This document shows positions 1 to 46,337 of a DNA stretch of 46,337 nt, piece after piece; the stretch's first letter is position 1; every line of letters begins with the position of its first letter. The notes below the pieces were generated by a model. The model saw only the letters and a list, made by a program, of their open reading frames with translations, made no database searches and was not told the origin of the DNA. Origin of the DNA: a virus; the IMG/VR virus record IMGVR_UViG_3300045921_000943, positions 1 to 46,337 of that record. One strand, given 5' to 3'. A program made the position numbers and the translations under genes.

Positions 1-921
1 ATCTTGGAGCGTGGCAGCGTGCCGCCGCGGTATTATTTGACTCCGCGGGCCTGCGCGGGGATCCTGCGCCGCGCCGGGGAGGGGGTGACGGGCACGCTCC
101 AGGCATCGGGGAAGGCGGCCGGCTCGGCCACCCAGCAGGATGCGGAGTCGGGTCTCCTGGTTGCCGCCGTAGGCGGCAACCGCACCTCGGGGCCTCTGGA
201 CATCAGCACGGCGGTCAATGCCCATGGAGGGCCGGCGGGTCGGCTCGACTTCGAGAGCGAGACGTTTATCGCCCACGCCCTGCGGGCTGAGGGCTTCGAT
301 GCGAGCGAGGACGGGTCGGGCCGGGGCACACCCTTGGTGCCCGTAGTGGGCCACCTGAACGGCACGGATGTCCAGGACGGGCGCGATCTCGCCAACCCGG
401 TGACGGCCGGCCAAGCCAAGCAGGCGGACACGGTGGTGGCATTCTCAGGCCGTGAGCGGGGCGATGATGGCAGGGGCTACGACCGCCCGCCGCAAGTTTT
501 TCAGGAGGGCGTGGTGGGGGCGCTGGACACGGTCAAGACCCACATGGTGGCCTTCCATGGTTCTCAAGACCCCTGCATCAGCGGGGACATCACGCACCCG
601 GTGGGACGCAACCAAGGGCAGGAGACGTGCATTGCGGGCATGGGCGTCCGCCGCCTCACGCCCCGGGAGTGCGAGCGGCTCCAGGGTTTCCCGGACGATT
701 ACACCCGCGTCCCGAACTGGGATGGATGGCGGGACTGCGAGGCGGGCGAGGAGCTGGAGGGCAACCGCATCCACGGATGCCTCTACCGGCAGACCAAATC
801 CGGACGCTGGCGGGTGAATGACCCGGACGGCCCGCGCTACAAGGCCCTGGGGAACTCCATGGCGGTGCCGGTCATGCGCTTGATCGGTGCCCGCATTCAA
901 CAGGTGGAGTCCCTGCCATGA
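1..921 (+). CDS. DNA (cytosine-5-) methyltransferase, 5' truncated
   Basis: This is the C-terminal part of a C5-cytosine DNA methyltransferase, which transfers a methyl group from S-adenosylmethionine to cytosine. The reading frame is open from base 1, so the N-terminus with the SAM-binding and PCQ catalytic motifs lies outside the window. About 306 residues remain. The start resembles the phage-MTase segment PPRYYLTPRACAGILRRA. A long variable, Gly- and Asp-rich target-recognition stretch follows. Near the end are motif IX (LTPRECERLQGFPDDY) and motif X (KALGNSMAVPVM), both diagnostic. It overlaps the nuclease gene by ATGA at 918-921. In phages such enzymes usually protect DNA from host restriction; whether a partner nuclease exists upstream cannot be seen. 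Confidence 0.88.
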   Translation: MLERGSVPPRYYLTPRACAGILRRAGEGVTGTLQASGKAAGSATQQDAESGLLVAAVGGNRTSGPLDISTAVNAHGGPAGRLDFESETFIAHALRAEGFDASEDGSGRGTPLVPVVGHLNGTDVQDGRDLANPVTAGQAKQADTVVAFSGRERGDDGRGYDRPPQVFQEGVVGALDTVKTHMVAFHGSQDPCISGDITHPVGRNQGQETCIAGMGVRRLTPRECERLQGFPDDYTRVPNWDGWRDCEAGEELEGNRIHGCLYRQTKSGRWRVNDPDGPRYKALGNSMAVPVMRLIGARIQQVESLP

Positions 922-1328
922 ACCGCCCAGCCCTCCTGCCCGCCAGCCTACTGCGCTGCATGGCCCCCCAGGACCGCCGCGCGCTCGGGAAAGCCGGTCT
1001 CCTGCCCGAGGAAGCCGAGGCCGCGCATGCGGCCCGGTCGGAAAAGGAACTTCAGGACCAGATCCTCTCCATGCTGACCCGGCAGGGCATCCATGGCTTT
1101 CGCGCCCGGATGGACCGGAAAAGCACGATCCTGAAAGGCGCACCCGACATTTGGTTCAGCCTGGACGGCAAGGCCTGCGCGTTCGAGGCCAAGATGCCGG
1201 GCCAGAAGCCCCGGCCGGACCAAGTGGCCGTGATGGAACGGATGCGCCGGGACGGGTGGCGGGTCGCGGTGGTCCACACCTACGCCGAGGCGTGGGAAAT
1301 CTTCAACCAATGGAAAAACGAATCATGA
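918..1328 (+). CDS. VRR-NUC (PD-(D/E)xK) nuclease
   Basis: A 136-residue small nuclease. The PD-(D/E)xK core is visible: PD in KGAPDIWF (D77), then ExK in FEAKMPG (E90, K92). A downstream Q/R-containing helix fits the VRR-NUC fold (GQKPRPDQVAVMERMRRDGW followed by VAVVHTYAEAW). Stand-alone phage VRR-NUC proteins act on branched DNA such as Holliday junctions or flaps during replication and recombination. The start is set by the ATGA overlap with the methyltransferase, and the stop overlaps the next gene by ATGA, so the three are probably translated in a coupled way. The fold call is firm; the exact substrate is inferred. Confidence 0.85.
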   Translation: MNRPALLPASLLRCMAPQDRRALGKAGLLPEEAEAAHAARSEKELQDQILSMLTRQGIHGFRARMDRKSTILKGAPDIWFSLDGKACAFEAKMPGQKPRPDQVAVMERMRRDGWRVAVVHTYAEAWEIFNQWKNES

Positions 1329-2275
1329 ACTGGATCAAATACACCAAGCGTCTTCATCAAAAACTGGAAATCCTCCACATGGCGGCCACCCTCAACATGC
1401 CGCCCGAGCAGGTCATCGGGCACTTCATGCGGTTCGCGGACTGGGTGGATGACAATGCGACCGTTACGGAAAGCGTTACAGATGTAACGCTCCCAGCGTT
1501 ACATGATCGCGTGCTGGACAGCATCGCGGGCGTTACGGGCTTTGCGGAGGCCATGCGGTCCTGCGGATGGCTGCGCGGGGACGGCCGAGAGATGGTTTTG
1601 CAGAATTGGGGGCGACACAACGGCCAAACCGCTAAGCAGCGGGCACTTACGAGCAATCGGGTCCAGCGTCACCGGGTGGCGTGTAACGCTCCAAGCGTTA
1701 CAGATGTAACGCAATCTGTAACGCCCGCACCGTTACCAGAGAAGAGAAGAGAAGAGAAGAATACAGAGGGGGAGCCCCCGCACGCGATCCCGATTGAGGA
1801 AACGGGGCAGCAACCGGTCCCGACCGGGACCCTGGCCACGAACGCCCCGCCTTTCGGGCCCTGCTACGCCACCCTCCGGATTTCCTCGCCCGACATCCCG
1901 GAAGATTTTGCCCACATGGTCTATGCGGATTGGATCGGGAAGGGCTGCCAGCCACGGTTCCCGGACTACTGCCGGAAACGCTGGACCAAGACCGAGGGCC
2001 ACGAGTGGCGGGCCGGGATGCACTCCGAGCAGGTCCGGGCCAAGGAACTGGCCCGAGTGACCGGGAAGGGCCCTCAGAAGCCGCAGGAGACGCAGGCGGA
2101 CCTGAGCCGCTTCACCTTGCGGGAACTGAACGCCGCCGCCGCCAAGGGCACGCTGGACGCCAAGGAGGCGGCCCTGAAGGTGCCGTTCCATTGGGGCCTC
2201 ATCCCCGAGGCCGAGCGTCCCGCGCTGGCCCGTGAACTGAAACACCTGAGCCCGATGATCCTGGAGGCTGCATGA
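1325..2275 (+). CDS. replication initiation / replisome organiser-like protein
   Basis: A 316-residue protein. The start at 1325 is chosen by the ATGA overlap with the nuclease gene; the frame stays open further upstream but that part only shadows the previous gene. The N-terminal ~90 residues (MNWIKYTKRLHQKLEILHMA, then GFAEAMRSCGWL and a HNGQTAKQRAL segment) match the N-terminal winged-helix module of phage replication-initiation or replisome-organiser proteins. A low-complexity linker rich in VTDVT and KRREEK follows, then a C-terminal domain of unknown type. The linker is encoded by an iteron-like DNA cluster (separate entry), as in the lambda O gene. It sits two genes upstream of the DnaB-type helicase, which it may load. 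Family call from sequence pattern; origin function is inferred. Confidence 0.7.
   Translation: MNWIKYTKRLHQKLEILHMAATLNMPPEQVIGHFMRFADWVDDNATVTESVTDVTLPALHDRVLDSIAGVTGFAEAMRSCGWLRGDGREMVLQNWGRHNGQTAKQRALTSNRVQRHRVACNAPSVTDVTQSVTPAPLPEKRREEKNTEGEPPHAIPIEETGQQPVPTGTLATNAPPFGPCYATLRISSPDIPEDFAHMVYADWIGKGCQPRFPDYCRKRWTKTEGHEWRAGMHSEQVRAKELARVTGKGPQKPQETQADLSRFTLRELNAAAAKGTLDAKEAALKVPFHWGLIPEAERPALARELKHLSPMILEAA
1463..1737. repeat. iteron-like cluster, candidate replication origin
   Basis: Inside the replication-like gene a 9-bp site AGCGTTACA recurs in alternating orientation. Cluster 1 has copies at 1472-1480 (+), 1483-1491 (-) and 1495-1503 (+). Cluster 2 has 1682-1690 (-), 1694-1702 (+), 1705-1713 (-, last base changed) and 1717-1725 (-, last base changed). 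Weaker GTTAC sites lie at 1463, 1532 and 1732. The 19-mer AGCGTTACAGATGTAACGC occurs exactly twice (1472-1490, 1694-1712) and is palindromic around GA. A purine-rich tract (about 1737-1769) follows, resembling the order iterons then purine-rich or easily melted DNA seen in lambda-type origins. The repeats are seen directly; origin function is inferred. Confidence 0.6.
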
Positions 2276-2550
2276 GTGATTCGCAACCCTCTGCCGCTTC
2301 TGGATTAAAACTCCAAGGACGTGCTTGGAAGGCGGTTGTCAACGGCCAGCGATCCCTCAACGCGACCCGGCAGAGCATCACTCTGACCGGCACGATCAGG
2401 CATGCGGAAGAGTGGAGCACGATTTTTGACGTGATGCACGACCTTGCCGAACACATCGAGCAGCACACCAAGGACATGGAAATCAAGGACAGCTTTCAGA
2501 TCACCCTTTATCCGCCACCCCAGGCGCAAGAGGAAGCGAGGCACTCATGA
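2272..2550 (+). CDS. conserved-looking small protein, unknown function
   Basis: A 92-residue protein that I do not recognise. The middle (IRHAEEWSTIFDVMHDLAEHIEQHTK) is predicted helical and acidic, with histidines, and the C-terminus is flexible. There is no signal peptide or membrane segment. It starts in an ATGA overlap with the replication-like gene and ends in an ATGA overlap with the helicase gene. This tight placement between an initiator-like gene and DnaB suggests a replication accessory role, for example a loader or adaptor, but no motif supports that. Confidence 0.65.
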   Translation: MSDSQPSAASGLKLQGRAWKAVVNGQRSLNATRQSITLTGTIRHAEEWSTIFDVMHDLAEHIEQHTKDMEIKDSFQITLYPPPQAQEEARHS

Positions 2551-3932
2551 ACCGCACAAAAAACTTCCCAACCCAGAAGGTCTCGGTCCAGTTGGAGGGA
2601 CTCCAGCCCATCAGCAGCCCGGATGCTGAGCGGGCCGTGCTGGGCGCCATGCTGTCCGGGCAGCCGGACCCGGTGGATCAGGCCCTGGCGGCCCTGAGCC
2701 CGGAAGACTTCTTTGTCCCGGCCCATGGGGTGATTTTTTCCGCCATCCGGGACATGCGGGAAAAGAGCCAAGCCATCAGCGAGATGACGGTCTTGGCCTA
2801 CCTGGAGGACCGCAAGCTGGCCGATTCCGTGGGGGGTGTGACGGTCCTGCTCGAGTTGGGGGCCGGGGTGTTGGCGGTCTTGACCGCGACCGAGCACATC
2901 CAGCGCGTGAAGCAGAAGGCCCAGCTCCGGCGGCTGGTCACGGCCTGCGCCCAGACGGTCCATGACGCGATGGAGCGCCAGCACGAGCCGGAATCCGTCC
3001 TGGATGGAGCCGAGAAGCGCATCTATGCCGTGACGGAGGCGGCCTCGGTCGCGCGCGGAGACTTCCGACCCCTGCGGGACTATGTGGTGCCTCTGGTGGA
3101 CCAGATCATGGCAGCCAGCCGGCGCGGGACCGCCTACAGCGGCATCCCGACGGGCTATGACGATCTGGATGTCTGCATGGATGGCCTGCACGCCGGCGAG
3201 ATGGTGGTGCTGGCCATGCGGCCCGGGGTGGGGAAAACCGCCCTGATGCTCTCGATGGCCCGCAAGATGGCGGCACGCCGATTCAACGATGATGGGACGA
3301 CCGCCACGCCCGGCTATCGGGTCGGGATTGTCTCGCTGGAAATGCCCGTCACGCAACTGCTGCTGCGCTGGTCCGCCATGGAGACCCGCATCTCGATGCA
3401 GGACATCCGGTCTGGACGCATGAGCGAGCACGGCCTGGGGCTCCTGGATCACGCGATGACCCGCATGAGCGATTGGCCGGTGTGGGTGGACGAGACCTCG
3501 GGCCAGACCATCCGGGAGGTCAAGAGCAAGGCCCGGAAGTTGAAGCGGCAGCACGACATTGAGGTCCTGATGATCGACTACCTCCAGCTGATGGAGGGGG
3601 ACGGGGAAGACCGGGAGCGGCACGCCCAGGTGGCGGCCATGTCCCGCGGGGTGAAGGCACTGGCCAAGGAACTCAAGATTCCGGTCATCGTGCTGGCGCA
3701 ACTCAACCGCAAGGCGGAAGAAGCCAAAGACCCGCGCCCAATGCTGCACCACCTGCGGGAGTCCGGCTCCATCGAGCAGGACGCAGACGCGGTGATCCTG
3801 GGGTGGCGGGACGACCAGGACGTGCGGCACCTACATCTGGCGAAGCAGCGCAACGGCCCCCTGGCCGAGTTCATCGCGGACTGGCACGGGACCTCGACCG
3901 AGATCACGGGCATCCGGAGGGTGGAGCAATGA
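2547..3932 (+). CDS. dnaB: replicative DNA helicase, DnaB family
   Basis: A 461-residue hexameric replicative helicase that unwinds DNA ahead of the replication fork with NTP hydrolysis. The N-terminal primase-interacting domain begins with the typical SPDAERAVLGAML and EDFFVPAHGVIFSAI. The RecA-like domain has Walker A MRPGVGKTA (residues 224-232), Walker B VLMIDYLQLMEG (D344 region), and the LAQLNRKAE and HLRESGSIEQDADAVI motifs. The family signature near the C-terminus is LAKQRNGPLAEF. Length is normal for DnaB. The Walker A has PGVGK where bacterial enzymes usually have PSMGK. Start and stop are both ATGA overlaps with neighbours, so it belongs to the replication operon. Confidence 0.95.
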   Translation: MNRTKNFPTQKVSVQLEGLQPISSPDAERAVLGAMLSGQPDPVDQALAALSPEDFFVPAHGVIFSAIRDMREKSQAISEMTVLAYLEDRKLADSVGGVTVLLELGAGVLAVLTATEHIQRVKQKAQLRRLVTACAQTVHDAMERQHEPESVLDGAEKRIYAVTEAASVARGDFRPLRDYVVPLVDQIMAASRRGTAYSGIPTGYDDLDVCMDGLHAGEMVVLAMRPGVGKTALMLSMARKMAARRFNDDGTTATPGYRVGIVSLEMPVTQLLLRWSAMETRISMQDIRSGRMSEHGLGLLDHAMTRMSDWPVWVDETSGQTIREVKSKARKLKRQHDIEVLMIDYLQLMEGDGEDRERHAQVAAMSRGVKALAKELKIPVIVLAQLNRKAEEAKDPRPMLHHLRESGSIEQDADAVILGWRDDQDVRHLHLAKQRNGPLAEFIADWHGTSTEITGIRRVEQ

Positions 3933-4264
3933 TCGCACTCCTCCTCTGCGCCCACGCGATGGGCGATTTCCTGCTCCAGAACGACTGGATGCAGGCCAAG
4001 TCCCGGGACTCGTGGGTCTGCACCGTCCATGTCGCGGCTTACTCGCTACCGTTCCTGGCTTTGGTGGCCTGGGCGGGACTGCCGTGGTGGGCCCTCGGGG
4101 CCATCCTGATTCAGCACTGGTTGCAGGACCGCTTCGCACTGCACCTCAAATGGATGCGCCTCTACCGCCAGACCCCGCCCGAGAAGTGGCCCGTGGGACC
4201 GCTGTGCGTGGACCAGGCATGGCACATCGCGTTCCTGGGGCTAATTGGAGGGATTGCGGGATGA
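3929..4264 (+). CDS. DUF3307-like membrane protein
   Basis: A 111-residue hydrophobic protein. The start at 3929 is fixed by ATGA overlap with dnaB. The N-terminus reads MIALLLCAHAMGDFLLQNDWM, matching the H-x3-GDFLLQ signature of DUF3307 proteins, followed by two or three membrane segments (about residues 1-15, 32-60 and 95-110) with conserved H and W residues. Members occur in bacteria and phages and have no established function. Its place behind the helicase is positional only. Family call moderate to good, role unknown. Confidence 0.7.
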   Translation: MIALLLCAHAMGDFLLQNDWMQAKSRDSWVCTVHVAAYSLPFLALVAWAGLPWWALGAILIQHWLQDRFALHLKWMRLYRQTPPEKWPVGPLCVDQAWHIAFLGLIGGIAG

Positions 4265-4578
4265 GCAGCACGACCCAACCGCCCCAGCAGATTTCCGTTG
4301 AGCCGTATCTGGCACTGTTCCCCGAGGTGCATTGGGACCGATGGACAGGGGACCTTGACTCCAGTGTGAGCATCTATGGCTGGCTCCCGCGCCCTGATGG
4401 CCGGGCGGACTTCGTGCTGGTGCTGATTGATCAGGAAGGCCCCTTCCGTTACCACACGTCCTCGGCTGCCATGTCGGAAGAGATTGGCCGCCGCCTGGGA
4501 TTTTCTCCCGGCCAGCACAACCAGTGCAAAAGGGTGGCCGACACATGGCCAAGCGTGAAGGAAAGGCAGAAGCGATGA
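4261..4578 (+). CDS. unknown protein
   Basis: A 105-residue soluble protein without recognisable motifs. It carries a beta-rich middle (SVSIYGWLPRPDGRADFVLV) and a positively charged C-terminus (CKRVADTWPSVKERQKR). It starts in an ATGA overlap with the DUF3307-like gene and ends in an ATGA overlap with the SWIM gene, which argues that it is truly translated. No function can be assigned. Confidence 0.6.
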   Translation: MSSTTQPPQQISVEPYLALFPEVHWDRWTGDLDSSVSIYGWLPRPDGRADFVLVLIDQEGPFRYHTSSAAMSEEIGRRLGFSPGQHNQCKRVADTWPSVKERQKR

Positions 4579-4832
4579 GCCGCCGCACCTACCCGGATGA
4601 AGCCTACCGCGTGGAGCCCCACGACCGCGGGACGTTCCTGGTCCATCACCCGGAAGGCCACACCTACCTCGTGGACCTGGAGGAATGGACCTGCACGTGC
4701 GACGCGTTCTTCATGCGGGGCAGCCCGTGCCGTCACCGCAGGATCGTGGCCGAGCGGGTCAATCCATCACCCACTAGATTACCGTCATTAGCGCAGCCTT
4801 TTCTTGGGCACGACGCTGAACCTCGCGGTTGA
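4575..4832 (+). CDS. SWIM zinc-finger protein
   Basis: An 85-residue protein with a SWIM-type zinc-binding motif CxC-x9-CxH: C40, C42, C52 and H54 in TCTCDAFFMRGSPCRHRR. SWIM domains mediate nucleic-acid or protein binding. Upstream in-frame ATGs exist at 4524 and 4545, but 4575 gives the ATGA overlap seen at every other junction of this operon. The last 59 bases overlap the 3' end of a minus-strand gene. The C-terminal tail after residue ~60 is probably unstructured. Likely a small DNA-binding helper of the replication module; this role is inferred. Confidence 0.72.
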   Translation: MSRRTYPDEAYRVEPHDRGTFLVHHPEGHTYLVDLEEWTCTCDAFFMRGSPCRHRRIVAERVNPSPTRLPSLAQPFLGHDAEPRG

Positions 4833-5007
4833 GTGTCTCCCGCACCCACACCGATAGCTTGCGCCCGCCAGCGGTCCGGACATAGGAGTCCTTTTCCGCC
4901 GCCGAGACCCGGAACCAAAGGTCGGAGGTCTTGGGGCCGTGTTGAGGTTCCGCCACGGGGCGGCCGGGTTTGCGCGCTTCAAGGCGGGGCTTGCTTTTTG
5001 GGTTCAT
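4774..5007 (-). CDS. ribbon-helix-helix-like or mobilisation-type small DNA-binding protein
   Basis: A 77-residue basic protein, last of a three-gene minus-strand unit. Residues ~30-65 (LWFRVSAAEKDSYVRTAGGRKLSVWVRETLN) match the pattern of a beta strand followed by two helices found in ribbon-helix-helix repressors and plasmid mobilisation (MobC-like) proteins. It probably binds DNA as a dimer. Its ATG overlaps the stop of the upstream gene (TAATG at 5005-5009). Its 3' end overlaps convergently with the SWIM gene by 59 bp. It may be the regulator of this small operon. Fold assignment is from pattern only. Confidence 0.6.
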   Translation of the reverse strand: MNPKSKPRLEARKPGRPVAEPQHGPKTSDLWFRVSAAEKDSYVRTAGGRKLSVWVRETLNREVQRRAQEKAALMTVI

Positions 5008-5204
5008 TAGTATTCAGGGTAAATGCCCTGCCGATCCAGCCACCTTACGAGCCAGTGGCGCGGGAATCTCCCGTGCTGGAGGACAGGGGAGGACCAAACA
5101 AAGCCATACCAGTCTCCGAACGGCCCCCACGAAAGCACGAGGCGCACCTCAGCGGTGGCGCAGTCCGGTGATTGCATGTGCAGGTAGAGCTTAGGCAAGC
5201 ACAT
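5007..5204 (-). CDS. unknown small Trp-rich protein
   Basis: A 65-residue protein starting at 5204 (MCLPKLYLHMQ) with a Shine-Dalgarno-like GGAGGG six bases upstream. It is rich in Trp, Phe and Tyr (SWGPFGDWYGFVWSS, RHWLVRWLDRQGIYPEY). The frame is open much further upstream, but that part shadows the gene at 5191-5583. It overlaps that gene by 14 bp and is joined to the next gene by TAATG. I do not recognise the family. The closing WLVRWLDRQGIYPEY looks like a small helix. Confidence 0.5.
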   Translation of the reverse strand: MCLPKLYLHMQSPDCATAEVRLVLSWGPFGDWYGFVWSSPVLQHGRFPRHWLVRWLDRQGIYPEY

Positions 5205-5583
5205 GGGGCCCTCCAAAGTGGACGTGGTTGGCCGGGGAGGGCTCGAAAACATCCAAGCCCCGAGAATACCGCCCCCAGAAAAAGGTCCAGTTCTCATCCG
5301 TGCAGGGCCAGACAATGCGCGCCTTGTCGGGGTGGCCGATGTTGACCGCCCCGGGAGGCAGCTCGGATTGTGCCACCAACCGAGGGGAGCCATGCAAACC
5401 CGCCATCGCCCACGCCTCCTTGTAGGCGGGATTGCAGATGCCCACAGAATAGGCGAGCGAGCGCAGGCAATGCACGATGCGCTTAGGCGACCCTTTAGGC
5501 AGGGATGCGGCCAGTTTGAGGTGAGTTTTTGCCGAAGCGCAATCCCCGGCATTATGTTTCGCAAGGCTGTAAATGGGGTCCAT
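5191..5583 (-). CDS. unknown protein
   Basis: A 130-residue protein, first gene of the minus-strand unit ending at 4774. The N-terminal half is helical (YSLAKHNAGDCASAKTHLKLAASL). The C-terminal half is aromatic and beta-like (ENWTFFWGRYSRGLDVFEPS). AAGGA lies just upstream of the ATG, and TATAAT lies on the minus strand at 5618-5613, about 30 bp upstream. No known motif. Its codon composition is slightly less GC-rich than the replication block, which fits an accessory insertion between replication and packaging genes. Confidence 0.55.
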   Translation of the reverse strand: MDPIYSLAKHNAGDCASAKTHLKLAASLPKGSPKRIVHCLRSLAYSVGICNPAYKEAWAMAGLHGSPRLVAQSELPPGAVNIGHPDKARIVWPCTDENWTFFWGRYSRGLDVFEPSPANHVHFGGPHVLA

Positions 5584-5641
5584 GGTTCCTTATGGTTGGA
5601 GGTTACAACAGAATTATACGGCGCCCTCCAATTTTGTCCCC
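5584..5641 (-). promoter_or_regulatory. minus-strand promoter with consensus -10
   Basis: On the minus strand TATAAT lies at 5618-5613. A poor -35 (GGGACA-like) sits 16-17 bp upstream. Transcription would start near 5606 and give a ~23-nt leader containing AAGGA before the ATG at 5583. It differs from the phage-type promoters elsewhere by its perfect -10. Confidence 0.45.
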
Positions 5642-5761
5642 ACATATTTACAAAAATCTTTGGGCCCCTCTGAAGCGGGTGGATTCCAATGGGTTATGGG
5701 GCAGGCGCATGACTCCATCACGCCACTCCAGAGTCCGCGCGTGGTGGTGACTCCCGGATCC

Positions 5762-5829
5762 AATAGGCGCCCTCCCCGACACCCTGTCAAGGCTATTCTG
5801 TTGACAAAACCCCCAACCATCTACAAATA
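5762..5829. promoter_or_regulatory. back-to-back divergent promoters
   Basis: Two perfect TTGACA boxes lie back to back: minus strand at 5790-5785 and plus strand at 5801-5806, ten bases apart. The plus one has the phage-type extension TTGACAAAACC and a TACAAA/CAAATA-like -10 at 5822-5829. The terS ATG at 5838 is 37 nt from the -35, implying a leader of only a few bases. The minus one has CCTATT at 5767-5762 and would read toward the 5583-4774 genes. Boxes are seen directly; activity is inferred. Confidence 0.6.
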
Positions 5830-5837
5830 AAGAAGAT

Positions 5838-6368
5838 ATGAAGGCAGGTGAACAACCGCCCCAATCCGCAAAAAGGAAGGTGCCCCGAACGGTCCTCACG
5901 CAGAAAAAACGCGCCAATGCCGAGGGATGGCGTCCGGCCTTCCTGGAAGCATTCAAGGAGTGCCCGAACGTGACCCTGGCGTGCGAGAAGGCGGGCGTGA
6001 GCCGGACCACGTTCTACGACAACCTGCGGGCCGATGAGGAGTTCAAGGCCGAGTTTGACGCGATGGCAGAGAGTGCGGCCGACGAGCTGGAGCAGGAAGC
6101 CCGGAGGCGGGCCCTGAAGGGCTGGGACGAGCCGGTATTTGGCCGGGTGGACCGGGACCAAGACGGCCAGATCGGGACCATGCGGCGATTCAGCGACACG
6201 CTCCTGATCTTCCTGCTCAAGGGGCGGCGCCGGGCGGTCTTTGGGAACCAACCCGAGACCCAAGTGAACATCCAGAACAACGTGCAGGTCAACAACACCT
6301 ACGAAACGAGGGACCAATGGCGGGACCGACTGGCCAAGCGCCTGAACCACGATCCATCGACGACCTGA
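5838..6368 (+). CDS. terS: terminase small subunit
   Basis: A 176-residue DNA-recognition subunit of the packaging motor. The N-terminal helix-turn-helix is clear (FLEAFKECPNVTLACEKAGVSRTTFYDNLRADEEF, residues ~33-70). The typical oligomerisation segment follows (ADELEQEARRRALKGWDEPVF and RFSDTLLIFLLKGRRRAVFG). This arrangement is characteristic of HTH-type small terminases, which bind the pac or cos region. It starts 37 nt after the TTGACA box with little or no leader, and its 3' end overlaps terL by 52 bp. Confidence 0.88.
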   Translation: MKAGEQPPQSAKRKVPRTVLTQKKRANAEGWRPAFLEAFKECPNVTLACEKAGVSRTTFYDNLRADEEFKAEFDAMAESAADELEQEARRRALKGWDEPVFGRVDRDQDGQIGTMRRFSDTLLIFLLKGRRRAVFGNQPETQVNIQNNVQVNNTYETRDQWRDRLAKRLNHDPSTT

Positions 6369-8239
6369 CCGAGGAGGAGTTGCGGGATGCGTATCAGGTC
6401 CGGATGGACCCGGAGGCATGGTTCGTGTCCTGCGGTCACATCAAGGACGAGGAGACCCGGGAGGTCTTTTGCCCCGAGACCGCGAACGTGCTCCAGCGCC
6501 GGGCCTTCGCGGCCTACCGGGCATGCATGGACCAGAACCGGCCGGCCCGCATCATCATCTTGAAACCCCGTGGCCGCGGGGGCTCCTCGACCGCGGGCGC
6601 CATCGCGTATCACCATGGGCGGAACTACCGGGCGCGGGTGGGGGTCATCGGGAACCTGGACGACAGCTCCCAGAACGCCCTCGACATCCTGCGGATCATG
6701 ACGGACCACGATCCGTTCCCGCACTGGCAGAGCACCAAGACCAAGGACGTGGAGGGAGTGGTGCAGTTCTCGCACGACACGATCTTCGAGACCTACACGG
6801 CCGAAAGCCCGGACTCGGCCCGCTCGGCGCGTTTGCAGGCTTACTGGGCGACGGAGGTCGGGAGATGGCAGAACGGCGGGGCTCTGGATGCCATGGAGAC
6901 GCTGGAATCCATGCGCGGCGCACTGCCCAAGAAGGGCATTCACCTGTGCGTGGAGGAATCGACCCCCCAGGGGGCCTCGGGGGCATTCTACAGCACGTGC
7001 CAGAAAGCCCGATGGCCGCGCGCGTCCGAGTGCCCGGGCGGTAGGGAATGGTGGCGGCCCTACGAGACTGACAAGCCCCAGCGCATCGACTTGGATGCGG
7101 GAGACAGCCAGTTCATCTTCATCTTTGCGGCCTGGTTTGAGTTCCAGGCATCAGCCAAGCGCAACCTGACGGACGCGGAGCGGAACCACATCAAGAGCAC
7201 ACTGGACGACGAGGAGCAGCGCCTGATCGACCGCTTTGGGAACGATGGGCCAAAGGGCCAGCGGCTGGGCTGGGAGGTGGATGACGCGGACGTGTGGGAG
7301 CAGCTCGCGTGGCGCCGGGCCATGATCGCCTCCGAGTTCAATGGATCGGCCAACAAGTTCCTCCAAGAGCATGCCAGTGACCCGGCCACATGCTTCCTGG
7401 CCTCGGGCTCCCCAGTCTTCGACCTGGATGGCCTGACCCGCCTGGAGCTGATGGCCCGGCAGCGCCTGCCCCTGTTTGTCGGGACCTTGGACCTGCATCC
7501 CAGTATGGGGGTCACGCGTCGGCCCGACCCGGGCGGATGGTGCCAGGTCTGGGAGGAACCGCGGGAGGGCATGCGTTACCTTGTTGCGGCGGACCCAGCC
7601 TCGGGCAAGAGCCAGACCGAATCCTCAGGCGCGGACGCACACTCGTTTCTGGTGGTGCGGGACACGTTCTTCGACCTCGCGAAGGTCCAGCACTCGCCGG
7701 CGGTCGTGGCCCGCATCACCCCGCCCTGCCAGGTCAACCCGGAAGCCTACGGGGCCATGCTGGAGGCCCTCTCGTGGTATTACGGCCGCTGCATGGTGGT
7801 GCCGGAGATGAACAACACGGGCGGGGGCGCCCTGATCGAGCAGTTGCGGAAGCGCGGGGTCCCGTTCTACATCCGCCAGAAGGTGGACTACGCCAAGCAG
7901 GGCAAGATCACGGCCTTCGAGGGCTGGCAGACAGACGAGCGAACCCGCCGGCTGATCATCAGCGAGCTGGCCTGGGCCATCCTGAACCACGAGATTGATG
8001 TCTGGTGCCCGCACGTGGTCTCGGAACTGAAAACCTTTGTCCGGAAGGAGAACGGGCGGGAGGAACACGCGGACGGGTGCCACGACGACGACGTCCTGGC
8101 GCTGGCGATTGGGCTGCACTGCCTGGATAGCGCGACCGTTTACGAGGCCCGGAACGCCCAGCAGCAACCCAGCATGCCGGATGACCGCTACATGAGGGCG
8201 GCCTTGCAGGGGGCACCGCGGGATGGCGGGACGTGGTAG
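6317..8239 (+). CDS. terL: terminase large subunit
   Basis: A 640-residue packaging ATPase and nuclease. The N-terminal ATPase domain has a P-loop-like segment IILKPRGRGGSST (residues ~80-91), a Walker-B-like region after ARLQAYWATEVGRW, and the ESTPQGASGAFY segment typical of terminases. The RNase H-like nuclease domain has three acidic sites: D426 in LVAADPASGKS, E497 in VPEMNN, and D590-D592 in HDDDVLALAIG. These place it firmly among phage TerL proteins. It cuts concatemeric DNA and drives it into the prohead through the portal, whose gene unusually lies 30 kb downstream. Start is in an overlap with terS, preceded by GAGGGA. Confidence 0.93.
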   Translation: MAGPTGQAPEPRSIDDLTEEELRDAYQVRMDPEAWFVSCGHIKDEETREVFCPETANVLQRRAFAAYRACMDQNRPARIIILKPRGRGGSSTAGAIAYHHGRNYRARVGVIGNLDDSSQNALDILRIMTDHDPFPHWQSTKTKDVEGVVQFSHDTIFETYTAESPDSARSARLQAYWATEVGRWQNGGALDAMETLESMRGALPKKGIHLCVEESTPQGASGAFYSTCQKARWPRASECPGGREWWRPYETDKPQRIDLDAGDSQFIFIFAAWFEFQASAKRNLTDAERNHIKSTLDDEEQRLIDRFGNDGPKGQRLGWEVDDADVWEQLAWRRAMIASEFNGSANKFLQEHASDPATCFLASGSPVFDLDGLTRLELMARQRLPLFVGTLDLHPSMGVTRRPDPGGWCQVWEEPREGMRYLVAADPASGKSQTESSGADAHSFLVVRDTFFDLAKVQHSPAVVARITPPCQVNPEAYGAMLEALSWYYGRCMVVPEMNNTGGGALIEQLRKRGVPFYIRQKVDYAKQGKITAFEGWQTDERTRRLIISELAWAILNHEIDVWCPHVVSELKTFVRKENGREEHADGCHDDDVLALAIGLHCLDSATVYEARNAQQQPSMPDDRYMRAALQGAPRDGGTW

Positions 8240-8242
8240 CTG

Positions 8243-8271
8243 TTGACAAAACCGTCATCCCGACGTAGCGT
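8243..8271 (+). promoter_or_regulatory. phage-type promoter of the noncoding region
   Basis: TTGACA at 8243-8248 (context CTGTTGACAAAACC), 17-bp spacer, TAGCGT at 8266-8271. It starts just behind the terL stop. Transcription would begin near 8278 and run into a region with no credible ORF, so its product is expected to be RNA. GACG-TAG-CGTC (8262-8272) forms a small palindrome over the -10. Confidence 0.65.
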
Positions 8272-8277
8272 CACGAC

Positions 8278-8770
8278 AGGTCTTTGAAAGTCTGGGTGTT
8301 CAGCGGAGTGGGGTGCGGCGTGGACCGGAAATGCGCCGAAGCGAAAGCAGACACGCACAACACGGCGAATTGGATCGGGCGGAGTAGGTATGGCGAAGCT
8401 TGGTAGGCATGCACGACCGAAGACGTCCACCAGTGAGGCAACACACAAAACTGCCACGATTCGCAAAGCCAGAGCGTGGGTAGCGCCACGACACTCCACC
8501 CCGCTGGACACCGAAAGATGACTCAGTGGAGCGGCGCGTGGACAGCCAACACGCCCTGAACGAAAGCGTATGAGCCGAGTGTTCTAGGAACCAACCCACC
8601 TAGCGGTGAATAACAGCGCCTTGACCTAGCCGGACTAAATCCCGGCCCGCTCCCCTGAGTCATTTTGAAGGCATTGCCCCCATAAAAAGGGGCGGAGGAG
8701 TAGGGGAATCCACCCAGAGCAGGCGCATCCTGCGCGGTCCCTGAAGGCATCGTAAGTCCTCCGCCCCACC
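8278..8770 (+). ncRNA. candidate large structured noncoding RNA
   Basis: About 490 nt between promoter and tRNA-like element, with only spurious short ORFs. Nested and neighbouring helices are visible. 8301-8315 pairs with 8492-8506 (15 bp, one mismatch, one G-U). Inside it, 8320-8325 pairs with 8425-8430; inside that, 8334-8338 pairs with 8363-8367 around GCGAAAGC (GNRA loop, 8341-8348). Others: 8475-8479/8486-8490, 8584-8588/8599-8603, 8629-8633/8642-8646 and 8723-8727/8731-8735. A long helix 8689-8699/8757-8767 is 11 bp perfect, with an alternative 8676-8680/8689-8693. Size, phage context and adjacency to a tRNA recall GOLLD and ROOL RNAs; I cannot say whether it belongs to either. Confidence 0.55.
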
Positions 8771-8778
8771 TTTTCCTC

Positions 8779-8850
8779 TGTAGGGAGAGACGGTCTCAAG
8801 CGATCCTCATAAGGTCGCCTCCGTTGGTTCGACTCCAACCCCTGCAACCA
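8779..8850 (+). tRNA. tRNA-Met(CAT)-like, compact D arm
   Basis: Acceptor TGTAGGG (8779-8785) pairs with CCCTGCA (8840-8846) with one G-U. The anticodon arm is CGATC-CTCATAA-GGTCG (8801-8817), with T33 and anticodon CAT at 8808-8810. Variable loop is five bases. T arm is GTTGG-TTCGACT-CCAAC (8823-8839), perfect. Discriminator A is followed by an encoded CCA (8848-8850). The D arm is unusually short: GAGA-CGG-TCTC or GAG-ACGGT-CTC in 8787-8797, giving a 69-nt body. CAT could serve Met or, with lysidine, Ile. It may be a working phage tRNA or a tRNA-like part of the surrounding RNA. Confidence 0.6.
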
Positions 8851-8863
8851 CTTTTCCCCTCTC

Positions 8864-9001
8864 TGGGTGCAACCCAACGGTCCGCCTCGCAAACGAACTG
8901 GGAGCAGGGGATCGAACTTGCGCCTCCGCCTCGCATTGTAAGGCGGCCGGGCCAGCGGTGCCCGCAGAGAGGCAGGACGCAAAGTCTGAAGCTTGCCTCT
9001 C
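8864..9001 (+). other. tandem hairpins downstream of the tRNA
   Basis: Five hairpins follow in 140 nt. TGGGT-GCA-ACCCA (8864-8876); GCAGG/CTTGC (8904-8908/8917-8921, one G-U); CCGCCT/AGGCGG (8926-8931/8941-8946); CGGGC/GCCCG (8948-8952/8960-8964); and a 10-bp stem 8967-8976/8992-9001 with one G-U. No credible ORF covers this stretch. The structured transcript begun at 8278 may therefore continue through the tRNA to here. On the minus strand part of it looks like a broken tRNA, which I reject elsewhere. Confidence 0.45.
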
Positions 9002-9049
9002 GTATTCATGCATCATCTCCGATGCGGAACCCCCAAAGGGAATCGTCGC

Positions 9050-9085
9050 GGCTCCCAAGCCGTCCCTGCGTGGGTTCTTCTTTTT
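9050..9085 (+). terminator. weak intrinsic terminator candidate
   Basis: Short stems GGCT/AGCC (9050-9061) or CCCA/TGGG (9054-9057 with 9071-9074) are followed by the T-rich run TTCTTCTTTTT at 9075-9085. The stem is short, so confidence is low. If real, it would end an ~800-nt noncoding transcript from the 8243 promoter, right at the 3' end of the converging minus-strand genes. Confidence 0.35.
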
Positions 9086-9372
9086 CACCCCACCGAGCAC
9101 GAGGGCCCGGGCCCCATCTCCCACTGGAGTTCCATCATGCCGCTTTCCGGGTTCGGGGCCATCCGGGGAGCGGTCACGAGCAGGAGAAGTTCCCCGTGCC
9201 ACCAGTAGCGGGCGCAGTTCTGGCGATCCACGGTCTGGCTCAGCCCGCGGCCAATCTCTTCCCAGGTCGGGACGCGGCCCAGGCGGATTTCCAGCCGGCC
9301 AACCAACTCCAGATCAATCCGCTGGAGCATCTCCAGGCGGGCTTGGTGCGTGATGGATTCGAGTTTGGTCAT
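9085..9372 (-). CDS. unknown protein
   Basis: A 95-residue protein starting at 9372, where ATGA overlaps the upstream gene's stop; the longer upstream frame is a shadow. The N-terminus is helical (LESITHQARLEMLQRIDLELVGRLEIRLG). A segment PTWEEIGRGLSQTVDRQNCARYWW resembles a compact helix-turn-helix, as in sigma or AraC-type DNA readers (TWEEIGRGLSQT). It could be a small DNA-binding regulator, but the fit is weak. Second gene of a two-gene minus-strand unit. Confidence 0.5.
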   Translation of the reverse strand: MTKLESITHQARLEMLQRIDLELVGRLEIRLGRVPTWEEIGRGLSQTVDRQNCARYWWHGELLLLVTAPRMAPNPESGMMELQWEMGPGPSCSVG

Positions 9373-9845
9373 TTTTTCGGGGCCAGCTTGTCGGCCAGGA
9401 TGCGGAGGTGCTCCACGGTAATGCACCGACCGGCCCGCCACCAGATTTTGTTTCCCGCGATGGTGTAGGCCACGGGCTGGCGCTCCACGGATGCCTTGCG
9501 GGTCTGGAGGTATTCGAGCTGCTGGGCGATGGTGCGGGGCTGGAGCGTCCCGGCATCCGTAAGGAAAAACACCTGCTCGGCGATGTCTGCCGACATGGCC
9601 CCGTAGCGGAGGGGCACAATGTGGTAGCCCTCGCGGTAGTTCGCATGGAGGAACACGACCTCGTGATCCTTTTTCAGGAAAGCCTCCTGCCGGGTGCGCA
9701 GCCGGCGCTTGGATCGCTCCCGTGAGGCGTTGCGTCGATACCAGTCGGCCTTGCGGGCGGCTTCGGCCTTGGGGTCCAGGTCGGGTTTGGCCCGGCGGTA
9801 ACGGGTGCGATGGTAGGCGGCGGCCTTGTGGTCTTTAAGTGGCAT
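9369..9845 (-). CDS. unknown basic protein
   Basis: A 158-residue protein. The first ~55 residues are very basic and Tyr/Arg/Lys-rich (YHRTRYRRAKP, KADWYRRNASRERSKRRLR), like the nucleic-acid-binding leader of many phage HNH-type proteins. No HNH motif follows. The rest (TIAQQLEYLQTRKASVERQPVAY, KIWWRAGRCITVEHLRIL) may form a DNA- or RNA-binding domain. First gene of the minus-strand pair, facing away from the scaffold and capsid genes, with promoter candidates at 9953-9925 and 9906-9877 (minus). Function unknown. Confidence 0.55.
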   Translation of the reverse strand: MPLKDHKAAAYHRTRYRRAKPDLDPKAEAARKADWYRRNASRERSKRRLRTRQEAFLKKDHEVVFLHANYREGYHIVPLRYGAMSADIAEQVFFLTDAGTLQPRTIAQQLEYLQTRKASVERQPVAYTIAGNKIWWRAGRCITVEHLRILADKLAPKK

Positions 9846-9876
9846 CGGGTAAGCTCCGGCAAGCCGTGTAAAGCCC

Positions 9877-9953
9877 TGTATAGGGGGCGCTTTCCGGTTG
9901 GGTCAATAGAGTTTTCACACTTCTACGATACGGAGCGGGCCGGGTGGCGTCAA
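9877..9953 (-). promoter_or_regulatory. two minus-strand promoter candidates
   Basis: On the minus strand, TTGACG at 9953-9948, a 17-bp spacer and TATCGT at 9930-9925 match the phage promoter type. A second pair is TTGACC at 9906-9901 (followed by CAACC as in the phage motif) with CTATAC/TATACA at 9883-9877. Either could drive the two genes 9845-9085. Confidence 0.45.
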
Positions 9954-9975
9954 CTGAGCCTGGCGGCAAAAAATT

Positions 9976-10009
9976 CCCTTATGGGCCGGAAAAGAATGCC
10001 CATATAGGG
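9976..10009. promoter_or_regulatory. imperfect palindrome upstream of the scaffold promoter
   Basis: CCCTTATGGGC (9976-9986) and GCCCATATAGGG (9998-10009) are inverted copies with a small bulge: ATGGGC/GCCCAT plus CCCT/AGGG, separated by 11 bases. It sits between divergent genes, 19 bp before the TTGACA box at 10029. That fits an operator for a dimeric regulator better than a terminator, since no T-run follows. Confidence 0.35.
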
Positions 10010-10028
10010 CAAAATCTTCCATAAACTG

Positions 10029-10057
10029 TTGACAAAACCGCCAAAGAGCGGCACAAC
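10029..10057 (+). promoter_or_regulatory. phage-type promoter of the capsid block, leaderless
   Basis: TTGACA at 10029-10034 in AACTGTTGACAAAACCGCC, 17-bp spacer, CACAAC at 10052-10057. The ATG at 10064 is 35 nt from the first T of the -35, so transcript and coding sequence should begin together. No Shine-Dalgarno is visible. Confidence 0.6.
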
Positions 10058-10063
10058 TTGCCC

Positions 10064-11149
10064 ATGAGTCAGGTGCAAACCGACCCCCCGAAGGCGGACG
10101 GCCCGCAAGGCGCGTCCGAGAGCATTGAGTTGGCCGATCAGTTCGAGAACCTCGACGAGGCCCAGCGTGCGGAAGTGTTCGCACGCCTACAGACCGGCGC
10201 CAAGCAGCCGCAGGGCACCCAGCCCGCCCCAGGCACGCCCCCTCCCCCCCCCCACGAGACACCCCCGAACCCGGAACCTGCCGAACCCGAAGCCGACCCC
10301 TCCAACACGCCGAAGGGCGAGAAGGATGAGGTCCGGATCCGCCTCAAGAAATCGACCCTGACTCCCTACGAGTCCGCGGTGCTCGAAATCAAGAAGCAGA
10401 ATCCCGACCTGAAAATGGAACAGGACTTCGAAGTCATCGACCGGATGGCGCGAGAAAAGGCCGGGCTGCCGCCCAGGACCACTCCCGCGACCCAGCCGCC
10501 CGTCAAGGAAGGCCAGGAACCGAAGAAGGATGAACCCAGCACCAAGCCGGATGCCCGCATCCAGGCCGTGCAGGACGAGATCACCAAACTGGAAGCCGAT
10601 CTGGAGAAAGCCGAGGAAGACCTTGACCTCAAATCGTTCAGGAAACTGACGGAGGCCATTTCTGCCAAGAAGCGCGAAATCCAGACGATCCAGAGTGAAG
10701 CCGCGCAAGCGGCCCAGGAAGCCGACGCCCTCGCCGAGAAGGCGTTCCGGGAGCAAGCCGAGCCGTTCCGGCAGAAGGCCCTCCAGGAATACCCCGAGGC
10801 CGAGGCACAGGATTCCCCGCTCCGTCAAAAGGTTCAGGAAGTGATCGCCCGTTACGAGAAGGCCGATGACCCGATTCTCGACAGCCCCCGATGCGTCCTT
10901 GTGGCGACCGAGGAAGCTGCCCGGGAACTGGGGATACTGCCCCTCTCGCAACGCAAAGCCAGTGCTCCGACGCAAACCGAGCGGTTCTCGCCTCCCACGG
11001 GGCAGAAGCCGCCCTCCCCCCCCAACGATCCCCCAAAAATCGTTCCGGGGTCGGACCCGCTGGCTGCGCTGGAAAGCCTTCCAGAGCATGAACAGCACGC
11101 CCTGCTGGAAGCTGCCCTCTCGGGGGCGGCCCAGACCGCGCGGCGCTGA
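10064..11149 (+). CDS. putative capsid scaffolding protein
   Basis: A 361-residue hydrophilic protein immediately upstream of the major capsid gene. A Pro-rich acidic stretch (residues ~45-90) is followed by a long charged coiled-coil region (EITKLEADLEKAEEDLDLKSF and the helices after it, residues ~160-260) and a Pro-rich tail. This composition and position are typical of phage scaffolding proteins, which guide prohead assembly and leave before packaging. No protease motif is seen. Start at ATG 10064 is preferred over the in-frame TTG at 10058 because it lies exactly at the expected transcription start. Confidence 0.65.
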   Translation: MSQVQTDPPKADGPQGASESIELADQFENLDEAQRAEVFARLQTGAKQPQGTQPAPGTPPPPPHETPPNPEPAEPEADPSNTPKGEKDEVRIRLKKSTLTPYESAVLEIKKQNPDLKMEQDFEVIDRMAREKAGLPPRTTPATQPPVKEGQEPKKDEPSTKPDARIQAVQDEITKLEADLEKAEEDLDLKSFRKLTEAISAKKREIQTIQSEAAQAAQEADALAEKAFREQAEPFRQKALQEYPEAEAQDSPLRQKVQEVIARYEKADDPILDSPRCVLVATEEAARELGILPLSQRKASAPTQTERFSPPTGQKPPSPPNDPPKIVPGSDPLAALESLPEHEQHALLEAALSGAAQTARR

Positions 11150-11216
11150 TTCCTGACTCGGCCCTTTCTCGCCTGCCCACGGATTCTCCCTCCCGGAACT
11201 CAACCGGAGAAATCCA

Positions 11217-12707
11217 ATGGCAGTTCAAGACATCAATGCACAGACGCTGGCGCAAGCCGCCGCCATGTCGCCCGACATCCAGGAGAAATTCTGGTCGCGC
11301 GACCTGGAAATCCAGGCCGCCAGCGAAGACCACTTCGCGGCCTTTGAAGGCCCCGAGGGTTCCAACAAACCCATCGCGCTCAAGCAGGAACTGTCCGCCG
11401 GCCGCGGCCAGGAAGTGACCTTCACCACGGTCAACCCCCTGCGCAACAAAGCCCGTGTGGGCGACCAGAAGCTGGAAGGGAACGAGGAAGCCCTCCGGCA
11501 CGGTCAATACAAGTGCTATGTGGATGTGGTTCGCCACGCCGCTGGCCTCAAGATGACCGTCGAGGAGTTCACCGCCATCGGCGGCAAGCTCGACAACACC
11601 GCCCGCCAGCTCCTGGCCAAGTGGTTCGGTCAGCGCAAGCAGACCGCCATGCTGATCCGCCTCCTCCGCGCGGCCGAAGCCTCCGGACGCAACATCGTCC
11701 GGCCCGGCAACGCCACCACGGATGAAGGGCTGACCCTCAGCGACACCCTCAGCACCACCGCCCTGGAGACCGCGAAAGCCGTCGCCAAGACCAACGGTGC
11801 CCGCCCGGGTGAAATCGGCTATGCCGAGTCTGGCGCCCCGATCCACCGCTTCATGGCGTTCGGAACGGACTACGCCTTCGCCTCCCTCGAATCCTCGCCC
11901 TCCTACAAGCAGGCGGTGCGTGAATCCGATGTCCGGGGCAAGCAGAACCGCCAGTTCCTCGGCGGCCTGGTCAACTGGGCCGGTGACGCGCTCTACAACT
12001 TCAGCCCCGTCGATTCCGTCGGGACCCCGGTCGGCTGCCCGCTCCTGCCCAAGGCCTACCTCGGGACCGCGATCGCGGCCGGCACCACCGGCAACCTCGC
12101 GATCACCGGCGGCGGCAGCGCCACCGATGGTGACGACCTGAACGTGGACTACTACGAGTCGTTCCCGAACTTCGACTACCTGTTCTACCAGAACCAGACC
12201 CCCACGGTGTTCAGCACCCCGTTCTTCGTGGTCATCTACAACCTGACCGGCGCGGATGCGGGCAAGTGGGGCTTCTACCGCGTCCTGGCGAACAACGGGA
12301 ACCGTCTCACGACCGTGGACGACAACGGCAACGGCACCACCGGGGCCGGCGCGCGCCTGGCTGCTGCGGTCAGTGGCAAGGCCAGCACCAAGATCGGGAA
12401 CGTGACCTGGGATTCGGCTCGGAACACCGATGCCCACCCCCCGGGCTCGCTGGTCTTCCTGGCCAACAGCTACGCCGTCCCGCTCGGCTCCACCCTCTAC
12501 CTCGGCGCCATGGCGGGCGTCCGGGCCTACGGCAGCATCCGCAACAAGCGGTTTGCCGACGGCCAGGACTACGGCATGGTCCGCGGCGTGGGTGCCATGA
12601 GCATCTTCGGCGAGGCCGCCGTCAAACGCTCGGACAACGTGTGCCCCAACTTCCTGGTGATCCGCCACGCGGTGGCGTATCCCGGAGTTGACCTCAACCT
12701 GTCCTGA
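11217..12707 (+). CDS. major capsid protein, N4 gp56-like (DUF4043 type)
   Basis: A 496-residue shell protein. The N-terminal region (ALKQELSAGRGQEVTFTTVNPLRNKARVGD then LEGNEEALRHGQYKCYVDVVRHAAGL) matches N4 gp56-family capsid proteins: a Gly-Gln/Asp-Val-Thr-Phe strand, G-D-x-x-LEGNEE, and a central helix (LLAKWFGQRKQTAMLIRLL). The middle has an Asp- and Gly-rich insertion (~270-310). The C-terminus (GSIRNKRFADGQDYGMVRGVGAMSIFGEAAVKR) matches the end of the same family. GGAG lies 8 bases upstream of the ATG. It follows the scaffold and ends in front of a promoter with a strong hairpin. Confidence 0.85.
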   Translation: MAVQDINAQTLAQAAAMSPDIQEKFWSRDLEIQAASEDHFAAFEGPEGSNKPIALKQELSAGRGQEVTFTTVNPLRNKARVGDQKLEGNEEALRHGQYKCYVDVVRHAAGLKMTVEEFTAIGGKLDNTARQLLAKWFGQRKQTAMLIRLLRAAEASGRNIVRPGNATTDEGLTLSDTLSTTALETAKAVAKTNGARPGEIGYAESGAPIHRFMAFGTDYAFASLESSPSYKQAVRESDVRGKQNRQFLGGLVNWAGDALYNFSPVDSVGTPVGCPLLPKAYLGTAIAAGTTGNLAITGGGSATDGDDLNVDYYESFPNFDYLFYQNQTPTVFSTPFFVVIYNLTGADAGKWGFYRVLANNGNRLTTVDDNGNGTTGAGARLAAAVSGKASTKIGNVTWDSARNTDAHPPGSLVFLANSYAVPLGSTLYLGAMAGVRAYGSIRNKRFADGQDYGMVRGVGAMSIFGEAAVKRSDNVCPNFLVIRHAVAYPGVDLNLS

Positions 12708-12713
12708 GTCCTG

Positions 12714-12790
12714 TTGACAAAACCCTGAAAGGAGGGGTAGGGTAGCGCGAGCGCCCTGCCCCTCTCCATCAGGGGTTTGGAACCCTGAAA
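12714..12790 (+). promoter_or_regulatory. phage-type promoter with overlapping hairpin and direct repeat
   Basis: TTGACA at 12714-12719 and TAGGGT at 12738-12743 (18-bp spacer). GGGGTAGGG (12734-12742) pairs with CCCTGCCCC (12754-12762), so a 9-bp stem covers the -10. CCCCT/AGGGG (12759-12763/12771-12775) is an alternative stem. AACCCTGAAA occurs twice, at 12721-12730 and 12781-12790. This may set capsid versus downstream expression, as a partial terminator for read-through and a fresh promoter. Leader to the ATG at 12806 is about 55 nt and contains AAGGAA. Confidence 0.45.
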
Positions 12791-12805
12791 AACCAAGGAA
12801 CCCAC

Positions 12806-13675
12806 ATGAACCTCATCCTGACCGTCCACAACCACCCCTACAACCAGCCGGCCCTCAAGTTTCCGGGCCGCTCGGGCAAGCAATACAGCTTCGTCTATCG
12901 CCGGGAGCGCGGTGCCCACGTCTATCAGCACAACACCAAGGTGCGGGACATCACGGGCGCCTACCTGACCCCCGAGGAGTTCAACGTGGTGGCGCAGGAT
13001 ATTTTCCTGTCGCCCTACATCGGGGAGACCACCGGGTGGCTGATCGTTCCCCAGGCCGTTGAGGAGGAGGCGAATCCCGAAAGCGAGCCTTCCGACCGTC
13101 AGCATGTCACCTTCTGGGAAAGGCAATCGGATGGCTCATACAAGATGCTTGAGCCCACCGAAAGCCTGCTGGCCCAACTGGCGTCCCAAGAAAAACCCGA
13201 GGAAAAGCCCGCCGATGAAACCCCGCAAGAGTCCACTGTCCCCAGCCCGACCGAACCCACCGAGACCCCCGCGGCAGAAAGCGGAGTTCAGCCGCCCGCC
13301 GTCGAGGACGCAGGTGATCGCTCTGGTGAGAGCCCGGCTGCGGGAAGCGTGGGAGAACTGGCGCAAGAAGGCCAAGAATCCGATGCCCCAGAGCCTGTTG
13401 ACGCACCCCCCAAAGGTCAGCCCCAGGCCGAGGAGCCTGCCGCGGAGGTCGAAGTCACCGAAGCCGAAGCTCCCGAGCCCGTCGAAGCCCCGGAACCTCC
13501 AAGCCAAGGCATTTGCGGGCCGCAAGCCCGTTTCTCCAAAAACGGCCTGATTGACATGACGCTCGGCCAGCTCCGGGACCTCGCGAAGGCCCGCGGGATC
13601 AAGGGCATGCAGAACGCCAAGGAATCCACCCTCGTGGCCAAGCACCTCGAATGGCAGGCACAAAACCTCGGATGA
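12806..13675 (+). CDS. head-associated protein with acidic Pro-rich linker and SAP/HeH-like C-terminus
   Basis: A 289-residue protein. The N-terminal ~90 residues form a compact domain (SGKQYSFVYRRERGAHVYQHNTKVRDITGAYLTPEEF). A long Glu/Pro/Ala-rich, disordered linker spans ~120-235. The last ~40 residues (MTLGQLRDLAKARGIKGMQNAKESTLVAKHLE) fit the helix-extended-helix or SAP/Rho-N type fold seen at the end of several phage head proteins, which can bind DNA or protein. It lies between capsid and connector genes, so a head completion or decoration role is plausible. No enzyme motif. Confidence 0.55.
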   Translation: MNLILTVHNHPYNQPALKFPGRSGKQYSFVYRRERGAHVYQHNTKVRDITGAYLTPEEFNVVAQDIFLSPYIGETTGWLIVPQAVEEEANPESEPSDRQHVTFWERQSDGSYKMLEPTESLLAQLASQEKPEEKPADETPQESTVPSPTEPTETPAAESGVQPPAVEDAGDRSGESPAAGSVGELAQEGQESDAPEPVDAPPKGQPQAEEPAAEVEVTEAEAPEPVEAPEPPSQGICGPQARFSKNGLIDMTLGQLRDLAKARGIKGMQNAKESTLVAKHLEWQAQNLG

Positions 13676-13683
13676 CATGACCC

Positions 13684-14394
13684 ATGCCCGCCACCACACT
13701 CCCCCAGTTGCGTGACCTCCTTCTGGCCGACACCGGCTTTGAGGACTGGTCCCATTTGGTGGCGGTGGAGCAGACCCAGTTCTGCGGCATCTTCAACGCG
13801 GCTCTCCAGGACCTCTATACTGATCCGGGGGCCGCGTTCCTGCGCGAGCGCATTGAGCCCCTCACCACCACCCCGAATGTCGGGACCGTGACGCTCCCGG
13901 CCACTGTGGTGGCGGTCCTGGGGCCCATCGAGGCCCGCCGGGGGACGGACGAGGCGCACCACCTGATTGCCGTGCGGGACAACGCGGAATGGATCGACCT
14001 CCAGCGGTCCTACGAGCAATTGCCCTCCAGCAGCACCCGCGGGCCCAGCCACTACACCCTCCGGCTGACGGCAGGAGGCTACACCCTGGAGATTCTGCCG
14101 GTCCCGACGGCTGCCGAAACCCTCCATGTCCGGGTTGAGTCCTCCCCGCCGCGGTTCAGCGTGCCGGACCTCTCGGACGCGACCAAAAGCCTCCCTGGCA
14201 TCCTGGACACCATGGCCGAGACCCTCTTCATCCCGTTTGCCCGCCGGCGCCTCATGGGATGGGTGCATTTCAGCAACCGGGAGGCGGCGCAGAGCATTAT
14301 TTCCGATTTCCAAGCCGCCCAAGCCCGACTCCGGGACCTGAACCCGGCCCGGGAATCCGGCACCCGCCAGAAAATCCGCCCCTACGGACCCTAA
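13684..14394 (+). CDS. putative head-tail connector or adaptor protein
   Basis: A 236-residue protein following the head genes and preceding a large tail-like protein, the usual place of adaptors in podoviruses. The N-terminal helices (TLPQLRDLLLADTGFEDW, FNAALQDLYTDPGAAFLRERIEPL) are followed by a beta-rich middle and a C-terminal helix (SNREAAQSIISDFQAAQARLRDL). No specific family is recognised. Starts 8 bases after the previous stop and abuts the next gene directly. Confidence 0.5.
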   Translation: MPATTLPQLRDLLLADTGFEDWSHLVAVEQTQFCGIFNAALQDLYTDPGAAFLRERIEPLTTTPNVGTVTLPATVVAVLGPIEARRGTDEAHHLIAVRDNAEWIDLQRSYEQLPSSSTRGPSHYTLRLTAGGYTLEILPVPTAAETLHVRVESSPPRFSVPDLSDATKSLPGILDTMAETLFIPFARRRLMGWVHFSNREAAQSIISDFQAAQARLRDLNPARESGTRQKIRPYGP

Positions 14395-16815
14395 ATGAAC
14401 CTCACCACCTTCAAAGGCGTCAACCACGACCGGGATTCCTCCGACGATCCCGCGGCGTTGCGATTTGCCGAAGGGGTCATGCTCTCGCCCCGGGGCGGAC
14501 TCTCCCGGGCTCCCTGGGTCTCCCGCGCCTGGGACTTGTTCCGCCTCACGGACTACGCCTCCAGCCTTGGACTCACCGCGCAAGACCGCGCCTGCCTCCT
14601 GAAGGTGGAGTGTGGATCGGACGCGGCCCTCGTGGTGGTGGACTTCCAGCACCGCATCGGCCTCGGCTTCCAGTGGATCAAGGGCGGGAACGGGTCCAAC
14701 CTCGGGGCCTCCGGCGCCACCCTCCAGGTCCTCTGGCGCCGCCTCCAGCCCCGCATGCGGTGGTTCTTCTCCGTCCGCCGCAACCAAGTGCTGATGGGCA
14801 ACGGGGCCGACCCCAACCTGCTCTACGACATCGCGGCAGACTCGGTCCGGATGGTGGCCGGCCAGCTCCGCCCCCTGACCCCCATCGGGACGCCGGCCGG
14901 CGCCATCGAACAGGAGGGCGCCAACGCCACCCTCAACGCCTTCGGGTTGCGATGGGAAGCCCTCGAACCCCGTTTCGACCCGTCCGTCGAATACCCCTAC
15001 CAGCGCGCCGCAGGGAACTACGTGCGGGTGAGCGTGGGCATCCACGCCGAAACATCCTTCCGGTCCACGCTCGAAGGCAAGGGCACCGCGGGCGAGCCCT
15101 ACCATTACCGGCTGGCCGCTCCCGCTGCCGCCACCAATGACCAAGCCGCCGCCTTCGTCCAGCGTGACCCGAATGCCGCCGGGATCGTCCGCGCCACCGT
15201 CTTGACCGCGGGCGGGCTGGTCACGTTCTCGGAGGCCCGCCTGCGCGGGGGTCGCACGCAATTTGAGGCGCGCGATGTCTTCACCGGGCCGGATGTCGAG
15301 GTGGCGGCCACCTACTTCCGCCAGGGCGCCGCCGGCGCCGGCTTCGAGACCGTCCCGAGCGCGCTCATCAGCGTGCAGGGCGTGGGCGGCCAGCGCGTGG
15401 CCGTCACGGTCTCGGCCGATGCCGCCCCCGGGGCTGCCGATTACGATTCGATCCGCATCTACGTGGGGGAAAACAAGGTCACCCAGGAACCCGACCGCTA
15501 CGAGGCCACCCCCAACGGCACCTTCATCATCGACCGCGGGGGCCAGACGGCCGAGAGCGCATTTGGCGGCCAGGGTTACCGCGGCCTGCGCCTCGCCCTG
15601 GAGGTGCCCAACGCCAACGGGACCTACATCATCGCGCCCTCAATGCTCACAGGCCGGGAGTTGAGCATCAAAAACCGCATCCCGCCGCCAAGTCGTGCCT
15701 TCACGTTTGCTTACACGCGCGAGTGGTATGGGGGCAGCGTTGCTGAACCGCGCCGGCTGGCCTACAGCCAGACCGCCACCGACGACCAGCGTTTGCCCGA
15801 AGGCGTGGGCGCCGGCGACACCATTGACCTACCGACTACTGACCCCCAGGACGCCCTCACGGCCCTGACCGACCTGGGCGGCTTCGTCCTGGCCTACAGC
15901 CGACGCAATGCCTACCGGATCGGGACCGATTTTTCCATCACCTCCGGTTCTCTGGTCTCCGGCCCACTGAACCAGGACTGCCTCGTCAACTGGTCGGATC
16001 AGCGCCAGCTCTTCCTCGGGGCGGACTTCAACCTCTACGAGGCGCGCCTGCCAGACAGCAACGATGCCGCGAGCAACGCGCCGGTCAGCACCCTGATGAT
16101 CCCTGGCGCCGCCGAATACATCGCCCGCTTTGCCGACCGCACCAACCCCGGACTCTATGCCTGCTCGGTGCCCGATTACCGGAATCAACGTTGGTTCCTT
16201 TGGGTCCGGGGGCTCTGCGGGAAGCAACTCGGCTTCGTGGTCGATGTCGCGGCCCGCCAACTCACCGGCCCCTTCACGTCCGGCGGCTACATCTCGGTCT
16301 CCCTGCTCCCGGACGGCCGCATCATGGGCATCGACCTCGCGGGCAACCTCCGCCACTTCGATCCCGACCACCCCGCGAACCTCAATGACACCTTTGATGC
16401 CGGCGCTCCCGTCACCCTCCTGGACGGCACCCAGGTGCCCGGGCGTCTCATCGATGGCGAGGCCGTCGCGCGCGTGCTGGTCAATGGCCAAGGCCGCTAC
16501 ATCCGGCATGCCGCCCTCGTGACCGCCCGCACGGGCTGGCTGGCCACCCAGGATGACCGCCGCTCCTCCATCAAGGAAGTGGTGTTCCACACCGTGGCCG
16601 GCAGCGCGGGGCTGGCCTTCGTCACCATCGAGAACGAGCGGGGCGCGAAAGTGACCCGCTTTTACGGCGAGGTCCACGGCAAAACCTTCCACCGACTGCC
16701 CGTCCTGGTCAGCGGCACCGCCTTCCAGACCACCCTGCAAATCCTCTGCGGAGACCAGCGCCCCTGCGCCCTCCGCAGCCTCACCCTCAACCACTCACCC
16801 ACCGGGAGAAACTAA
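14395..16815 (+). CDS. putative tail nozzle/stabilisation structural protein
   Basis: An 806-residue beta-rich protein. Gly, Asp, Thr and aromatic residues recur and there is no signal peptide or coiled coil. The segment YRIGTDFSITSGSLVSGPL, followed by NQDCLVNWSDQRQLFLGADFNLYE and the repeated blade-like pieces, is the pattern of beta-propeller tail nozzle proteins such as P22 gp10 or T7 gp12. It sits just after the connector-like gene with no intergenic gap. This supports a short-tailed particle. The family assignment is by pattern and position, not by a certain motif. Confidence 0.55.
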   Translation: MNLTTFKGVNHDRDSSDDPAALRFAEGVMLSPRGGLSRAPWVSRAWDLFRLTDYASSLGLTAQDRACLLKVECGSDAALVVVDFQHRIGLGFQWIKGGNGSNLGASGATLQVLWRRLQPRMRWFFSVRRNQVLMGNGADPNLLYDIAADSVRMVAGQLRPLTPIGTPAGAIEQEGANATLNAFGLRWEALEPRFDPSVEYPYQRAAGNYVRVSVGIHAETSFRSTLEGKGTAGEPYHYRLAAPAAATNDQAAAFVQRDPNAAGIVRATVLTAGGLVTFSEARLRGGRTQFEARDVFTGPDVEVAATYFRQGAAGAGFETVPSALISVQGVGGQRVAVTVSADAAPGAADYDSIRIYVGENKVTQEPDRYEATPNGTFIIDRGGQTAESAFGGQGYRGLRLALEVPNANGTYIIAPSMLTGRELSIKNRIPPPSRAFTFAYTREWYGGSVAEPRRLAYSQTATDDQRLPEGVGAGDTIDLPTTDPQDALTALTDLGGFVLAYSRRNAYRIGTDFSITSGSLVSGPLNQDCLVNWSDQRQLFLGADFNLYEARLPDSNDAASNAPVSTLMIPGAAEYIARFADRTNPGLYACSVPDYRNQRWFLWVRGLCGKQLGFVVDVAARQLTGPFTSGGYISVSLLPDGRIMGIDLAGNLRHFDPDHPANLNDTFDAGAPVTLLDGTQVPGRLIDGEAVARVLVNGQGRYIRHAALVTARTGWLATQDDRRSSIKEVVFHTVAGSAGLAFVTIENERGAKVTRFYGEVHGKTFHRLPVLVSGTAFQTTLQILCGDQRPCALRSLTLNHSPTGRN

Positions 16816-16817
16816 CC

Positions 16818-17225
16818 ATGTCCGCCGCATCACTCGCCCTTGAAAATGACATCCTGAACAAAGAGTTCGGAGCCACCAACTACAGCCCGCCCGCCAGCCA
16901 CTGGGTCGCCCTCTTCACCACCCTCCCGAACGAGGACGGGACCGGCGGCGTCGAGGTCTCTGGAGGCTCCTACGCCCGCCAGGAAATCGTCAACAACACC
17001 TCCAACTGGACCCCGAACCCCGCCACTGCCGGCCAGAAGTCCAACGCCAACGCCATCAATTTCCCCCCCGCGACGGCGGACTGGGGAATCATTGTCGGGG
17101 TGGCGCTCATGAGTGCCTCCAGCGGCACCGCCCTCCGCATCCTCCAGGCTGTGGCGGCCCGTGAGGTCAAAAACGGCGACACCTACAGCATTCCCGCCAA
17201 CGGGTTTGTCATCACCGTGGAATAA
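16818..17225 (+). CDS. tail-associated structural protein, single domain
   Basis: A 135-residue protein with the signature of a common small phage tail domain: a starting helix (ALENDILNKEFGATNYSPPASHWVALFTTLP), the motif GGVEVSGGSYARQEI, and an ending WGIIVGVALMSASSGTALRIL. The same architecture occurs twice in the next gene. Such proteins usually decorate the tail or baseplate or form short fibre bases. It starts three bases after the 806-aa gene and joins the next gene by TAATG. Confidence 0.6.
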   Translation: MSAASLALENDILNKEFGATNYSPPASHWVALFTTLPNEDGTGGVEVSGGSYARQEIVNNTSNWTPNPATAGQKSNANAINFPPATADWGIIVGVALMSASSGTALRILQAVAAREVKNGDTYSIPANGFVITVE

Positions 17226-18118
17226 TGGCCTCACTCTCCCCCACTTGGTGTGAGCGCGTCCTGCGGAATGTGTTCCAGGGCGCGGCGCTCAATCAGCCGG
17301 CCACGGTCCATTTTGGACTGCTGGCGGACTACAGCGACACCCTTCCGGGCAGCGTCGCCCGCCACAACCTCACCGAGGTGGCGGGCGGCACCTACGCCCG
17401 GGTGGGCGTGACCAACAACCTCACCAACTTCCCTGGCGCCGCCAACCGGGTCAAAACCATGGCGGCCAACGTGACCATTAATGCCGACCCCGGGACGGTC
17501 GTGAAAGGCTTCGCCCTCTATCCAGACGGCTCAGACCCGATCCCAATGGCCTACGGCTTCCTGCAAGCCCCTGTCACGGTCCCGGCGGCCGGCAACCTGA
17601 TACTGCGGGCCTCGGAATTTCGTCTGTCCATCACCGGCATGCCGAACGCAACCGCCCACCCCATCCTGGATGCCCTCCTCGGCGGTGCCACACCGAGTTG
17701 GCCCAGCTCGTTCCATTTGGCTCTGCTCCGCAGCATGCCGGCGGACGATGGCACCGGGCTCAGTGAGGCCAGCGGGACCGGTTACATCCGCCAAGCCCTG
17801 GGCCGCACCTCCGGGAATTGGCGCATCCAGAGCTACATCCGCGGTCAGCGGCCCGCCCGGGCGGCCTACCAGGTCACCGGCATCATCGGAATCGGGCCCG
17901 CTACTGCCCTGCTGACATACCCCAAAGTCGGGGCCAGTTGGGGAAACATCGGCGCACTCGGCCTTTACTCGGCCGCCAGCGGCGGCAATTTCCACTGGGG
18001 CGCCGATCTCGGGACCGTCACGCCGGTCGCTCAAGGCGATGATGTCTCAATCCCGATCGGGATGCGCGACGACAACGCATTCGATACGGGACTCGTGTTC
18101 AACCTCAATCTGGACTGA
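17225..18118 (+). CDS. tail-associated structural protein, two tandem domains
   Basis: A 297-residue protein made of two diverged copies of the domain seen in the previous gene. Copy 1 (~1-135) has VHFGLLADYSDTLPG and VAGGTYARVGV. Copy 2 (~142-297) has FHLALLRSMPADDGTGLSEASGTGYIRQAL and WGNIGALGLYSAASGGNF. This suggests duplication of a single-domain ancestor. Its ATG overlaps the upstream stop (TAATG at 17223-17227). Likely part of the tail tip or fibre base. Confidence 0.58.
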   Translation: MASLSPTWCERVLRNVFQGAALNQPATVHFGLLADYSDTLPGSVARHNLTEVAGGTYARVGVTNNLTNFPGAANRVKTMAANVTINADPGTVVKGFALYPDGSDPIPMAYGFLQAPVTVPAAGNLILRASEFRLSITGMPNATAHPILDALLGGATPSWPSSFHLALLRSMPADDGTGLSEASGTGYIRQALGRTSGNWRIQSYIRGQRPARAAYQVTGIIGIGPATALLTYPKVGASWGNIGALGLYSAASGGNFHWGADLGTVTPVAQGDDVSIPIGMRDDNAFDTGLVFNLNLD

Positions 18119-18121
18119 TTT

Positions 18122-19630
18122 ATGGCATCCATCCAATTCACCGGGCAGTTCCAGGCGGCCGTCTCCCTCGTGGGGGATGTCAACCTGAAAGAGGTCAGGG
18201 TGCAGGCCACGGTCTCAATGGCCTCGACCGTGACGCCACGCCTCCGTTTTGGTCCGACCGTGACGGCGGCGTTCAACGTCACGGCTCAGGTCGTGACCAA
18301 GTTGTTTCCTCCGGTCCTGGTATTGGCCACATTGCGCCTCACGGCAGCCGTAGCCTCCCGATTGGCCATGCGCGAAACCGTCTTGGCCGCGATCCCTGTC
18401 CGGGCCGAGGTGCTGCCCGCCCTGATCCCCGGCGGATTCCCCGCGGTGGGGGATGTTTTTCTCTACGAGGTCGAGGGCCGCGACTCGGCTCCCTTGTCCG
18501 CCCTGACCCCGCGGTGGTTTGCCCGCCGCACCGCCGGGGTAGATGCCTGCGATTGGACCGGCGGCAAAAAACCGGAGATGACCGATATGCCCACAACCAC
18601 TATTGATTACGGCGCCCCCTACACCGGCCCCGGCACGGACGGCGCCCATCTCTGGATTGATGCCTGTCCCTTTGACCCCGCTGTCAATTACCCCAGCTCC
18701 GGCCCGCTGGATATTCAGGTGCTGCGCGATCTGCCCACTCCGTCCATTGGTGCTCTCGAAGTCGTGGGCAACGTCCAAGAGGGCGAAACCTTCAATAACT
18801 CGAAGGAGCAAGACGGCTTCATCGACGGCGCAAAAGGCGCCATCAGCTTCGGTGGAGTCGGCAGCAGTTCAGTCGTGAAAATCACGTCGCTGATCCCTGA
18901 TACCCGCCAGGTCGTGCGCAATGGAGTGAATAAATTCCACGGACGCATCGACCACCGAGCCCAAGGAGAAATCAGGCTCACCGATTCCTCGGAGCGCCAG
19001 GGGGTAGCCTGCGGCTACATCGCCACCCTGCGGTCCGATGTCATCAAGCTGGAGGCACCTCCGGACAGCGGAGAAGCCCTCACGCTGCCCGACAGCCTGC
19101 GGTGGACCGCCGAGGTGTTCCTCTACATCGCAGCGAGCTGCAACCTCGGGCTGGACCACAACCCACGCCGCATCATGGCCCAATCCAGACTTACTGGAGA
19201 GACCGCCAGCAGCGGCGGCGGGCTCCTGCCCGTCCAGCGCGCCACCCTCACTTACGAGGCCCAAGCCAGCGATGATTTTTTGTCCAACACCACCGGCGGC
19301 AATTCGGCCTCATCATTCACCGGAGCCAAACTCCGCAACCCCAACTCCAAATCCAACATCACAGAACGGACGGTGCATTATTTCCTGATCCCCACCGTGG
19401 CCGGCAAAATGCAGTCCTACCTCAATGATCTGCGCGACAACCGGCTCCCCGGACTGACCACCGGGGCCTGGGCCTTCCCATGGTTCCGCGGCCCCAACCT
19501 CCGGGTCCGGAAACAAGGCAGCCGCCTCCAGTTCAGCATCCTGCCCGAGATTCTGCCCCCACTGGTGTGGGATGACCCTTACGTGGCCCGCCGCCTCATC
19601 AGCGCCGGCAACACCGTGACGGCCCTGTGA
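18122..19630 (+). CDS. virion structural protein, tail or adhesion module
   Basis: A 502-residue beta-rich protein. The first ~110 residues form alternating Val/Thr/Ala strands without signal peptide. The rest shows GNVQEGETFNNSKEQDGFIDG and TLTYEAQASDDFLSNTTGGN, typical of fibre or baseplate-like proteins, but no known family is evident. It lies between the tandem-domain tail protein and another structural gene, with a GTGA overlap at its 3' end. Role in tail assembly is inferred from position. Confidence 0.5.
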   Translation: MASIQFTGQFQAAVSLVGDVNLKEVRVQATVSMASTVTPRLRFGPTVTAAFNVTAQVVTKLFPPVLVLATLRLTAAVASRLAMRETVLAAIPVRAEVLPALIPGGFPAVGDVFLYEVEGRDSAPLSALTPRWFARRTAGVDACDWTGGKKPEMTDMPTTTIDYGAPYTGPGTDGAHLWIDACPFDPAVNYPSSGPLDIQVLRDLPTPSIGALEVVGNVQEGETFNNSKEQDGFIDGAKGAISFGGVGSSSVVKITSLIPDTRQVVRNGVNKFHGRIDHRAQGEIRLTDSSERQGVACGYIATLRSDVIKLEAPPDSGEALTLPDSLRWTAEVFLYIAASCNLGLDHNPRRIMAQSRLTGETASSGGGLLPVQRATLTYEAQASDDFLSNTTGGNSASSFTGAKLRNPNSKSNITERTVHYFLIPTVAGKMQSYLNDLRDNRLPGLTTGAWAFPWFRGPNLRVRKQGSRLQFSILPEILPPLVWDDPYVARRLISAGNTVTAL

Positions 19631-20514
19631 GCCTGGACAGCACCCTCCTGACCACCACCCGGCGGCTGCCCGGCGGGCGCTCCGTTTTGCTGATCGACCT
19701 GGCCGAGTTTGGCCGGCAGTCCATCCGCCGCATGTCGTTCGGCAGATCGTTCTCACCCCAGCACGTGATTGCGGCATCGGACCTGGACCTGAACCCGGGG
19801 GAACTACTCATTGGGGATTTCGACCTGGCGGGGCGATGGCCGGCCGGCGAGGTCATCACCGTCCTGCCCCCCACCGAGATCAACCTCCTGTGCAGCGAAC
19901 GCGTGGTGCCCTGCATCCGAGGCTGGCTGGCCCTCGCGCTGGGCTACTCCCTGCCCGACCGCAACCCCGACGCCCCCCGGCCCTCCGGCGATGGCACCCG
20001 CGGGTGTGCAGGGGCCCAGATCGCCGCAGAGGAAGAAGCGGACAAAGTCCTGCCCGTCTCTTTCCGCATCGAGATGCTGGGCCCGGTGGACGACGACATC
20101 CGCATCCAGATCGATGGCGTCACGGTCTTCAACCCCCGCCGGAACCTGGGATGGTATGAGAGCCCCATCGTGGTCGAGTGGTCGGACTCCGCCGCACTCA
20201 TCCCGCCCGACCTGCCCGTCCGCCCGGAAATGAGAATTGGCAGTGAGGTAACGATTGATGCGCTGGATGCCTGGGGGCTCAACGCCACCACAGCCCGATG
20301 GAACGCAGCGGTGCTCTACAGCGATTCCACCACCCGCTACCACACCGGCGGCTTTGTCCTGGCCTTTGCCAGTGTCTCCAGTCCCCGAACCAACTTCCCC
20401 GCCGACTACCAGATACCTCCAGGTTTCACCGGCGCCACCCCCACCGCCGGCAACGGCCCGCTCTACGGCCCATGGTTTGAAACCTACACCCCGCTCGGGG
20501 GCTTCACGCTTTAG
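19627..20514 (+). CDS. virion structural protein, GTG start
   Basis: A 295-residue protein starting with GTG at 19627 in a GTGA overlap with the previous stop. It is beta-rich with Pro/Asp/Arg loops (DLDLNPGELLIGDFDLAGRWPAGEV). The end FTGATPTAGNGPLYGPWFETYTPLGG resembles exposed loops of tail proteins. No recognised family. Last gene of the plus-strand morphogenesis block; its last 11 bases overlap a converging small minus-strand gene. Confidence 0.5.
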   Translation: MSLDSTLLTTTRRLPGGRSVLLIDLAEFGRQSIRRMSFGRSFSPQHVIAASDLDLNPGELLIGDFDLAGRWPAGEVITVLPPTEINLLCSERVVPCIRGWLALALGYSLPDRNPDAPRPSGDGTRGCAGAQIAAEEEADKVLPVSFRIEMLGPVDDDIRIQIDGVTVFNPRRNLGWYESPIVVEWSDSAALIPPDLPVRPEMRIGSEVTIDALDAWGLNATTARWNAAVLYSDSTTRYHTGGFVLAFASVSSPRTNFPADYQIPPGFTGATPTAGNGPLYGPWFETYTPLGGFTL

Positions 20515-20665
20515 GGCGCTTGCCCTTCCGGACCGCTTTCATGATTCGGGACCGCTCCTCGGGCGGGATGCCTTTCCAGCGGGCCCGGGCGGACCGACGC
20601 TGCATCCAGCGCATGACCTCGCGGTCGGGCGGGTCGATTTTCGGCAAAGGCTTGCGGGTCTTCAT
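20504..20665 (-). CDS. small basic protein (53 aa)
   Basis: A 53-residue protein starting MKTRKPLPKIDPPDREVMRW and containing SARARWKGIPPEERSRIM. The ARARW-x-x-PPEERS pattern is frequent in short basic phage and bacterial proteins that probably bind nucleic acid. It is the last of a minus-strand series (21514 to 20504) and overlaps the end of the structural gene by 11 bp. It is shorter than usual ORF cut-offs, so it is easily missed. Function unknown. Confidence 0.5.
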   Translation of the reverse strand: MKTRKPLPKIDPPDREVMRWMQRRSARARWKGIPPEERSRIMKAVRKGKRPKA

Positions 20666-20691
20666 GTTGTGAATTGGGTTAACCGAACTGG

Positions 20692-20862
20692 TTATGCGAC
20701 TGGTGTTGTAGAATCACTGTTCGATGTATGCCTGGCGGCGATCTTTTTCATCGCTCGGTCGATGGCTTGATAGAAGTCTCTCCAGTCCTCTACGGTCCAT
20801 TCTTCCTCACGCAGGTTTTTGACCACGTCCCATGCGTCCCGCCGTTTCCGTTTGGCTTTCAT
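20692..20862 (-). CDS. small charged helical protein (56 aa)
   Basis: A 56-residue protein, start at 20862 chosen because ATGA overlaps the stop of the Cys-rich gene upstream; an earlier in-frame ATG exists at 20904. It begins KAKRKRRDAWDVVKNLREEEW and continues DWRDFYQAIDRAMKKIAARH, so it is mostly charged helix. It may bind nucleic acid or act as a small regulator; no family recognised. Confidence 0.5.
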   Translation of the reverse strand: MKAKRKRRDAWDVVKNLREEEWTVEDWRDFYQAIDRAMKKIAARHTSNSDSTTPVA

Positions 20863-21008
20863 TTTGTGTAGGGGATGCGCTTCTCGCAGCGCATGCAGTT
20901 CCATGCTCCATCACGGCACGCGCCAGCACACGGCACGCCGGTCCAGCAAAAACATCGAACCATGCGGTTGAGCCAAGCGGCCACACGCTGGCGCAGTTTT
21001 ATCGTCAT
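20859..21008 (-). CDS. small Cys-rich protein (49 aa)
   Basis: A 49-residue protein visible only when short ORFs are considered. It has six cysteines in the second half: CFCWTGVPC, AC, NCMRCEKR. This suggests a zinc ribbon or knuckle. Both ends are ATGA overlaps (with the 169-aa gene upstream and the 56-aa gene downstream), which is good evidence for translation. Function unknown; metal binding is inferred from the Cys spacing. Confidence 0.5.
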   Translation of the reverse strand: MTIKLRQRVAAWLNRMVRCFCWTGVPCAGACRDGAWNCMRCEKRIPYTK

Positions 21009-21514
21009 TTGCTCGTCCTTTCCTGTTTGGCCTTATCGGTGGCCGCTGGCTCACCTTGGGTGTTCGACTCTTTTGCGATCTCTTCCTTCACAATGTCCTC
21101 AATGGTGAGTTGATTCATTGTGTGTGGTGCGCGCTGAGCGGCGTAAAGCAGAATGCGATGAGAGATACGGGCTTCCACTGGCCAATTTGTTGGCGGATTA
21201 AGGATACCAGGAAAGCCCTTGGCGTCCCGTTTCCCATCCTTGACCCGCTCGACCACTGCCAGCAGATCGTCCGTGGAGAGCATGCATGGATCATCCAATC
21301 CAGGCGGGAACCATGCCCCGCAGTGCTCATCCCCACAGGCGCAGCGGGTGAAGCCCAGCGCCTGGGCCACGCGCTCCCATTGGGCGTTCAGTGCCTGGAT
21401 GTGCTCCCGCAGGTCGGTGTTTTCCCGCTCCATCTCGCGGGCGAAGGTCGTCATGTTTTGCGGGTCCATCCACGGTCTTACAGCCTGCGCATCCGTCCTC
21501 GGCGTGTCGCTCAT
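21005..21514 (-). CDS. unknown protein with SDTPRTDA start
   Basis: A 169-residue protein. It begins MSDTPRTDAQAVRPW and continues FAREMERENTDLREHIQALNAQ, a coiled-coil. This start is recurrent in small proteins of phages and prophages, which I recall especially from Verrucomicrobia-type genomes. A Cys/His-rich patch follows (CACGDEHCGAWFPP), possibly zinc binding, then an acidic tail. It is first of a coupled minus-strand unit and its ATG lies exactly 35 nt from a TTGACG box, so translation is probably leaderless. Function unknown. Confidence 0.6.
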   Translation of the reverse strand: MSDTPRTDAQAVRPWMDPQNMTTFAREMERENTDLREHIQALNAQWERVAQALGFTRCACGDEHCGAWFPPGLDDPCMLSTDDLLAVVERVKDGKRDAKGFPGILNPPTNWPVEARISHRILLYAAQRAPHTMNQLTIEDIVKEEIAKESNTQGEPAATDKAKQERTSK

Positions 21515-21520
21515 GCCCAG

Positions 21521-21549
21521 ACCCTACGGCCCACGACCCGCTACGTCAA
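21521..21549 (-). promoter_or_regulatory. minus-strand phage-type promoter, leaderless
   Basis: On the minus strand: TTGACG at 21549-21544, 17-bp spacer, TAGGGT at 21526-21521, then CTGGGC and ATG at 21514. The distance -35 to ATG is 35 nt, as at 10029 and 24479 on the other strand. On the plus strand TTGACGCAACC at 21562 also resembles the -35 motif but faces no plus-strand gene. Confidence 0.6.
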
Positions 21550-21580
21550 CCGGATTCTCTGTTGACGCAACCGGCAAGGG

Positions 21581-21925
21581 TCATTTGAGCTGAGACGCCT
21601 GGCGGATCACGATCTGGGGCTTGCCGCGGTAGGTCTGGATGCGGCCCCGCACCGTCACGGTCTGGCCCTCCAGGTCACGCAGGCGGGCTCGGGTGAGTCC
21701 GTCCGGCAGGGAGGGGCCAAACACCACGGCCGTGAAGCTGTGGTGGGGGTAGGGGGCGCCGAAGTTGAGGAACACATGGCCCCCGCGGGAAAAATGCACG
21801 TTCGCGACCTCGCCCCGGACCGCCGCCTCCCGCCCCACCTGCCGGGCCGCTTCCTCCGGCGGGATCGTGCCGGAAAAGCAGCCCAGCACCAGCAGCCCCA
21901 GCAGCGCGATTAGGGGGAGTTTCAT
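21581..21925 (-). CDS. lipoprotein with OB-fold-like domain
   Basis: A 114-residue protein. Start at 21925 is fixed by ATGA overlap with the membrane-protein gene. The N-terminus MKLPLIALLGLLVLGC is a lipoprotein signal with C16 as the lipidated residue. The mature part (VRGEVANVHFSRGGHVFLNFGAPYPHH, then LEGQTVTVRGRIQTYRGKPQIVI) fits a small OB-fold domain seen in bacterial exported proteins that bind nucleic acid or sugar. As a phage moron it could alter the envelope or block superinfection, but no direct evidence shows this. Confidence 0.65.
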   Translation of the reverse strand: MKLPLIALLGLLVLGCFSGTIPPEEAARQVGREAAVRGEVANVHFSRGGHVFLNFGAPYPHHSFTAVVFGPSLPDGLTRARLRDLEGQTVTVRGRIQTYRGKPQIVIRQASQLK

Positions 21926-22617
21926 GGGTCTTTGAACCATCTATGAAACTCCGGGCAATACATCATTGGCATCCTGCCCAAGGGATAATCTTTGTGATGT
22001 ATCCAGTCGTATTTGCTCAACTTTCGGTCCCGGATCAGTTCATAGACTTCTGTCCAGTTCAGCTTCCGGGTTGGCATATCCGGACGAAGCAAGGTGTATT
22101 CGCAAGGCAGGGGTTCATCTGGGTCGCTTTCTTCGTCGGTATCTATTGGCTGCGACTGCGATTTACGTCCCGAAAGAATGCTGTTCATGGCGTCTGAATA
22201 CTTTCGGTGCCACGTGCGGGCGCCCATGTGCCACCCTAGAATGGAGCCTCCCGAAGCCACAAAAAAGATGATGAAAAATCGGCGCGTTTTACGCTCTTCC
22301 GTAAGATGAACGTTTACTTCATCAATGACCTCACCATTCCCAAACGGAGAGTGTTCGCGGATTTCGCCCGAAGGCTCGCAGAGAATGAAAGCCAAGACCA
22401 TTGCGCATAAGATCGCGCATGAATGATAGATGTAGGGACGATCAATAGTTGATTCAACCGCTTCCTCCCCAAGCTTGTAGGGTATATAGCAAAGTAAAAC
22501 CGCGAGGCCAATTTGAACCAAGACCAGGCCTGCATCCATTGCGGCACTCAGAGTATCCACAGCCCAACAACAACCTAGAGAACACACCAAGACAATCTTT
22601 TTCTTGACGCTTGCCAT
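21922..22617 (-). CDS. membrane protein with C-terminal GYF-like region
   Basis: A 231-residue protein with about three membrane segments (residues ~7-45, 66-84, 112-132), a short acidic linker (DTDEESDPDEP), and a C-terminal region (RKLNWTEVYELIRDRKLSKYDWIHHKDYPLGRM) resembling GYF_2-type domains. Its GC content is clearly lower than that of the morphogenesis genes, suggesting recent acquisition. It is divergent from the XRE regulator at 22728, so the two may share an operator. A moron such as superinfection exclusion or phage defence is a reasonable but unproven guess. Confidence 0.55.
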   Translation of the reverse strand: MASVKKKIVLVCSLGCCWAVDTLSAAMDAGLVLVQIGLAVLLCYIPYKLGEEAVESTIDRPYIYHSCAILCAMVLAFILCEPSGEIREHSPFGNGEVIDEVNVHLTEERKTRRFFIIFFVASGGSILGWHMGARTWHRKYSDAMNSILSGRKSQSQPIDTDEESDPDEPLPCEYTLLRPDMPTRKLNWTEVYELIRDRKLSKYDWIHHKDYPLGRMPMMYCPEFHRWFKDP

Positions 22618-22640
22618 TGTGGCAAGTATGGTCTCGTAAA

Positions 22641-22676
22641 GAAACCCGGCCCTCTCGCAAAAGTTGACCGGGTTTC
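22641..22676. promoter_or_regulatory. 9-bp inverted repeat in the divergent intergenic region
   Basis: GAAACCCGG (22641-22649) and CCGGGTTTC (22668-22676) are exact inverted copies 18 bases apart. The right arm overlaps a TTGACC box (22664-22669). Lying between a minus-strand membrane gene and a plus-strand XRE gene, it is a good candidate operator, though it could also act as an RNA hairpin. Downstream at 22693-22731 a 12-codon ORF (MKGSLRHEETTP) ends in an ATGA overlap with the XRE start and could be a leader peptide. Confidence 0.4.
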
Positions 22677-22727
22677 AACTACCACAACCCCTATGAAAGG
22701 ATCGCTTCGTCATGAAGAGACTACGCC

Positions 22728-22934
22728 ATGAGCGCACGAAAAGCAACTCCCATCCCGGATCTACCCCAGCGGCTCAAGAACCTGCGGATGAAACACGCCC
22801 TGACCCAGTTCGAGGCGGCGGAACGGTGGGGAGTGAACCCTTGGACATGGATCAAGTGGGAGAACGAGGCATCTCACCCCACGGGGCTGGCCCGGACGGC
22901 ATTATTGCAACTTCTCAAGGCAGAGGGCTGCTGA
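22728..22934 (+). CDS. XRE-family helix-turn-helix regulator
   Basis: A 68-residue Cro/CI-like DNA-binding protein. The five-helix XRE fold is evident: LPQRLKNLRMKHALTQFEAAERWGV then NPWTWIKWENEASHP. There is no extra dimerisation domain, so it is Cro-sized. GAAGAG lies upstream and a 12-codon leader ORF overlaps the start. It probably represses its own promoter and that of the divergent 21922-22617 gene. No other lysogeny gene, such as an integrase, is in the window. The overlapping frame from 22712 is a shadow. Confidence 0.7.
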   Translation: MSARKATPIPDLPQRLKNLRMKHALTQFEAAERWGVNPWTWIKWENEASHPTGLARTALLQLLKAEGC

Positions 22935-23092
22935 TTCACGTCACCCCGGAGGAAATGAGGGGACTCAAGGCCCTGGCCGGCTGGGATGAGTGCGAGGTCG
23001 AGACCTGCGCGGTCCGGCTCATCCGCTCCCTCCTGCCTTCCGCCCTGGACACCATGGCGCAGGACGCCGCCAACCTGATGGGGGCGCAATAA
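22931..23092 (+). CDS. small unknown protein, possibly CTG start
   Basis: About 53 residues reading LIHVTPEEMRGLKALAGWDE followed by a helix and a short tail. A CTG at 22931 overlaps the XRE stop (CTGA), with AAGGCAGAGG just upstream. The first ATG, at 22955, would remove the conserved-looking HVTPEE part. The sequence is helical with two Cys (ECEVETC). It probably forms part of the regulator operon. The start is uncertain; function unknown. Confidence 0.45.
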   Translation: MIHVTPEEMRGLKALAGWDECEVETCAVRLIRSLLPSALDTMAQDAANLMGAQ

Positions 23093-23093
23093 C

Positions 23094-23342
23094 ATGCTGA
23101 CCGCACCCGATGGCACGCCCGTCCCCATGGAGATGGAAAACTTCCGGCTCTACCTCGGAAACGTGGGGCACATCTGCATTGAGCAGAACATCGGCGGGGA
23201 GCAGGAGACCGTCCTGGTCCACCCGCTCCAGGTCCCGGCCCTGGTGGAATGGCTCCGCTACATCGTGGCCATCAATTACCCGGAAATCACCGTCTTGCCC
23301 GCCCCCGAACCTCAACCTGCCATCAAGGCGATGGTCAATTAA
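23094..23342 (+). CDS. small unknown protein
   Basis: An 82-residue protein beginning MLTAPDGTPVPMEMENFRLYL. The middle is beta-rich with an I-C-I-E strand, then a helix (PALVEWLRYIVAINY), then a Pro-rich tail. No motif recognised. It lies one base after the previous stop, so it is part of the same transcript. Confidence 0.5.
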   Translation: MLTAPDGTPVPMEMENFRLYLGNVGHICIEQNIGGEQETVLVHPLQVPALVEWLRYIVAINYPEITVLPAPEPQPAIKAMVN

Positions 23343-23351
23343 TCCAAGTTT

Positions 23352-23609
23352 ATGGCAAAACTTAGAAAATTCAAAATTCTTAAATGGCCTGACGCGCCAT
23401 CACCTGAGCAAATCATCTTTGACTACGACTTGCAATGCAGTTGCGGCAAGGAGGTGATTCTACCGGTTCGCGCGGGAACTGTTGCAATTGCCAGATTAGG
23501 CATGGGTTTAGTTTACGACTATCGCCCCAAGAATCACATACCTCACGAGATTCAATGTCCTTGGTGCAAAAAACAATATGTAATTGATGACGGAAAAGAA
23601 GGAGAATAA
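23352..23609 (+). CDS. zinc-ribbon-like small protein
   Basis: An 85-residue protein with two Cys pairs, CSC (DLQCSCGKEVIL) and CPWC (EIQCPWCKKQYVI), spaced as in a zinc ribbon or rubredoxin-like knuckle. It may bind nucleic acid. The gene is distinctly AT-richer than its surroundings, as is the start of the next gene, indicating a transferred cassette. No clear ribosome site. Function beyond metal binding is unknown. Confidence 0.5.
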   Translation: MAKLRKFKILKWPDAPSPEQIIFDYDLQCSCGKEVILPVRAGTVAIARLGMGLVYDYRPKNHIPHEIQCPWCKKQYVIDDGKEGE

Positions 23610-23611
23610 TT

Positions 23612-24121
23612 ATGTTCGGAAAGATATTTGAGTGCTTGTTCACGGGCAGCATGGTTGGCGCAGGAACGCACGTATTCGCTGTATGGAGTTATGTGATTGC
23701 CAATACAAAATCAGACGGACACGTGGAATTAAACGCCACCATCTTGGCGGCAATTCTAGGCGATAAATCTGAGCGGATGCAGGAGGCTATTGATTACCTT
23801 TGCGCGCCGGATCCTAATAGCCGAACTAAAGACGAGCAGGGACGAAGACTGATCAAAACCGGAGAATTTTCTTATTTTGTTCCCAATCACAAAAAATATA
23901 GGGAAATGCGCAATGAAGAGGACCGCAGAGCCTATTTCCGCGATAAGAAAAGGCAGCAACGCCAAAGGGAAAAAGAAATGTCACGCCAAACGTCAAAGAC
24001 TGTCAAAGACATGTCAAACATGTCCACCCATACAGAAGCAGAAGCAGAGACAGAAGAAGAAGCATCCGTCTCCCCCGCGCATTCCTGCGGAATGGAAAAC
24101 CGTGCCCCAGACCGAGCCTGA
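23612..24121 (+). CDS. replication-type protein, N-terminal part, frameshifted at a C5 run
   Basis: A 169-codon frame. Residues 1-125 match a common phage replication protein: MFGKIFECLFTGSM, LCAPDPNSRTKDEQGRRLI and a NHKKYREMRNEEDRRAYFRDKKR helix, then a KTVKDMSNMSTHTEAEAETEEEA linker. After the run of five C at 24072-24076 the frame reads 17 unrelated-looking codons and stops. Removing one C joins it to the conserved C-terminal half in the next frame, giving a 254-residue protein. GGAG lies before the ATG. It is either a broken gene, an assembly error or a slippage site. TGTCAAA repeats at 23991-24018 may be iterons. Confidence 0.65.
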   Translation: MFGKIFECLFTGSMVGAGTHVFAVWSYVIANTKSDGHVELNATILAAILGDKSERMQEAIDYLCAPDPNSRTKDEQGRRLIKTGEFSYFVPNHKKYREMRNEEDRRAYFRDKKRQQRQREKEMSRQTSKTVKDMSNMSTHTEAEAETEEEASVSPAHSCGMENRAPDRA

Positions 24122-24377
24122 GGTGGACGCCATCCGGGATGCGGTGCTGGCGGATGGTGCCCGCTTTTTCCCGAACATCCCGCCCAAGTTCATTGAGGTC
24201 GTGACGCTGGACTGGAGTTCCCGCCTGGGCAAGGACGCGCAGGGCCGGGGAAAATCCATCTGGTCCTACGTGACGCGCCGCTGGGGCTACGAGCAGAAGG
24301 ACTGGAAGTCCGGCACGCACTCGATCCAGTCCGGGCACTTCGACCCCAAGGCCCCGCACCAGTGGAAACCCTCCTGA
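24077..24377 (+). pseudogene. out-of-frame C-terminal half of the 23612 replication-type gene
   Basis: Starting right after the C5 run, this frame encodes PRIPAEWKTVPQTEPEVD and then DGARFFPNIPPKFIEVVTLDWSSRLG and KSIWSYVTRRWGYEQKDW. That is a well-formed domain without its own start codon. A single-base deletion at 24072-24076 would fuse it to the N-terminal half. The 3' part is GC-rich whereas the 5' half is AT-rich, so the gene itself is a composition chimera. Product, if made, would need +1 slippage. Confidence 0.5.
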
Positions 24378-24478
24378 AAACGGCACCCTGCCGGCGTCTT
24401 CCATCGCGCTACCGGAATCCGGTAGTGGACTGGGAGCGGCCCGGTAGCGGAAAAATTCCGCCGAAACCCGAAAGCCTG

Positions 24479-24507
24479 TTGACAAAACCCTTATGCCCGG
24501 CCATATC
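24479..24507 (+). promoter_or_regulatory. phage-type promoter, leaderless
   Basis: TTGACA at 24479-24484 (CTGTTGACAAAACCC), 17-bp spacer, CATATC at 24502-24507. ATG at 24514 is 35 nt from the -35, the same as at 10029-10064. An earlier in-frame ATG at 24493 would lie inside the promoter and is less likely. Confidence 0.6.
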
Positions 24508-24513
24508 TGGACC

Positions 24514-25359
24514 ATGCTCCCTATCACGTTTACGCCCATGGGCGCAGGCACTCCCAGCTACGAGCGCAACCAGCGCCGCCGGGACGCCCGCCGGGCCGTG
24601 AGGGACAAGCAGTCGCTTTTTGCCTCTGGCCAGCGCCGCGCCCGCCGGGCCGAGCAGATTCTGGCCGGTCTGGACTCCGCCCCCATGGGCCGCAGGGACA
24701 ATGATGTGGCGCGGGCGGAAAAACTCTTGGTCGGGGCCGCAGCCGCAGGATCGGACGGAGCCCTGAATGCCTATCGGGCCAAAAAGCGTTTCGCCTCCTC
24801 CATGGGGGACCCTTTGGCCCCGCCGACCGCCCAACCCGCCTCCCAAGCTGCCGCCGCACCCGCCAGCACCACCCCCGACCCGCTCGCGACCCGCGAGCAG
24901 GGGGAATACACCAACCCCCGGACGGGTGAGGTCATGATCCGCACCGTCCGGAACGATGGTCAGGAGAGCTACAGCGCCCCCATCCGGACCCGGGCCCGCA
25001 AGTTCAATCTCGCGCTTGGGGGCATGGTCTATGGCGACGCCCCCGGGGCTCTCATCGACCCCCAGAACCCGATGCTTTCCGACTCTTCCGCCGCGCAGGT
25101 GAAAACCGCAACGCCCACCAACCCCACCCCCACGCCCGCAGGCACCAGCCCGCAGGCCGTGCAGCCGCGCCCCCGCGGCACCATCAATGGCGTTCCGGTC
25201 CCCGGAACGGGTCTTGCTCCCGGTGAACGTTCGATCAACGGCGTGGTCCTCGCTCCAGACGAGGAACTCGATCCCGCGACCGGCGCCAAGCGGAAGAAGC
25301 GCAAGTTCAGGATGGGCACGGACCCGCTGGCAGCCCCCGCGGTCGCGACCTCTTCCTGA
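24514..25359 (+). CDS. unknown protein, possible internal virion protein
   Basis: A 281-residue protein. The N-terminal ~90 residues are helical and Arg-rich ([33 protein letters not shown]). A Pro/Ala-rich linker and two small beta-like motifs ([35 protein letters not shown]) follow, with a basic end ([14 protein letters not shown]). It directly precedes the giant polyvalent gene and shares its promoter. That position suggests a second ejected or head-internal protein. No recognised family. Confidence 0.55.
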
Positions 25360-25364
25360 ACCGC

Positions 25365-28300
25365 ATGGCCACTACTCCTCGCCGCCGCTACCGCACTCCC
25401 GCCGATCCGTTCGCCGCCCCGTTCCGGGGTTTTGGCGCCCTCCAGTCTGATCTGGATGAACAGCGCCGCCAGCAGGAGGAAGAAGCCGCCCGTGAGGCGG
25501 CCCGGCAGGCCAAGGAGCAGGAAGCCCAGCGCCGCGCCCAAGAAGCTGCCGCCAAAGAGCAAGCCCGCCAGGAATCCAGCCGCGCGGCCGCCGAATCCCG
25601 CCTCCTCAAGGCCCAAGGCGTCCAGACCGATCTCCAGCCCGAGACCCTCCCAGATGGCCGCACTCTGGTGCGGGCCGTCCCGCGCAAGGATGAGCAGGGG
25701 AATGTGCTCTACCCTGAGCGCCCCCTAAAACCCTCCGAGTTCGGGACCGTCCAGCGGGATGGCGTGACCTACCGCGGGCGCCAAGACCGCTACGGCCGCC
25801 ACGTGTTCGAGGTGGACGAGAAGGCCCAACATGCCGCCCTGTCCCGCCAGCAGGACGCCGACTTCGACCTCCAGGACGCCCAGACCGCCCAAGAGATCGC
25901 CAGCCTCCGGGGCCAGTCCGATGCCGCCCGCCGGCGCCTGCGTGAACTGGAAGACGCCGCCAAGGCGGAACTGGATGTCACGGGCATCAATCCCGATGAC
26001 GAGCCCGCCTACCAGAAAGCCCAGCAGGAGCACACCGCCCGCGTGGCCCAGGCCAAGAAGGACGCGGCCGAGGCTCGCCGCCGTGCCGCCGAACTGGAGG
26101 ACCAGATCAACGCCCGCGAGACCGCCGCCGCCGGACTCCGGGTCCAGCGCGCCCAAGTCCGCCGCCAGAGCCTCACCGGCCCCGCCGCGCCCGCGCAAGA
26201 CCGCACCGCCCTCAACCAGAAGGCCCAGGACCTCGCGGGCCGCCGCCAAGCCCTCCAGGAACGCGCCGCCGCGGTCCAGGAGACCCTCGCGCGCCTCGAC
26301 ACCTCGGACCCCGACCAGCTCGCCACCTACCAGACCTGGCAGGACCAGCTTGACCAAGAAGCTGCCGCTCTGGATGCCGAGGACGCCACCTTGGCTGACG
26401 AGATGGAGAACTGGACCGGCCAGACTTCCGCCGCCACCGCCTCCGGGCGCGTGCTCACGCCCGAGATTGAAGACCCCGCAGCCCCGGTCCCGATTCCCCC
26501 GCGCCTCGCGCCCGAGACGGCCGCTCTGAACCGGGATGTGGAGCAGTTCAACGCCACCGCCCAACAGATCGAGGAAGCCCGGCAGGCCGGCCAGGAAGTC
26601 CCGCCCGAGCAACTCCAGGCCCTCCAGAGCCAGCAAAAGACCCTCGCGGCCCGCACGGACGCACTCAAGAGCCGCGCCCGCGGGATGCAGGCAGGCGGGA
26701 CCCTCCTGATCCCCGGACCCGATGGCCAGCCCGTCCCGATGGTTTCCCCAGCCCTTGCTGACGCGATGGGGATCAATCAGCAACCCGATCCCGAGACCCC
26801 GGAAGACTTCCTTGCCCGTCTGGATGGCGAGCAAGCCCGCGATGCCGCCCTCCTGAGCGCCCCCGAGGGCGCCCCCACCAGTGACCGGGACGCCTCCGCA
26901 CTCCAGGAAGCCGAAAGACTGGAGCAGGAAGCCAACCAGATGCAGCGCCGCGGGGCCGGCTTGTCCGACCGCGGGATGCAGCGCATGGAGGAAAAAGCCA
27001 ACCAACTCCGCGCACAAGCCGCCCGACTCCGGGAAGCCCACGCGGCCAAGCCCGAGCAGGCATTTTTTAAGACGGCCAAGCCGGTTATCAACGGCAATAT
27101 TGACCTCAACAATCGTCCTGTTGTGCAGAATAAAGACGGAACAATCAGCACCGTGCGGAGCATCTCTATTGGCACAGATAAAGGAGAAACTTTAATCCCC
27201 ACCGTCTCTGAAGATGGGCGGGTTCTATCCGACGAGGAAGCGATTCAAAAATTTAAGCTCACAGGGAAGCATTTAGGGGTTTTTAAGACCGAGGAAGATG
27301 CCCAAGCCTATGCGGAGGCGCTACACAAAAGCCAAGCCGCAAAATATGTGAGGCCAATGCAGGGCCCGGACCGCGAGGCCTTTGCCGCCAGCCTCCGGGC
27401 TGGCTTGGAAGACGGGCGGCTGGATGAAGCCACCGCCCACCAGCAGATCGCGGAGGCCGAGCAATCCGGGCGCCTCTCCACCCTCGACCGCGCGGCCCTG
27501 GAACGCAACCTCTTCGGCATCGAGCCCCTGAAAGGCTCCGTCACCTCCACCGCAGAACTCGCGCGCGAGGCCATGCGGCTCAACCTCCCGGACGCGAAGG
27601 AAGACGAGGTCCTGTCCGCCCAACTCGACGCCGCCAGCCAGTGGGTCCAACAAAACAGCCACAAGGCCGGATTCAACCGCCTCGCGGCCTTCGATGCCCT
27701 GGAGGAACTCGCGAGCCAGCGGAACGAGAGCTTTTTGAAAGGCACGGGCCAAGTTTTGGGTAGCATGGCTGGTATGCTGAATGTGGTTGCAAAGGGCAAC
27801 GTGAGCGCCTTTGCCTACACGATTGCTGCCGCCTCGCTGGCCAAGAAGATGGGCCGCCAGGACCTGGCCAACAAGATCGTGAACGAGGGATGGGTCAGCC
27901 TCACCCCGCAGGAAATCGAACTTTTCAACCGCCGCTCCAAAGAAGACATCGAAGGGCTGAAAAACCAGCTCAACCCCTGGAACCAGCCGAACTTTTCCGC
28001 CCTGCGCCGCGATACCGAGGCCCTCAAGCAAGCCGTCCGGAAGGGCGATGACGCGGCCATCGAGTCCCTCGCGGGCCAGATCGCCGAGACCGCATGGAAG
28101 GCCAACGGGTCCCGCGGGGATGTGCAGCAGTTCGACATCCTGCGCGATCCCGACCTTGCGCCCCTTCTGGCCGATTACGCCGCCACCGGGAACCCGGAAT
28201 CCTTTGAGCAACTCCGCGGCATGCTGGCCCAGGCCAAGGACTCCGAGGCCCGCCGCCTCATGGTCGATGTCGCGAACCACCTCCGGGACAAGTCCGCCCG

Positions 28301-31300
28301 CCCGGACAACCCCGTCACGTCCGCCCTCAAGATGGCGCCCGGGCTGGATAGCATCACGACTGGATTTCAGGAGGGATGGGAGGGGATGAAAATTGCAGGG
28401 GTCAAAGAGTTCGCGATTGAGGTAGCGTCCGATGTCATCGGTTTGGCGTTTGGCGGCGTCCTGAAAGGCGCCCGCCTGGCCTCCGTGGGGAACCGCGCCA
28501 CCAAGTGGGGCCGCGCCCTCGGGTCCAGCACCCGGGCCGTCACGCGCATGCAAGGCCGCCTCGCCAGCCTGGAAGAACGCCTCGCGGCCGCCACCACGCT
28601 CCAGACCGGTCCCGGGGCCTCCCGGTTGGCCCGCATGGCCGCCCCCGTCCTGAACAACCCCATGGTCCGCGGTGGCGCCGCCGGGAGCCTCGGGGAGGGG
28701 ATGGAGGAAGCCCTTGGGGCCATCACGGACCAGGGCGGCACCCTGGAAGACGCCGCCGAGGCCTTCACCACCACCGCCGGCCAGATGCTCCTCGTGGGCG
28801 GACTCTCGCCCGTCTCGCTCGCGGCCGTGGGGGCCGATCAGTATGTCCGGGTCCAGGAAGCCGTCGCGGACCGCGCGTTCGTGAAGCAGAACCGGGACCT
28901 TTTCCCCCAGGCTGCCGACGAGGCCGCCGCCCTTAAGCTCTGGCAGAGGGCCAAGGACATCGCTCCGCAAGTGGCTGCCGCCCGGATGATCAAGGAGATG
29001 GCCGGCCAGTCCAGCGAGATCGTCCGGCTCCAGAAAGAACTGGAGACCGAGACCCGCGGGCCCGAGCGCCGCGGACTCCAGCAGCAGATTGAGGTCCTGA
29101 AAGCCCGTCAGCAGGCCGCCGGCGGGATCGCGCACGCGATGATTGAGCAAGCCATCCGGCAAGACCGCGCCCTGGAGGCCATCCAAGACTTTTACATCCA
29201 CAAACGCGCCCGCGCGCTCGTGAAAGCCGGGAATGGCCGCCTCCTGACCGCCAGTGAGGAAGCGCTGGTCCTGAACGCTCCGGATGGCCAAGCCACCCCG
29301 GATGCCCGCATCCAAGATGGCCACTACATCATTTCCGACGAGGCCCGCCAGTTCCTCCAGAGCCTAGACCCCGAACTCGTGACCTTCATCCCGAGCGAGC
29401 AGGCGCAACTCGAGAGCGTCGAGGCCGCCAAGGTCCAGAAAACCCGCGCGCCGCGCCAGCCCAAGAAGTCCCGTGCCGCCAAGGCTAGCCCGACTGCGGC
29501 TAGCCAAGAACCGGCCAGCCCGCCGGCCACAACCTCTTCGCCGGACGCCCAGCCGGGCGCCCCAGTCCCCTCGTCGGAGCCTGCCCCGCAGGATGCCCCG
29601 GCCCGTCTGGCGACCGATTCACCCACCACCACCCCGCCCACCAATGAGCAAGACCTACAAGGACAGCCCGCAGGCCAAGAAGCGCCCCGGCCCGCAGCGC
29701 AAGGGACCGGACAAGCCGTGGTTCCGCAAGAATCAGCACCACAAGCACCTCAGGCGCCCCCAACTCCTGCCGGAACTGTCAAGGAATCCTTGACACCTGC
29801 TCCCGAGCCTTCCGCCCCCAACCAAGGACCAGGGACCAAGGACCAAGGACGCTTCCGCTTCACCCTCCAGAACCAACGCGGGACCGGCCAGACCACCCGC
29901 GAGATTAACGCGCCATCCGCTGATGCGATCCGGATTGCCCTGATTGGACGCGGGGTCCGGGAGCAGGACATCCTCAGGATTGAACCCATTTCCAGCCCGA
30001 CCCCTGATGGCCAACCACTTACCCCGGAGGCCCCCGATGTCGTTTCCGACTCCATTTCCACATCCGGACAGCCCGTTCCTGACCGCCCAGCACCTGCGGA
30101 AGCTCCGGAAGTCCGCCCGGCAGGCCAGCAAGCCGCCCCTGCACCTGCCCCCGCTCCCGCGGCCAACCCGCTTGTCGCCCAGGCCCTCGAAGCCCTGAGG
30201 CCCTTCCGGGCCGTCTTGGGCGAGCCCATCGTGACCCGCCAGGTCTATTTTGGCACCGGCCGCATCCTGACGGCCGAAGAGTTCGATGCCCTCCCGGATG
30301 CCGAAAAAGCCACCTTCCAGGTTTTCCCCAACGGGGGCATCCCGGTCACGAGTGATGGCCGGGTGTTCATCGCCACCGATTCCCTGATCCCGAACCTCCA
30401 GTCCTTGCCCGAAGCCGAGCGCCCGGCCCTCCTGTCCCGCATCATCGACGAGGAGTTCAAGCACATCGCGATCTTCCGCGCCACCACCCCGCAGGAGCGT
30501 GTGGCCCTCTGGGAATCCCTCCCGGGTGGCATCAAGGAACGGGTCATCACCAGCTACTTCACCGCCGCGGTCGCGGCCGCCGGCGGGGACTGGAGGGCCG
30601 TCCAGGTCCCGGCGGACAATGCTGCCAACGAGTTCCTCCGGATGCTCCTCCAGGCCCGCGAGGGCGGGGCCACCTCCGAGCAGATCGGGATCGCACGCGA
30701 GGTCGATGCCTACGCCCGCCAGAACCCCGGCTTTGCCCGCCAGTTGGCCGAAATCCTCCAGAAGATGGCGGACTGGCTCCGGAACGAGGTCCCGCGACTC
30801 CTGGGGCAATCCCCGGAGGCCCGCCAGCGGGTTGAGACTGCCGTCCAGCGCATCGAGGCCGAACTCGCCCGCATGAATGCCGCCCTCCACCCGGACCTCC
30901 ACACCGTGGATGGCGTCACGTTCCCGTCCCGCTTCATCCCCGCGGCCGACATCGCCACGATCACGAAGCGGGACCAAGCCCGCCCCGAGGACCCCGCCGT
31001 GGTGGCGGACTACCGCCGCCGCATCGAGGCCGGGGAGGACGTGGGGCCCGTCACGGTCTTCCGCACCGCCGTGGGGGACATCGTGCAGGATGGCAACCAC
31101 CGTTTCCTGGCCTACCAGCAGGCCGGGCGCGAAAAAATCCCCGTCCGGTTGGTTGACGCCGAGGGGGCCCGCCCCGTAGAAATCACAGAGGATGGCCAGA
31201 TCGGGAACATCAAGCTCTTCGAGTTCGAGACCTTTGCCGACCTCCCCACCATTGGAGCCTACCATGAAAACCGAAGGAAAAGTGAACCCGAACGCCAAGG

Positions 31301-34300
31301 GCAAGTCCCGGATGGTCCGGATAACGCCGTCGATGCGGAAACTGATCGACCGCAAGAAAGCCGAGATGCCGCCCGGCCCGAGCCCCGACCCCTGGATCAG
31401 CCGCCCGCATCCGGACGAGCCGAGGCGGTAGCGCCGTCGCTGAATCTTACCGGAGCGCAGGCAAACATCCCGACGCTCGGCACCACAGCAACCCAAATCT
31501 GGGAGGCATGGAAATCCGCATCCAAAAACCCCTTCCCCGGGCAAGTTGTGGTGGCGGATTCTGGTGTAGGGGACTATCAATGGTCTGGGGATACGATGGA
31601 GCGTGTCTTCATGAGCCGCGCAAACAGCATGACCACTGTGCGGGAGGCCACCCCGAAAGAGCGACAGTTGGTCTGGGATGCCATGATGCGCGGCCAACTG
31701 CAAATCGAACGCCGCTACATCACGGGAACGGGAGAATGGACGGGAGTGAACCGCGGGCAAACCGCCCAAGTGTTGCATCAAGCGACGGCTGAGCCACTTC
31801 CCGAATTTCTGGAAACCGAAGAAGGGAAAATTTGGGCCGAGCGGGTCAACTATCGGAAGCCTGATGCTCCCAAGGACCAAGGACCAGGGACCAAGGACGC
31901 CGCGCCCGGCGCGGCCGTGACCATCAACGGCAAGCCCGCCGTGGTGGTGAAGCCCGTCATGGGCATGATCCGGGTCCGGTTCCAGGACGGGAAGGAAAAG
32001 AACGTCCCGCCCCAGGACATCCAGCCCGCCCCCGATTCTCCCGACATCCCGCCGCTCGCCGGGGCCAAGCCGGCGCCGGCTCCGTTGCAGGGGGTCGAGC
32101 ACCCTCAGTGGCGGGCCAAGTTAAGGTCTCTGGATGAAGGAAAACTGGAGTCCAATCAGCCCATCTATCTCGGGAACGTCAACCGATTGTGGTCTGCCAT
32201 GGGAGCCCAGCCTGGATTGATGTTTGCCGTCTCGCCGCAAATCCTCAAAAAAGTGCGCGATAAGCACGGGATCCCGTTGTCCCGTCTTGAATCGCTCCAC
32301 GCTTTACTGTCCAGCCCTGTGGCCGTTTTCGCCAATCCTTCCACAAATCCCCAAGCCACGGCCACGCACCTGGCGCTTCTCGACATGGCGGATGGTCAGG
32401 GACTTCCAGTGGCGGCGCTCGTTCAGGTGGACCGCCCTTCCGGCAACATCCGGGTCCATGACCTCAACAGCCTCTATGGGCTGGACCGAAGCGCCGGACG
32501 GGTCGAAGAATGGTTTGGGCGCAACCTCGCGCGCTACTTGGACGCCGACAACAGAAAACCCGGCGCGTTGAACGACTCCTTACTGCGCCAGTTGCAGGCA
32601 GAGTCAACGAACCGGGCTTCTGACAAGACCCTACTCCGGCCCTTCGATTTTGTCAACCCGGACACCCCCGTGGTGCTCCAGACCGACCGCGCGACCCTCA
32701 CGGGGCCCGGCATCCAGATCGTGGGGCCGAAAGCCTTCCACGGCACCCCGCACCGCGTGGACCGCTTCACCACCGACAAGATCGGGACTGGCGAGGGCGC
32801 GCAGGTCTATGGCTGGGGACTCTACTTTGCCGAGAATCCCGAGGTGGCCCGCCAGTATCGGGAAAACCTCTCCTACAAGGACATCGCCCAGCGGTTCCTC
32901 AAAGTCATTCCCCAGGACGCAGACGCCACAGAGGCCATGGGAATGATCGGCACCGGCGCCCTCACGCCCGCGCAAGAGCGCGTGCTTCGCGCCTTGGAGG
33001 CAGAGGATTGGCTGGGCTTCGATTACCCAGCCCAAGCCATCACGGCCGCCTACCGGGACCTCGACAACTTCGATCCCTCAGAAGAACTCCGGGCCGCCGT
33101 GCTGGCCAGCGGCAACCTCTACACCGTCAATCTCAAGGTCCAAGACGATGAGTTGCTGGATTGGGACAAGCCCCTGAGCGAGCAGAGCGAGAAGGTCAAG
33201 GCCGCGATCCAGAAGATGGGCAGCCGTTTCGCCGAAGCAGCCAGCAGAGTGGCTGCGGGCGAGCGTGCGCGCGATGTTGCGATGGATTACGGAATGAATG
33301 CTTTGGACCTCATGGCCAACAATGGAGGCGGGCTTTACAACCAAATTGCCCGGGAGGCAGGAGGAGAAGCCAAGGCGTCTGAGCTCTTTGCACGATCTGG
33401 CATCTCCGGGCTCCGCTACCTTGACGGCGGAAGTCGAGGCAAGGGTGAGGGCACCCGCAACTACGTCATCTTCGACGAGTCCAAGATTGAGATTCTGGAA
33501 GAGAACGGCCAGCCGCGCCGCCCTTCCGAGTTCATGGCCGCCTCCAAACCCGCCCCCGCGAGCCCGGACCAGATCGCGCAGCGCCAGCGGGCCGCGGGAC
33601 TCACGGTCCAGGGCCTTGTGCAGGACAACCTCGGGCTGGCCTATCGGCTGGCGGACCAATACCAGAACATCGGGGGCGCGTTCGCGGAAGAATCTCCCGG
33701 GATCGGCCCCAACCAAGTGGGGCGCGGGGAAAACGACATCCGGGCCGAAGCCCGCCGCGGGCTCCTCCAAGCCGCCCGCACCTATGACCCCACCCAAGGC
33801 GCCCGGTTCAGCACCTGGGCCTGGCAGGTCATCAGCAACCGCCTCAACAGCCTCTATGGCACCGCCGTCAAGCAGCGCGCGGAAGAAGCCACCCTGGATC
33901 AGGACAACATCGATGAAGAGGGGACCCTGCGGGAATCCGCCAAGGAGCAGATTCCTGACCCCGCCGCGCCCGACATCCCGGGCACGCTGGCCCGTCAGGA
34001 GACCTCCACCGCCCTGCGCCGCGCCATCGCGTCCATCGAGGCCCCGCGGGTCCGGACGGCCCTGGAGGGCGTGCTGGCCGGCAAGACCTACGAGCAGATC
34101 GGCCAGGACCTCGGGGGCATCACCCGCCAGGGCGTCGAGAAGATGATCTCTGTCTCGCTGGGCCGCCTCAAGACCGCCCTCGCGCGCCAAGGCATCAAAG
34201 GCATTGACGGGCAGGGCATGGTCGTGGGAAATAAGCCCGTGCCTGAACCAGATCGGGCCGCCCAACCGCAGGACAGCGCATCACTCCCCGGGGCGGATTT

Positions 34301-37300
34301 GAGTGAGCAGGACGCCCGCTATCTGGAACTTGCAAAAGACCCTGAGACAAACAAGGAAGAGTTGCAGCGCATGGTGGATGAGGCCGCGAAGGCGGCGGGG
34401 ATGTTGGAATACTTCCGTGCTGGAACCGCTGATGAAATTGGGGTTAAAGCGTGGGCATTGTTTACGCCTGACGAATCCACGGCGGCAGAATACACGGACA
34501 ATCCCGGCTTTGGCGGAGATGTCTTGCGAAAAGTTTTTGTCAAACCAAGCCGAGTATTAAATGCTGACGTGCGCAGCAGGGCAGGAATGCAGGAGATGGC
34601 GGATGCTATCGCATGGGGGGATCAAGACTGGCTTTCCGATGGTTGGCAATACCCGTGGGAGGAAAGCCGGAAAGTAAAGGACGCGATTGAAGCGGCGGAT
34701 TTTGATGCCGTGCAATACGTTGACGATTTTCCACCCGGAGCCACTACGATTGTTTTCACTGGTAATCTTTCCACATCCCAAGTCAAAACCGCCGACCCCG
34801 TAACCTACGACGACGCCGGAAAAATCGTCCCGCTGTCCCGTCGCTTCGACTCGGGGCTCGACATCCGAGGGAACGTCAACCCTGAATCCACCCGCGCCGG
34901 AGAGGGCGCGGTGGTGGGCAGCAAGCCCGCCCCCCAGGCTCCCCAGATGGACCCCGAGGCGGTCGAGTTCGATTACTCCGGGCTCATCACCAGCACGGAC
35001 GAGTTGACGGCCCTGCGGGACGAACTCACCCCGGACAACTTTTCCGACTGGGAAGACCTCATCACCGATCCCGACCAGCGCGCTGCGGTTGCGGAAAGGG
35101 TAGAGGCACTGGAGAACTTCGACCCCGAGGATTCCGACACCTGGGAAGCCCTCTTGGGCGATGATGCGCCCGGCGCCCTCTACTACAACCTGGAGGACTC
35201 CCTCGCGGAGGCCGAAACCCTCCGGGACAACTTGAAAGACATGGAGGCCAGCAAGCCCACCATCGAGGCCGCCGAGGCCGTCCTGCAAGCCGTGCAGGAC
35301 GAACGGGCCGCCCTCTTGGCCCGCGCTCAAGAGGCCCATCAGGCTGCCGCCGCCACCCTCACCCGCTTGGCCCAGCGCGCGGAAGCCTACATCAAGAGCC
35401 CCATGCGGGAACTGGAGATGTTCGACCCCGAGGATTCCAGCACCTGGCCCGAGCCGGTCTATTCCGCCTACGCGGAGATTCCCGAAGGCTCTTTGACCGA
35501 GGAACAGGATGCCGAGTGGGCCAGCAAAGCCGAAGCCCGCATCCAGGAACTCCAGGCCCAGAGCCCAGCCGCCGCTTCCAAGCCCGCCCCCGAGCCCATC
35601 CCCGAGTGGGAAGCCGCCATCCAGGACGCGATGGACGAGTTGCTCTACGACATGGACAAGATCACCCCGTTGGTCCGCCAAGCCCAGTCCGAGGCCCCCG
35701 GCCAGAAGACCACCGGGGAGCCCCGCCTCGCGGCCCCGGTGGAGTCCGATGACGCCCGCAATGTCTTTCACGGGGTGGACCACTACCGGGAACGCACCCG
35801 CATGATCGAAAACGAGGCCCAGTGGGAAGCCGCCGCCGAGCGCCTCCTGGCCAACGATTACGAGGGCACCAAAGCCGAGATTGTCCGCCGCGGGCTCTCG
35901 GGCGGGACCCTGACCCCGGAGGAAACCAAGGCCGCCCAGATGATCGCGGCCCGGGAAGTGGGAGCCGCCCTCCAGTCCAGTGACCCGGATGCCCTCGCGC
36001 GCGCCCAGCAGCTCGTCTATGCCTACCGGGAAACCGGCACCGAGGCCGCCCGCTCGATGCGGGCCCGTCGCGATCCCTTCAAGACCGTCCAGGAGCGCCA
36101 CCGCGAGTTCCTCGGGAAAATCATCCTCACGCCCCCGCCCGCCACCCGCAAGCGCCTGGACCAGGCCCCGGACGCGGCCGCCAAGGAAAAAATCCTCCGG
36201 GAGGACCAGAAGCGCATCGAGCGCGTCAAGAAGGCCCTGGAGAAAATGGGGGTCACGATGGAGGACCTCTTCAGCGGCGCCGTGGAGGTCCGGCTGAAAT
36301 CCGCCCGCCTGATCCGCCAGCAGATGGCCCCGCTCCGGAAAGAGGAGCAGGACGTGATCAAGGCCGTCCAGCAGGGCCGCAGCCTCGGGACCGCCGCCCG
36401 CCAGGCCAAGATGACCGAGAAGCAAGCCCAAGACGCCTACCAGGCCTTCCGGGACCAGATGAAGGCCAAGCTCATGCAGATGGTGGCGAATGGCGCGACC
36501 GTCGAGACCCTCCTGGCCCAGGAAGCCGTCGCGGAGCAACGCGAGACCCGCCGGGCCGCCGGTTCCCGCCCGGGTGCCGCCGGGGCCAAGATGTCGGCCG
36601 CCCAGCAGGAAGCCGAGGTCGAGCGCCTCCTGAAGGAAATGGGACTCCCGCCGGTTGAGCAGGCCAAGAAAGGCCGCTTCGATCTCACGAACCCCCGCCA
36701 GGTTGTGACCGCCGCCCGCGCGGCCCAGGCGGCCAGCGATTCCAACGCCCTCGATATGGTCTATGAGATCTGGATCAACAACATCCTGTCCGGTCCCCAG
36801 ACCCACTTTGTGAACGTCACAGGCAACCTCGGGAGCGCGGCGTGGGACTTCACCGTCCAGCGCGGGGCCGAGGCCCTGGTGAATCTCGCGACCTTCGGGA
36901 ACGTGCAGGGCGGGGCCCGCCTCGGGGAGTTCCGTTACCTCATGCGCGGCATCCTGCCGGGGCTGGTGCGCGGCTGGCGCCTCGCGGTCCAGTCCTACGC
37001 GGCCGAGGCGGATTTCTTCGAGGCCGAGGTCCTGAATGGCGTGGTCGAGATCGGGGACTTTGACAAGGGCGGGGGAACCCGCTCCTCCATCCCGGGCAAG
37101 CTCGGGCGCGTGATCCGGATTCCGGGCCGCTTCCTGATGTTCCAGGATGCCCTCTTCAAAGGCGCCATCGGCCAGATGGAGGCCGGCGCCCAAGCCTACC
37201 GGATCGCCAAGGCGGAAAAGCTCAAGGGCCCGGCCCTGGAATCCCGCATCGCGGAACTCATGCAGCCCGGCAGCCTCGCGTGGGAACTCGCGGTCGAGAA

Positions 37301-38555
37301 GGCCAAGGACCTCACCTTCCAGACCGAGGATCAGATGACCCAGCTCCTCTCCCGTGCCCTCAAGGGACGGAATCGGCTCGGGTCCATCCTGCGCTGGTTC
37401 TTCCCCTTCATCCGCACCCCTTACAACATTTTCAAGACCGGACTCCGCAAGACCCCGCTCGGCACCCTCGGGATGCTGGCCCGCATCAGTGATGGTCTCT
37501 ATCGGGTCAACAAGGACGGGCGTCCGTTCTTCGAGTCCTACCCGCAGGCCCTGCTGGCCCGGCATGTGGCGGAACAGCTCATTGCCTGGGCCTCTGCCTT
37601 CTTCCTCTGGGGCGCGGTGGAGGGCGATGACGATGACGATCAGAAAGCCTTCCTCCTCACCGGCACCCGTCCCTATGGGGAAGAGTCCGCCGGGATCCGG
37701 GACCTCCTGAACCGCACCGCCGGCGGGCCCCTGCAACTCCGCTTCGGCCCCCGCGGGCCGGGAGCCGTCACGATCTCGTTTGGCCGCTATGAGCCCTTCG
37801 CCCTCGTGCTCGGCACCCTGGCGGACGGGATGCGGCTCATCAAGCAGATGCCGGAAGGCGCCGGCAAGATGGATCAGGCGGGCAAGATGCTGGGCTACTT
37901 CCTGAGCCAAGCCCGGGAAAAGACCTTCCTCCAAGGCTTCGAGTCCATCATGAAGGTGGTGGACCAGAAGGGACTCAAGCCGGACGACCTCCGCGGCACC
38001 GTCCTGGCCGGTCTCGTTCCCAACATCATCCGGCAGCCCATGCGGAACTGGGACGACTACCGCCGGGAATACGAGAACCGCCAATGGCTCCACGACATGA
38101 TCCCCAGTGGCGACTTCGCCGAGCCCAAGATCGATGCCTATGGGCGCCCGATCCAGAAGGGAGGCAGCCCGGTGGCCCGCCAGCTCCTGCCCGTCGGGAC
38201 CATCCCGGACGAGCGCGCGAACGCGATTGACCGCGCGGTCACGCTCTGGAACAACCGCAACCCCGGCCAAGCCTGGGCTCCCGAGCCCCCCAAGCCCAAC
38301 ATCACGGCCAAGAACCCCGTGACGGGCAAAGAAGTCGAGATTGAGCTTACGCCGGGCCAGGCCACCGCCTTCCGCCGCCTTGCGGGCCGCGAGGGACAGC
38401 GCCGCGCCTTGGCGGCCTTGGCCAAGCTCGGGGGGCGCATCCGCAACGACAAGGACCTGCTAACCGTAAAACGCGCCTACAGCGATGGTGTCTCGGAAAT
38501 CCGCGATCAATTCAAAGCCCGCTACGGACGCATCGACAACACGACCGCGCCCTGA
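25365..38555 (+). CDS. giant polyvalent protein (4396 aa), candidate ejected internal virion protein
   Basis: A single ORF of 4396 codons. In order: Gln/Glu/Arg/Ala coiled coil (~20-430); a [20 protein letters not shown] domain known from other phage virion proteins (~567-661); helices and a hydrophobic stretch (~1015-1040); Pro/Ala linkers; a domain with [14 protein letters not shown] (~1690), possibly a degenerate zincin; a ParB-like domain (~1846-1958); an unknown domain (~2026-2165); a MuF-C/BECR-like domain (~2246-2426); an ART domain (~2453-2722); a sigma-70-like module (~2736-2949); a second ART-like domain (~2980-3163); an acidic coiled region; and an LPD38-like end (~3793-4245). Such large polyvalent proteins in podoviruses are usually packed in the capsid and ejected with the DNA. 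Domain calls by eye; ejection is inferred. Confidence 0.8.
29822..29849 (+). repeat. heptamer tandem repeat, CCAAGGA type, copy 1
   Basis: Four 7-bp units (CCAAGGA, CCAGGGA, CCAAGGA, CCAAGGA) inside the giant gene, encoding [10 protein letters not shown] at a domain boundary just before the [11 protein letters not shown] segment. Heptamer arrays of this kind are typical intergenic repeats in Verrucomicrobiota and similar genomes. Confidence 0.75.
30898..31240 (+). other. ParB-like nuclease/CTPase domain in the giant protein
   Basis: Residues ~1846-1958 read [16 protein letters not shown], then [20 protein letters not shown], then [20 protein letters not shown]. The [11 protein letters not shown] core replaces GERRYRA of classical ParB but keeps the typical order of the fold. 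Such domains recur in polyvalent phage proteins. Confidence 0.65.
31870..31897 (+). repeat. heptamer tandem repeat, CCAAGGA type, copy 2
   Basis: Four units (CCAAGGA, CCAAGGA, CCAGGGA, CCAAGGA) in the giant gene, encoding [10 protein letters not shown] between the unknown domain and the [14 protein letters not shown] segment. Same units as 29822-29849 but in different order, so probably independent insertions or rearranged copies at another domain boundary. Confidence 0.75.
32098..32640 (+). other. MuF-C/BECR-like toxin domain in the giant protein
   Basis: Residues ~2246-2426: [40 protein letters not shown], and [20 protein letters not shown]. This order fits the MuF C-terminal/BECR fold, which includes RNase-like toxins. 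Catalytic residues cannot be fixed by eye, so activity is unproven. Confidence 0.5.
32722..33530 (+). other. ADP-ribosyltransferase domain 1 (polyvalent type) in the giant protein
   Basis: Residues ~2453-2722. The start [13 protein letters not shown] with [19 protein letters not shown] is the signature of polyvalent-type ADP-ribosyltransferases (H-Y-[ED] class), and the third motif is near [14 protein letters not shown]4 Alt is a known ejected phage enzyme of this general class that acts on host RNA polymerase; the target here is unknown. Confidence 0.7.
33570..34215 (+). other. sigma-70-like module (regions 2 and 4) in the giant protein
   Basis: Residues ~2736-2949. Region 2: [20 protein letters not shown], then [20 protein letters not shown] and [17 protein letters not shown], the classical pattern of core binding and -10 recognition. 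Region 4: [20 protein letters not shown], then [20 protein letters not shown] and [13 protein letters not shown], a normal -35-reading helix-turn-helix. An insertion of ~25 residues sits inside region 2, and region 3 is short. Unusual inside a virion-type protein. Confidence 0.7.
34302..34857 (+). other. ADP-ribosyltransferase-like domain 2 in the giant protein
   Basis: Residues ~2980-3163: [20 protein letters not shown], then [20 protein letters not shown] and [12 protein letters not shown], ending [20 protein letters not shown] and RRFD, a typical end of polyvalent ART segments. The coding DNA is AT-richer than its flanks, suggesting a separately acquired cassette. Confidence 0.6.
36740..38100 (+). 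other. LPD38-like C-terminal domain of the giant protein
   Basis: Residues ~3793-4245: [40 protein letters not shown], a hydrophobic helix ([16 protein letters not shown]) and later [13 protein letters not shown]. This pattern matches the large-polyvalent-protein-associated domain LPD38, common at the end of ejected podovirus proteins. Confidence 0.6.
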
Positions 38556-38561
38556 TAACTG

Positions 38562-38590
38562 TTGACACAACCTCCAAAGAACCGGAACCC
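38562..38590 (+). promoter_or_regulatory. phage-type promoter of the portal gene
   Basis: TTGACA at 38562-38567 in AACTGTTGACACAACCTCCAAAGAACCG, nearly identical over 25 bp to the 41216 promoter. The -10 is poor (GAACCC at 17 bp). The ATG at 38596 is 34 nt from the -35, so the mRNA would be leaderless or nearly so. Confidence 0.5.
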
Positions 38591-38595
38591 CTCCC

Positions 38596-40752
38596 ATGGC
38601 CCAAGACCCCGAACCCCTTCCCGCCCTCACGGACGAGCCCACCCCGCCGGCCGGACCCGCGCAGGAGCCCACCGGCCCCACGCCCGCCACCGAGGAGGTG
38701 ATTGATGCCGGGCTCCCGAAACGCTCGGCTCTCCGGCTGAACCTCTACCAGCGCGTGGAACTGCATGACTACATCGTGCGCCGCCTCCAGGACCTCAAGG
38801 AAGAGATGGGCCGCGGTCCCAATGGGACCAACGGGGGTTGGATGCTCAAGCGCCAGCGCGCCATGGAGGCATGGCGGGACAACCGCGAGGCCCGCAAGAT
38901 GGAACTTCAGGGCGTGTTCAAGTTCAGCAACTACAGCCTCAACATCCTGAAACGCGCCGCCAAGATGCTGGCCAGCCGGGCCAACCGGGATATGTTCGGG
39001 ACCGACCCCATCTTCAGCGCCATCCCGGAGGGCGTGAACGATGCCGCCCAGGCGGCCAAGGTCGATCAACTGGCCCAGTTCAAGCTCCGGTCCAGCGGGC
39101 TCAAGACCGTCGGGAAAGAGGCCAATCGGCTCGCCTTCATCCTCGGGGAGCGCGTCGTGAAGGTCACGCACCGGGTCGAGCGCGAGAAATTCAAGACCCG
39201 CAAGGAAGTCCTGATGACCCGCTTCGGCGGCATCTGGCTGACCCGCAAGGGCCGCCCGATCACGCGGGACGACTGGATGCAGGACCCCATCTCGGGCCAG
39301 ATGGTCTGCCGCCATGACCCCATGATCGTGATGCCGGAGCGCCCGATTTATGCCGAGAAGATCGTGGATGAGGAACTGATCCGCCACAAGGGACCGGTCT
39401 ATCAGGGCATCGATTACCGGGACTTTCTCTGCCCCCTCAAGGCCCCCTCGATCCAGAAGGCCGACTTCTGCGCCCACCTCTACGCCATGGAGGCCAGCGA
39501 GGCCCTCCTGGTCTTCAACCGCCCCGACCTCCTCCGCGGCAAGGAAGGCGTGTTCTGGAAGATCCTCCACCGGATGCGGGAGGTCCTGACCCGTTCCTTC
39601 GGCCCCAACATCACGGACCTTTCGGGCGCGACCGAGGACAAGGCCGAGCGCGGGGAAAACAGCGGCATCACCCAGCGCAACGCCGGGCCCGCTTACCTCC
39701 AGATCGCGGAGTGCTACTTCCGCTACGACATTGATAAGGACGGCTCCATGCCGGACATCGTGGCCATCGTGGCGTTCGAGAAAGAAGGCGACGGGCAGGG
39801 GACCCTCCTCTACTGGAACTACGTGGCGGAATGCTTCCCCCAGGGCCGCCGGCCCTTCGAGGTCATGGCCCGCTACCCCGAGACCGACCGCTGGTATGGC
39901 GTGGGGCTCTATGAGGAGTTTGAGGAGAAGGACCTGTTCATCGACCTCTGCTTCAACCGCGAGAACTTCGCCAACATGCGGGAAGGCAACCTGATGGTCT
40001 TCAACTACAACGCGGTTGAGGACCAGAACCGCCAGTTTGAACTCGGGGACGGGCGCCCCTGGAAGGCCAAGGAAGGCAAATCCATTGAGGACATCCTCCA
40101 GGTCAAGCGCGTGATCGAGCCCACCGAGGGCATCCGGTCCGTCCGGGATGCCATGCTCCAGATGCTCCAACTGGAGATCGGGGTCATGAACGAGGCCGAG
40201 GGCCAAGTGGCCGGCACCCCGTCCAGCGACACCGCCACCGGGATCAACGCGAACGCCGAGACGGCCGACAACCTCCTGTGGGAACAGATGGGCCACCTGG
40301 AGGGCGAGGAAGGCTGTGGGGGCCTCACGGGACTGATCCAGCAGGGCGTCAACCTCACGCTCTGGCACCTCGACCCCATCGAGACCTTCACCTACATGGA
40401 GGGCGATACCCAGAAGATCGAGACCCTCCGGCGTGAGGAAGTCCAGAACCTCCGGATGAACGTCCGGCTCCTCCTCACCCGCCGGAAAGTCCGCCAACAA
40501 ATGGAGCAGGACGACAAGGCCGTCCAGCTCATGATGAACTACACCCAGACCATCCTGAGCGGGATGCAGCAGGGACTCCCGCTGGAGACCCTGCAAGCCA
40601 TCCGGCAGTTGTTCATCCAGCGCGCCAAGGGCCTTGAGGTCCAGCAGGCCGACCGCGTGTTCTTCGACCCCGCGACCCTCCAGATGCAGGCCCCGCCCCC
40701 CGGGCTCCCGCCAGGTGAGGGGGCCGCACCGCCGATGCAGGGGGTCGCATGA
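38596..40752 (+). CDS. portal protein
   Basis: A 718-residue dodecameric portal of podovirus type. Hallmarks include the N-terminal helical entry (LYQRVELHDYIVRRLQDLKE), the central FEVMARYPETDRWYGVGLYEEFEEKD with LFIDLCFNRENFANMR, and TPSSDTATGINANAETADN. Residues ~1-35 are a Pro-rich extension. It forms the channel for DNA entry with the terminase and the site of the neck. The gene is far from terL (30 kb) and follows the giant ejected-type protein, so head genes are split in two blocks. Confidence 0.8.
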   Translation: MAQDPEPLPALTDEPTPPAGPAQEPTGPTPATEEVIDAGLPKRSALRLNLYQRVELHDYIVRRLQDLKEEMGRGPNGTNGGWMLKRQRAMEAWRDNREARKMELQGVFKFSNYSLNILKRAAKMLASRANRDMFGTDPIFSAIPEGVNDAAQAAKVDQLAQFKLRSSGLKTVGKEANRLAFILGERVVKVTHRVEREKFKTRKEVLMTRFGGIWLTRKGRPITRDDWMQDPISGQMVCRHDPMIVMPERPIYAEKIVDEELIRHKGPVYQGIDYRDFLCPLKAPSIQKADFCAHLYAMEASEALLVFNRPDLLRGKEGVFWKILHRMREVLTRSFGPNITDLSGATEDKAERGENSGITQRNAGPAYLQIAECYFRYDIDKDGSMPDIVAIVAFEKEGDGQGTLLYWNYVAECFPQGRRPFEVMARYPETDRWYGVGLYEEFEEKDLFIDLCFNRENFANMREGNLMVFNYNAVEDQNRQFELGDGRPWKAKEGKSIEDILQVKRVIEPTEGIRSVRDAMLQMLQLEIGVMNEAEGQVAGTPSSDTATGINANAETADNLLWEQMGHLEGEEGCGGLTGLIQQGVNLTLWHLDPIETFTYMEGDTQKIETLRREEVQNLRMNVRLLLTRRKVRQQMEQDDKAVQLMMNYTQTILSGMQQGLPLETLQAIRQLFIQRAKGLEVQQADRVFFDPATLQMQAPPPGLPPGEGAAPPMQGVA

Positions 40753-40877
40753 ACCTCAAGGGCCGATTCGCCGCAGAATGGCGCTTCCTGACCCATGAGG
40801 GCATCCCGGCCCTGCTCATCTTCATTTGGTCCATCCAAACCGTGGCCTTTCTGGCCCTCTACCTCCATTACAAATGA
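40749..40877 (+). CDS. small membrane protein (42 aa)
   Basis: A 42-residue protein with one membrane helix (IPALLIFIWSIQTVAFLALYLHY). It begins in an ATGA overlap with the portal stop and ends in an ATGA overlap with the next gene, which supports translation despite its size. Role unknown. Confidence 0.55.
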   Translation: MNLKGRFAAEWRFLTHEGIPALLIFIWSIQTVAFLALYLHYK

Positions 40878-41191
40878 GCGAATCCGCCTTCGACCCCAAG
40901 TCCCTCCTGCTCAGTGAGCGGGACGCCCAGCGTGTCCAGGCCGCCGAGGCCATCGGGCACCTCAACCAACTGGCCTTGAGCCCCGCATTCCGCTGGTTCC
41001 TGGGACGCGTCGAGGCCCGCCGCCAGGAAGCCCTCAAGAGCCTCTTGGAAGGCCCCGAGTCCGGGATGGTCCAGTCCCGCCATCGCGTCAATGCCTATCA
41101 GGACATCCTCTCGCTGCCCGAACGAGAGCGCCAGGACCTCGAAACCTTCCTCCTCCAGGACCCCACGCCCCCGAGCCTGGAGGCCACCTGA
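40874..41191 (+). CDS. unknown protein
   Basis: A 105-residue helical protein (SERDAQRVQAAEAIGHLNQLA, FLGRVEARRQEALKSLLEG). Start at 40874 is set by ATGA overlap; the longer frame from 40826 is a shadow. It sits just behind the portal and could be a small head protein or assembly factor. No motif recognised. It is followed by the 41216 promoter. Confidence 0.5.
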   Translation: MSESAFDPKSLLLSERDAQRVQAAEAIGHLNQLALSPAFRWFLGRVEARRQEALKSLLEGPESGMVQSRHRVNAYQDILSLPERERQDLETFLLQDPTPPSLEAT

Positions 41192-41215
41192 TCCGGCATT
41201 TTCTGCCCAAAACTG

Positions 41216-41244
41216 TTGACAAAACCGCCAAAGAACCGCATCGT
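41216..41244 (+). promoter_or_regulatory. phage-type promoter of the adhesin block
   Basis: TTGACA at 41216-41221 in AACTGTTGACAAAACCGCC, 17-bp spacer, CATCGT at 41239-41244. The start of transcription near 41251 leaves a ~30-nt leader with GGAG (41270) before the ATG at 41282, so this one is not leaderless. Confidence 0.6.
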
Positions 41245-41281
41245 GCCTGCATAACAAACGCCCTCCTCTGGAGACAAACAT

Positions 41282-41803
41282 ATGGCTGACAACGCAACTT
41301 CCGCACCCGGCCGCATCCCGGCCAGCATCAAAGGACGCAAGCACGTCCTCACCCCCTACGCATGGGCTCCCACCGCCTTGGGAGAAGACCCGGATGGCCA
41401 TCTGCGGCCAATCCAGGTGGACCCCGAGGGCAACATCAGCCCGCTTCGGGACGGCACCGTCTTTGCCTCCCAGGCCCGCACCGCCACGCACAACAGCCCG
41501 GACCTGATCAACCCGGGAGCACGCGGGCTCCTCCTCGTCATCAACGTCACGGCCTCAAGCGCCACACCTTCCGTCGTCTTCACCATCCAGGGCAAGGACC
41601 CCGCCAGCGGGACCTACTACACCATCCTGGCATCCACCGCCATTACGGGCGCAGGCCAGACCATCCTCCGGGTCCACCCCGACCTCACCGCAGCGGCCAA
41701 CCAGATCGCCAAGGACATCCTGCCCCGCACCTGGCGGGTCCTGGCGACTCATGACGACACCGATTCCATCACCTACTCCACCGGGTTCAGCACCCTCTCC
41801 TGA
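41282..41803 (+). CDS. virion decoration-like protein
   Basis: A 173-residue beta-rich protein. The C-terminal ~100 residues (LINPGARGLLLVINVTASSA, FTIQGKDPASGTYYTIL, PRTWRVLATHDDTDSITYSTGF) form a recurrent small phage domain often found next to head and fibre genes. It probably decorates the capsid or tail. Start has a clear GGAG site. First gene of the block with the long adhesin-like protein. Confidence 0.55.
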   Translation: MADNATSAPGRIPASIKGRKHVLTPYAWAPTALGEDPDGHLRPIQVDPEGNISPLRDGTVFASQARTATHNSPDLINPGARGLLLVINVTASSATPSVVFTIQGKDPASGTYYTILASTAITGAGQTILRVHPDLTAAANQIAKDILPRTWRVLATHDDTDSITYSTGFSTLS

Positions 41804-41805
41804 CC

Positions 41806-43311
41806 ATGAGCACCAAACTGACCATCCAAGAAATTGACCGCCTTGCCCGCTTGGCCACAGGCTCTAACCCGGAACTCTACCCGGCCTTCCCTCCTGTGGC
41901 GGTCGGGACGCTCGCGTTGTTCGATGCCGATGGCAAAAAAATCCTCATTGGCCAGGAAGATTTCACCCCCGAGGGCAGGCTGAAGGGCACCAAGGTCGAG
42001 GGGGTTGCTCCGGTCGGCTCCGAGCAGGAGACCATCCTGGTTCCGCTGATCCGCACGGCCAACTTCACCGCCAAGGTGGGGCGCATCTACCACACCCTCG
42101 GGACCCTCACCGTCACCGACCCCAGCCCCGAGACCATGACGGTCGCAGGCTCCGGCAGTCCGGCGGCCCATGGGGTGTATCTGCGCACGGGCGACCTGAA
42201 CAGCAAGCCGATCTATGGCCAGGGTGACTATGTCATGGATTGGACCGGGTCCCAGTGGGAAATCCGCGATGACAACCTGGGCGAAACCTACTTTACCTCG
42301 ACTCAAGATGTCCTGACGCCTGACCTCGTGACAGCCTGGGCTGTGGGGCCCGATGGCACGGGACCGACCCCCACCGTGACCCGCACGGGCGATGTGCTGC
42401 TCACCGGCCAGTCCTACCACGTCTTTGTGGCCACCGGCACCGCCACCATCGGCGGGGTGGCGACGGGTGACAGCCGGTTCCCCGTCACCCGCACTTGGGA
42501 TGGAGGCAACTGGATCAGCCTGTCCAACACCCTGCGCGGTGACGTGGTGATGAGCGGAAGCAACATCACTGCTCCCAACCAAACGGCGGCCGGCGAGCAC
42601 AACCTGATGAGCCGCCGGCTGGTGGATGCACGTGCGGGCGCGGCTGCAAACCTTTTCGGCACGTCCGGTCAATATGTCTTCCCGGTGGCCTTGACAGAGA
42701 TGTCGTCCCACACCGGCACGGGTGGGGCTGTGGATACCAACCGCGGACGGCGGCGCCTGTACACCACCACTACCCTGGACAGTTCTACCCTCCTCAGCAT
42801 GGAGTTCATTCCCAGAAACTCCTCCAACCTGTCGTCACTCTCCAACCACACTGGAATGAGTGTGGTTATGACGAATATCTCCTTCGAGGGACACACTTTC
42901 GGCGTCTTCCTAGGTGGGCTTGCGGCCAGCCCCACCCTAGTTGCGATGGCTCCCCTGGCTGCCGATGGGGTTTCTCTTCAGCTTCGCCGCAACGGAGCAA
43001 ACCATGAAGTGCGGTGGGTCACCAAAAACGGCGGAACCGAAGTGACTGGCTCTTGGGTCTCGATTGGCGCCGTCGCGGTGCCGCTGCAAGTTCTTATCAG
43101 CGCCAATGCGGGCACGGCTCAAGGGCGAATCCGCGCGTTGGATGCCACGATTTCGAGCGCGTGGCTTTGGTCTGGTTCAGTCTCAGGACTGCCGGCCGTT
43201 GGTGGTCAATACTGTGGGGTTGGCCAAGTAACGACCGCTAACCCGGCAGCTTCTGCCAACATTACTGCGATCTGGGCTGTGCACGCCTTCCAAGGATTGA
43301 TCCTCCCATGA
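41806..43311 (+). CDS. putative tail fibre or receptor-binding protein
   Basis: A 501-residue protein. The N-terminal ~100 residues (MSTKLTIQEIDRLARLATG, then beta strands) may attach to the particle. The rest is Gly/Thr/Ser-rich and beta, ending in a concanavalin-like sandwich (LSMEFIPRNSSNLSSLSNHT, HEVRWVTKNGGTEVTGSWVS, AAIWAVHAF-like). This is the usual shape of phage fibres that bind host surface polymers. The base composition of 42660-43280 is a little less GC-rich than upstream. The receptor is unknown. Confidence 0.55.
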   Translation: MSTKLTIQEIDRLARLATGSNPELYPAFPPVAVGTLALFDADGKKILIGQEDFTPEGRLKGTKVEGVAPVGSEQETILVPLIRTANFTAKVGRIYHTLGTLTVTDPSPETMTVAGSGSPAAHGVYLRTGDLNSKPIYGQGDYVMDWTGSQWEIRDDNLGETYFTSTQDVLTPDLVTAWAVGPDGTGPTPTVTRTGDVLLTGQSYHVFVATGTATIGGVATGDSRFPVTRTWDGGNWISLSNTLRGDVVMSGSNITAPNQTAAGEHNLMSRRLVDARAGAAANLFGTSGQYVFPVALTEMSSHTGTGGAVDTNRGRRRLYTTTTLDSSTLLSMEFIPRNSSNLSSLSNHTGMSVVMTNISFEGHTFGVFLGGLAASPTLVAMAPLAADGVSLQLRRNGANHEVRWVTKNGGTEVTGSWVSIGAVAVPLQVLISANAGTAQGRIRALDATISSAWLWSGSVSGLPAVGGQYCGVGQVTTANPAASANITAIWAVHAFQGLILP

Positions 43312-43715
43312 AAACCATCACCACCATCCACGCCGACGCTTTCAGCAGCGATTTCTACTACGTTCACACCGTGGACGGCTACGAATGCCGAGACCATACC
43401 GTTGAGACCGCCTCGGCCCTCTCTCCAGAACTGCGCGCCGCGCGCCAGTTCGCGCTTGATTGGTATGTGGCCGACCTTGGCCCGGACTGGACCCTCCAAG
43501 GGCGCATCGTCATCGACCGCCAGCGCAACGCGGTCTTGGTGGACCCGGAGGCAGAGCCTCCCACCTACCGCGACCTCCTCATCGGGACCGCCACCGTCCG
43601 CCACATTTCCGGCGCCACCCGCATCCACACCCGCACCAGCGAGGACATGTCGCAACCCCTGCGTGATGGGTTCCTGGCCCTCATCGCCGCACGGGAGGCC
43701 GCTCTCAACGCCTAA
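43308..43715 (+). CDS. unknown protein
   Basis: A 135-residue protein (TIHADAFSSDFYYVHTVDGY, then an alpha/beta region with IVIDRQRNAVLVDPEAEPP). It begins in an ATGA overlap with the fibre gene. A chaperone for fibre assembly is possible because of the position, but there is no motif. Confidence 0.5.
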   Translation: MKTITTIHADAFSSDFYYVHTVDGYECRDHTVETASALSPELRAARQFALDWYVADLGPDWTLQGRIVIDRQRNAVLVDPEAEPPTYRDLLIGTATVRHISGATRIHTRTSEDMSQPLRDGFLALIAAREAALNA

Positions 43716-43729
43716 CTTGCCTTTGCCTC

Positions 43730-44077
43730 ATGTCCGATCCCATCGACGCCGCCGCCAAGAAACTTCCTGGCCTTTTCTGGTTCCGGGCCTTCATGGGCAT
43801 CTCTGCCGTCATCACCCCCATCACGGTCGGCTACGGCGTCCTCTGGATGCAGGCCAACTACGTCACCGCCGAGACCGACCGCGCGGCCTGGTCCAAGCAG
43901 GTCACCATTAACGAAAAACTCGCCCAGCAGGCTGAAGACCTCCGACGCTCCGATGCCGTCCAGGAAGCCACCATCCGGCAGCACGATGAGGCACTCCGGG
44001 ACCTCAAACAAGACATCCGCGAGCAACGCGCCATTCTCCGCCTCCCGTCCCACAACAACGAAAGGACCATCCCATGA
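43730..44077 (+). CDS. membrane protein with coiled coil, spanin-like
   Basis: A 115-residue protein with one membrane helix (residues ~17-43, FWFRAFMGISAVITPITVGY) followed by a long coiled coil (TINEKLAQQAEDLRRSDAVQ, DEALRDLKQDIREQ). This is the shape of inner-membrane spanins. It ends in an ATGA overlap with a lipoprotein gene, the usual layout of Rz/Rz1 pairs. It could work with that lipoprotein or be an antiholin-like factor. Confidence 0.5.
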   Translation: MSDPIDAAAKKLPGLFWFRAFMGISAVITPITVGYGVLWMQANYVTAETDRAAWSKQVTINEKLAQQAEDLRRSDAVQEATIRQHDEALRDLKQDIREQRAILRLPSHNNERTIP

Positions 44078-44703
44078 AACTCCGCACCCTCCTGCATTTG
44101 TCATTTGTCATTTGTGCCTTGTCATTGGTCACCGCATGCACCCCAGACAAGCGCCGCGTGGACCCGCCTTCGCTGGGGGGCATCACCAGTGCCGTCCGGG
44201 TTGCGGGCGACCTCAATGCCCAGGCCAAGGCCGTGGCCAAAGAAATCCACGACAAGGGCACCCCGGCCAAGTCCGCTCCGTCCAAGCAACTCATTGGACT
44301 CCAACTCCAGATCGACCAAGCCCACGCGGCCGCCCTGGCCGAAACCCAGCGACTGCAAGGTGAGGTCAATGGCCAAGCCGAACTGGTGGCCGCCGCCCAA
44401 CATCAGGCCGACATCTGGAAAGGCAAGCAGCGCAAGGCCCTTAAGGAACTCTGGTTCTGGCGCGGCCTCGTGATCCTGGCTCTCCTCTGGATATTCCGGA
44501 AGCAGATCGCCGGCGGGATCGGGTTCGTGGCCCGCAAGTTCATCGGGGTCCCGTGGTGCCTCATCATCGGCCTTGGCATCCTCACACACTCCCCACCTCT
44601 CGCGCCTCTGCGGCCCGCGGAGCGGGCTTGCGCCTCTGCGTTAAATCTCTCCGGGTTCGGCTTGGATCCGGACGACACCGGAGAAGGCGAACGACCGTGC
44701 TGA
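44074..44703 (+). CDS. lipoprotein with coiled coil and C-terminal membrane helix, u-spanin-like
   Basis: A 209-residue protein. The lipoprotein signal ends at LSLVTAC (C22). A Gln/Ala-rich coiled coil follows (IDQAHAAALAETQRLQGEVN), then one or two membrane segments (FWRGLVILALLWIF at ~127-142; GVPWCLIIGLGIL at ~157-170). An outer-membrane lipid anchor plus a C-terminal inner-membrane helix is the design of unimolecular spanins, which fuse the two membranes in the last step of lysis. The signal core and the tail after residue ~175 are written by host-like short repeats (see repeats). Confidence 0.55.
   Translation: MKLRTLLHLSFVICALSLVTACTPDKRRVDPPSLGGITSAVRVAGDLNAQAKAVAKEIHDKGTPAKSAPSKQLIGLQLQIDQAHAAALAETQRLQGEVNGQAELVAAAQHQADIWKGKQRKALKELWFWRGLVILALLWIFRKQIAGGIGFVARKFIGVPWCLIIGLGILTHSPPLAPLRPAERACASALNLSGFGLDPDDTGEGERPC
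44094..44128 (+). repeat. heptamer tandem repeat, TCATTTG type
   Basis: Five 7-bp units (GCATTTG, TCATTTG, TCATTTG, TGCCTTG, TCATTGG) encode the hydrophobic core LSFVICALSLV of the lipoprotein signal peptide. This repeat type is common between host genes in Verrucomicrobiota and relatives. Confidence 0.7.
44599..44646 (+). repeat. direct repeat CGCCTCTGCG with hairpin
   Basis: CTCGCGCCTCTGCG at 44599-44612 recurs as CTTGCGCCTCTGCG at 44627-44640, 28 bp (4 x 7) apart. Between them GCCCGC-GGA-GCGGGC (44613-44627) forms a hairpin. CTCTGCGTTAAAT follows, a widespread intergenic repeat. It encodes the tail of the spanin-like protein. Confidence 0.6.
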
Positions 44704-44706
44704 CCC

Positions 44707-44734
44707 CCAAGGACGAATGACCAAGGACCAAGGA
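44707..44734 (+). repeat. heptamer tandem repeat, CCAAGGA type, copy 3
   Basis: Four units (CCAAGGA, CGAATGA, CCAAGGA, CCAAGGA) fill the gap between the spanin-like and holin-like genes. The last unit supplies AAGGA eight bases before the holin ATG, so the repeat itself appears to be the ribosome-binding site. Confidence 0.7.
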
Positions 44735-44742
44735 CAAACTGC

Positions 44743-45111
44743 ATGAAAAAACTCCTCTCCCACTTCCAATGGCTGGCTGCCCTGCTGGCCTCCGCACTCC
44801 TCTTCTGGCTTTCCGCCGACCCCATCCGGTGGCTCGACCCCACGGCCGGCGCGTTCGATGCCGGCGTGCTGCAAGTCCCGATCCTGGCCGCCGCCTGGTG
44901 GTTCGGCGCCATCGGGGTCATGTGGCTCGGGCTCCAGCTCTGTTTCCCATCCCTGGACGACTGGATCGACTCTGGGGACTGGCGGGAAGCCTGGAACGCC
45001 GCCAGCTCCTACGCGGACCGGAGGTTTGGTCTCCTCTACTGCGCCGGCGTTCTGGTTGCCCTCCTGACCAGCTACCTCGTCTGCCTCGTCGCCGTGGCTC
45101 TTGCGTTATGA
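44743..45111 (+). CDS. putative holin (three membrane segments)
   Basis: A 122-residue hydrophobic protein with three predicted membrane helices (~9-27, 40-66, 95-120) and a short charged loop with Trp residues (SLDDWIDSGDWREAWN). Size, topology and position between spanin-like and endolysin genes fit a class I holin, which triggers lysis. If the endolysin is Sec-exported, it may act as a pinholin. The start is preceded by a heptamer-derived AAGGA. Confidence 0.55.
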   Translation: MKKLLSHFQWLAALLASALLFWLSADPIRWLDPTAGAFDAGVLQVPILAAAWWFGAIGVMWLGLQLCFPSLDDWIDSGDWREAWNAASSYADRRFGLLYCAGVLVALLTSYLVCLVAVALAL

Positions 45112-45446
45112 CTCCCACCCAAGAAATTGCCCACCTCAAGGGGCAGATTGAATCCCTCTGCCAAGACTGGGTGGAGCACCATACTGCGGCCCAGAAGCTT
45201 GCTCTCGACATGGGGATCGCCCCCGATCGCGTGGAGGGGGACAGCTACGGGGTGCCGGGCATTCTCGACCTGCTGGACATGATCCGGGAACGGCACTTCG
45301 CCACCCACCAGTCTGCCCAGGTTTTGCAATCTGCCATCATGGGCCCCATCCAAAATCAGCGCCCCCTGACGGCGGAAGAGCGTCAATCCTTGGATGAATT
45401 TACCCAGGCGGAACTCGAATCCGCCGCACCCTCCTCACGTCCCTGA
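45108..45446 (+). CDS. unknown acidic protein of the lysis block
   Basis: A 112-residue soluble protein starting at 45108 in an ATGA overlap with the holin-like gene. Helical: IAHLKGQIESLCQDWVEHHTAAQK, then a segment around DSYGVPGILDLLDMIRE. Function unknown; perhaps a regulator of lysis timing because of position. The larger frame from 44769 is a shadow. Confidence 0.5.
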   Translation: MTPTQEIAHLKGQIESLCQDWVEHHTAAQKLALDMGIAPDRVEGDSYGVPGILDLLDMIRERHFATHQSAQVLQSAIMGPIQNQRPLTAEERQSLDEFTQAELESAAPSSRP

Positions 45447-45456
45447 CCTTCTCCCC

Positions 45457-46110
45457 ATGCGCCATGTCCCATCACTCCTACTTGCCCTGGTCCTGGCTGC
45501 GGCGCCTCTGGCTCTGGCCAGTGGGGACCGTCCATCTGGCCCGCGAGATGGGGGACCGCGGGACGGACGCGTGGTGGGAGACGGGGCAGAAGTCAGAAGG
45601 CAGGAGTCAGGAGACAGAATCCCCGCCCTCGGGACGCGTGCCCGCATCGGCTACACCTTCCGCACCCGCCTCGCCGGCCACGCCGAGGCCACCGGCCACA
45701 ACGACGGGCCCGTGGTGGATGCGGTCCTGGAGACGGTCGGCCTAAAAGGCAGCCGGGCCCCCTATTGTGCCGCAACTAATCGTGCGCTCCTCGACTGGTC
45801 CGGTTTCCGTCACGTGGGACCGCGATCCGCATGGTCGCCTGATTGGCTTCGCAATCCAACCTGGACCCGGGCGGCAGGCGGCCGCACCCCCCAGCAAGGC
45901 GATGCCGGCGGCATCTGGTTTCCCTCCAAAGGTCGCATCGCCCACACCTTCCTCATCGGCACCTGGGGCCGGAGCGTCCTGACCTACGAGGGCAACACCA
46001 GTCCGGACGCCGCCCCCGGCTCCGCTGCCGACCGCGACGGCGGCGGCTTCCATTACAAACGCCGCCTCCCCCGCCAAATCCACAGCGTCCGCGATTGGAT
46101 CACGCCATGA
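45457..46110 (+). CDS. Sec-exported cysteine endolysin (NlpC/P60 or CHAP-like)
   Basis: A 217-residue protein. Start at 45457 gives a clean signal peptide (MRHVPSLLLALVLAAAPLALASG). After a linker with heptamer repeats, the catalytic domain (from ~80) has HNDGPVVDAVLETVGL and PYCAATNRALLDW with C104, then AHTFLIGTWG with H163, and TYEGNT with N180: the Cys-His-Asn triad of papain-like peptidoglycan peptidases. An exported endolysin is usually held inactive until a pinholin depolarises the membrane. Frames start earlier (45394), but the later ATG fits the signal peptide. Confidence 0.72.
   Translation: MRHVPSLLLALVLAAAPLALASGDRPSGPRDGGPRDGRVVGDGAEVRRQESGDRIPALGTRARIGYTFRTRLAGHAEATGHNDGPVVDAVLETVGLKGSRAPYCAATNRALLDWSGFRHVGPRSAWSPDWLRNPTWTRAAGGRTPQQGDAGGIWFPSKGRIAHTFLIGTWGRSVLTYEGNTSPDAAPGSAADRDGGGFHYKRRLPRQIHSVRDWITP
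45585..45619 (+). repeat. heptamer tandem repeat, GTCAGGA type
   Basis: Five 7-bp units (GGCAGAA, GTCAGAA, GGCAGGA, GTCAGGA, GACAGAA) lie in the linker of the endolysin gene and encode AEVRRQESGDR. A third heptamer family in the lysis block, again of the Verrucomicrobiota intergenic type. Confidence 0.7.
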
Positions 46111-46337
46111 CCCCCGCGCAAGAAGCCATCTGGGCCCAGGTCAACGACATGCTGCGCGAGCATTTCGATGCTGCTGTCATCACCGTCATGTCCGAGATCG
46201 ATCCCGACGAAAACCATCAAGCCGTCCGCTCTTGTTGGCATGGGGGCTTGTTCCTTGCCCGCGGCCTGACCGAACAACAACGCGACCGCCTCCGGCAAGC
46301 CGCCCAGACCGAGCCCTCCACCCCACAGGACGAATGA
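46107..46337 (+). CDS. small unknown protein
   Basis: A 76-residue protein, start by ATGA overlap with the endolysin. It is mostly helical and acidic at the start (AIWAQVNDMLREHFDAAVITVMS) with a C and H in the middle (VRSCWHGGLFLARGLTEQQRD). The stop codon is the last three bases of the window, so the gene is complete. No function assigned. Confidence 0.5.
   Translation: MTPAQEAIWAQVNDMLREHFDAAVITVMSEIDPDENHQAVRSCWHGGLFLARGLTEQQRDRLRQAAQTEPSTPQDE

Follow-up and report, generated by a model that had tools for sequence, protein, structure and literature searches.

A promoter-led, non-coding and strongly folding stretch around a tRNA-Met in an uncultivated phage genome, a candidate large structured RNA

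We asked what is made from a stretch of phage DNA that begins with a phage-type promoter, folds strongly and encloses a tRNA, all beside the terminase gene. The window, that is, the whole stretch of DNA that was analysed, consists of a single uncultivated virus record, 46,337 bases long, and the candidate stretch (8241-9085) lies in it between the terminase gene and a gene at 10058 that comes ahead of the capsid gene and resembles a scaffold gene solely in its position. Gene scans identified a DnaB-like helicase (2547-3932), the terminase large subunit (6317-8239), the major capsid protein (11217-12707) and the portal protein (38596-40752). Two small genes on the minus strand (9085-9441 and 9369-9845) converge on the candidate stretch from the right; both have a clear coding signal by the codon-usage score described below, and the gene scans yielded no family match for either. 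Elsewhere in the window, one plus-strand open frame (25365-38555) spans 4396 aa and takes up more than a quarter of the contig.

The initial reading of this locus, made from the letters alone (referred to here as the sequence-only reading), held that the stretch is led by a promoter. Indeed, we found at 8241-8254 an exact copy of the TGTTGACAAAACCG element that is repeated in this genome, with 11 copies in the window at up to three mismatches, compared to 2.25 expected by chance. The predicted promoter (8241-8271, plus strand) consists of this element, with its -35 box TTGACA at 8243, followed after a 17-nt spacer by the -10 box TAGCGT, which is a weak match; the predicted transcription start is near 8278. 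Other copies of TGTTGACAAAACCG are located just upstream of genes at 5838, 10058, 12806, 24493, 38596 and 41282, and among these close copies only that at 8241 has no protein gene immediately downstream. We also note that the phage-specific element TGTTGACAAAACC occurs at 5799, 8241, 10027, 12712, 24477, 38560 and 41214, with a well-conserved -35 part and variable -10 parts. Since several of these copies are very near a start codon, they likely give rise to leaderless or very short-leader mRNAs.

To score coding, we used codon usage trained on eleven genes of the window, expressed as log2 odds per codon for pieces of 240 nt. All six frames scored below zero between about 8280 and 9080; the best of them over 8280-9079 reached only about -0.26 to -0.45, whereas the flanking genes mostly scored +0.1 to +0.6. 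Thus, the claim that the stretch holds no credible protein stands, and we found no coding signal for a protein ORF across it in the window's own sequence.

The stretch also folds better than its shuffled controls, which was the comparison proposed along with the sequence-only reading. The segment 8275-8780 (506 bases) folds at -204.8 kcal/mol, whereas 100 dinucleotide-shuffled versions averaged -178 (sd 6.7) and none was as good (z -4.0); for 8275-9085 (811 bases), z was -4.5. Moreover, among about 240 pieces of 400 nt taken from the two strands along the contig, the plus-strand piece at 8291 ranked first (z -5.2; its minus-strand counterpart had z -2.5). A mostly coding piece at 12401 reached z -5.0, and thus folding energy alone is not proof. 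That piece (12401-12800; z -5.0 on the plus strand and -3.7 on the minus strand) contains the end of the capsid gene and the leader of the next gene, and its folding probably reflects a hairpin, of a terminator or of a leader, in the vicinity of the 12712 promoter copy. We observed a strong excess of A in 8300-8600, and an A excess suits the unpaired regions of structured RNAs. Relative to shuffles, A among unpaired bases was not higher in the second of the domains described next (D2) and only slightly higher in the first (D1).

On the plus strand, the fold contains three closed domains ahead of the tRNA. D1 (8295-8512; z -3.0 to -3.6) has a multi-branched interior, most of it poorly determined in the fold, and is closed by a helix (8295-8315/8492-8512) whose 21-nt arms are 86% complementary and pair as 12 bp, one mismatch and 8 bp (20 bp total); the 15-bp helix originally noticed at 8301-8315/8492-8506 is the core of these arms. 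D2 (8515-8666; z -5.9 to -6.4) is the most significant domain and was absent from the list of helices in the sequence-only reading. It contains four inner hairpins within a closing helix (8515-8534/8647-8666) with 20-nt arms that are 90% complementary and form 19 bp; 0 of 200 shuffles folded as well, and its MFE structure is the same as its centroid. D3 (8689-8767) is a four-way junction with three hairpins, closed by the 11-bp helix 8689-8699/8757-8767, which had been described as perfect and is so; its z ranged from -2.4 to -3.8 with the choice of end points. The helices that close D1 and D3, together with the inner D2 helix, have pair probabilities of about 1 in the full-transcript ensemble, and the outer D2 helix is present in the MFE and centroid structures of both the full-length and the D2-alone folds.

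We considered that the stretch might instead be a DNA element, for example a replication origin or a packaging or attachment site, with inverted repeats that act in DNA, based on the finding that D2 and D3 fold well on both strands (z -6.4 and -5.1 for D2; z -3.8 and -3.4 for D3), as long inverted repeats would. However, D1 and D2 taken together favour the plus strand (z -5.0 vs -2.4), and a phage-type promoter points into the stretch. Furthermore, the repeat search lists no multi-copy iterons, and no integrase is named among the genes scanned, which are part of the gene set. We therefore regard a DNA element as improbable.

D1 and D2 also resemble each other. About 51 nt can be aligned between them, in the same place in both structures: the 5' arm of the closing helix, then the first hairpin, whose loop of 9 nt has the form GAC...AA, and then GAA.CGAAAGC. 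The alignment score was reached in 75 of 3000 shuffle pairs (12 of 3000 if the same offset was also required) and by real contig pieces in 2.7 to 4.3% of cases. The shared motif, a pattern written post hoc from the alignment, matches the window only at those two places. This similarity in sequence suggests that D1 and D2 arose by module duplication, which, if real, would show one route by which large phage RNAs grow. Pairing the D1 closing helix in a register like that of D2 costs about 11 kcal/mol, which argues against reading compensatory change into the D1 helix. The single viral match to the shared-motif pattern is coding and was discarded as chance.

Downstream of D3, ARAGORN found a tRNA-Met(CAT) at 8779-8850 on the plus strand, with an encoded CCA; the tRNA said to be embedded in the stretch was thus detected, though below the Rfam cut-off (RF00005, 24.3 bits, E 0.0017 for the short stretch, compared to a gathering cut-off of 29). 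Its acceptor, anticodon and T arms and CCA are intact and its D loop has three bases, and we judge it to be a weak but genuine-looking tRNA. Folding the whole transcript does not favour the cloverleaf, since the 3' half of the tRNA is able to pair with 8896-8915. On the minus strand, a tRNA-like stretch at about 8855-8975 carries the T-arm-like AAGTTCGATCCCC; ARAGORN reports it (about 8855-8946) at a relaxed threshold only, and it is possibly a decayed tRNA opposite tRNA-Met. In seven related contigs (L010, L013, L014, L015, L018, L045 and L065), whose capsid or terminase proteins are only 26-33% similar, a tRNA-Met(CAT) is again present close to the terminase or to the portal region, and in the flanks that we fetched, related phages share a tRNA at this place and the large RNA was not seen there.

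If the locus were an ordinary tRNA locus, with one working tRNA-Met, decayed tRNA remnants and spacer, then the large fold would be functionless. The retention of tRNA-Met(CAT) near the terminase or portal in related phages that lack the large RNA fits this explanation, as does the further weak tRNA-like stretch on the minus strand. On the other hand, those same phages have no such stretch beside their tRNA, and neither chance nor decay explains closing helices of 19-20 bp in the neighbouring D1 and D2, or a z of about -6 for D2. We thus consider an ordinary tRNA locus unlikely, if less so than a DNA element.

The 3' end of the stretch had been described as a series of hairpins that ends in a T-rich run. 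A long imperfect stem (9027-9041/9063-9077) does precede TTCTTTTT, but the tail with its hairpins (8851-9085, plus strand) is marginal, with z only -1.9 to -2.3, and a consensus terminator scan called no terminator near 9085. The stem and TTCTTTTT together are a plausible candidate terminator. With these ends, the putative non-coding transcript would extend from 8278 to 9085 on the plus strand, a segment with no coding signal in six frames and a fold z of -4.5.

Few large ornate RNAs have been described from phages, and what they do is still an open question. Rfam searches of 8275-8780 with permissive filters gave no family on either strand up to E = 10, and a search of the whole window at gathering thresholds gave no OLE, tmRNA, group I intron or other family in the core. 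Likewise, the GOLLD model (RF02032) had no match in the window (family search, E up to 10) or in 30 related records, in a search in which the positive controls matched only below the cut-off, and the ROOL model (RF03087) had no match in the window or the 30 related records, in a search run without a positive control. These covariance models thus place the core outside GOLLD and ROOL, neither of which the sequence-only reading had recognised, as well as outside OLE and tmRNA. Apart from the tRNA, the only Rfam match was a minus-strand one to Twister-sister, which we rejected as chance (19.1 bits vs a cut-off of 34), and we also rejected a group I intron, raised by GGACTAAAT in D2, which had no model match.

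GOLLD and ROOL are large RNAs of phages, ranging in length from about 660 to over 800 nt, that lie near tRNAs (PMC12286853). GOLLD, which phages or prophages encode, is commonly longer than 800 nt, sometimes has tRNAs inside it, and in one studied case adjoins a tRNA-Met (PMC12286853). The stretch in the window resembles it in that a tRNA-Met lies within a predicted transcript of about 810 nt, but has no sequence or structure match to RF02032. ROOL is encoded by phages or prophages, often near tRNA islands, and is 659 nt in the example studied (PMC12286853); the likeness is that of a large phage-encoded RNA in a tRNA-linked setting, whereas the window stretch has no match to RF03087. Vibriophage ICP1 makes an orf-less transcript of about 800 nt, which adjoins the lysis cluster, was seen by RNA-seq and was likened by its authors to GOLLD and ROOL (PMC7567579). 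The predicted window transcript is similar to it in length and in being orf-less, a likeness of description; in contrast, the window stretch contains a tRNA and ICP1 has none (PMC7567579), and transcription was seen in ICP1 and is predicted here. In the phage collection, blastn with the window stretch as query found no match. The shared setting, a phage RNA of about 800 nt with a tRNA inside or beside it (PMC12286853), would also be expected of a diverged member of GOLLD, ROOL or another known large RNA beyond the reach of its Rfam model. Set against this are the lack of any core match up to E = 10 and of GOLLD or ROOL by family search (for ROOL, the search without a positive control), and we give a diverged member little credence.

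The sequence-only reading had also looked to BLASTN for related phages from which to build a covariation alignment, and here the outcome was negative, in that no relative of the RNA was found. Blastn detected no homologue of the RNA in GenBank phages or plasmids. Scans for relatives anchored on terminase, capsid and DnaB gave protein relatives, not RNA relatives: the capsid and terminase searches returned about 100 viral contigs at 24-38% identity, the nearest phages having at most 38% capsid identity, and the RNA was found in their fetched flanks neither by blastn nor by nhmmer. A one-sequence covariance model of D2 had no match in 50 whole related records, and blastn on 50 related records gave short matches only, of which the best was coding. 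Patterns of the junctions (23-mer and 17-mer) found nothing in viral and bacterial collections. Records very near the window may be missing from the collections searched. In one contig (L067), a weak nhmmer/blastn match was dropped since it falls within a long open stretch, and the long apparent gaps in three others (L025, L030 and L033) look like minus-strand genes, with a fold z above 0 in L025.

We confirm that 8241-9085 begins with a phage promoter element, carries no coding signal, folds strongly and contains a tRNA. The sequence-only interpretation of these features is partly supported. As to what the stretch is, we favour, with some confidence, the interpretation that a single transcription unit, from 8278 to about 9085, yields a large structural non-coding RNA with a GOLLD- or ROOL-like way of working, because of the promoter copy, the lack of coding signal, the fold z, the plus-strand bias, the tRNA, the absence of an Rfam family in the core, the likeness of D1 to D2 and the setting near a tRNA that GOLLD and ROOL share. 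Counting against such a unit are the lack of any homologue, and hence of covariation, in the searches above, the poorly determined D1 interior, the marginal tail, the weak -10 box, the uncalled terminator, the unfavoured cloverleaf and the z of -5.0 reached by a mostly coding piece. This RNA probably represents a new family of a known kind, outside GOLLD and ROOL and resting on one sequence, and by analogy it probably works as they do. More tentatively, and in our view somewhat short of an even chance, it may form a class of its own, new among the large ornate phage RNAs and with no sequence relationship to GOLLD or ROOL, in which two diverged copies of one junction module (D1 and D2) and a third closed domain lead into tRNA-Met.

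If this RNA unit is real, the phage's own promoter class would drive transcription of 8278 to about 9085 during infection, giving a transcript with three closed domains, then tRNA-Met, then the hairpin tail, with termination near 9085. The RNA would fold without coding for protein and might act as a stable RNA particle or scaffold with a role in infection, while the tRNA might be cut from the same transcript. A further, unrelated RNA that is linked to a tRNA in this way would be a sign that large RNA particles repeatedly arise next to tRNA genes in phages, and it would offer a fresh system for asking why.

In the course of the search for relatives, we noted a multi-branched hairpin directly after a 551-aa gene in two contigs (L002:4128-4272 and L124:3964-4092; also in L043 and L123). 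We had considered the gene in L002 as a terminase, but it has no similarity to the window's terminase and matches no terminase family, and with that identity we dropped the idea that the hairpin is a terminase-linked RNA. The hairpin is compact (about 130-147 nt), with z of -6.8 and -5.0, and in L002 it has no Rfam match; we consider it a candidate for a separate structured phage RNA. Relative to L002, L124 lacks 9 nt from one side of the closing helix and 8 nt from the opposite side, and the helix still pairs.
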